Below, in pieces: positions 1 through 35,542 of a DNA stretch of 35,542 bases (position 1 is its first letter; every line of letters begins with the position of its first letter). The notes beneath the pieces were generated by a model. It was not told where the DNA came from. It searched no databases and saw only the letters and a list, made by a program, of their open reading frames with translations. The DNA is taken from the NCBI GenBank assembly GCA_014378105.1, contig JACMOI010000079.1, positions 1 to 35,542 of the forward strand. Reading direction: 5' to 3'. Position numbers and translations under genes: made by a program. Source of the stretch: Pseudopedobacter sp. (GTDB lineage: Bacteria; Bacteroidota; Bacteroidia; Sphingobacteriales; Sphingobacteriaceae).

Positions 1-210
1 AGCCCAGAAATAACTTCTGAAACTGTTATTTGTCATTAAAAGACTTTCTGATTTCCTTTAATTTCCTATATTTAAACGAGAATAAGCCAAAATATCCCGA
101 TAAAAGATGAGTTAAAAATGCAAAAATTAGAATATCAATTATTTAGATAAAGAGTATGTTGTACAGCATTTTAGATAACTTCGGTAAATTAAAAAATCTC
201 TAAAATCAAC

Positions 211-765
211 ATGTCCAAACTAAAACACATCAGAGAACAACAAAACCTCACTCAAGAAGAATTATCTGAGAAATCTGGTGTTTCGGTAAGGACCATTCAG
301 CGAATTGAAGCAGAGAAAGATCCAAAAGGATACACGCTTAGGGTTTTAGCGGAAACTTTAGGTGTACAGCAAAAAGAGTTGCTGATTCAACCCTTAGAAA
401 ATGAAAACAAAGAAAATAATGAAGAATCTATTCCAGTCAATTATTCTAAAATTAAGTTAATTAATCTTTCGTCTCTCCCCTTTGTCGTGGTTCCTCTTTT
501 GAACATTTTGGTGCCGTTATTATTAATGTTCATCCTAAAGTTAAAGAATCCCATCACCAAACAAATTATCTCTTTACAAATGATGTGGACCATTGTCGCC
601 CCTATTATTTTTATGTTGGGGATTTTCATGAAGCTGGGGCGAAGCTTTACTTTAATCTTGATCATCGGCTTGGTACTTTCTAATATCTACATCATTCTAA
701 GAAATGCAGTAGGAATAGACCAGAAGAAAAAACTTCATTATAAACTGAATTTCAGCATGATATAA
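211..765 (+). CDS. XRE-family HTH protein with C-terminal membrane domain
   Basis: A 184-residue protein. Residues 1-55 form a Cro/CI-type helix-turn-helix (LTQEELSEKSGVSVRTIQRIE), and it probably binds DNA. A polar linker of about 25 residues follows. Three hydrophobic segments come next, near residues 88-112, 122-142 and 145-165, and resemble the DUF4870-like domain often fused to such HTHs. This would tether the regulator to the inner membrane. The ATG at 211 is preceded by a weak -7-like element (TAACTTCG, 176-183). It stands alone, with serine hydrolase downstream on the same strand after an 84-bp gap. The target and signal are unknown. The fold assignment is confident; the role is not. 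Confidence 0.8.
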   Translation: MSKLKHIREQQNLTQEELSEKSGVSVRTIQRIEAEKDPKGYTLRVLAETLGVQQKELLIQPLENENKENNEESIPVNYSKIKLINLSSLPFVVVPLLNILVPLLLMFILKLKNPITKQIISLQMMWTIVAPIIFMLGIFMKLGRSFTLILIIGLVLSNIYIILRNAVGIDQKKKLHYKLNFSMI

Positions 766-828
766 GGCTGTCGTGAATTTGTCGGGTTATTGACGGGGAG
801 AATTTAAGGCAAAAATAAATTTGCTTTT

Positions 829-836
829 GATCTTTG
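829..836 (+). promoter_or_regulatory. Possible -7 element for the serine hydrolase gene
   Basis: GATCTTTG matches 7 of 8 positions of the Bacteroidota -7 consensus TAnnTTTG and lies 14 nt before the ATG at 850. No good -33 TTG is seen at the usual spacing, so this is only a candidate. Confidence 0.35.
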
Positions 837-849
837 TAAAAAAATAATC

Positions 850-2340
850 ATGACTAAACGTAATCTATTCAGCCTCCTTTTCATACTCACTTTGGGAATC
901 AACAGCCAGGCTCAAGTTGACAAAAATTCTGACCTCTATAAAACCATTCTTTCAAAAGACAGTCTCCTTTTTAATGTTGGTTTTAACACTTGCGACATTC
1001 CGCAATTCGAAAACTTATTGAGCGAAAAATTCGAGTTCTTTCACGATAAAGACGGCATCTCTGATAAAACAAAATTTCTAGCTGATTTCCGTAATGGTTT
1101 GTGTAAAAACCCAAGCGAGTACCAAGCCAGAAGAGAATTGATACCCGAAAGCACACAGGTATTTGCACTCTACAAAAACGGAAAGCTATACGGAGCAATT
1201 CAAGAAGGTATGCATCAGTTTTTTGAGAAACAAACAGGTAAACCCAAAAAATTCGGTAGTTCTGCAAAGTTCACTCACGTTTGGCTGTTAGAAAATGGCG
1301 AATGGAAACTCACCAAATCTTTGAGTTTCGAACATCAAGAAAAGCAAATTTCTTCATCAACATCTTCCATTTTCGATGATGATTCGGCTATAGAGCAATG
1401 GATTAAAGAAAACAAAGTCCCTACGCTTGGGATCGGTATCATTGAAAATGGAGTGTTGCAACAAGTAAAGGTTTTTGGCGAAATTACCAAAGGCGTTTCC
1501 GCACCTTACAATACCATTTTTAATGTGGCTTCTTTGACAAAACCGGTAACAGCGATGGTTGCTTTAAAGTTAGTGAGTTTAGGTCAATGGAATTTAGACG
1601 AACCTCTTTATAAATATTGGACCGACCCTGACATTGCCAACGATCCAAGAAATAAAAAACTGACGACTAGGCTTATTTTGAGCCATCAAACAGGCTTCCC
1701 AAATTGGCGATGGATGAATGAGGATAAAAAACTTCATTTCCAATTTGATCCTGGAACTAAATATCAATACTCGGGTGAAGGATTAGAATATCTGAGAAAA
1801 GCGTTAGAAAAGAAGTTTAAAAAATCCTTACAAGAGTTAGCAAGCGAATTTATTTTTAAACCTTTGAAACTGAAAGACACTCAATATGTTTGGGACAACA
1901 ACATTGACACCTCAAGACTGGCTCTTCCTTATGATAAAGACGGAAATACTTATCCAACTATAAAAAGTACCACACCAAATGCAGCCGACGATTTAATGAC
2001 AACTATTGAAGATTATGGGAAGTTTTTAGTGAGCGTAATGGATAGCAATGGTCTCACCAAACAAGTATTTGAGGAAATGACTACTAATCAGGTGGCAAGC
2101 ACCAGAGGAAAACACTTTGGTTTAGGTTTCGAAAAATATGATTTAGGTAATGGAGAATATGCTTTGTCTCATGGTGGGTCAGATAAAGGTGTTCAAACCA
2201 TCGTATTTATTTTTCCGAAAACTAAGCAGGGACTTTTGATTTTCACCAACTCCGATACAGGTGCTGGCATTTACGAAAAACTCATCACTCATTATTTAGG
2301 CGAAAATGGGCAGAAGATAGTTGACATTGAAATGAAATAA
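850..2340 (+). CDS. Secreted serine hydrolase: NTF2-like domain plus class C beta-lactamase fold
   Basis: A 496-residue protein with a Sec signal peptide (residues 1 to about 21, ending in SQAQ). Residues about 30-160 look like a SnoaL/DUF4440 NTF2-like domain. Residues about 175-490 are a beta-lactamase/penicillin-binding-fold domain of the class C/EstB type. The catalytic SxxK is S228-L-T-K231. The second motif is Y307-S-G, replacing the usual YxN. The third motif is H441-G-G, in the place of KTG. Members of this family include esterases, D-aminopeptidases and beta-lactamases, so the substrate cannot be told from sequence. It probably acts in the periplasm. A hairpin terminator follows the stop codon, which suggests a single-gene transcript. 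Confidence 0.85.
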   Translation: MTKRNLFSLLFILTLGINSQAQVDKNSDLYKTILSKDSLLFNVGFNTCDIPQFENLLSEKFEFFHDKDGISDKTKFLADFRNGLCKNPSEYQARRELIPESTQVFALYKNGKLYGAIQEGMHQFFEKQTGKPKKFGSSAKFTHVWLLENGEWKLTKSLSFEHQEKQISSSTSSIFDDDSAIEQWIKENKVPTLGIGIIENGVLQQVKVFGEITKGVSAPYNTIFNVASLTKPVTAMVALKLVSLGQWNLDEPLYKYWTDPDIANDPRNKKLTTRLILSHQTGFPNWRWMNEDKKLHFQFDPGTKYQYSGEGLEYLRKALEKKFKKSLQELASEFIFKPLKLKDTQYVWDNNIDTSRLALPYDKDGNTYPTIKSTTPNAADDLMTTIEDYGKFLVSVMDSNGLTKQVFEEMTTNQVASTRGKHFGLGFEKYDLGNGEYALSHGGSDKGVQTIVFIFPKTKQGLLIFTNSDTGAGIYEKLITHYLGENGQKIVDIEMK

Positions 2341-2375
2341 ACCATTCAACTATTTGTGTTAAAAGCCTTATAAAC

Positions 2376-2406
2376 AAAAGCCTGTTCAAATGAATAGGTT
2401 TTTTTT
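2376..2406 (+). terminator. Intrinsic terminator after the serine hydrolase gene
   Basis: AAAGCCTGTTCA pairs with TGAATAGGTTTT around a two-base loop with one mismatch, and is followed by a run of T. It lies 35 bp after the stop codon. Confidence 0.8.
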
Positions 2407-2540
2407 ATGCTAAATTTCTCTGTTTCATATCAGTCATTCTAAATATTAGCGTCTCAAACATCGAAAACATCTTGATTTCTGTCGCAAACACCCCCTTATT
2501 ATACGTTTTCACCCCCTTTAATTATCTTCTAATTAAATCC

Positions 2541-2548
2541 TACTTTTG
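2541..2548 (+). promoter_or_regulatory. -7 element of the VOC-protein promoter
   Basis: TACTTTTG is a perfect match to TAnnTTTG, 50 bp before the ATG at 2599. It implies a leader of about 45 nt. The -33 element is weak. Confidence 0.5.
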
Positions 2549-2598
2549 ATTAGAGATTAGTTAACAGCATTTTTACAAAACTAAAAGCGAATAAAATT

Positions 2599-3036
2599 AT
2601 GGCACTTATAAACCCCTACATCAACTTTAACGGTAATGCCGAAGAAGCATTCAATTTTTATAAATCAGTATTTGGCGGAGAGTTCGCAACGATTATGCGT
2701 TTCAAAGATATGCCAAACCCTGGATTTGAGGTTTCAGAAATTGAAGCTAACAAAATCATGCATATTGCTTTGACTATTGGCAGTAATGTTTTGATGGCCA
2801 ATGATGTCCCAGAATTTATGGGTAAAGTAAATGAAAATGAAAACCGCTCTAAAATATCTATTAGTGCAGAGAGCCGTGAAGAAGCAGAGCAATTATTTAA
2901 TGGCCTTTCGGCAGGTGGAAGTGTAGAAATGCCTATTGGGGATAGTCCATGGGGTTCCTATTTCGGGATGTTTAGAGATAAATTTGGTATTGAATGGATG
3001 GTAGATTTCGATCCAAAATATAAAGGGAAAGTATAA
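2599..3036 (+). CDS. PhnB-like VOC superfamily protein
   Basis: A 145-residue protein of the vicinal-oxygen-chelate fold, PhnB/3-demethylubiquinone-methyltransferase-like subgroup. It begins with the typical 'NPYINFNGNAEEAFNFYKSVF' start (residues 4-24). It contains the central GSNVLMANDVP strand and ends with the DKFGIEWMVDF motif (about residues 126-136). The length is normal for the family. Despite frequent database names, these proteins have no proven methyltransferase activity, and the substrate is unknown. It sits alone between two hairpin terminators. Confidence 0.85.
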   Translation: MALINPYINFNGNAEEAFNFYKSVFGGEFATIMRFKDMPNPGFEVSEIEANKIMHIALTIGSNVLMANDVPEFMGKVNENENRSKISISAESREEAEQLFNGLSAGGSVEMPIGDSPWGSYFGMFRDKFGIEWMVDFDPKYKGKV

Positions 3037-3072
3037 GCGTAAAAGAACGATACATAAATCCCTAGGAACAAA

Positions 3073-3097
3073 AAAACCCGCTCCAGTGGGCGGGTTT
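3073..3097. terminator. GC-rich hairpin terminator
   Basis: AAACCCGC and GCGGGTTT form an eight-pair stem with an eight-base loop. A run of A precedes it, so it could terminate transcripts from either side: the VOC gene on the plus strand, or the decayed alcohol dehydrogenase on the minus strand, whose 3' end is at 3122. Confidence 0.75.
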
Positions 3098-3105
3098 CAA
3101 GGGCT

Positions 3106-3210
3106 AATCTATCCTCAACGTTTAACTGGTTAAAATCACTTTCAAGGCTTTTTCTTTAGTCCCACTACTTAATACTTCATGAACTACTTTTCTTAGTTTA
3201 TGACGACAAT
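3106..3210 (-). pseudogene. Remnant of the 3' end of a zinc alcohol dehydrogenase gene
   Basis: Read on the minus strand, the sequence up to the stop codon at 3122-3124 encodes a tail ending TKEKALKVILTS. The intact dehydrogenase at 16732-17769 ends AKEKALKVILTS. Upstream residues HKL...HEVL also line up with FKL...YEVF after a two-residue gap. By hand alignment about 60 of 80 bases match (3101-3180 against 16711-16790), including positions beyond the stop codon. The frame closes at an in-frame stop near 3230 and no N-terminal part is seen. This is a gene fragment left by duplication or deletion. Confidence 0.75.
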
Positions 3211-3230
3211 TATATGCTACTTCTGTTTTT

Positions 3231-3583
3231 TAATGATCATATCATGTCCAAGTAGAAAGCTCAAAAATTAAGAATGAAAAGAAATTTAGCTTACTTAAAA
3301 TACGATGCCCTCATCTAATCATAAAAACAAAAGAGTTGAAATAGAAAGATATGACATCTATCACGAATGAATGGGTATGATGTCACTTTAAATGCCTTTA
3401 ATTAACACCACATTGTATGATCAGTAATAAAAGATAACATATAAATCAAAAATGGAATTGGCTACAGCAATGGACTCATTTACAGCAAATAGATGATGGT
3501 GGAATAAGTAGATAATTCATTAAAAACTACGGAAACTAATTGAACAACGGAAAGATAAAATTCACTTTTTAAATAATAGAGCA
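3231..3583. other. Intergenic region before the osmC-like operon
   Basis: AT-rich, with no open frame that resembles a protein. It should hold the promoter of the OsmC operon, but no good TAnnTTTG element was found. A near-palindrome TGATCATATCA (3234-3244) has a three-base rather than four-base spacer, so it does not fit a FixK/FNR box. Confidence 0.5.
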
Positions 3584-4051
3584 ATGGAAACATACTTTTA
3601 TAATGTAAATATTAAATGGGAGAACAGCCGCAAAGGCGTTTTATGTTCGCCAGAATTGAACGAAAAAAATGGTATTTGTATAGAAGTGGCTACGCCACCT
3701 GAATTCTCGAAAGGAATTGCCGGGATTTGGTCGCCAGAGCATCTATTTGTTGCCGCTATTAGTGGCTGTTTAATGACTACCTTTTTAGCTATCGCAGAAA
3801 ACTCTACTCTTGAATTTGCAAGTTTCAGCTGTTCGGCAAAAGGAAAGTTAGAAATGGTAGAAGGTAAATTAATGATGAGCGAAATTCTTCTAAAACCTAA
3901 GGTTGTCATACATGATGAACTTCTTAGAGATAAAGCAATACGTATTGTAAAAAAAGCAGAGGATGCTTGTTTAATAGCCCACTCCGTTAAATCAAAAATC
4001 ATTTTAGAAACAATGATTGAGATAGAACCCATCTTAATCGAAAATCAATGA
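3584..4051 (+). CDS. OsmC/Ohr-family protein
   Basis: A 155-residue OsmC-fold protein. Family members reduce organic or fatty-acid hydroperoxides with a pair of reactive cysteines. Both are present here: C62 in the ISGCLMT helix and C129 in EDACLIAH, where the second is normally followed by the 'NS' type motif (here AHSVK). The length is normal. It is the first gene of a likely operon: its stop overlaps the start of the flavoprotein gene by 4 nt (ATGA at 4048-4051). Peroxide defence fits the surrounding stress genes. OsmC, Ohr and YhfA subgroups cannot be separated with certainty here. Confidence 0.85.
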   Translation: METYFYNVNIKWENSRKGVLCSPELNEKNGICIEVATPPEFSKGIAGIWSPEHLFVAAISGCLMTTFLAIAENSTLEFASFSCSAKGKLEMVEGKLMMSEILLKPKVVIHDELLRDKAIRIVKKAEDACLIAHSVKSKIILETMIEIEPILIENQ

Positions 4052-5124
4052 AAAAGCCCCATATTATTATTCTGGGTTGCAATTTTGCAGGTTTAACCAC
4101 AGCCAGATATATTCATGCGGTAGTTAAAGGCAAAGCAAATATCACCATTATTGACCGCAAATCCTTACTCACTTTTGTACCAAATATCCCCATACAGGTA
4201 CTGGCAAATATTAATCCTGCAATAGATCTACAATACAAGTTCATGTCTTTTTTAGAGCATGATGGCAGTGAATTTATTCAGGCAGAAGTCACCAGCATTG
4301 ATCTAATTACAAATACCGTTTTTTATCAACCAAATGAACGTTTGGGTCATCCTGTCCGCAAAATTAATTATGATTACCTGGTAATTGCACTGGGAAATCG
4401 TTTGGCCTATGACAAAATAGAAGGCTTTGATGAATTTGGTCACAGTGTAACAGACGTATTTCTTGGAAATCGATTGAGAAATTATCTTCGTAAAGACTAT
4501 AAAGATGGTCCTATTGCGATCACTTCTGATATTTTTCATCAGAGAAAAAGTGACAAATTACCAAAAGATATGCCTATTGCCTTAACTGCATGTGAAGGTC
4601 CACCGGTAGAAATGGCATTTTCAATAGCGCATTGGTTAGAAAAAAACTTTAAAGGAGATACTTCTACTGTATTTCTTTCTACACCTGCCGAAGTAATTGC
4701 AGAAGATGCAGGTGAAACCATTTTAAATCAATTGGTACCCATGATGGGCAAAATGGGCTATCATTATCAGGCAAATACCAATGGCATTAAAAAGGTTTCC
4801 AAAGATGGAATTGAATTTAATGATGGAACATCTCAAGAGGCAGAAATTGCTATTCTTTTCCCCGATTGGGAAGCTCATCCTTTTTTAAAGGAGTTACCTT
4901 TTACAGATGATATGGGTTTTGTAGTTACCGATATGTGTATGCGCAACCCTGATTACCAGAATATTTTTGCAGTGGGAGATGCAGCATCTATTACGGTTCC
5001 CAAAATAGGATCTTTAGGGCACATGGAAGCCGAGGTTTTAGCAAATACTATTGGAAAGGATTTAGGCATCATTAAAGATGATATTAAACCCATGGAATTT
5101 GAGCTATTATGTATGGGGATATGA
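4048..5124 (+). CDS. SQR-like FAD-dependent oxidoreductase, frameshifted before its C-terminus
   Basis: This frame gives 358 residues of an NAD(P)/FAD-dependent oxidoreductase of the sulfide:quinone oxidoreductase/type II NADH dehydrogenase group. The N-terminal FAD-binding loop is ILGCNFAGLTTAR (residues 8-20). The second FAD motif, FAVGDAASI, is near residue 308. Members pass electrons from sulfide, NADH or other donors to quinone at the membrane. The frame ends abruptly at GMGI. The natural continuation (YGDMSGIKGFY...) lies in the -1 frame from 5112 to 5312, as if one base were missing in the TGT/TAT junction near 5110-5114. It is either a real mutation or a sequencing error. It overlaps the upstream OsmC gene by 4 nt. 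Confidence 0.75.
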   Translation: MKKPHIIILGCNFAGLTTARYIHAVVKGKANITIIDRKSLLTFVPNIPIQVLANINPAIDLQYKFMSFLEHDGSEFIQAEVTSIDLITNTVFYQPNERLGHPVRKINYDYLVIALGNRLAYDKIEGFDEFGHSVTDVFLGNRLRNYLRKDYKDGPIAITSDIFHQRKSDKLPKDMPIALTACEGPPVEMAFSIAHWLEKNFKGDTSTVFLSTPAEVIAEDAGETILNQLVPMMGKMGYHYQANTNGIKKVSKDGIEFNDGTSQEAEIAILFPDWEAHPFLKELPFTDDMGFVVTDMCMRNPDYQNIFAVGDAASITVPKIGSLGHMEAEVLANTIGKDLGIIKDDIKPMEFELLCMGI

Positions 5125-5312
5125 GTGGCATCAAAGGTTTCTATATGCGAACTGACGAATGGTGGGGCGGCAAAGAGAGCCATTTAGAAATGGGGTTTAC
5201 ACCTTATGCCTTAAAAATGGAATTTAAACAAATGTATTATACCCTTGGAGGAAAAATTCCGCATTGGGGGTTAGCCATGAGTGAGATTATTGGAGATCAT
5301 ACTTTCATATAA
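5109..5312 (+). pseudogene. C-terminal part of the frameshifted FAD oxidoreductase
   Basis: These 67 codons encode the conserved C-terminal region of the flavoprotein, including YGDMSGIKGFYMRTDEWWGG and a final amphipathic segment ending SEIIGDHTFI that would associate with the membrane. There is no independent start signal, since the apparent ATG lies inside the upstream reading frame. With one base restored near 5112, the two parts would join into a protein of about 420 residues, the expected size. It should be read as part of the gene starting at 4048. Confidence 0.75.
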
Positions 5313-5349
5313 TGGATATAAATAGTTACATTATTAAAAAAAAAGAAAA

Positions 5350-5736
5350 ATGAAAATACAAAAAAACATATCCATCTGGATGGATCATGAGAATGCCCAA
5401 TTCATAGATTTAAATGCTAAAGACAAAAGCCATTTTATAACTTCAAAATTTACTTCTGAAACCAAAGAAGAAGCTTTGAACAGAAGCGAAAGTATCATGT
5501 ATAACAAGCGACAACAGATGCAGGAAGCCTATTATAAAGAAATAGCAAATGAGATTTTGAAGTACGATCATGTCCTATTATTTGGGCCAACCAATGCAAA
5601 AACAGAACTACATAATTACATGAGTAAGGATTTACACTTCAAGGATATTAAAATTGACGTGGAAACCGCCGATAAGATGACGGATAATGAAAAAGATGCT
5701 TTTGTGAGAGATCATTTTGAGAAGCAATTGAGTTGA
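5350..5736 (+). CDS. Small eRF1/Pelota-domain-3-like (baeRF-type) protein
   Basis: A 128-residue soluble protein. The pattern of an N-terminal beta strand (ISIWMDHENAQFIDL), a long helical middle, then the strand-loop VLLFGPTNAKTELHNYM (residues about 75-91) resembles the third domain of eRF1/Pelota and the bacterial release-factor-like (baeRF) proteins. The length fits a single such domain. It lies 37 bp after the flavoprotein gene and 41 bp before the HlyD-type gene, so it probably belongs to the operon. In Bacteroidota such small proteins occur near stress genes; the function is unknown. Family placement is moderately sure. Confidence 0.6.
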   Translation: MKIQKNISIWMDHENAQFIDLNAKDKSHFITSKFTSETKEEALNRSESIMYNKRQQMQEAYYKEIANEILKYDHVLLFGPTNAKTELHNYMSKDLHFKDIKIDVETADKMTDNEKDAFVRDHFEKQLS

Positions 5737-5777
5737 CTTTCTATTAAATTCCACAATTTTTTTACTCATTAATTAGC

Positions 5778-6863
5778 TTGAAATATCTAACAACTACTTT
5801 GCTCTTTTCACTGATTTTATTCGGTGGTTGCCAAACTAAGCAAGGGACCATCAGTCCGGTTAGGCAAGACATCACCGAATCCGTGTATGCTTCTGGAATG
5901 ATTGTTAGTAAAAATCAATATCAGGTTTTTGCTTCAGTGAGTGGGATTATTGATGAGGTTTTTGCAGATGAAGGAGCAAGGGTGGAAATTGGTTCTCCTA
6001 TCCTATCCATAGTAAATGATACCCAGCAATTAATGGCAGACAATGCTAAATCATCTGCCGAATTTAATGCCTTAAACTTCAATCGCGGTAAAATAGAGGA
6101 AGCCCAGTCATTTGTCAGTTTAGCGAAAAGTCAAATGGAAAATGATGCCCTCATGCTTGAGCGACAAAAGAATCTTTGGGCGCAAAACATTGGCACAAAA
6201 GTAACATTAGAACAAAGAGAAATTGTCTTTAAAAATTCAAACAATAACTATTCATCTGCACAGGAAAAGCTGAAAGAACTCAAAAAACAATTGGATTATC
6301 TCTCCAAGCAAGCCCAAAACAACTTGTTAATCAGTAATAAAAATAACAGTGATTATCTGCTAAAGAGTAAAGTAAAAGGCAAAATTTACAAGATGAACTT
6401 AGTTAAAGGCGAAATCGTTACTCCTCAAATTCCTGTTGCCATTATAGGCGATGATGAAAAATATTTGCTAGAAATGCAGGTGGATGAATATGATATTGTG
6501 GCCATTAAATTGAGAATGCCTGTTTTGGTTGTGCTAAACAGCTATAAAGATGCTGTCTTTAATGCGGTTGTCACCAAGATCAATCCAATCATGAATGTAC
6601 AAAGTAGAACCTTTACGATAGAAGCGGAATTTGTAAAACCGCCAAGTGCATTATATCCCAATATTTCCTTTGAGGCTAATGTGGTGATTCAAACAAAAAA
6701 AGATGCTTTGCTTATCCCAAGAAATTATCTTTTGAATGACTCTACGGTAGTAAATAAATCTGGAAAGAAAATCATCGTAAAAACTGGTTTGAAAGATTAT
6801 CAAATGGTGGAAATCCTCTCTGGAATAACTATGAATGACGAACTCATTCTCCCCGAGCAATGA
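5778..6863 (+). CDS. HlyD/MFP-type periplasmic adaptor lipoprotein
   Basis: A 361-residue membrane-fusion protein. Residues 1-18 are a lipoprotein signal with the lipobox LFGGC, so Cys18 would be lipid-modified. The lipoyl-like hairpin (about 40-80) is split by a coiled coil (about 95-175), and a beta-barrel domain follows (about 215-310). The start is TTG at 5778; no in-frame ATG is nearby, and the signal peptide begins right there. The stop overlaps the permease start by 4 nt (ATGA, 6860-6863). With the next two genes it forms a MacA/DevB-type ABC export system linking inner membrane and periplasm. The substrate is unknown. Confidence 0.85.
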   Translation: MKYLTTTLLFSLILFGGCQTKQGTISPVRQDITESVYASGMIVSKNQYQVFASVSGIIDEVFADEGARVEIGSPILSIVNDTQQLMADNAKSSAEFNALNFNRGKIEEAQSFVSLAKSQMENDALMLERQKNLWAQNIGTKVTLEQREIVFKNSNNNYSSAQEKLKELKKQLDYLSKQAQNNLLISNKNNSDYLLKSKVKGKIYKMNLVKGEIVTPQIPVAIIGDDEKYLLEMQVDEYDIVAIKLRMPVLVVLNSYKDAVFNAVVTKINPIMNVQSRTFTIEAEFVKPPSALYPNISFEANVVIQTKKDALLIPRNYLLNDSTVVNKSGKKIIVKTGLKDYQMVEILSGITMNDELILPEQ

Positions 6864-8119
6864 AAATAAAACTCATTGCCCAAGTTTCCACAGCTTTGCT
6901 CAAGGCAAGGCTAAAGCAAACCATGGTTGCTGCCTTTGGGGTCACTTTTAGCATTACCATGTTCATTACCTTGCTTAGTTTTATGGCTGGATTAAATGAT
7001 CTGCTAGATAATTTGATTTTAAACCGCACCCCTCACGTTAGGCTCTATAATGAAATCTTGCCTTCCCAAATTCAACCCATTGCCAAATCCACTGCCTACC
7101 CGGGTACTTACCATTTTATAAAGCATGTGAAACCCAAAAATGACCTGCCGGAGATAAGAAATAGTGAAGCCATCATCAAAGCTTTGAAGAATGATGTGAA
7201 TGTTCGGGGTGTTGCACCAAAAATCATGGTTTCTATTTTTTACAATGTGGGTGCCCTTAATTTAACGGGGGTTATTAATGGTATTGATGTCGATGCGGAA
7301 AACAGGCTTTTTAACTTTCAGGATTATGTGGTTCAGGGCAAAACTATAGATTTAAAAAATACCCCAAACAGTATCATTTTAGGCATAGGTGCTGCTAAGA
7401 AAATGCTTGTTCAGATTGGGGATAATATTCAAATCACAACCAGCGATGGAACTCGATTTCCCTTGAAAGTAGTCGGCTTTTTTCAATCAGGGATAGATGA
7501 GGTTGACAAAGTTCAAAGCTATGCTACACTTGCAACTACTCAAAAAATACTTGGAAAACCAGCCAGCTACTTCACGGATATTCAGATCAAATTATTCGAC
7601 ATGACCCTAGCTCCTACTCTTGCTAAAAAATACAGCATATTATTTGAAGCAGATGCGATAGATATTCAAACGGCCAATGCTCAATTTGAAACCGGCAGCA
7701 CTGTGCGAACACTGATTTCTTATGCTGTGGGCATTACTTTATTGATTGTTGCCGGATTTGGGATTTATAATATTCTAAACATGATGATTTATGAGAAAAT
7801 GGATTCCATTGCTATTTTAAAAGCAATCGGCTTTTCTGGTAAAGATGTGAATGCCATATTCATCACCATAGCCTTAACTATTGGGTTGGTTGGCGGGGCA
7901 CTTGGACTAGTCCTTGGATTTGGGCTCTCTACCTTGATTGGAGTAATCCCTTTTAATACAGCTTCCTTACCAACCGTAAAAACATACCCTATCAACTACA
8001 ACCCAAAATTTTATTTGATTGGAGCTGTGTTTTCCATCATCACTACCTATCTGGCGGGATACTTCCCATCTAAAAAAGCAAGCAAAATAGATCCAGTAGA
8101 TATCATCAGAGGAAAATAG
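6860..8119 (+). CDS. FtsX/MacB-type ABC transporter permease
   Basis: A 419-residue permease with the FtsX/LolC/DevC layout. One membrane segment lies near residues 25-47. A large periplasmic MacB-PCD-like domain spans about 50-280. Three more membrane segments lie near 285-310, 330-360 and 385-405, and the tail is KASKIDPVDIIRGK, typical of the family. It overlaps the adaptor gene by 4 nt and is 2 nt from the ATPase gene, so the three are co-translated. It would use ATP-driven mechanical movement to push lipid-linked or small substrates out of the inner membrane. Confidence 0.88.
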   Translation: MKIKLIAQVSTALLKARLKQTMVAAFGVTFSITMFITLLSFMAGLNDLLDNLILNRTPHVRLYNEILPSQIQPIAKSTAYPGTYHFIKHVKPKNDLPEIRNSEAIIKALKNDVNVRGVAPKIMVSIFYNVGALNLTGVINGIDVDAENRLFNFQDYVVQGKTIDLKNTPNSIILGIGAAKKMLVQIGDNIQITTSDGTRFPLKVVGFFQSGIDEVDKVQSYATLATTQKILGKPASYFTDIQIKLFDMTLAPTLAKKYSILFEADAIDIQTANAQFETGSTVRTLISYAVGITLLIVAGFGIYNILNMMIYEKMDSIAILKAIGFSGKDVNAIFITIALTIGLVGGALGLVLGFGLSTLIGVIPFNTASLPTVKTYPINYNPKFYLIGAVFSIITTYLAGYFPSKKASKIDPVDIIRGK

Positions 8120-8121
8120 CT

Positions 8122-8802
8122 ATGGAAATGAAAGTCATAGAAGCAATAGGTATTTGTAAATCATTTCATGATCCGCTCCCCTTAAAAGTGCTTACTGATG
8201 TCAGTTTTTCCATCAATACTGGAGAATTTGTTTCTATTGTAGGAAAGTCGGGCTGTGGGAAATCTACTTTACTCTACATTTTATCTACTATGGATACCGG
8301 CTATGATGGAGAACTATTGTTGGATGGCATCAGTATGAAAAACAAAAAGGATGCAGAGCTTGCCAAGGTACGAAACGAAAAAATAGGTTTTGTATTTCAA
8401 TTCCATTATCTGCTTAATGAATTTAACAACCTGCGAAATGTCATGTTGCCCGGACTAAAATTTGGAAAACTCACCGCCAAAGAAGTGGAACATTATGCTT
8501 ACGAGAAACTGAAAATATTGGGGATAGAAAACGAGGCGCTAAAGTACCCCAACCAGTTGAGTGGTGGTCAAAAACAGCGGGTAGCAATTGCCCGAGCATT
8601 AATCAATGAGCCCCTAATTATTATGGGTGATGAACCAACTGGAAACTTGGATAAGCATAATGGTGATGTAGTGTTTAATATTTTTAAGGAACTGGCAGAG
8701 GAATACCACCAATCTTTATTAATTGTTACCCACGATTTGGATTTTGCTGCAAAAACCCATAGAACCATTACTATGGAAGATGGAAAAATAATTAATTCTT
8801 AA
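8122..8802 (+). CDS. LolD/MacB-type ABC transporter ATPase
   Basis: A 226-residue ATP-binding subunit. It shows Walker A GKSGCGKST (residues 41-49), the Q-loop VFQFH (91-95), signature LSGGQ (146-150), Walker B LIIMGDEPTGNLD (165-177) and the H-loop VTHD (near 205). The length and motifs fit the LolD/MacB/FtsE group that partners FtsX-type permeases, here the gene 2 nt upstream. A second ATG at 8128 is an alternative start. It is the last gene of the operon. The convergent BON gene ends 60 bp away with no clear terminator in between. Confidence 0.9.
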   Translation: MEMKVIEAIGICKSFHDPLPLKVLTDVSFSINTGEFVSIVGKSGCGKSTLLYILSTMDTGYDGELLLDGISMKNKKDAELAKVRNEKIGFVFQFHYLLNEFNNLRNVMLPGLKFGKLTAKEVEHYAYEKLKILGIENEALKYPNQLSGGQKQRVAIARALINEPLIIMGDEPTGNLDKHNGDVVFNIFKELAEEYHQSLLIVTHDLDFAAKTHRTITMEDGKIINS

Positions 8803-8861
8803 TAAAATCTTTTTAATGATTTAATTTAAAATGTTGTAATTGATGCAGGCTATGAGGCAAC

Positions 8862-9509
8862 TTATTCAATAATCAACTCATTAATTACCGCCAAAACACC
8901 CGGCGCATTCCACGCTATCTTTTCTGCCTCTTCTTTTTGATAAAGTGACTCTACCGTACCATTCAGAGTGATCGTGTTGTTTTCAACATTGACACGGATG
9001 TTTTGGTTAACAGTTGCGGAATATCTTAAAAGTGCATGCTCAATAATCCTTTTTTCTAAATGATCTTGTGTTTCTGCAACTAATTGAAGGTTGTTTGTAA
9101 ACATGCTAACACCCTTTACATTTCCTACTGATTTTTTCGCATCTTCTTTTTGGAAATTATAAGTCACTTGTCCATCAAGGGTAACATGGCCTTCTTCCAC
9201 CTTTACCTTGATGCGGTCCAGAGGAACCCAATTTTGATGCAGGTAATTGAGTACGCTCTTAGCAATTTCTTCATCAGTAATTTTAGTATTAGTGATGTTA
9301 TTAACTATGATATGTTCTATAATCGCTTTTACGCCATCAATGCTTTTAGTAATGCTTTCTACATGTAGTTTTTTCATATAGCTGTCCACCACACCTGATA
9401 AAGTAACCAGACCTTCATCAGCCTTTACAGTAACTTCTATATTTTTTATTAAGTGATCCCATTTGAAGGCATCCTGAATGTCTTTTTCTAAATCACGGTC
9501 ATTCTTCAT
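8862..9509 (-). CDS. Triple BON-domain protein (OsmY-like)
   Basis: A 215-residue protein with three BON repeats, about residues 3-70, 77-145 and 148-215. Each carries the pattern VxV-x-GxVTLxGxV and ends in a GV...V/I strand pair. BON domains bind phospholipids or other hydrophobic surfaces, and OsmY-type members are made under osmotic and envelope stress. No signal peptide is visible, so this copy may be cytoplasmic, unlike E. coli OsmY. It is divergent from the P-type ATPase gene across a 301-bp intergenic region that holds a FixK-like box. Confidence 0.85.
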   Translation of the reverse strand: MKNDRDLEKDIQDAFKWDHLIKNIEVTVKADEGLVTLSGVVDSYMKKLHVESITKSIDGVKAIIEHIIVNNITNTKITDEEIAKSVLNYLHQNWVPLDRIKVKVEEGHVTLDGQVTYNFQKEDAKKSVGNVKGVSMFTNNLQLVAETQDHLEKRIIEHALLRYSATVNQNIRVNVENNTITLNGTVESLYQKEEAEKIAWNAPGVLAVINELIIE

Positions 9510-9651
9510 CTGATCATCTATATTTATGAGTTGTGAAGTTCAGAAATTAGCTTGGCTACCTTGTTATGTAATTCTACTTTTAAGTTACATTATTCCCACT
9601 TTTTAATCTCTATTCTGGATTGACACAGAAGTGTTTCATATCCCAGCATTT

Positions 9652-9665
9652 ATGATGAGCATCAG
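9652..9665 (+). promoter_or_regulatory. FixK/FNR-like box upstream of the P-type ATPase gene
   Basis: ATGATGAGCATCAG contains the perfect core TGAT-N4-ATCA and matches 8 of 10 positions of TTGAT-N4-ATCAA. Its centre (9658.5) is 55 bp from the centre of the -7-like element, which puts it near -62 from the inferred start site, a class I activator position. Confidence 0.55.
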
Positions 9666-9709
9666 CCTTTGAGCTGACTTTTATCACTCTTTTACATAGT
9701 AGTTGCTAC

Positions 9710-9717
9710 TATCTTTA
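9710..9717 (+). promoter_or_regulatory. -7-like element of the P-type ATPase promoter
   Basis: TATCTTTA matches 7 of 8 positions of TAnnTTTG. No good -33 is seen, as expected for an activator-dependent promoter. The inferred start is near 9721, giving a leader of about 90 nt. Confidence 0.45.
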
Positions 9718-9810
9718 ATTACCTATGATATAACAAATTCATCGGTGTTGATGTCAGAATATGAATTCATTTTACAATTAATTTTATTTCATGATTTATA
9801 ATGGATATCA

Positions 9811-12522
9811 ATGTTAAAAGAAAAGAATATGGACTTTGATTATCCTGTAAAATCGGCTTATTCCTTAACGGTAGAAGCTCTGGAAAACACCTTATCAACA
9901 GATAGAGACAAAGGAATCAGTAATGCCGAAGCTTTAAAACGGTCTAAACAACTTGGGTTTAATAGTTATAAAAGTCAAAAACAGAAAAGTCTTTGGCGAA
10001 TGGCTTTAGAGCAATTTAACAGTCCTATTGTCTATCTTCTTTTTCTAGCAGCATTCGCTTCCCTATATTTTGAAAATACCATAGAAGCGATCACCATATT
10101 CATTGTTATTCTGGTGAATGCCTTGATCGGTTTTTTTATGGAGCTTCAAGCCAGAAGCTCCATGCTAGCCTTAAAAGAAATGGATGTCAGCTATTCCAAA
10201 GTGATTAGAGGAGGTAAAACGATTGAAATCCCTTCTGAGCATCTTGTTCCAGGAGATTTGCTTCTGCTGGAAGCGGGTGACATGGTCTCTGGCGATGGTA
10301 GAATTATCTTTTCTAATGGGCTTCAAGCCGATGAGTCATCGCTCACAGGAGAGTCTTTTCCAATTTCTAAGACTAATGAAACCCTGACCAGAAAAATAGA
10401 ATCAGCTCATGCACTGAATATGGTTTATAAAGGAACGGCGGTAATCAACGGAAATGCAAAAGTAATCATCACTGGAATTGCAGAAGAAACAGCACTTGGG
10501 AAGATTAGTGAAATGGTGGGAAGCACTGTTTCAAAGAAAACGCCACTTGACATAAAAATAAACAGACTGACAAAAAAACTGATATGGATTACCCTAGGTA
10601 TGACCGCACTATTTGCGGTCTCAGGTTCTATAGAACACCAACCTTGGTTACAGATTCTCAAAACTTCTATTGCGCTGGCGGTTGCTGCTTTTCCAGAAGG
10701 CCTTCCTATTGTAGCTACTGTGGCTTTAGCTTATGGAATGTTACTGATGGCTAAAAAGAATTCCATTGTAAAAAAACTCTCTTCGGTAGAAACGCTGGGA
10801 GCGGTAAACGTGATACTCACCGACAAGACTGGAACATTGACCGAAAACAAGATTTATGTGGAAGTTCTCTCATTTCCTGAGGAGGAGCTACATGTTTCCA
10901 TTAAGAAGGGAACCCTTGATTTTAAGGGAGCCAAAATTGAAAAAAGCAAAAAAAATCTAGCACTGCTAATCAGGATTGGCAGCCTTTGCAATAATGCACC
11001 ATTAGATCCATCAACTAAAGATAAAAAAGCTTCTGGTGATCCCATTGAGATTGCTCTTTTGCTCCTAGCTGATGCGGCAGGGTTTCCAGCAAAAATGACT
11101 GCATCTGAATTTAGCCGAATATCTGAAATTCCTTTCAGCTCGGAGACCAAAATGATGGGTACACTTCACAAGGGTGCTGATGATTTTTTTATCGCTGCAA
11201 AGGGTGCAGTAGGGAAATTGTTAGCTAAGTGTAACAGCATTCAGTTGGGTGATGCTATTACTGATTTGGATGAAAATCTGAGAAAAAAAATCCTTGAAAA
11301 CGCTGAACAGCTTTCAGCTTCTGGATTAAGGGTACTGGCATTTGCCTACGCTAATTCTACTGAAAAACCAGAGGATGACTATCTTCAGAAATTAACTTAT
11401 GTTGGAATGGTGGGGTTTTTAGATCCGCCCAGATCGGACATCAAAGATGCTATAAGCGTCTGTAGATCAGCTGGTATCAAAATCGTTATGATCACTGGTG
11501 ATCATCCTATGACGGCATTGAATATTGCTAAGCGGGTAGGGATAACAGCGGAAAACGATAATCAGGTAATTAAAGGAAGTGAGCTACCTGAAAAGGAATT
11601 GCTAAAAGCTGATTGGATTAAAAGAATTTTAAGCACCACGGTATTTGCCAGAACCACGCCTAAACAGAAATTGGAAATTGTAGAAGTTTATCAAAAAGCC
11701 GGTTTTATTGTCGCCATGACCGGGGATGGTGTTAATGATGCCCCCGCACTCAAAATGGCAGATGTTGGTATTGCCATGGGGCTGAGGGGTACACAAGTTG
11801 CAAAAGAAACAGCAAGTATTGTACTGAAAGATGATTCTTTTAGCTCTATTTCGCAGGCTGTAGAACATGGAAGAGAGATTTTCCAGAATATTCAACGCTT
11901 TGTGATTTATCTGGTTTCCTGTAATCTCAGTGAGATTTTTATTGTCACGCTTCTTGGGTTTTTAGCTCCGGCATCTATGCTTTTCCCACTACAGATTTTG
12001 TTCCTTAATATGGTGACTGATGTTTTTCCTGCCTTAGCACTAGGGTTAGGCAAAGGAGACCAAACCGTAATGCAAAGGCCACCGAGAAATCCCAAGCTTG
12101 ATATTATTTCGAATCGTAACTGGTTTGTTATTATTATCTACGCATTAATGATGACCGGGTCTATTGTTCTGGCCATCTTTCTTTGCAGAGTTTATGTGTC
12201 TGACGATGTGATAGTAATCAATAATGTCGCTTTCATTACCCTTGCCTTCTCCCAGCTATTTCATGTTTTTAACATGTCATCGGTACATTCCGGAATGATT
12301 AAAAATGAGGTGACCAAAAATAAATTTGTATGGATTTCAATTTTACTCTGCTTTTTGCTAATTATGGGGGTATATGCTTTTCCAAAGAGCCGCATGGCAC
12401 TTAATTTTATTTATATGCCTTTTCAGGCTTGGCTTATTGCAGGGTTGGCTAGTACGCTCCCGTTATTTTGTGTGCAATTATTTAAATTATTTAGAAGAAA
12501 AAGATTGATATCAGTCAGATAA
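9811..12522 (+). CDS. P2-type cation-transporting ATPase
   Basis: A 903-residue membrane pump of the SERCA/PMR1-like P2 family. It has the actuator loop TGES (T179-S182), the phosphorylation site D338-KTGTLT, the M4 motif PEGLP (near residue 295), the hinge MTGDGVNDAPALKMADVG (near 635), and the M6 motif LNMVTD with a C-terminal membrane bundle. The PEGLP and NMVTD motifs favour Ca2+ or a similar cation, but the exact ion (Ca2+, Mn2+, H+ or Na+) cannot be fixed. It lies in the inner membrane. The start could also be the ATG at 9832 (MDFDYPVKSAY), which is where homologues often begin. The upstream FixK-like box suggests low-oxygen control. Confidence 0.9.
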   Translation: MLKEKNMDFDYPVKSAYSLTVEALENTLSTDRDKGISNAEALKRSKQLGFNSYKSQKQKSLWRMALEQFNSPIVYLLFLAAFASLYFENTIEAITIFIVILVNALIGFFMELQARSSMLALKEMDVSYSKVIRGGKTIEIPSEHLVPGDLLLLEAGDMVSGDGRIIFSNGLQADESSLTGESFPISKTNETLTRKIESAHALNMVYKGTAVINGNAKVIITGIAEETALGKISEMVGSTVSKKTPLDIKINRLTKKLIWITLGMTALFAVSGSIEHQPWLQILKTSIALAVAAFPEGLPIVATVALAYGMLLMAKKNSIVKKLSSVETLGAVNVILTDKTGTLTENKIYVEVLSFPEEELHVSIKKGTLDFKGAKIEKSKKNLALLIRIGSLCNNAPLDPSTKDKKASGDPIEIALLLLADAAGFPAKMTASEFSRISEIPFSSETKMMGTLHKGADDFFIAAKGAVGKLLAKCNSIQLGDAITDLDENLRKKILENAEQLSASGLRVLAFAYANSTEKPEDDYLQKLTYVGMVGFLDPPRSDIKDAISVCRSAGIKIVMITGDHPMTALNIAKRVGITAENDNQVIKGSELPEKELLKADWIKRILSTTVFARTTPKQKLEIVEVYQKAGFIVAMTGDGVNDAPALKMADVGIAMGLRGTQVAKETASIVLKDDSFSSISQAVEHGREIFQNIQRFVIYLVSCNLSEIFIVTLLGFLAPASMLFPLQILFLNMVTDVFPALALGLGKGDQTVMQRPPRNPKLDIISNRNWFVIIIYALMMTGSIVLAIFLCRVYVSDDVIVINNVAFITLAFSQLFHVFNMSSVHSGMIKNEVTKNKFVWISILLCFLLIMGVYAFPKSRMALNFIYMPFQAWLIAGLASTLPLFCVQLFKLFRRKRLISVR

Positions 12523-12602
12523 ATAAAGGCTAAAAGCTAAATGCACAAATCTTAAAGCTCATAAACTTTATAATCTGTAAATTCATCAAATAATTAAAAA
12601 AC

Positions 12603-13238
12603 ATGATTTCAAATACGGAGATACTGATAAGATTTTCCCTTGCATTGTTGTGGGGAGGTTTGGTAGGTGCAGAACAAGAATTGAGAGGAAAGAGTGCAGG
12701 TTTCCGTACCACCATCATGATCTCATTAGGAGCTTGCTTCTTCACATTAATGTCTATTGCTTTGGGAGTTCCAGACAATATTGACCGAATTGCATCCAAT
12801 ATTGTAACAGGCGTTGGATTTTTAGGTGCAGGAGTAATTTTTAAATATGAGAACCGTATCAATGGAATAACTACTGCTGCAACTATATGGGCAGTTGCAG
12901 CAGTAGGTATGGGTATTGGAGCGGGTTTTTATTTTCCATCAGCTTATGCCAGTCTTCTTATTCTTTTCACGCTAGGAGTTTTGCCTTACGTTGAAAGATC
13001 AATATCCAAAGTAAATCATTTTAGGGTAGTTAGAGTAGAGTGTTTGCAAACCGATGATGCTTTAAAAGCAATTGAAGATGCAATCAAAGAATCAGGCTTA
13101 AAATTTTCTTTGATTAGCCAAAAATGGGAAAAGGATATGGTCACCTTATCATGGAGGATTAAAGGAAAAGAGAAAAGCATTAAAAGCTTTATCCTATTCC
13201 TTAGAAAAAGTCTTTTAGTGCAAAAACTCGATTGTTGA
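12603..13238 (+). CDS. MgtC/SapB-family membrane protein
   Basis: A 211-residue protein with the MgtC signature near residues 15-40 (GGLVGAEQELRGKSAGFRTT). It has about four to five membrane helices up to residue 130 and a soluble C-terminal domain of about 80 residues. MgtC proteins are linked to growth at low magnesium and to acid or host stress, and are thought to modulate transporters rather than move Mg2+ themselves. It is 80 bp behind the P-type ATPase gene on the same strand with no terminator between, so the two may be co-transcribed. That would suit a shared role in cation balance. Confidence 0.88.
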   Translation: MISNTEILIRFSLALLWGGLVGAEQELRGKSAGFRTTIMISLGACFFTLMSIALGVPDNIDRIASNIVTGVGFLGAGVIFKYENRINGITTAATIWAVAAVGMGIGAGFYFPSAYASLLILFTLGVLPYVERSISKVNHFRVVRVECLQTDDALKAIEDAIKESGLKFSLISQKWEKDMVTLSWRIKGKEKSIKSFILFLRKSLLVQKLDC

Positions 13239-13358
13239 AAAGCAATTTCATAATTTTTCAATAAAGTCCATTGAAAAGGACAATGCGTTTAAATAAATAA
13301 ATCAGTCCATCACACCTGAGTAATAAGGCGAACTACTGAATAATTCTAGCGTAACAGC

Positions 13359-13379
13359 TTGTTTTTTGTTAAAAAACAA
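13359..13379. terminator. AT-rich hairpin between convergent mgtC-like and cupin genes
   Basis: TTGTTTTTT and AAAAAACAA form a nine-pair stem around GTT. It lies between two convergent genes and could terminate both. A second, weaker GC stem lies at about 13413-13435. The stem is AT-only, so the call is tentative. Confidence 0.4.
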
Positions 13380-13445
13380 TTAATCGAGAATAGGATAATC
13401 ATTAAATAGAATACAGGTACAGGATGCTGACCCTGTCCCTATATT

Positions 13446-13844
13446 TTACTCTGTAGTTGTGCCATCAAATCTTTCGCTGTTTTCTTCTGCATCCTTTTTT
13501 GTTTCTCTGGATATACCATCCTGATGGTTGGGAGGGCCGTAGATAGTGTATAGGCTCAAATTCACCTTATCATCAGTATTAACCACGTTGTGCTTTGCTC
13601 CTGCAGGTACAATAATGGCATCTCCAGCTTTTATGTAATATTCATTTCCATCTATGTAGCATATTCCATGTCCTCCTTCAATGCGGAAGAACTGGTCATT
13701 TGCTTGATGAACTTCTTCACCAATATTCGTTCCTGGGGGTAAATTCATCAGAACTAACTGCAGATGCCTGCCAGTATAAAGTACTTTTCTAAAATCGGTG
13801 TTATCAAGAGTACATTCCTCGATATTTCTTTTAAATCCTTTCAT
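13446..13844 (-). CDS. Cupin-domain protein
   Basis: A 132-residue single-domain cupin. Motif 1 is G-x-x-V-H-x6-F-x-R-x-E-x-G (GEEVHQANDQFFRIEGGHG, about 41-59). Motif 2 is PAGAKHNVVN (about 80-89). The metal-ligand histidines H46 and H85 are present. Its long tail after residue 105 is polar and probably disordered. The function (dioxygenase, isomerase or sensor) cannot be told. It is 58 bp downstream of the MCE gene on the same strand, so it may be the last gene of the lipid-transporter operon. Confidence 0.85.
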   Translation of the reverse strand: MKGFKRNIEECTLDNTDFRKVLYTGRHLQLVLMNLPPGTNIGEEVHQANDQFFRIEGGHGICYIDGNEYYIKAGDAIIVPAGAKHNVVNTDDKVNLSLYTIYGPPNHQDGISRETKKDAEENSERFDGTTTE

Positions 13845-13902
13845 ATGCTAATGTTTTTAAATTGCTTCAAATGGGTAATTTTATTAATTTTTAGACTTTT
13901 AG

Positions 13903-14892
13903 TTATTCTTTAACCTTAGCATTCTCCTTTTTTTCCTGTTTATTGAAATATCCTCTAAACAAAAAACTATGTTTGGTAGCGTCCATGATATCACTAAATC
14001 CGTTCGCACCTTTTTGGATATTATACAAACTATTGTTAAGGTTTTGCGTCATAGTGGAATCGCGAAGTAAAGCATGGAGCGGTCCTTTACCATAATTTAA
14101 GTCATAATCGAGGTCATTTACAGTGTTAGAAAGTTTTGCAGTAATTTTTTTAGCATTGCCACTAGTCATTCTCAAATCTATCACCGCATTTTTAAGATTT
14201 GATGCAAGCAGTGTATCTGTCAGAAGCACTCCGGCAGCTCCTCTTCCCTTTCGCATATTGTCAACAATCTGGTTAAGACCATAACTCATGTTATTGGTAT
14301 TTTTTGTAGCTAAGTTAATTTCATTGAGGGATGATTTTATACTCTTTCTAATTGAGGGATCGTTCATTAAATTAAAGATTTCACTGGTGTCCAAACTAAG
14401 TACAGTCTCTTTTAAAGCTTTAGCAATCGCAGCAACATCATCGTTGGTTTTAGAAAGTGTTTTAAGCATTTCTTCTGCACTAACCAATTTGCTTGTTTGT
14501 AGCATATCTCCGCTTACCACCTTTGCACTTGCTTGGCTTGAGGGTTCAATATTGATAATCTTATTGCCCATTAAGCCTTCTGTTCCTATAGCTGCCATTG
14601 CATTTTTCTTAATAAAAGGTTGTATCTTATTGTCAATCTGCATAGTTACCTCTATAATACTATCGGTAACCATATCAATTCTTTTTACCGTCCCAGCGTG
14701 GATGCCCGAAAAAAGTATATTATTTCCCTCCATCAAGCCACTGAGGTTATTAAAGCGGGCTTTAACTTCGAAGTCTCTTCCAAATATATTACTACTGTTA
14801 CCAAGCATATAAAAAGATACTATTAGCACCAATAGTCCAATAAGTACAAATAGCCCTAGTTTTATATTATTCCTTTGTGTCTTTTCCATCAT
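13903..14892 (-). CDS. MlaD/MCE-family lipid-binding protein
   Basis: A 329-residue protein with one N-terminal membrane anchor (about 12-31). An MCE domain follows (about 38-115) with the family pattern ARFNNLSGLMEGNNILFSG. The rest is a long helical periplasmic region rich in Asn and Lys. MlaD-type proteins form hexameric rings that carry phospholipids between inner and outer membranes. It is co-translated with the MlaF-like ATPase (2-nt gap) and MlaE-like permease. No MlaB, MlaC or MlaA partner is seen here, which is common in Bacteroidota. Confidence 0.88.
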   Translation of the reverse strand: MMEKTQRNNIKLGLFVLIGLLVLIVSFYMLGNSSNIFGRDFEVKARFNNLSGLMEGNNILFSGIHAGTVKRIDMVTDSIIEVTMQIDNKIQPFIKKNAMAAIGTEGLMGNKIINIEPSSQASAKVVSGDMLQTSKLVSAEEMLKTLSKTNDDVAAIAKALKETVLSLDTSEIFNLMNDPSIRKSIKSSLNEINLATKNTNNMSYGLNQIVDNMRKGRGAAGVLLTDTLLASNLKNAVIDLRMTSGNAKKITAKLSNTVNDLDYDLNYGKGPLHALLRDSTMTQNLNNSLYNIQKGANGFSDIMDATKHSFLFRGYFNKQEKKENAKVKE

Positions 14893-14894
14893 GT

Positions 14895-15668
14895 TTATTC
14901 AAAAAATTGATTAATTTTTGGATCCTTCGAACTTTCGAGCTTTTCATAGGTTCCATCAGCGTAACATTTACCTTCCAGCAGTAGCACTACACGATCTGCA
15001 ATGGTTTTTACGCAGTTCATATCGTGTGAAATAATAATTGACGAGGTCTTAAATTTTTTCTGTAGGGTAAGAATGAGTTGATCAATTTCTCTTGCTGTAA
15101 TCGGATCAAGCCCTGTGGTTGGCTCGTCATAAAGTATAATATCTGGTTTTAATATCAGCGTTCTGGCCAAGGCTATCCGTTTGAGCATCCCTCCAGATAG
15201 TTCTGCCGGCATCATCTCCGAGGTATGGGTAAGTCCCACGTTTTCAAGTGCTTCATTTACCATTTTTTTAACTTCAGTTTCCCCTAAATCTGTCCAGTGT
15301 CTACGCAAGGGAAATTCTAAATTTTCTTTTACTGTCATTGAATCATAGATTGCGTTTGCCTGAAAAAGAAAGCCGATTTTCATCCTTACTTTTGCCATTC
15401 CATCTTCATCTAACCCAGTAACCTCTTCACCAAAAACTTTTATACTTCCTTTGTCGGGTTTTAAAAGCCCAATAATACATTTGATTAATACTGATTTTCC
15501 TGCACCAGATTTCCCTAGTACAACTACGTTTTCCTCTTTTTTAATGCTCAATGAAAAATCTTCCAGAATCTTATTAGTCCCAAATTTTTTATAAAGATGT
15601 TCTATAACAATGACTGCATCGTTTGTCGCTTGCTCTTTAACTTCATTTGGTTTTAATTTCGTTTCCAT
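14895..15668 (-). CDS. MlaF-type ABC transporter ATPase
   Basis: A 257-residue ATPase. It has Walker A GKSGAGKS (about 52-59), signature LSGGMLKRIALARTL (about 156-170, with the Mla-type 'SGGM' variant), Walker B DIILYDEPTTGLD (about 174-186) and switch histidine SHD (about 213). The SGGM signature and the downstream MCE gene place it in the MlaF/TTG2A group, which powers lipid transport at the inner membrane. It lies 5 nt after the permease gene and 2 nt before the MCE gene. Confidence 0.9.
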   Translation of the reverse strand: METKLKPNEVKEQATNDAVIVIEHLYKKFGTNKILEDFSLSIKKEENVVVLGKSGAGKSVLIKCIIGLLKPDKGSIKVFGEEVTGLDEDGMAKVRMKIGFLFQANAIYDSMTVKENLEFPLRRHWTDLGETEVKKMVNEALENVGLTHTSEMMPAELSGGMLKRIALARTLILKPDIILYDEPTTGLDPITAREIDQLILTLQKKFKTSSIIISHDMNCVKTIADRVVLLLEGKCYADGTYEKLESSKDPKINQFFE

Positions 15669-15673
15669 TGCTA

Positions 15674-16444
15674 TTAGTTAAAACCAAGTAAGTTGGTGAA
15701 TTGAACAGTGAGCAGATCAAGAAAAAAGATCATCACCGAGGCAAGTACCACAGCAGAATTAGCAGATTTGCCAACGCCTTGAGTGCCCTTGGTTGAATTG
15801 AAGCCCTTGTAACAGCCAATTAAACCCACGGCAAAGCCAAAGAATACCGTTTTTATCACTGCCGGTATCACATCGCTATAGGTTAAGCTCTCAAATACTT
15901 GCAGAAAAAAGAATTTAATATTGGTAACCGATTTGATATTGACACCGATATAAGCTCCAAATAGCGAAACAGCATCTCCAAGAATAGTCAGTAACGGTAG
16001 CATTAAGCTAGTAGCAATCACTCGAGTAGCAACTAAATATTTGAAGGGATTTGTTCCGCTCACCTCCATGGAATCGATTTGTTCAGTCACTTTCATGGAG
16101 CCTAATTCGGCACCAATGCTACTCGCTATTTTTCCGGCAAAGATTAACGCCGTGATTACCGGTCCTATTTCTCTAACTATGGCTATACCTACCATTACAG
16201 GTAATTCGGATTGTACACCGTAGGCAACCAGCGAGGGGCGTAGCTGCATGGTGAGTACCAGTCCCATAATAAAACCCGTTAGTGCTACCAATGGAAAAGA
16301 ATTATAACCGATTAGATAACATTGCGCCAGCAATTCCTTAACCTCGTACTTAGGTTTAAGACCATGAGAGAAAAAACGACCAGCAAATCTGGAGATCTGC
16401 CCTGTTTGATCAAGGAAATCACGCGTATCTGAAATTATCGACAT
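15674..16444 (-). CDS. MlaE-type ABC transporter permease
   Basis: A 256-residue MlaE/TTG2B-family permease. The conserved core GxVLTMQLRP...GVQSELPVMVGIAIVREIGPV lies at residues about 65-100. The SIGAELGSMKVTEQIDSMEV motif lies at about 109-130. The predicted membrane helices and length are normal. It is the first gene of the lipid-transport operon with the ATPase, MCE protein and perhaps the cupin. A -7-like element (GATTTTTG on the minus strand, 16553-16560) lies about 110 bp upstream. Confidence 0.9.
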   Translation of the reverse strand: MSIISDTRDFLDQTGQISRFAGRFFSHGLKPKYEVKELLAQCYLIGYNSFPLVALTGFIMGLVLTMQLRPSLVAYGVQSELPVMVGIAIVREIGPVITALIFAGKIASSIGAELGSMKVTEQIDSMEVSGTNPFKYLVATRVIATSLMLPLLTILGDAVSLFGAYIGVNIKSVTNIKFFFLQVFESLTYSDVIPAVIKTVFFGFAVGLIGCYKGFNSTKGTQGVGKSANSAVVLASVMIFFLDLLTVQFTNLLGFN

Positions 16445-16613
16445 TTTAATTTGAATTGATGGTAATGTTTATTGAAGATTACCGATTTCCCATAAGTAAA
16501 ATCTTATTTTCGCTTGACGGCTAATTTTAAGAATCAACAGCCTCTACTGAAACAAAAATCCTTCTTCTTACACAATAAAACGTTACGGAATTCTTTTGAT
16601 ATTTTACATAATT

Positions 16614-16644
16614 CACACATTTTTATTATTTGAAAAAATGTGTG
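16614..16644. repeat. Perfect 11-bp inverted repeat
   Basis: CACACATTTTT and AAAAATGTGTG surround a nine-base spacer. No run of T follows on either strand, so it is more likely an operator or an mRNA hairpin than a classic terminator. Confidence 0.6.
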
Positions 16645-16679
16645 TTAAACCTATCTTAGGCCGATTAATATAAAATTAA

Positions 16680-16706
16680 AATAGACCTACTCAAATGAGG
16701 AGGTCT
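16680..16706 (-). terminator. Intrinsic terminator of the alcohol dehydrogenase gene
   Basis: TAGACCTACTCA and TGAGGAGGTCTA pair with one mismatch around a two-base loop. On the minus strand it is followed by a T-rich run (TTTTAATTTT). It starts about 25 bp after the stop codon. Confidence 0.8.
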
Positions 16707-16731
16707 AGGAAGGATAATCAATCCTATTCGT

Positions 16732-17769
16732 TTAACTGGTTAAAATCACTTTTAGCGCTTTTTCCTTGGCTGCGTTCCCAAATACCTCATAAGCTTCCAT
16801 AATCTCATCTAATTTAAAATGGTGTGTAATTAGGTTTTTTGGCTGTAGTTTACCAGACTGTACCGTTTTAAAAAGCAAAGGTGTGGTGGAGGTATCTACC
16901 AAACGGGTAGTAATGGTTATGTTTTTAGACCATAATTCTTCCAAGTGAAGCGTTACGCTTTTACCATGAACCCCGATATTCGCCAAGTGACCACCAGCTC
17001 CGATTATTTTTTCACATAATTCAAATGTTGCAGGTACACCTACCGCTTCTATAGCTACATCTACCCCTTTTTTATCAGTCAGTTTCATCACTTCATCTAC
17101 AGCATTTGATTTTGATGTGTTAATAGTATGTGTGGCCCCGAAGGTTTTTGCCAGAGCCAAACGGTTGTCATCCATATCAATCATGATGATTTCAGAAGGA
17201 CTATAAAACTTCGCCGTAAACAATGCAGCCATTCCAATAGGGCCAGCGCCAACAATAGCTAACACATCGCCAGGTTTTACCTGTCCATTTAAAACACCGC
17301 ATTCATAACCGGTAGGCAAAATATCGCTTAGCATTACTAAAGCTTCTTCATCGGCCCCAGCCGGAATTGGATATAAACTATTATCTGCATAAGGAATTCG
17401 TACATACTCTGCTTGTGTTCCATCTATCAGATTTCCAAGAATCCAGCCTCCATCTACACAATGCGAATACATAGCTTTTTTACAATATTCGCATTTACCG
17501 CAAGAGGTGATGCAGGAGATAATGACATGGTCACCTTTTTTAAAATTACTTACAGAAGGTCCGGTCTCTTCAACAATCCCCACTCCTTCATGCCCAATGA
17601 TTCTGCCATCCGTTACCGCCGGCACATCACCTTTCATAATGTGTAGATCTGTCCCACAAATAGTGGTCTTCAAAATTTTAACGATGGCATCTGTTGATTG
17701 AGTAATAGTAGGCTTAGGTTTTTCTTCCCATGCTTTTTTTCCAGGTCCGTGATATACTAATGCTTTCAT
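16732..17769 (-). CDS. Zinc-dependent alcohol dehydrogenase
   Basis: A 345-residue medium-chain dehydrogenase. Catalytic zinc ligands are C38, H60 and E61. The structural zinc lobe has C90, C93, C96 and C104. The NAD(P)-binding Rossmann loop is VGAGPIGMAAL (about 173-183). It interconverts alcohols and aldehydes or ketones in the cytoplasm; the precise substrate is unknown, and reoxidising NADH at low oxygen is a plausible role. It is a single-gene unit: its own terminator follows, and the hemN terminator lies upstream. A -7-like AAGCTTTG lies at 17809-17816. A broken paralogue of its 3' end lies near 3.1 kb. Confidence 0.9.
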   Translation of the reverse strand: MKALVYHGPGKKAWEEKPKPTITQSTDAIVKILKTTICGTDLHIMKGDVPAVTDGRIIGHEGVGIVEETGPSVSNFKKGDHVIISCITSCGKCEYCKKAMYSHCVDGGWILGNLIDGTQAEYVRIPYADNSLYPIPAGADEEALVMLSDILPTGYECGVLNGQVKPGDVLAIVGAGPIGMAALFTAKFYSPSEIIMIDMDDNRLALAKTFGATHTINTSKSNAVDEVMKLTDKKGVDVAIEAVGVPATFELCEKIIGAGGHLANIGVHGKSVTLHLEELWSKNITITTRLVDTSTTPLLFKTVQSGKLQPKNLITHHFKLDEIMEAYEVFGNAAKEKALKVILTS

Positions 17770-17844
17770 TTTATTGGTTATTTAATTTAAATTAAATGTA
17801 GGTGTAAACAAAGCTTTATAAAATGAGCATAGGCACTAAAAAAA

Positions 17845-17874
17845 ATGATGCCACACCTTAAGATGTAGCACCAT
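17845..17874 (-). terminator. Intrinsic terminator of the hemN operon
   Basis: On the minus strand, ATGGTGCTACATC and GGTGTGGCATCAT form a 13-pair RNA stem (several G-U pairs) with a UUAA loop, followed by a run of eight T. It lies 27 bp after the hemN stop codon. Confidence 0.9.
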
Positions 17875-17901
17875 TTCGGATCTAGTAAAATCTATTCTTA
17901 G

Positions 17902-19263
17902 TTAAGCCATACTGAATAACTGTTCCTTTGGTTTTGATCCATGAAGTCGGTCATCAAAAGCTGAACAGATGTTTCTTAAAAAACGTTTTCCTTTTGGAGT
18001 CACCAAAATCTGATGGTCGGTTTTATTGATTAAACCATCCAATATCATTTCCTGTAATCGGTACAAAACACGTTTAAAATTGTGGTTTAATAAATCTAAC
18101 CTATCCCAATTTGTTTCTCCTTTGCACATGACATTCAAAATATGCTTCCGCATGAGTAAATCGTCTTTAGTTAGAAAATGTCCTTTAAAAAGGGGGAACT
18201 CACCAGCCTCAATCAATTCAAGATAATCCTCTACTTTTTTAACATTTTGAGCAAAAGCGGTCCAGCTGTCACTGATGGAAGAAACTCCTAAACCTATCAT
18301 CAATTGTGTATATTGATGGGTATAGCCCATAAAGTTACGGTGAAGCTGTTGGTTTTGTTGCGCCTGATATAAGCTATCGGTAGGTAAAGCAAAATGATCC
18401 ATTCCTATTTCCTGATAGCCTGCTTCTATCAACCTACTCCTACCTAATTCATATAATGCTTGTTTTAATTCATAATTGGGTAAATCCAATTCTGTAAACT
18501 TTCTTTGTCCAGGTTTGATCCAGGGCACATGAGCATAATTATAAAAAGCAATGCGATCTGGTTTTAGCAAAATCACTTTATCCAAAGTGTTTTGTAATCC
18601 TTCAATATTCTGTAAAGGCAAACCGTAAATCAAATCGTAATTAATAGAGCGATAACCTAAATTACGGGCATTGTCTGTCACCATTTTCACTTGCTCAAAT
18701 GTTTGATGTCGATTGATGATCTGTTGTACTTTAGGATCGAAATCTTGAATTCCTAAACTCAATCGTTTAAAACCCATTTCGAATAAAGTTTCTAAATGTT
18801 TTTGAGTTGTATTTGCGGGATGCGCTTCAAAACTAAACTCTGCATGAGGATGAATTTCACAGCCGGCTAAGATATTTTTGATTAATGATTTTAAATTTTG
18901 AGGAGTGAAAAAAGTAGGTGTTCCTCCACCCAAATGTAATTCTTTGATGATGGGTTTTTCCAAAAATAAATCCTCATACATCATCCACTCCTTTTCAACA
19001 GCTTTGATGTATGGATCTTCTACTGTATGATTTTTGGTGATACGCGTATTACAGCCACAATAAGTACATAAACTCTCGCAATAAGGTAAGTGAATGTATA
19101 AACTGATGCCGCTTTTCTGATTGCTTTGTTTAAATGCCTTTTTAACTTCAGCTAACCATACGATTTTGCTAAAACTATTCCTATCCCAGTAAGGAACTGT
19201 TGGGTAGCTCGTATATCTAGGTACGGGAACATTATATTTTTTGATGAGTGTATTGTATTTCAT
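17902..19263 (-). CDS. hemN: Oxygen-independent coproporphyrinogen III dehydrogenase
   Basis: A 453-residue radical-SAM enzyme converting coproporphyrinogen III to protoporphyrinogen IX without oxygen, a late haem biosynthesis step. The iron-sulfur motif is C62-x3-C66-x2-C69-x-C71, with Y56 before it; these are the same positions as in E. coli HemN. GGGTP (SAM contact) and the C-terminal HemN domain are present, and the length is typical, so this is HemN and not the shorter HemW. It is the second gene of an operon, 15 nt after the D-lactate-dehydrogenase-like gene. A FixK/FNR-like box upstream of the operon matches the classic low-oxygen control of hemN in other bacteria. Confidence 0.95.
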   Translation of the reverse strand: MKYNTLIKKYNVPVPRYTSYPTVPYWDRNSFSKIVWLAEVKKAFKQSNQKSGISLYIHLPYCESLCTYCGCNTRITKNHTVEDPYIKAVEKEWMMYEDLFLEKPIIKELHLGGGTPTFFTPQNLKSLIKNILAGCEIHPHAEFSFEAHPANTTQKHLETLFEMGFKRLSLGIQDFDPKVQQIINRHQTFEQVKMVTDNARNLGYRSINYDLIYGLPLQNIEGLQNTLDKVILLKPDRIAFYNYAHVPWIKPGQRKFTELDLPNYELKQALYELGRSRLIEAGYQEIGMDHFALPTDSLYQAQQNQQLHRNFMGYTHQYTQLMIGLGVSSISDSWTAFAQNVKKVEDYLELIEAGEFPLFKGHFLTKDDLLMRKHILNVMCKGETNWDRLDLLNHNFKRVLYRLQEMILDGLINKTDHQILVTPKGKRFLRNICSAFDDRLHGSKPKEQLFSMA

Positions 19264-19278
19264 AGCGTTATTACAAAA

Positions 19279-19695
19279 TTAATCTTTTGCGCTTTTTGGT
19301 CGATAAGGATTAGAACTGATACCTATTTTTCCTGCAGATTTCTTTGCCTGCCAATTATCTAAATTTTTGATGGTTTGTATGGCCATTTCCTCATGATTTT
19401 CATCTGATACGCTAGCCAGTTTAATTCCTAAAATACTTGCTTGCACTTTGTCTATATGGTCGGTATCATTAGAGCGGTTGCTAATGTATTTAACATTTAA
19501 ATTTTTAAGCTCATTGATCACATTTGCTGATAAATCATCCTTATTGCTTACAATTACAGCATCTTTTCCTTCGGAAAACTGTACAGTTTGCAGATTAAGG
19601 GCATTAGATATGAGTGTAATTTCATGTTTTTTTTGATTTGCCTTAGCCATGAGCTCCTTCTCGAATGGCTGAGTGCTATAAACAACTGCTTTCAT
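19279..19695 (-). CDS. Stand-alone D-lactate-dehydrogenase-like substrate-binding domain
   Basis: A 138-residue protein whose first about 100 residues match the N-terminal substrate-binding half of D-lactate dehydrogenases (MKAVVYSTQPFEKE, KKHEITLIS, GKDAVIV, VKYISNRSNDTDHID, GIKLASV). The NAD-binding Rossmann domain is absent. The tail AIQTIKNLDNWQAKK resembles the last helix of such enzymes, so this could be an internal deletion that keeps one folded lobe; a simple truncation is the alternative. Without NAD and the catalytic Arg/Glu/His set it cannot be a dehydrogenase. It leads the hemN operon with a FixK-like box and -7 element upstream. Its intact frame and position suggest it is retained for some role. 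Confidence 0.7.
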   Translation of the reverse strand: MKAVVYSTQPFEKELMAKANQKKHEITLISNALNLQTVQFSEGKDAVIVSNKDDLSANVINELKNLNVKYISNRSNDTDHIDKVQASILGIKLASVSDENHEEMAIQTIKNLDNWQAKKSAGKIGISSNPYRPKSAKD

Positions 19696-19724
19696 TGTGT
19701 TCGGTTAAAAAGAAAATGATAGAC

Positions 19725-19732
19725 CAAATCTA
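19725..19732 (-). promoter_or_regulatory. -7 element of the hemN operon
   Basis: The minus strand reads TAGATTTG, a perfect TAnnTTTG. It lies 30 bp before the first start codon, giving a leader of about 25 nt. The -33 region is poor, consistent with a need for an activator. Confidence 0.6.
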
Positions 19733-19776
19733 TTCAATGATGTTGTTTTAATTTATGAGACTAGTCAGTCATAAAT

Positions 19777-19790
19777 ATGATTCTTATCAA
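19777..19790 (-). promoter_or_regulatory. FixK/FNR-like box of the hemN operon
   Basis: The minus strand reads TTGATAAGAATCAT, matching 9 of 10 positions of TTGAT-N4-ATCAA. Its centre (19783.5) is exactly 55 bp from the centre of the -7 element, about -62 from the inferred start, a class I activator position. Confidence 0.7.
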
Positions 19791-19999
19791 TTTTTAAGAA
19801 CAATATTTTTTTTGGTGCATAGCTTGTCACATTTCCTGAAGCGCAATCCCGCAGCTACTAAGCTGTTTGCTACTTCCTATTTTTCTGGTACCGTTTTACT
19901 TCGCCACGTCAGTAAATAGCTACCATCCCTTGCGCAAAAACTTTTAATAAATAAATTATTTTCACAATTGGTGTCTCTACAAAATCATATAAAAAGAAA
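19791..19999. other. Intergenic stretch between hemN operon promoter and regulator terminator
   Basis: No gene, repeat or RNA structure stands out. Confidence 0.4.
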
Positions 20000-20023
20000 A
20001 TGGTTTGTGAGGACACAAACCAT
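20000..20023 (-). terminator. Intrinsic terminator of the two-component operon
   Basis: ATGGTTTGTG and CACAAACCAT form a perfect ten-pair stem with a four-base loop. On the minus strand it is followed by a T-rich run. It lies 35 bp after the response-regulator stop codon. Confidence 0.85.
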
Positions 20024-20057
20024 GAATATTATATTTTATTTTGAGAAAATAGAAAAA

Positions 20058-21104
20058 TTAATTTTTCATTTTAGAGAGTTTATCCTCATTAATGATTTGG
20101 ATTTCGCCACCCTTTTTCTCGATGAGTTTTTCTTCTTTAAAATCGCTGAGTGTACGGCTTACTGTTTCGGTCGCCATACCAGCCATGGCGGCAAGATCCT
20201 CTCGAGAAATTTTGAAGTTAGATTTTTTATTGATTTCTTTAATTCTTATCAATGTTTCAGCTAATCTTTTCCTTACCGAATGATAAGCCAACTGAACCAA
20301 TTGCTCGTCTTTAATTTGCAAACTGGATGATAATAATTGAATGAATTGCATGGCATGTGAAGGGTACTTATTCAGGATGTCATCAACTTGATCTTTGTGG
20401 AGCATACAAATACTACTGTCTTCCATTGCTTCAGCATTCTCGGTATGTAACCTGCCAATTAAAGCATCGTGAATACCAAAATACTCATCAGTTTGATAAA
20501 TTTCCGTCAAAAACTCCCTGCCATCTTCACTTTGCTTTGTAATTTTTATTTTGCCACTTAATACCAGATAAATGCCTTGCGTGGCATCACCATCATAATA
20601 AATAATTTGACCTTTTTTTACGTTACGTATTTTCTTTAACTCAACTAAATTTTTTAAGGCATTACTTCCATCTTCCTTGTTGCTAAAATCAGCTAATTGT
20701 CTTAGACCTTTAGTATAGAAATCTTGCTGTTTGTTTTTTTTATTTAAACGACATTCTACAGCATTCAACAATTCCATATCGTCAAAAGGTTTAGTCAGGT
20801 AATCATCAGCTCCCATTTCCATTGCTTTACGCATATCAGCTCTTTCTGCTTTTGCGGTAAGAAATATAAAAGGAATAACCGCCGTAGTTGGGTTTTTCTC
20901 TAACAAATAGAGTACGCCATAGCCATCTAATTCGGGCATCATGATATCACAAATAATTAATGATGGAATCTCTTTCTGAGCCATTTCTACTCCTAATTTT
21001 CCATTACTAGCTACGGAGACTTGATAGCCTGCCAAATCAAGAATTTCCGCTGTACTCTCTCTAATATCTTCGTTATCCTCAATAATTAAGATTCTATCTT
21101 TCAT
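20058..21104 (-). CDS. Response regulator fused to a CRP/FNR module (REC-cNBD-HTH)
   Basis: A 348-residue protein. Residues 1-120 are a receiver domain with phospho-acceptor D53 and conserved K105. Residues about 145-260 are a cNMP-binding-type beta-roll. Residues about 270-335 are a CRP/FNR winged helix whose recognition helix carries E313-T-V-S316-R317. In FNR and FixK, ExxSR reads TTGAT half-sites. There are no N-terminal cysteines for an iron-sulfur cluster, so control is expected through phosphorylation. It starts 2 nt after the FixL-like kinase gene, its obvious partner. The layout amounts to FixJ's receiver attached directly to a FixK-type DNA-binding protein. Predicted target boxes lie nearby. 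Confidence 0.92.
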   Translation of the reverse strand: MKDRILIIEDNEDIRESTAEILDLAGYQVSVASNGKLGVEMAQKEIPSLIICDIMMPELDGYGVLYLLEKNPTTAVIPFIFLTAKAERADMRKAMEMGADDYLTKPFDDMELLNAVECRLNKKNKQQDFYTKGLRQLADFSNKEDGSNALKNLVELKKIRNVKKGQIIYYDGDATQGIYLVLSGKIKITKQSEDGREFLTEIYQTDEYFGIHDALIGRLHTENAEAMEDSSICMLHKDQVDDILNKYPSHAMQFIQLLSSSLQIKDEQLVQLAYHSVRKRLAETLIRIKEINKKSNFKISREDLAAMAGMATETVSRTLSDFKEEKLIEKKGGEIQIINEDKLSKMKN

Positions 21105-21106
21105 GT

Positions 21107-22291
21107 TTACAGTTTGAAAATCAATGTAAATTTAGTGCCCTTATTTTCCGCACTCTCAAATTCAACCTCCCCATTCAATAATTTCACATATCTATCTACA
21201 ATGTTCAATCCTAAACCTGTTCCTGGGATATTCCCAGTATTGTGTGCCCTAAAAAATGCTTGAAAAAGATGCTTTTGCTCACTTAATGGAATACCTATTC
21301 CATTATCAGAAACAATAATAAAGCAATTTTCATCAGTAATCTCGGTATTAAATTCTATAAATGTATTTTCTCCTGAATATTTAATAGCATTAGAAATTAG
21401 ATTAATGATAGAATTCTTTAATAAACCAGCATCGGTATTAAGCGTACTATGTATACCTGTGTGCTGATAAATGATATTTTGATTTTGTTTGGCTACCATT
21501 TGCATCTCTTCGGCAATTTCTTCTGAAAATTTTACCAAATGAACAGGGCTGAATTTAGGTTCGATAATTCCAGTTTCCAATCTTTCTAAAGAGAGGAAAT
21601 CATTAAGGATGGTTGTTAAATTTCCGATCGCAATTTTAATTTTGTTGACATGCTTGCCAATATTTGGATTGTGATATTCTATAGAATATTTATCTATTAA
21701 AGAAGCTGATAACTGTATAGAACTTAAAGGCGTACGAAACTCATGTGATGCCATGGATACAAATCGACTTTTAAGTTGGTTGAGCTCTTTTTCCTTTTCT
21801 AGCGAAAAACTCACCTCTTCTTTAGCTTTTTGGATCTCTGAAATAAGGGACTGCAGTTTTTCTGTTCGGTCTTCTACCAACGATTCCAACTTGTTGGTGT
21901 ATTCTATTAATTGCTCTTCTGCATTTTTTTCTCGAGTTAAATCGTGGATGAATCCGTTGTAGATAATTCTTCCATCATATTGAACTTCACTTACTGCCAA
22001 TCTAAATGGAAATTGAGTACCGTTCTTTTTCTTTCCTTTTACTTCACGGCCTTTACCTATTATATGCGGATCTCTAGTTTCTTGGTATCTTTTTAAATAT
22101 TGATCGTGTTGGGAGTGATCAGGCTCAGGCATCAACATGTTGATGTTTTCACCAATGACTTCTGTTTGTTTATACCCAAAAAGCTTACAACCAGCAGGGT
22201 TGATAGATTCTATAATTCCTCTATCATCAATAGTAATGATTCCATCTATTGCATTATCTATAATAGCCTTTAGTAAAGCGGTATTATTCAT
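21107..22291 (-). CDS. FixL-like PAS histidine kinase (probable haem oxygen sensor)
   Basis: A 394-residue soluble kinase with no membrane segments. Residues 8-120 are a PAS domain close to FixL: MPEPDHSQHDQYLKRY contains H62 at the FixL haem-ligand position, with R68, H76 and R82 at the spacings of R206, H214 and R220 of Bradyrhizobium FixL. A distal residue that is Ile218 there is Lys80 here. A coiled coil (about 120-170) leads to the HisKA domain with H183-EFRTP and a HATPase domain with NAIKYSG, DNGIGI and GTGLGL. Haem binding is inferred, not shown. Its -7 element (22297-22304) lies only 6 nt before the ATG, and a FixK-like box overlaps the promoter, suggesting self-control. Confidence 0.9.
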   Translation of the reverse strand: MNNTALLKAIIDNAIDGIITIDDRGIIESINPAGCKLFGYKQTEVIGENINMLMPEPDHSQHDQYLKRYQETRDPHIIGKGREVKGKKKNGTQFPFRLAVSEVQYDGRIIYNGFIHDLTREKNAEEQLIEYTNKLESLVEDRTEKLQSLISEIQKAKEEVSFSLEKEKELNQLKSRFVSMASHEFRTPLSSIQLSASLIDKYSIEYHNPNIGKHVNKIKIAIGNLTTILNDFLSLERLETGIIEPKFSPVHLVKFSEEIAEEMQMVAKQNQNIIYQHTGIHSTLNTDAGLLKNSIINLISNAIKYSGENTFIEFNTEITDENCFIIVSDNGIGIPLSEQKHLFQAFFRAHNTGNIPGTGLGLNIVDRYVKLLNGEVEFESAENKGTKFTLIFKL

Positions 22292-22296
22292 ATCAT

Positions 22297-22304
22297 CAAA
22301 TTTA
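22297..22304 (-). promoter_or_regulatory. -7 element of the kinase-regulator operon
   Basis: The minus strand reads TAAATTTG, a perfect TAnnTTTG, ending 6 nt before the start codon at 22291. The mRNA would have almost no leader. Confidence 0.5.
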
Positions 22305-22311
22305 ACCTCAA

Positions 22312-22325
22312 TTAATCTTAATCAA
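22312..22325 (-). promoter_or_regulatory. FixK/FNR-like box at the kinase promoter
   Basis: The minus strand reads TTGATTAAGATTAA, matching 9 of 10 positions of TTGAT-N4-ATCAA. It is centred 18 bp upstream of the -7 centre, so it covers the -33 region. Binding there would be expected to repress the operon. Confidence 0.55.
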
Positions 22326-22351
22326 GCAATATAGCTCCATTATTCCCGAAT

Positions 22352-22365
22352 TTGTTTTAGATCAC
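22352..22365 (+). promoter_or_regulatory. FixK/FNR-like box upstream of yceI
   Basis: TTGTTTTAGATCAC matches 8 of 10 positions of TTGAT-N4-ATCAA. Its centre is exactly 55 bp from the centre of the -7 element at 22410-22417. Confidence 0.5.
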
Positions 22366-22409
22366 TTTTTTAACGCTTACGTGTCATTTTCCTATGCTGT
22401 TGACAGATC

Positions 22410-22417
22410 TACATTTG
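22410..22417 (+). promoter_or_regulatory. -7 element of the yceI promoter
   Basis: TACATTTG is a perfect TAnnTTTG, 35 bp before the ATG at 22452. Confidence 0.55.
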
Positions 22418-22451
22418 AGCAATAAATAAAATCTCTGTTAAAAATTAAAAA

Positions 22452-23075
22452 ATGAAAACTTTAAAATTTCAGTCAATAACCTCTCCGCAAATTAAAGTAG
22501 GTTTATTCATCATCATCTTTTTCTTGCTGATTTTAACAGCCTTTAACCTAAGTGCACAAACCACTAGCTATCAATCCATTCCAGCAACATCAAATGTTAA
22601 GGTAACCGGCTCATCTAATTTACACGCCTGGAGCATGGAAAATAACCATTTAACAGCTGATGTAGCATTTACATTTAAAGACAATAAACTAAATGACATG
22701 ACTGCTTTAAATCTTACGATGAAGGTAAAGGAACTTAAAAGTAATGAGGATTTATTAAACAGCAGAGCTTACAAAGCAATGAATGCAGATAAATATACAA
22801 CCATCAACTTTAAACTGAGTTCCGCTTCAGCTATGCCATTATCAAACGGACATTTCACCATTAAAGCTTATGGAAAGCTTGAAATTGCTGGAATTACAAA
22901 AGATATAGTTCTTTACGCTGATGCTGTACAAAATTCAGATAAGACTATTAATTGCGTTGGCTCAGAAAAATTAAAAATGAGCGATTATGGGATTAAACCT
23001 CCAACATTTATGTTCGGAGCGCTAAAAGTAGTTGACGATATCAACATCAGTTTCAATATAAAATTCAAAAATTAA
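22452..23075 (+). CDS. YceI-family periplasmic protein
   Basis: A 207-residue protein. A hydrophobic segment at about 18-36 ending in LSAQ is a signal peptide. The rest is the YceI lipocalin-like beta barrel: VKVTGSSNLHAWSMEN near the start, KELKSNEDLLNSRAYKAMNADKY in the middle and SDYGIKPPTFMFGALKV at the end. YceI proteins bind polyisoprenoids such as quinones in the periplasm. A barrel protein follows 32 bp downstream, probably in the same operon, and a divergent YceI relative and a cytochrome b561 gene are close by. YceI and cytochrome b561 genes are often neighbours. A FixK-like box and good -7 element lie upstream. Confidence 0.88.
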   Translation: MKTLKFQSITSPQIKVGLFIIIFFLLILTAFNLSAQTTSYQSIPATSNVKVTGSSNLHAWSMENNHLTADVAFTFKDNKLNDMTALNLTMKVKELKSNEDLLNSRAYKAMNADKYTTINFKLSSASAMPLSNGHFTIKAYGKLEIAGITKDIVLYADAVQNSDKTINCVGSEKLKMSDYGIKPPTFMFGALKVVDDINISFNIKFKN

Positions 23076-23107
23076 TATCAAACCTATAGTCAATAATAAA
23101 CAACATC

Positions 23108-24442
23108 ATGAAAACACTAATAAAAACTATTTTTAAAAATACAGCTGTTGCTGCTATTTTAATCAGCCCTCTACTATCTCTTGGCCAAGACACTACTAGA
23201 GTAGAAGATGGCGTAAAAACAAGAATTGCAAATTTACGCCCTTACAATCAATCAGGGATCAATGTTTTTGAAACAAAAAAAGATCAAAACGCTCCTTTTG
23301 ACGGATTAAAAGTAAGATTTGGTGCTGGATTCACTCAGTCTTTCCAAAACTTAAAACACGAAAATACTTCACCAGTTCCCACAAACGCTTTATATAAAAT
23401 TACGCCCGGCTTCAACACTGCAAACGCAAATTTATATATGGATGTGCAATTGGCTGATGGAATACGTTTAAACTTAACAAGTTACCTATCATCTAGACAC
23501 CATAACGAAACTTGGGTAAAAGGGGGTTATATACAATTTGACAAGCTTGCATTTAAAGGAGAGGTATGGGATATGATTATGAGTATCGCTACCATTAAAG
23601 TTGGACACATGGAGATAAATTATGGTGATCAACATTTTAGACGTTCTGATGGTGGACATACACTTTATAACCCTTTTGTAGAAAATTATATTATGGATGA
23701 ATTTGCCACAGAAATTGGTGGTGAAGTTTACTTACATCTTGGTAATGTGACAGGAATGGCTGCAATTTCTAACGGAATGATTAAAGGTAATGTTGCCGAA
23801 ATTGCTCCAACTCCGCAAGATGCAAATATCCACAAATCTCCATCATTTTATTTTAAAGGCGCTTATGATAAACAACTAAATACTGATGTAAGGGTACGTT
23901 TAGCTGCATCTTACTATACCAATAATAGCTCAGGAGGTAATACCTTATTTGGTGGCGACCGTTCAGGTTCAAATTATTTCTTGGTAATGGAAAAAGTTGG
24001 CTCAACTACTGATGGTAATGCTTTCTCTGGTCGTTTTAACCCTGGTTTTTCTAAAGTAATTCATACTACTCAATTAAACGGTTTCATAAAAGCAGCTGGA
24101 TTTGAGCTATTTGGAACCTATGAATTTGCCAATGGTAGAAGTAAAACAGAAACTGATACCAGAAAAGCAAATCAGTTTGCAATTGATGGCGTTTACAGAT
24201 TTGGTCACACAGAAAACCTTTTTATTGGTGCAAGATATAATACTGTAAAAGCAAGGTTGACAGGAATGACAAGTGACGTTTCAGTAGATAGATTGGCATT
24301 CTCAGGTGGTTGGTTTTTAACTCGTAACATTTTATTAAAAGCTGAGTATAGCGATCAAAAATACAATGATTTCTTAGCTAGTGATGTGAGAAATGGCGGT
24401 AAATTCCACGGATATGTGGTACAAGCCGTAGTAGGATTTTAA
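23108..24442 (+). CDS. Outer-membrane beta-barrel protein (porin-like)
   Basis: A 444-residue protein with a signal peptide (residues 1 to about 26, ending LGQD). Many alternating-pattern strands follow (GLKVRFGAGFTQSF, NANLYMDVQLADGIRLNL, FELFGTYEFANG, NLFIGARYNTVKA, NILLKAEYSDQKY), and the C-terminal strand ends in Phe (VVQAVVGF), the usual outer-membrane insertion signal. It looks like a phosphate-selective-porin-type or uncharacterised barrel; the solute is unknown. It follows yceI by 32 bp and has a terminator after it. Barrel topology is confident, the exact family is not. Confidence 0.75.
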   Translation: MKTLIKTIFKNTAVAAILISPLLSLGQDTTRVEDGVKTRIANLRPYNQSGINVFETKKDQNAPFDGLKVRFGAGFTQSFQNLKHENTSPVPTNALYKITPGFNTANANLYMDVQLADGIRLNLTSYLSSRHHNETWVKGGYIQFDKLAFKGEVWDMIMSIATIKVGHMEINYGDQHFRRSDGGHTLYNPFVENYIMDEFATEIGGEVYLHLGNVTGMAAISNGMIKGNVAEIAPTPQDANIHKSPSFYFKGAYDKQLNTDVRVRLAASYYTNNSSGGNTLFGGDRSGSNYFLVMEKVGSTTDGNAFSGRFNPGFSKVIHTTQLNGFIKAAGFELFGTYEFANGRSKTETDTRKANQFAIDGVYRFGHTENLFIGARYNTVKARLTGMTSDVSVDRLAFSGGWFLTRNILLKAEYSDQKYNDFLASDVRNGGKFHGYVVQAVVGF

Positions 24443-24465
24443 GTTTTCTACATTTTTAAATTGAT

Positions 24466-24497
24466 AAGTCAGGTTGTGTGAAGCAGCCTGACTTTTT
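24466..24497 (+). terminator. Intrinsic terminator after the barrel-protein gene
   Basis: AAGTCAGGTTG and CAGCCTGACTT pair (one G-U) around a seven-base loop and are followed by five T. The next gene starts only 16 bp later, so its expression depends on readthrough or on a start inside this region. Confidence 0.85.
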
Positions 24498-24512
24498 AAC
24501 AATCCAATAATC

Positions 24513-25124
24513 ATGTTCGTCAAAAAGATCTTAGTATTATTCACTGTTTTCATCCTCGATTCAGGATTTAACCTTTATTCCAATCAGGAAATATCGTCTT
24601 CTAAGACGATGCTAGTGAATAAATCAGGATCATTAATTGTAAATGGAAGCACTTCAGTTAACCAATTTGACTGTATTGTTACCAATTATTGTAAGCCAGA
24701 TACCATCGTTTTTGTAGCAAACCAATCAAATAATTTCATTAAACTAAGTGGAGATATTTTAATACCTATTCAAAGCTTTGATTGCCATAATAAAATGATG
24801 ACTGCCGAGCTTCGCAAAACTTTAAAAGCTAAAGAATATCCCTATTTAAGAATCCACTTTGTTAGCTTAGATAAATATCCTTCATTGAATAGTCAAAAAG
24901 AACACATTAAAGGAGTTGTAATTATTGAGCTAGCAAAAGTGAGGAAACAGTTTGATATAAATTTTGACTTTTATAAGGATGCAAATCAAACTATACACAT
25001 GCTAGGCTCCAGAGATGTGAATTTCTCTAATTTCAATATCACTCCGCCAACTAAATTAGGTGGAATGATAAAAACTAAAGACCAATTAGGAATTGAGTTT
25101 CATTTGCAACTCGAAGAAATTTAG
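24513..25124 (+). CDS. Divergent YceI-like periplasmic protein
   Basis: A 203-residue protein with an N-terminal hydrophobic signal (about 5-20). A YceI-like pattern follows: NGSTSVNQFDCIVTNY in place of GSSNLHAW, LIPIQSFDCHNKMMTAELRKTLKAKEYP in the middle, and VNFSNFNITPPTKLGGMIKTKDQ at the end. The middle and end match the YceI domain well. It carries several cysteines (FDCIV, NYC, FDCH) absent from the first YceI protein. It lies right behind a terminator, and its stop codon overlaps that of the convergent cytochrome b gene. Confidence 0.75.
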   Translation: MFVKKILVLFTVFILDSGFNLYSNQEISSSKTMLVNKSGSLIVNGSTSVNQFDCIVTNYCKPDTIVFVANQSNNFIKLSGDILIPIQSFDCHNKMMTAELRKTLKAKEYPYLRIHFVSLDKYPSLNSQKEHIKGVVIIELAKVRKQFDINFDFYKDANQTIHMLGSRDVNFSNFNITPPTKLGGMIKTKDQLGIEFHLQLEEI

Positions 25125-25765
25125 TCTCCACCGTTAATCATATCAGAAGTAATTCCTTTTTGATCTTTACGTTCGGCTAAATAAACCCCTGCTAAGTGAG
25201 CAGCAATAAAAGCCAATATCAAATACATTGTAAAACCATGGACTTCTTTAACATCGTGACTAATGGTTTTGGGCACACCAAAATCGCCCCCAAATACTAA
25301 AGTTAAACCAGTAGTTACCATCACTATTAATAAGAGATAAAAGAACACATATACCAGTTTTACACCGAATTTCTTTTGCGCTTTAAATCGATGTTCTTTT
25401 GTGTCTTTATAATGTTGATAGGTGTTTTTTAGAATTCTAATAAATTTCTGATCGGACAATTGGAAGAACTCTAATATCAACCTAAAAAGTAGTAAAGTAG
25501 CTAAGGCATAACCAAAATAGACATGAATTTCCCATACGCTATCTTCTTGTTGATGAACAACTGATTGAATTTGGGCTGCTGCTAAACTTACATTTTCTGT
25601 ATTTTGTTGATAAGCATCTACTGCTCCTTTTCTATCGTTTAAAGTTGAGTTGATTAAAACAGTAGTTAATGATCCTGTAATCACTAAAAGGTTTAGCCAG
25701 TGCCATAAACGCAAAGCCGAAGAATATTTTCGTTTTTCCTGATTTGGTTGAGTGTTTGCTTCCAT
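25121..25765 (-). CDS. Cytochrome b561-like di-haem membrane protein
   Basis: A 214-residue protein with four membrane helices, near residues 20-40, 78-100, 133-157 and 175-197. Histidines on helices fit haem ligation: H22 in LRLWHW, H81 in EIHVYFGY, and H176 and H190 in HGFTMYLILAFIAAH. This is the pattern of the cytochrome b561/Ni-Fe hydrogenase b-subunit family. It would pass electrons to or from quinones. It lies 80 bp after a small membrane-protein gene on the same strand and is convergent with a YceI-like gene. A FixK-like box lies upstream of the pair. Confidence 0.85.
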   Translation of the reverse strand: MEANTQPNQEKRKYSSALRLWHWLNLLVITGSLTTVLINSTLNDRKGAVDAYQQNTENVSLAAAQIQSVVHQQEDSVWEIHVYFGYALATLLLFRLILEFFQLSDQKFIRILKNTYQHYKDTKEHRFKAQKKFGVKLVYVFFYLLLIVMVTTGLTLVFGGDFGVPKTISHDVKEVHGFTMYLILAFIAAHLAGVYLAERKDQKGITSDMINGGD

Positions 25766-25845
25766 TAAACAATAGTAATTAAAATAACAATTGAAAATTG
25801 AAAATACTCATAATGTTTTTTTGATTTCTTGAATTGGTAACCTAT

Positions 25846-26253
25846 TTAAGGATTCATTTTGGCGAATACAATTCCTGCTATAATAGCTTGTATCAAACCA
25901 TATAACAACCAGCTTAAGACCATAGTTATGGTGACATCAAGAGCAGAAAAAGTAATCCACATCACTGGTATTAAAGATACCATGGCGTAAACAAAACCAA
26001 ACTCGAAACCACGAATAATAAAACCACCTTTAAACATGCTTTTAAATCGTTCCCAAAACCAAGATAATGCTATGCTCAAAATAAAAGCATGCATATAAAA
26101 TAAAATATCACGACTACCATCAGAATTGAATAATGGATTGTTATAATCGGCAAAAAGGCTTGGTAAAAACCTGATTGCTAAATACAAAGAGCCATAACCC
26201 ATAACCGATAAGACAAAGCCCGCTATTAGCCCTGATGTCAATATTTTTTTCAT
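25846..26253 (-). CDS. Small four-helix membrane protein of unknown function
   Basis: A 135-residue protein with four predicted membrane segments, near residues 5-27, 52-70, 78-100 and 107-131. A charged loop (ERFKSMFKGG) lies between the second and third. I do not recognise the family. It precedes the cytochrome b561-like gene by 80 bp, probably in one operon. A FixK-like box with a perfect ATGAT/ATCAT palindrome lies 86-98 bp before the start. A role in the same membrane redox complex is a guess from context. Confidence 0.7.
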   Translation of the reverse strand: MKKILTSGLIAGFVLSVMGYGSLYLAIRFLPSLFADYNNPLFNSDGSRDILFYMHAFILSIALSWFWERFKSMFKGGFIIRGFEFGFVYAMVSLIPVMWITFSALDVTITMVLSWLLYGLIQAIIAGIVFAKMNP

Positions 26254-26677
26254 CTTATTTATTTTTAACTATTCATAGAAAATCAAACACTTTTCTTCAA
26301 AATATTTTAAAAATCGACTAAAAAAGTGACAATTAAAATGATGAAAATCATTAATTAAGATGATGAATAGAATACAGAAATGTTGAAATTTCAAATGAAT
26401 CGAAAATTTCATTTTAGATGGCTTCAGAAATTTAAAAAACAATCCTAATGAAAGTGAAAGCATTAAATTTCAGGTCAGGAGTAAAGTTAACGGCCGAATA
26501 AAGTTTAATAGTGGTGTTTATATAGCGCTTAAAATTTTTAATAAAAATATTAATAAAAATAGTCTATATAAATAGAAGTACCCCAAATTCAGGTTTATTT
26601 AACTTTTTATTATTATTTTTATTTAAGGTTAAACAAAATTCATCTATCCAGTTAATTGATTCACATTATCTAACATT
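26254..26677. other. Divergent AT-rich intergenic region
   Basis: No convincing coding sequence. It contains the FixK-like box at 26338-26351 and separates two divergent genes. A 64-codon frame on the minus strand (26269-26463) has low-complexity composition and covers the box, so it is probably not a gene. Confidence 0.5.
26338..26351 (-). promoter_or_regulatory. FixK/FNR-like palindrome upstream of the cytochrome b operon
   Basis: ATGATGAAAATCAT is a palindrome with the perfect core TGAT-N4-ATCA. A weak -7-like AGTGTTTG on the minus strand (26284-26291) is centred 57 bp away. Confidence 0.5.
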
Positions 26678-27427
26678 ATGAAAAAAACCACTACCATATA
26701 TATTCTTTTAATAGCTTCTTGTTTTACTTTGATTCTATATGGCTTATTTTATGTGAATGCCTACAGTAATATCAGTGACAATTTTAAAACTAGCGAAAAT
26801 AAATATGATTTTTTAGCAAGTTCTGGAGCACTGATAGATTTTCTGAAAGATGCAGAAGGAAGCCAAAGTGGCTATATTATTACAGGTGACGAAAAGTATA
26901 TTGAGTCTTACGAAAATGCAATTTATCGTTTCAAACAAGAGAAAAACCGATTTGATCAATTAATTAATCGTTACGATATTTATGGTGCTTATAAAGCTGA
27001 TTTTAGTAAAATTAATTCTTTAATGAATCAAAAAATAGCAGAAATGGATCAAACTATTATGTTTGAAAAATCAAATAATAATCAAGCTGCTGTAGCTGTT
27101 ATAAAAAGCGATACAGGGATAAAAATGATGATGGAAATTAACAGTTTATTTCAGAAACTATCTATGGATCAGAAATTTAAAGAAGTAAGGGCTAAACAAG
27201 ATATCCACGCGTACAGAGTTCAATTTAAAATTTACACCATTTTTACTGGAGTATTTATATTTATTTGTTTGGTCACCATTGGAATATTGTTTTTTTTAAA
27301 TCAAAAAGTAAACTCTTTAAATCTAAAACGAATAAATGAAAATTCTAATCTATCTAGTATTGAAGAAGGATTAAAGGCTAAAAAAGAAGGCACAAAAGAT
27401 ACGAACGATTATATTCCGAGTATTTAA
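26678..27427 (+). CDS. CHASE3-domain membrane protein without a transmitter domain
   Basis: A 249-residue protein. Membrane segments lie at about 7-28 and 180-203. The 150-residue periplasmic part is a four-helix CHASE3 domain, with the diagnostic DAEGSQSGYIITGDEKYIESY-like region at about 63-83. CHASE3 normally senses signals for histidine kinases, cyclases or chemoreceptors, but here only about 45 polar cytoplasmic residues follow, with no kinase or HAMP domain. It may signal through a partner or be a degraded kinase. Its stop codon overlaps that of the convergent helicase gene by 2 nt. Confidence 0.85.
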   Translation: MKKTTTIYILLIASCFTLILYGLFYVNAYSNISDNFKTSENKYDFLASSGALIDFLKDAEGSQSGYIITGDEKYIESYENAIYRFKQEKNRFDQLINRYDIYGAYKADFSKINSLMNQKIAEMDQTIMFEKSNNNQAAVAVIKSDTGIKMMMEINSLFQKLSMDQKFKEVRAKQDIHAYRVQFKIYTIFTGVFIFICLVTIGILFFLNQKVNSLNLKRINENSNLSSIEEGLKAKKEGTKDTNDYIPSI

Positions 27428-28821
27428 TCTGGAAAAAACTGTTTGTCAAAATTCACATAAAATAGCTCTTTTCTTGCCCTTGTGCTTGCAGTGTACAGCC
27501 ATCTTAACAATTCCACATTCAACATTTCTGCTGTTAGATATCCCTGATCAATAAATACTGCTTCCCACTGCCCACCTTGTGCTTTATGACAAGTTACGGC
27601 ATAAGAAAACTTGATTTGCAAGGCATTAAAATAGGGATTGGTTTTGAGTTCTTCCATTTTTAATCGCTTATTAGCTAAATGCTCGTAATCTTTCATTACT
27701 TCATCAAATAAAATCTTTTGTCTATCATAAGATAGATTAGAGGTCTCCACATAAAGGGTGTCTAACATCACTTTACAATCTAAAGGTTCTTGATCAATGT
27801 CCTCAAAAAGTATTTGAACATCGGCAAATCTAAAGCCATACATTTCGTGGATATTTTTGACCCTCACTATTTTGCCGATATCACCATTGGCTATAAAACC
27901 ACCTTTCTCCTCCCCTAACCAAAAATAATTGTTCTTTACTACCATCATCAGATCGCCACCTGTTAACTCGTCTTCACGCCATAAAATTTGGTTCCGAATG
28001 TTTTGATTATACATGTTAGCACTTTTATTAGAGCGGCAAATCACCAAAGTACGCTCCATTCCATACTTATCATAAGCGTAATTTAAACCTTCGATAATTT
28101 TATCACCCATCATCCGATAAACATCTTTAAAACCTCTGGTACTTAATGTTGGGAAGCTTGATTGCTCCGTTCTGATTAATTCCCTAATCCCAGTCGCATT
28201 AAATAATATACCCGATTCTTTTTGTTGCCTTACTACTTCCGTGAGCTCAATTTCTAAAACTTGCAAGCCAAATTTTTCGATTTTAACTTTTTGTAAAGCT
28301 GGGCTATCATCAGAACCTACAGGTGGCAACTGAGCAGTGTCTCCAATAAAAATAATGCGATTGTTTTTATGATTATAAACATACTCAATGACATCGTTTA
28401 ATAAACTACTTCCGCTATAATCGGTCAAATCATCTGCAATCATAGAGGCTTCATCAATAATAAAAATAGTATCCTGATTCAGATTTGGCGCTAAACTAAA
28501 ATGCATATTTGGCGAGAAAGCCGATTTCTTTCTATAAATTTTTCGATGGATGGTAGAAGCCGATTTGCCAGCATAAGCGCCTAAAACTTTTGCTGCTCTA
28601 CCAGTTGGCGCTAATAATATGCTTCTAATTTTATATTGAGGCAATAATTTAATTAACGTACTGATGATAGTGGTTTTTCCAGTTCCAGCATAACCCTTAA
28701 GAATAAAGCAAGATTGCTCCTCTTTTAATTTGATAAATTGCTCTAATTTTTGGAATAAAAGCGATTGCTGCGAATTAGGCTGATGCGGAAATAATTTTGC
28801 GAGATCCTTAGCGATGGTCAT
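27424..28821 (-). CDS. RecD-like ATP-dependent DNA helicase
   Basis: A 465-residue superfamily 1 helicase of the RecD/Dda type. It has Walker A GYAGTGKTT (43-51), motif Ia LLAPTGRAAKVLG (about 69-81), motif II DEAS (about 120-123), motif III GDTAQLPPVGSD (about 160-171) and motif V/VI VTCHKAQGGQWEAVFID (about 420-436) with an arginine finger in STRAR. The length suits stand-alone RecD-like helicases of Bacteroidota. It acts in 5'-3' DNA unwinding, probably in repair. A near-match -7 element (GAAATTTG on the minus strand, 28827-28834) lies 6 nt before the start codon. Confidence 0.88.
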   Translation of the reverse strand: MTIAKDLAKLFPHQPNSQQSLLFQKLEQFIKLKEEQSCFILKGYAGTGKTTIISTLIKLLPQYKIRSILLAPTGRAAKVLGAYAGKSASTIHRKIYRKKSAFSPNMHFSLAPNLNQDTIFIIDEASMIADDLTDYSGSSLLNDVIEYVYNHKNNRIIFIGDTAQLPPVGSDDSPALQKVKIEKFGLQVLEIELTEVVRQQKESGILFNATGIRELIRTEQSSFPTLSTRGFKDVYRMMGDKIIEGLNYAYDKYGMERTLVICRSNKSANMYNQNIRNQILWREDELTGGDLMMVVKNNYFWLGEEKGGFIANGDIGKIVRVKNIHEMYGFRFADVQILFEDIDQEPLDCKVMLDTLYVETSNLSYDRQKILFDEVMKDYEHLANKRLKMEELKTNPYFNALQIKFSYAVTCHKAQGGQWEAVFIDQGYLTAEMLNVELLRWLYTASTRARKELFYVNFDKQFFPD

Positions 28822-28866
28822 TCTTTCAAATTTCGTGAAAAATATAAACGCTTTCGGATAAATTTT

Positions 28867-28874
28867 TACTTTTG
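28867..28874 (+). promoter_or_regulatory. -7 element just before the DUF3822 gene
   Basis: TACTTTTG is a perfect TAnnTTTG, ending 7 nt before the ATG at 28881, so the leader would be only a few nucleotides. Confidence 0.5.
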
Positions 28875-28880
28875 TTTAGC

Positions 28881-29696
28881 ATGACAGATAAACTACATCT
28901 AAGCGTACCTGATTTTGAACCATCCACGGCCAAAGACTTTGAATTATGTATCGAAATTGGCAATAATTATTTCCAATACGGTATTATATCTTTGGTTGAT
29001 CATGCTGTAAAAGTAGTGTCGGCAAAAGCATCGATTATATTTAATGAGATTGAGAACTCGTTATTGCAAACTCATTTTAAAAAAACCAAACTCAGCCTAT
29101 TTACCCAAAAATTTACTTTTATACCTTCTGAGATTTTTAAGGCTGGAGATTTAGCAGTTTACAGTAAATATATTCAGCCCGATGATTCTATGGATGTTCT
29201 TTATTCGACTATTGATAAAGTTGGGATAACTGTGGTTTATGCCGTACCTAAAATCACTTTAGATAAAGTAAGTAAGTACTTTCCTGATGCACAAATCTAT
29301 CCTCATTTATTACCTTTTATAAAAGGAGTGGATTACGGTTTTAGCCAGATTGACGCTCCCCTTCTATTTGTAAATTTTAAACCTAGCTTTATAGAAATCG
29401 CTGTTTATCATCATCAAAAATTTAAATTCTATAACACTTTTGAATATCAAAATGATGATGAATTAATTTATTTTATTCTCTTAGCTATTCAGCAAAACAA
29501 GCTAAAACTAGCAAGTACGACCATTAAAATAAGTGGTAATGTATCTGCTAAAAGTTCATCTTTCGAAAGAATTTCAGCACAATTCCCAAGAACAGAAATA
29601 ACAGATCAAGATAGTCTCCCGCTTACTTACAGCAATTTAGGACAACCCGTAATGCCACGTTTTTTCTCCTTATTTAGCTTGCATTTATGCGAATAG
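28881..29696 (+). CDS. DUF3822-family protein
   Basis: A 271-residue protein of the Bacteroidota-specific DUF3822 family. It resembles an actin/FtsA-like ATPase fold: strand-turn LCIEIGNNYFQYGII near the start and PLLFVNFKPSFIEIAVYHHQKFKFYNTF later. The start chosen is ATG 28881 (MTDKLHLSVPDF); a TTG at 28872 is in frame but lies inside the -7 element. The function is unknown. It overlaps rsmD by 10 nt. The DUF3822-rsmD pairing is common in this phylum, which suggests a link to rRNA modification or a shared housekeeping role. Confidence 0.8.
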   Translation: MTDKLHLSVPDFEPSTAKDFELCIEIGNNYFQYGIISLVDHAVKVVSAKASIIFNEIENSLLQTHFKKTKLSLFTQKFTFIPSEIFKAGDLAVYSKYIQPDDSMDVLYSTIDKVGITVVYAVPKITLDKVSKYFPDAQIYPHLLPFIKGVDYGFSQIDAPLLFVNFKPSFIEIAVYHHQKFKFYNTFEYQNDDELIYFILLAIQQNKLKLASTTIKISGNVSAKSSSFERISAQFPRTEITDQDSLPLTYSNLGQPVMPRFFSLFSLHLCE

Positions 29697-30220
29697 TTGG
29701 CGGGAAATTGAAGGGCATCCGGTTTTATCCTCCTAAAAACTTACCTGTGAGGCCCACTACTGATTTAGCCAAAGAAGCACTTTTTAATATCCTGCAAAAC
29801 CTTTACGATTTAGATACCTTACAAATTCTTGATTTGTTTAGCGGTACAGGTAATATTAGTTTAGAGTTCGCTTCCCGAGGTGCTGATAAGATAATTTCGG
29901 TAGATAAAAATTTCGGTTGCTATAATTATTTAAAGCAAATCGCTTTAGATCAAAATCTAATTCAAATAAAAGCTATAAAGGCAGATGTTTTTAAATTCTT
30001 GAATCAAGAAACTAATCAATATGATTTGATATTTGCTGATCCGCCTTACGAATTAAGCAGTATTCCAGAAATTCCAATACTCGTTTTCGAAAGAAAATTA
30101 TTGAACAAAAACGGAATGCTGATTGTAGAACACCAAAGTATGCAGGACTTATCTCAGCATCCGAATTTCAAAGAAAATAGAAAATATGGCTACTCTTCTT
30201 TCAGCTTCTTTGAGAATTAA
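29687..30220 (+). CDS. rsmD: 16S rRNA (guanine(966)-N2)-methyltransferase
   Basis: A 177-residue SAM-dependent methyltransferase acting on G966 of 16S rRNA. It opens with MRIVGGKLKGIRF, typical of RsmD. The SAM-binding loop is LDLFSGTGNISLEFASRGA (about 47-65). The catalytic motif is DPPYE (about 114-118). The length is normal. It overlaps the DUF3822 gene by 10 nt and is followed by coaD after 23 nt, an order often seen for rsmD-coaD. Confidence 0.93.
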   Translation: MRIVGGKLKGIRFYPPKNLPVRPTTDLAKEALFNILQNLYDLDTLQILDLFSGTGNISLEFASRGADKIISVDKNFGCYNYLKQIALDQNLIQIKAIKADVFKFLNQETNQYDLIFADPPYELSSIPEIPILVFERKLLNKNGMLIVEHQSMQDLSQHPNFKENRKYGYSSFSFFEN

Positions 30221-30243
30221 AGCTTAATTTTATAAAAAAAAGC

Positions 30244-30711
30244 ATGAAAAAAGCACTTTTCCCTGGTTCATTTGACCCTATTACCAAAGCTCATGTTGAT
30301 ATTCTTAAACGTTCTATGCCGCTTTTTGATAAGGTTTATGTTGGAATTGGAGTCAATAGTACTAAACAGTCTCTTCTAAGTGTGGATAAAAGATTAGAAA
30401 TGATTAGCGCTGTTTTTGAAGGAGAAGATAAACTGGAAATGGTCACCTATGAAGGTTTAACTGTAAATTTTTGCAAAAAAATAGGTGCTTTATATATGAT
30501 CAGAGGAATTAGAACCGTTTCTGATTTTGAATATGAAAAAGCAATCGCTCAAATGAACCATGCGTTAATTCCTGAGATAGAATCTATTTTTATTTTGAGT
30601 AAACCCGGCTATTCATCAATAAGCTCTACCATTGTTAGAGATATTTTACGCTACGGAGGTGACGTTAGTCAGTTTGTTCCACCTGCAGCAATTCCCTTTT
30701 TAAGGGTATAA
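30244..30711 (+). CDS. coaD: Pantetheine-phosphate adenylyltransferase
   Basis: A 155-residue nucleotidyltransferase making dephospho-CoA from 4'-phosphopantetheine and ATP. The start FPGSFDPITKAHVDIL carries the adenylyl-binding motif as T14-K-A-H17, with Ala where TxGH has Gly. The second motif is ISSTIVRD (about 127-134), where ISSTKVR is usual. The RGIRTVSDFEYE region is intact. The length is typical. It ends 2 nt before the convergent Nudix gene. Confidence 0.93.
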   Translation: MKKALFPGSFDPITKAHVDILKRSMPLFDKVYVGIGVNSTKQSLLSVDKRLEMISAVFEGEDKLEMVTYEGLTVNFCKKIGALYMIRGIRTVSDFEYEKAIAQMNHALIPEIESIFILSKPGYSSISSTIVRDILRYGGDVSQFVPPAAIPFLRV

Positions 30712-30713
30712 AA

Positions 30714-31313
30714 TCAAACCTCTAACACATCTAAAATATTCGAATAAGTGTTCGACCTGATAATGTTCCAGTCTTTTTTAGCAAACCATTTTACTTCAGT
30801 AATCCCTTCTTCTATTTGTGGAATCAGTTTTTGTTTTCCTTTAGTTTCCATCTGATACCAGTGTGAGACTTTTAGTACCGGTTTCTTCTTAATTTCGTAA
30901 ACATGATAGGTTTTAATCAACTTCTTACCTAGCTTTTTGATCTTTATTCCGCATTCTTCCTCCACCTCTCTAACCGCAGCATCTTTTTTCTTTTCTTTAG
31001 GCTCTAACTTTCCCTTTGGCAAATCCCATTTACCATTTCTTTTGATAAAAAGGTATTTACCATCTTCATTTTCAACAAAACCACCTGCAGCCTCAATCAC
31101 CTTCATCTTGTTTTTGATACTTTTAAAAGTTGCTTTAACATCTTTACAAAGCAAAAAAAATGTTGAGTTAGGATTATTAGCTAAAGCTTGATAAAACTTA
31201 TCAAAATCAAAATCCTGACTATCAATTTGTTGGTAATTCAACGCGTCAGAAGGAATAGAATTAACTACAAATAGGGATTTTTCGTTGATATAAATATTGT
31301 ATTTTTGAGCCAT
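30714..31313 (-). CDS. Nudix hydrolase
   Basis: A 199-residue protein. Residues about 72-199 are a Nudix domain with a perfect Nudix box (GX5EX7REVEEECGI, about 101-123), which binds the metal ions for pyrophosphate cleavage. The first about 70 residues are a family-specific extension. The start at 31313 (MAQKYNIYI) is preferred over an upstream ATG at 31427 because that extension would lie entirely within pyrE. The start codon overlaps the pyrE start codon on the opposite strand (CATG, 31311-31314). The substrate is unknown. Confidence 0.88.
   Translation of the reverse strand: MAQKYNIYINEKSLFVVNSIPSDALNYQQIDSQDFDFDKFYQALANNPNSTFFLLCKDVKATFKSIKNKMKVIEAAGGFVENEDGKYLFIKRNGKWDLPKGKLEPKEKKKDAAVREVEEECGIKIKKLGKKLIKTYHVYEIKKKPVLKVSHWYQMETKGKQKLIPQIEEGITEVKWFAKKDWNIIRSNTYSNILDVLEV
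31300..31307 (+). promoter_or_regulatory. -7 element just before pyrE
   Basis: TATTTTTG is a perfect TAnnTTTG that ends 5 nt before the pyrE ATG at 31312. The inferred transcription start coincides with the ATG. The element lies inside the 5' end of the Nudix gene on the other strand. Confidence 0.5.
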
Positions 31314-31974
31314 GTACAATAAAAGTGAGATTGAACAGAAAATTGCTGAATTTTTGTTGCAAATTAAAGCAATTAAATTACAACCTGCTAATCCTTTTAC
31401 ATGGGCTTCAGGTTGGAAGTCTCCCATTTATTGTGATAACAGAATTACACTCTCCCATCCCGCTATAAGAACTTATATCAGACAAAAACTATCTGAATTA
31501 ATTCAAGAAGAATATGGATCGGTAAGTGTAATTGCTGGTGTAGCAACAGCTGGGATTCCACAAGGTGCTTTGGTAGCTCAGGAGTTGGGTTTACCCTTTA
31601 TTTATGTGCGTTCTAAAGCTAAAGAACACGGCACTCAAAGTTTAATTGAAGGAGAAATCAATCCTGGTCAAAGAGTGGTCATTATTGAGGATTTGATTTC
31701 AACAGGAAAGAGCAGCATACAAGCTATAAATGCATTACGCGATGCTGGATATGAAGTTGCAGGTTTGGTCGCCATCTTTTCTTATGGTTTTGAATTAGCA
31801 CAGGAAAATTTTAACGAAGCAAAATGCAGATTCTCTACACTCTCAAATTATCCAGCTTTAATAGAATATGCAGCAGAACACCAATTTATTGCTAAAGCAG
31901 ATGTTGAGTTGTTAAATGATTGGAAAAGAAACCCTGCAGAATGGGGACAACAATTTGAAAAAAACACCCATTAA
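31312..31974 (+). CDS. pyrE: Orotate phosphoribosyltransferase
   Basis: A 220-residue enzyme that makes orotidine 5'-phosphate from orotate and PRPP in pyrimidine synthesis. It has FTWASGWKSPIYCDNR at about 30-45 and the PRPP-binding loop VVIIEDLISTGKSS at about 123-136. The length is normal. It is divergent from the Nudix gene with overlapping start codons, and is followed 3 nt later by an SRPBCC gene and then a membrane-protein gene, so it leads a three-gene operon. Confidence 0.94.
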   Translation: MYNKSEIEQKIAEFLLQIKAIKLQPANPFTWASGWKSPIYCDNRITLSHPAIRTYIRQKLSELIQEEYGSVSVIAGVATAGIPQGALVAQELGLPFIYVRSKAKEHGTQSLIEGEINPGQRVVIIEDLISTGKSSIQAINALRDAGYEVAGLVAIFSYGFELAQENFNEAKCRFSTLSNYPALIEYAAEHQFIAKADVELLNDWKRNPAEWGQQFEKNTH

Positions 31975-31977
31975 TTT

Positions 31978-32373
31978 ATGACATTTTTTGAAAGTAGCGT
32001 GAACATTTCGCAGCCAATTGATAAAGTTTTTGATTTTTTAAGTGACTTAAACAATCATCAACAACTGATGCCAGAGAATATATATAACTGGAGCAGTACA
32101 ACAGATGAGGCAAAATTCACCATACAAAATATGGCAAAATTAGCTTTAAAAGTTTCCTCAAGAATAGAAAATAAAGAAATTAATATTATCCCCACTGAAG
32201 AAGCACCATTTGCCATTGAAATGAAATGGACTACTGAAAAAGTTGGAGATGCTTCTACCGCTAAATTAGTGGTTTCAGCAGAGTTAAATATGATGATGAA
32301 AATGTTGGCCAGCGGACCATTGCAAAAGCTGGTTGAACACCAAACCACAGCATTACAAACCGCTTTGGCATAA
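31978..32373 (+). CDS. SRPBCC-family (polyketide-cyclase-like) protein
   Basis: A 131-residue helix-grip-fold protein. It starts with ESSVNISQPIDKVFDFLSDLNNHQQLMP, the usual SRPBCC beginning. A middle beta sheet and a long final helix (MMMKMLASGPLQKLVEHQ) complete the fold. Such proteins bind hydrophobic ligands; the ligand is unknown. It is 3 nt after pyrE, and its stop codon directly abuts the next ATG, so it is translationally coupled on both sides. Confidence 0.85.
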   Translation: MTFFESSVNISQPIDKVFDFLSDLNNHQQLMPENIYNWSSTTDEAKFTIQNMAKLALKVSSRIENKEINIIPTEEAPFAIEMKWTTEKVGDASTAKLVVSAELNMMMKMLASGPLQKLVEHQTTALQTALA

Positions 32374-32784
32374 ATGAAATGGGGATTAAGATTTTTCGGC
32401 CTATTAGATGCGCTGACTTTCTTAATCTTCATTCCTTCTAAATTCTATTTCTTCCTCAGTACTTTTAAATTTCCTTTTTCTATCGCTACTAAAGTTGAAG
32501 CCGTTTGGGAGCTATTAGTATTATTCTTCTTTCTTATAACGGCTATATTTCTATTCCTGAAACCCAAATCAGGATTGCTTTTTAGTTTTATCATTATTCC
32601 ATCAAGAATAATATTTCTTTATTTTAGTTTTGATTTTTTGAGTTATCTGACATTTTATTTGAATTTTGAAAATTTGGTTTCATCAGCTACTTTTCAACAT
32701 TATTGGTTTTATGTTTTAATATTTTCTGAATCGCTGAGGTATGTCATCAGTTTTTATTGGTATAGTAATTTAAAAAGAATTTAA
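32374..32784 (+). CDS. Small membrane protein of unknown function
   Basis: A 136-residue hydrophobic protein with about four membrane helices, near residues 8-30, 45-65, 68-88 and 108-130. It is rich in Phe, Leu and Ile. I do not recognise a family. It begins at the base after the SRPBCC stop codon and is the last gene of the pyrE operon. No hairpin terminator is evident after it; an intergenic repeat region follows. Confidence 0.75.
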   Translation: MKWGLRFFGLLDALTFLIFIPSKFYFFLSTFKFPFSIATKVEAVWELLVLFFFLITAIFLFLKPKSGLLFSFIIIPSRIIFLYFSFDFLSYLTFYLNFENLVSSATFQHYWFYVLIFSESLRYVISFYWYSNLKRI

Positions 32785-33116
32785 TTTTCTATTTGCGCTC
32801 TGCGAGTTTTGTGTTTAGGATAAAAAATCACGGAAATACACAAGACACAAAGATTTGACCCTTATAAAACTCAGTTCACTTTTTCTTCTCTATACTTTCC
32901 GCAAACTCTGTGGAAAAAAATAAAAAATACAGCAATTGATATAATAAATTTCTTCCTTGCGCTCTTTGTGTTTAAACATCGGAAATTTTATCACTATATT
33001 TTAATTAAAACAGCCAAAAAGTCGCTTTAAATTAATTAATTAAGCCATTTATTCCGATTTATATAAAATTAAATATGTGGTTCTATTTTTGAGCTTAATG
33101 TGTGAGGAACAAAATT
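32785..33116. repeat. Intergenic region with dispersed-repeat-like TTTGTGT/TTGCGC units
   Basis: Two related units are present on the plus strand: TTGCGCTCT...TTTTGTGTTTA (32793-32817) and CTTGCGCTCTTTGTGTTTAAA (32956-32976). A reverse-strand relative, ACACAAGACACAAAG (32838-32852), and CCGCAAACTCTGTGG (32899-32913) lie between. The look is that of the 'CTTTGTG/CTTTGCG' repeats scattered in Bacteroidota genomes. A -7 element for clpB lies at 33084-33091. No gene is seen. Confidence 0.5.
33084..33091 (+). promoter_or_regulatory. -7 element of the clpB promoter
   Basis: TATTTTTG is a perfect TAnnTTTG, 26 nt before the ATG at 33117. No obvious CIRCE-type inverted repeat was seen beside it. Confidence 0.45.
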
Positions 33117-35542
33117 ATGAACTTTAATAATTTCACCATAAAAGCCCAGGAAGCTGTACAAAAAGCTTCAGAAATCACATCAGGATTTCAGCAACAAGCC
33201 ATTGAAAATGCACACATTTTAAAAGGCTTAATCGCCGTTGACGAAAACGTGGTTGGCTATATTTTAAAAAAGCTCAATGTCAACATCAATCGGTTAAATG
33301 AATCTTTGGATGCACTAATTAATAGTTTCCCAAAAGTGAGCGGAAGTAATGCTTATTTATCAAACGCTGCAAATAGCGCACTCCAAAAAGCACAATCCTA
33401 TTTAAAAGAATTTAAAGATGAATTCGTGTCTGTTGAACACATTCTTTTAGGAATTCTAGCATCAGGAGATAAAACTGCTGCACTTTTAAAAGATCAGGGT
33501 GTTAATGAAAAGGACTTGAAAAAAGCTATTAAAGATTTACGTGGTAATGCAAAAGTAACCGATCAAAACGCTGAAGCTACTTACCAGGCTTTAGGTAAGT
33601 ACGCCCGAAACTTAAATGAATATGCAGAATCAGGGAAACTAGACCCCGTAATTGGGCGAGATGAAGAAATTCGTCGCGTTATTCAGATTTTATCTAGGAG
33701 AACCAAAAACAATCCAATCCTAATTGGAGAGCCAGGCGTTGGTAAAACAGCAATTGCAGAAGGTATTGCTTTCAGAATTATCAAAGGTGATGTACCTGAA
33801 AACTTAAAGAGTAAAGTGGTTTACTCGTTAGATATGGGCGCATTAATCGCTGGGGCTAAATATAAAGGCGAGTTTGAAGAACGTCTAAAAGCAGTTATCA
33901 AAGAGGTTACCGAGAGTGATGGAGAAACCATTCTTTTCATTGATGAGATTCACACTCTGGTTGGAGCAGGTGGTGGTGAAGGTGCCATGGATGCAGCAAA
34001 TATTTTAAAACCTGCGTTAGCCCGTGGTGAGTTAAGAGCCATTGGTGCAACTACTTTAAATGAGTATCAGAAATATTTAGAAAAAGACAAAGCTTTGGAA
34101 CGTCGTTTCCAAAAAGTAATGGTCAATGAGCCAGATACTCAGGATGCCATTTCTATCCTTCGTGGATTGAAAGAACGTTATGAAACACACCATAAAGTGC
34201 GTATTAAAGATGAAGCGATTATTTCGGCTGTTGAGCTTTCTCAGCGTTACATTTCGGATCGTTTCTTACCGGATAAAGCCATTGATTTAATGGATGAAGC
34301 CGCTTCTAAACTAAGAATGGAAATGGACTCGGTTCCTGAAGTGGTTGATGAGTTAGATCGGAAAATCATGCAATTAGAGATTGAGCGTGAGGCCATCAAA
34401 AGAGAAAAAGACGATAAAAAAGTAACTGATTTGTCTAAAGAGATTGCTGATCTAAGTGCCGAAAGAGATGAGTTAAAAGCTAAATGGCAAGGTGAAAAAG
34501 ATTTGGTAGATGCGGTAAACACTAAAATTGAGCATATTGAAGACTTAAAATTAGAAGCCGAACAAGCCGAAAGAGCTGGTGATTATGGTAAAGTAGCCGA
34601 AATACGTTACGGCCGTATAAAAGAAACTCAAGGAGAGGTTGACCGCCTAAAAGCGGAATTAGAAAGTAAAACTACCGATTCTAGAATGCTGAAAGAGGAA
34701 GTGACCTCTGATGATATTGCTGGTGTGGTAGCCCGTTGGACTGGAATTCCGGTGACTAAACTGATCGCCAGCGAACGCGAAAAGTTATTGCACTTAGAAA
34801 CGGAGTTACACAAAAGAGTAGCTGGTCAACATGAAGCTATTGAGGCTTTGGCTGATGCGATACGCAGATCGAGAGCTGGTTTAAGCGACCAAAGAAAACC
34901 AATCGGCTCTTTTATTTTTTTAGGAACTACAGGAGTTGGTAAAACGGAATTAGCCAAAGCTCTAGCTGAGTTTTTATTTAATGATGAACATAGTATGGTG
35001 AGGATTGATATGAGTGAATATCAAGAACGACACTCCGTTTCCAGATTAATTGGAGCGCCTCCAGAATATGTAGGTTATGATGAAGGCGGGCAACTGACTG
35101 AAGCGGTAAGAAGAAAACCTTATTCAGTTATTTTGTTAGATGAGATTGAAAAAGCCCATCCTGATGTATTCAATATCCTTTTGCAGGTGTTGGATGATGG
35201 TAGATTAACTGATAACAAAGGTAGAATGGTGAATTTTAAAAACACCATCATCATCATGACTTCAAACATTGGTTCTCATTTGATTCAGGAAAACTTTAGC
35301 ACTTTAGAGGACAAAAATAGAGATGAGTTAATTGCTAAAACTAAAAATGAGGTCTTTGAATTATTGAAACAATCTATCCGTCCAGAGTTTTTAAACAGAA
35401 TTGATGAAATCATCATGTTTACTCCTTTAAATAGAGATGAAATTAGAGATATTGTGGATTTACAATTTGTTGGGGTACAAAAATCTTTAGCCGAAATGGG
35501 AATTACCATCGAAGCATCTGATGAAGCTTTAGATTGGCTTTC
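33117..35542 (+). CDS. clpB: ATP-dependent chaperone ClpB (truncated by window end)
   Basis: About 808 residues are present, and the C-terminus runs off the window; full-length ClpB is about 860-870. It is a Hsp100 disaggregase working with DnaK to pull apart aggregated proteins. It shows an N-domain (about 1-145), AAA-1 with Walker A GEPGVGKT (about 205-212) and Walker B ILFIDEIH, the middle coiled coil (about 400-525) that identifies ClpB rather than ClpA or ClpC, and AAA-2 with GTTGVGKTE (Thr instead of the usual Pro) and [11 protein letters not shown]. The ATG is at 33117 ([17 protein letters not shown]). Confidence 0.95.

Follow-up and report, generated by a model that had tools for sequence, protein, structure and literature searches.

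FixJ acts through an output domain of the LuxR/GerE type, and proteins of the FNR/FnrN/ANR type are known to control cbb3 and hemN. The targets of FixK-type regulators include genes for the cbb3 oxidase and for haem synthesis (as outlined in PMC4999443). In Rhizobium leguminosarum, the hFixL-FxkR-FixK pathway is described as one in which a FixL-type sensor reaches fixNOQP via a CRP/FNR protein, and FnrN, a Cys-cluster FNR, as acting at the same operator (PMC7888657). A literature search returned no account of the sensing of falling oxygen in Bacteroidota without a Cys-cluster FNR.

Here we describe a gene pair from Pseudopedobacter sp. (Bacteroidota; Sphingobacteriaceae) with which low-oxygen respiration genes appear to be switched on by two proteins alone, a haem-based oxygen sensor and the activator that would be its direct target. 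The window is the whole stretch of DNA that was analysed, 35,542 nucleotides of contig JACMOI010000079.1 (assembly GCA_014378105.1). We put at roughly 70% the probability that the two proteins form a two-component oxygen switch serving micro-oxic life, in which a deoxy-haem kinase would act through a phosphorylated receiver-FNR protein directly on cbb3 and haem genes.

A FixL-like kinase and a receiver-CRP/FNR regulator are encoded side by side

The two genes are encoded on the minus strand, with the regulator gene downstream of the kinase gene and a gap of 2 bp between them. The features of the kinase gene are as follows.

21107..22291, minus strand: FixL-like histidine kinase with a predicted haem-PAS domain, PAS-HisKA-HATPase, 394 aa (sequence matches, Pfam, alignment)
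21941..22276, minus strand: haem-type PAS domain, kinase residues 6-117 (Pfam PF00989; aligns to FixL 1dp6 without gaps)
22106..22108, minus strand: codon of His62, the predicted proximal ligand of haem (H200 in FixL; His in 86/88 aligned partner kinases)
22052..22054, minus strand: Lys80 codon, distal position (FixL Ile218; DosP Met95 by spacing; alignment)
22046..22048, minus strand: Arg82 codon, equivalent of FixL Arg220 (alignment)
21743..21745, minus strand: codon of His183, the predicted site of phosphorylation (no variation among the 22 rows of alignment A1)

The PAS domain aligned without gaps to Bradyrhizobium japonicum FixL (1dp6; E 3e-34) and also matched Escherichia coli DosP (E 2e-16), and HisKA and HATPase_c modules were present according to Pfam. 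The FixL, DosP and Pfam matches are strong, cover full domains and are far above chance. The preliminary description had placed H62, R68, H76 and R82 at the spacing of the corresponding FixL residues, with K80 at the distal position and H183 as the phosphorylation site, and all of these were recovered. Arg82 matches the O2-stabilising Arg220 of FixL, and His62 as well as His183 is invariant across the kinase alignment A1. The kinase is not a rhizobial equivalog: its score against the NCBIfam model for rhizobial FixL, 160 bits, is below the cut-off of 850.

20058..21104, minus strand: receiver-CRP/FNR fusion regulator, 348 aa (Pfam, alignment)
20754..21092, minus strand: receiver domain, regulator residues 5-117, with predicted phospho-acceptor Asp53 and with Lys105 (Pfam; D53, T83 and K105 unchanged in all 24 rows of alignment A2)
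20070..20627, minus strand: CRP/FNR module, cNMP-binding fold plus HTH_Crp_2, with E313xxS316R317 (Pfam, alignment)

In agreement with the initial view of the regulator as a receiver (D53, K105) joined to a CRP/FNR module with ExxSR at residues 313-317 and no Fe-S cysteines, its Pfam domains are Response_reg, cNMP_binding and HTH_Crp_2, and D53, T83, K105 and E313-T-V-S316-R317 were located in the sequence. Among the 24 aligned fusions, E313 and R317 are invariant together with the three receiver residues; distant relatives have Ile or Val in place of Ser316. An Fe-S cluster motif is absent, because cysteines occur only at positions 52, 118 and 233.

The proposal that one protein does the jobs of both FixJ and FixK held for the wiring, to which the operon, the co-occurrence with cbb3 and hemN genes and the operators at activator positions (see below) all point, but not as a literal fusion of the two proteins. 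The receiver scored higher with RpaB (92 bits) and PhoB (90 bits) than with FixJ (67 bits, below the FixJ cut-off of 255), and the effector part scored higher with Fnr (85 bits) than with FixK (74 bits). The FixJ output domain was not found in the regulator with Pfam, cNMP_binding and HTH_Crp_2 being in its place, and the receiver at residues 5-117 departs from the layout of a stand-alone FixK/FNR protein. A literal FixJ-FixK fusion was therefore rejected.

The predicted haem ligand is kept while the distal residue drifts

Histidine is described as the primary determinant of haem binding in the FixL/DosP PAS cluster, in which it is kept in only ~60% (PMC10468136). Retention of His62 exceeds this background, because the proximal His is present in 86 of the 88 aligned partner kinases. 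The distal position, which is Lys80 in this kinase, shows free variation. On the tree, the distal position changed ~30 times (7 times when Lys is set against the rest), and the His62 position twice. Two rows, L094 and L099, lack the His; they are PAS-only alignments at 30% identity, and full-length alignments give His in both. Such retention argues against an apo or non-haem PAS sensor in which the His would be kept for other reasons, which we regard as highly improbable.

Lys80 had been suspected of blocking haem binding. This idea is weakened by the ~30 changes at its position, and because the haem His was kept while the distal residue varied, loss of haem binding through Lys80 is unlikely. 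A related reading is that the PAS domain binds haem yet senses redox, CO or NO instead of O2, with Lys80 ligating or crowding the iron and the remaining circuit unchanged. By spacing, position 80 corresponds to Met95, reported as a haem axial ligand in DosP (PMC4263535); Lys is found there also in close relatives (L009/L038 of genome G075 and L011 of G065), and Lys or His in 17/88 aligned kinases. However, Arg82 is retained, and the distal position is occupied by Ile, by Thr (L010) or by Met (L017) in sister lineages that also have this gene pair, so the output of the circuit seems unchanged while this residue drifts. Thus, a sensor of redox, CO or NO seems quite unlikely.

The gene pair is widespread and co-occurs with ccoN and hemN

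The survey of relatives proposed in the preliminary description revealed that the same two-protein pair recurs in many related bacteria: the receiver-CRP/FNR fusion was found in 154 of 201 family genomes and in 56 of 395 genomes from the phylum. A kinase is directly upstream in 98 of 104 distinct fusion proteins and not in the other 6. A FixL-like PAS domain could be aligned in 88 partner kinases; 7 apparently full-length kinases have no alignable PAS domain, and 3 further ones lack it owing to truncation or a broken frame.

Among the 201 family genomes, ccoN was present in 148, and 139 had both ccoN and the fusion, 15 the fusion alone, 9 ccoN alone and 38 neither (Fisher p 2e-20, a value that ignores the kinship of these genomes). 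The 15 genomes with the fusion and no ccoN count against the micro-oxic reading. All 9 ccoN-bearing genomes without the fusion have a stand-alone FNR, with an N-terminal Cys cluster in the 3 that were read. For 124 genomes the places of both genes were listed, and in 77 of these ccoN and the fusion gene are no more than 20 kb apart. In the genus, hemN above cut-off was detected in 13/13 genomes with the fusion and in 0/5 without it, and hemN homologues of at least 405 bits were found in 36 of 80 named loci.

Predicted operators often lie at fixed distances from the promoter element

Five gene sets were scanned for palindromes, and TGAY-N4-RTCA emerged from four of them, in 34/48 ccoN, 19/28 hemN, 14/33 ldh and 25/67 kinase gene regions; other gaps accounted for 0-3 regions. 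The same core was present in 57/253 upstream regions of other genes from the same neighbourhoods, a control that leaves out stretches chosen by the FixK box (85/385 with them, which is biased). Inside the cco cluster it is rare (ccoG, 1/12 regions; ccoP, 2/19).

At 41 of 107 sites, a -7 element, TAnnTTTG, is located exactly 29 bp (17 sites) or 51-52 bp (24 sites) downstream of the operator centre, compared to a chance expectation of ~0.2 per distance, with p-values for distance that ignore the kinship of genomes. Genomes known to bear the fusion contribute 35 of the 41. The 29- and 51-52-bp spacings fit those expected of class II and class I activation, respectively. At ccoN, two FNR-only genomes fit at 29 bp, and fusion genomes mostly at 51-52 bp.

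Most sites at kinase promoters are off the activator distance (2/30 at it), as might be expected if the regulator were a repressor, or if phosphorylation were unneeded and the receiver served for dimerisation only. However, 12/21 hemN and 13/14 ldh sites are at exactly 29 or 51-52 bp, which fits polymerase contact, not blocking, and the active-site residues of the receiver are invariant in all 24 rows. A repressor or a phosphorylation-independent regulator is thus very unlikely.

TGAY-N4-RTCA is generic across the CRP/FNR superfamily and is found at ccoN also in all 6 Cys-FNR genomes represented, so it is by inference that the fusion regulator is assigned to these sites. They could be read mainly by another CRP/FNR protein, with the fusion controlling something else; the genome encodes further CRP-like proteins, among them L002, and the E-N-V-I-R helix of L002 is like the one in distant fusions and could read similar sites. 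Against this, the genome has no match to Cys-FNR at E<=1e-40, and the fusion gene, for which linkage was examined, is linked to and co-occurs with the target genes. We consider another main reader of the sites unlikely.

Of the operator first supposed, TTGAT-N4-ATCAA, the TGA-N6-TCA geometry was retained and the outer T was not, the base before TGA usually being A, G or C. Perfect TTGAT-N4-ATCAA boxes number 41 in the genome, versus 35 with N3 and 30 with N5, no clear enrichment. In the fetched stretches 6/43 are intergenic, a count in which one site appears twice because its stretches overlap, versus 2/15 (N5) and 1/15 (N3). The window has 54 matches with at most two mismatches (52.9 expected). 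With counts near the controls and few intergenic sites, the perfect FixK box was rejected as the operator. G at the outer base was found in 33/58 half-sites of Ser316 regulators and 1/74 of Ile316 regulators; residue 316 changed once on the tree, and this correlation, a single event, was therefore dropped as independent proof of binding.

The predicted sites and targets in the window are as follows.

19778..19789, minus strand: predicted operator TGATAAGAATCA in front of ldh-hemN, with its centre 51 bp upstream of the -7 element (operator scan, spacing)
19756..19767, minus strand: second predicted operator with one mismatch, TGACTAGTCTCA, 29 bp before the ldh-hemN -7 element (spacing)
19725..19732, minus strand: predicted -7 element TAGATTTG of the ldh-hemN promoter (spacing analysis)
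19279..19695, minus strand: short ORF of 138 aa resembling D-lactate dehydrogenase, the first gene to follow the operator (sequence matches)
17902..19263, minus strand: hemN, oxygen-independent coproporphyrinogen III oxidase, predicted target (TIGR00538, 438.7 bits; cut-off, 325)
9653..9664, plus strand: predicted operator TGATGAGCATCA, 51 bp before TATCTTTA, upstream of the P-type ATPase gene at 9811 (scan, spacing)
9675..9686, plus strand: predicted operator TGACTTTTATCA, 29 bp before TATCTTTA (scan, spacing)
22353..22364, plus strand: possible operator, weak and with one mismatch, 51 bp before TACATTTG and in front of divergent genes from 22452 (spacing)

The ldh-hemN promoter shares the comparative layout, with an operator 51 bp from the -7 element. 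The element ahead of the P-type ATPase gene has one mismatch to the -7 consensus. No exact operator was found at the window's own kinase promoter.

Proposed circuit

The proposed wiring, from a haem kinase to an FNR-type activator of micro-oxic genes through direct phosphorylation, is well supported. In the proposed mechanism, the PAS domain would carry haem via His62, and O2 bound to this haem would inhibit autophosphorylation of the kinase, a polarity taken over by analogy with FixL. As O2 falls, the deoxy-haem form would free the kinase, His183 would be phosphorylated, and the phosphate would move to Asp53 of the adjacent regulator. A dimer of the phosphorylated regulator would then contact TGAY-N4-RTCA through its FNR-like module and, from a class I or class II position, bring in RNA polymerase. 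Induced genes would be those for the cbb3 oxidase, HemN, which would provide oxygen-independent haem synthesis, and the lactate dehydrogenase-like protein, and probably also the P-type ATPase of the window.

We tentatively suggest a wider possibility, that micro-oxic respiration in Bacteroidota is run by a phosphorylation-gated FNR. The receiver-FNR fusion under a haem-PAS kinase might replace the Cys-cluster FNR of sister genomes at the same operator type and ccoN promoter, a sensor swap within one regulon. Repeated re-tuning of the distal haem position (Ile, Lys, His, Met, Thr and others) might also have occurred; in that case the sensor of some lineages, this one among them, may be Lys-ligated or six-coordinate in another way, with its O2 threshold shifted.

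If the proposed oxygen switch is correct, the fusion is a candidate master regulator of micro-oxic life for many Bacteroidota without a Cys-cluster FNR, and the predicted operator and promoter geometry could be used to find its regulon. It would also be a natural case of one regulon under either of two chemically different oxygen sensors, and the gene pair offers a compact haem-to-DNA switch.

Comparison with known systems

The predicted sensor resembles E. coli DosP in its haem-PAS domain, where the spacing of proximal His and distal Arg is identical, and differs from this phosphodiesterase with its axial Met95 in having Lys80 and a kinase output. With FNR, FnrN and ANR the regulator shares an FNR-like effector, the ExxSR helix and the TGA-N6-TCA palindrome; unlike them, it has no Fe-S cysteines and instead a receiver that is predicted to be phosphorylatable. 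The hFixL-FxkR-FixK system, as described, has a hybrid kinase and two regulators, FxkR and then FixK (PMC7888657), whereas a single regulator is found here. Like the FixL-FixJ-FixK systems of rhizobia and Caulobacter, this one has a haem-PAS-type histidine kinase and an operator with a TGA-N6-TCA core. Unlike them, it has A, G or C and not T as the outer base, no FixJ-type output domain, and a receiver fused to the FNR-like module, so that fixK transcription drops out as a step of its own. The best reading is that the system works like FixLJ-FixK, though it is not a literal FixJ-FixK fusion.

A predicted haem-PAS kinase gene next to a receiver-CRP/FNR gene

In the window, the gene for the FixL-like kinase lies directly upstream of the gene for the regulator, a fusion of a receiver and a CRP/FNR module, with a spacing of 2 bp:

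21107-22291, minus strand, kinase gene, 394 aa; PAS, HisKA, and HATPase_c by Pfam
20058-21104, minus strand, regulator gene, 348 aa; Response_reg, cNMP_binding, and HTH_Crp_2 by Pfam

The kinase PAS domain aligned without gaps with Bradyrhizobium japonicum FixL chains (best E value, 3e-34) and also matched Escherichia coli DosP (E value, 2e-16). The gene pair noted in the preliminary description holds, and the residues listed there were all found: His62, Arg68, His76, Lys80, Arg82, and His183 of the kinase, as well as Asp53, Lys105, and Glu313-Thr-Val-Ser316-Arg317 of the regulator, which also has Thr83. The regulator does lack Fe-S cysteines; its only Cys residues, at positions 52, 118, and 233, do not form an Fe-S pattern.

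The receiver of the regulator scored best with RpaB (92 bits) and PhoB (90 bits) versus 67 bits for FixJ, and its effector part scored 85 bits with Fnr versus 74 with FixK; thus, judged by these scores, the regulator does not descend from a fusion of FixJ with FixK. The PDB entries closest to the CRP part were 2gau (Crp/Fnr-family protein), 4ev0 (Crp-family regulator), and 5cvr (FNR-type regulator), with FixK2 (4i2o) ranking lower (E value, 2e-7).

The neighboring ldh-like open reading frame (ORF; 19279-19695) encodes only 138 aa, corresponding to the N-terminal part. The short form (∼140 aa) is found in most Sphingobacterium loci listed, and Pedobacter, Pelobium, and Mucilaginibacter loci (L039-L043) have a form of ∼350 aa. 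Three genes divergent from the kinase gene (22452-25124), YceI-like, porin-like, and YceI-like by eye only, have homologues at the same place in the sister locus L038 (regulator 93% identical) and, by eye, in L270. The stretch at 3584-16444 contains a P-type ATPase gene and genes named by eye as BON-domain, ABC, MCE, and MlaE-like; it is missing from L038 or located elsewhere in that genome, because the homologues of the genes at 2599-3036 and 16732-17769 are directly adjacent there.

Distribution of the pair and variation in the predicted haem pocket

The fusion was present in 154 of the 201 Sphingobacteriaceae genomes and in 56 of 395 genomes sampled across the phylum (E ≤ 1e-50). The best 80 loci in a scan of named genomes included Pedobacter, Sphingobacterium, Runella, Dyadobacter, Flavobacterium shii, and Niastella. 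Among the loci of 104 distinct fusion proteins, 98 had a same-strand kinase gene directly upstream and 6 had none. Two metagenome-assembled genome (MAG) records named Alphaproteobacteria and Thalassobius (L050 and L085) bear the Bacteroidota gene; they are probably mis-binned contigs, since L050 differs very little from Runella loci.

A PAS alignment was obtained for 88 of the 98 kinases. Three of the other ten were short, truncated, or frame-broken (L012, L020, and L109), and seven appeared to be full-length with another sensor (L049, L064, L068, L073, L079, L085, and L112); at all of these seven except L073, a further His-bearing protein with a matching PAS was encoded 1.4 to 3.8 kb upstream. 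His was present at position 62 in 86/88 aligned kinases, and position 80 was variable: 35 kinases carry Ile, 9 Lys, and 8 His, and ten further residues are shared among the others. On the regulator tree, position 80 changed ∼30 times and position 62 twice. A published study of the FixL/DosP PAS cluster describes the His as the primary determinant of haem binding, kept in ∼60% of members (PMC10468136). Lys80, at the position of FixL Ile218, had been suggested either to alter ligand affinity or to block haem binding. In light of the conserved His62, the variable position 80, and the role assigned to the His in that study, Lys80 is read as a predicted tuning residue, and loss of haem binding is disfavored.

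Association with ccoN and hemN

In the same 201 family genomes, ccoN (TIGR00780 above cutoff) was found in 148: 139 had both the fusion and ccoN, 15 the fusion only, 9 ccoN only, and 38 neither (Fisher P = 2e-20, uncorrected for kinship). Within the genus (18 genomes), the fusion was present in 12/12 genomes with ccoN and in 1/6 without it (G143, 77% complete), and hemN was above cutoff in 13/13 fusion-bearing and 0/5 fusion-free genomes. For the 124 genomes with both positions among the matches listed, ccoN was ≤20 kb from the fusion gene in 77 (median among those, 7.7 kb) and on a different contig in 27, including the genome studied here. Within ∼6 kb on each side of the best 80 named loci, hemN (≥405 bits) was detected in 36, and homologues of ccoG, ccoI, ccoP, and ccoN in 22, 18, 16, and 12, respectively. 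The gene order at L270 is kinase, fusion, ldh-like, and hemN, followed by the cco cluster on the opposite strand; L271, whose fusion gene was located by the family-genome search, matches it.

All nine family genomes with ccoN and no fusion encode a stand-alone FNR-type protein, ∼4 kb from ccoN in at least five. An N-terminal C-x2-C-x8-C cluster was present in each of three such proteins examined (L285, L286, and L290). A search with one of them gave matches (E < 1e-50) in 13/201 genomes, only two of which also have the fusion (G029 and G058). Since these 13 include all nine genomes with ccoN and no fusion, every ccoN-bearing genome (9 + 139 = 148/148) has the fusion or this FNR. Weaker matches (1e-43 to 8e-41) in six more genomes, five of them fusion-bearing, were taken for other paralogues. 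This pattern is what a sensor swap under one regulon would look like.

A shared predicted operator

Nonredundant upstream regions (≤300 bp) of five gene sets were scanned for all 5-mer palindromes with gaps of 3 to 8 and ≤1 mismatch. The ccoN, hemN, ldh, and kinase sets yielded an identical core, TGAY-N4-RTCA; in the ccoG set (12 regions), nothing resembling it was recovered. The core differs from the FixK operator cited in the preliminary description, TTGAT-N4-ATCAA.

Occurrence of the TGAY-N4-RTCA core upstream of genes (regions with core/regions; regions ≥200 bp in parentheses)
ccoN: 34/48 (33/34)
hemN: 19/28 (5/9)
ldh: 14/33 (7/7)
kinase gene: 25/67 (9/26)
ccoI: 6/7
ccoP: 2/19
ccoG: 1/12
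fusion gene: 4/20

The same half-sites at gaps of 2, 3, and 5 to 8 occurred in 0 to 3 regions per set. The core was also present, again almost only with gap 4, in 57/253 regions of other genes in the same neighborhoods, at 1.6 per kb versus 2.4 to 4.5 at the four targets. Thus, the core is a CRP/FNR site that these genomes use widely, with the highest density at the ccoN, hemN, ldh, and kinase promoters. The ccoN regions include six of the nine genomes with FNR only, and all six have the core. In the genome studied here, the core occurs 376 times and the reversed pattern 144 times. Within the window, 8 exact cores were counted versus 2.9 expected (8 were reached in 1/100 shuffles); 5 of the 8 are intergenic, although intergenic DNA makes up 11% of bases 1-32784.

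Operator-promoter geometry

The Bacteroidota -7 element has the consensus TAnnTTTG, and CRP activator sites are centered near -41 (class II) or -62 (class I). Among 107 operator sites, the distance from the operator center to a downstream TAnnTTTG was exactly 29 bp in 17 and 51 to 52 bp in 24, versus an expected ∼0.2 per distance; in the range from -60 to 100, nine further distances were represented, each by one site. Across the whole best 80 named loci, 28 were at 29, 27 at 51, and 7 at 52 bp, versus a mean of 0.95 per distance; P values for these distances are inflated by related sequences. Taking the element to lie at about -7, the operator centers would be near -41 and -62, which matches class II and class I sites, respectively.

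By gene, fixed-distance sites were found for ldh in 13/14 (51 to 52 bp), hemN in 12/21 (ten at 29 bp), ccoN in 14/42, and the kinase gene in 2/30. Fusion-bearing genomes contributed 35 of the 41, genomes with FNR only contributed 2 (G004 and G046, both at 29 bp), and 4 came from G201, G202, and G205, which are outside the genomes scored for the fusion. The ccoN sites were at 51 to 52 bp in fusion genomes without FNR and at 29 bp in four genomes of genus g5, two of which carry both regulators.

Two promoters in the window have paired sites:

ldh-hemN promoter: exact operator 51 bp and one-mismatch operator 29 bp before a shared -7 element, TAGATTTG
9653-9717, promoter of the P-type ATPase gene at 9811: two exact operators, 51 and 29 bp before TATCTTTA (one mismatch in the -7 element)

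The tandem sites ahead of the cation P-type ATPase gene, at both distances from one -7-like element, suggest that class I and class II activation are combined there. Ahead of the genes that diverge from the kinase gene, the only site is a one-mismatch operator at 51 bp. Elsewhere in the same genome, operators precede imperfect -7 elements by 51 bp at ccoN, on another contig (TACTTTTA), and by 29 bp at an ORF ahead of a ccoI-like gene (TATCTTAG). Intergenic cores at 26339-26350 and 3352-3363 have no recognizable -7 element at 29 or 51 to 52 bp.

Proposed oxygen-responsive control

Among the papers listed by the literature searches, none was recognized as dealing with the gene pair or with FixL-type control in Bacteroidota; the pair may have been reported elsewhere. 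At low oxygen, the haem of the kinase PAS domain would be emptied, and the kinase would then autophosphorylate and pass phosphate to Asp53 of the regulator. Here, the sign, inhibition of the kinase by oxygen, is taken from FixL. The phosphorylated regulator would dimerize on TGAY-N4-RTCA and activate both cbb3 oxidase and the oxygen-independent route of haem synthesis. The preliminary interpretation, a FixL-FixJ-FixK circuit compressed into a kinase and a fusion, was right in outline, but the pair is family-wide, the operator is different, and the regulator is not a literal FixJ-FixK fusion. The kinase-fusion circuit would work similarly to FixLJ-FixK, with one step fewer.
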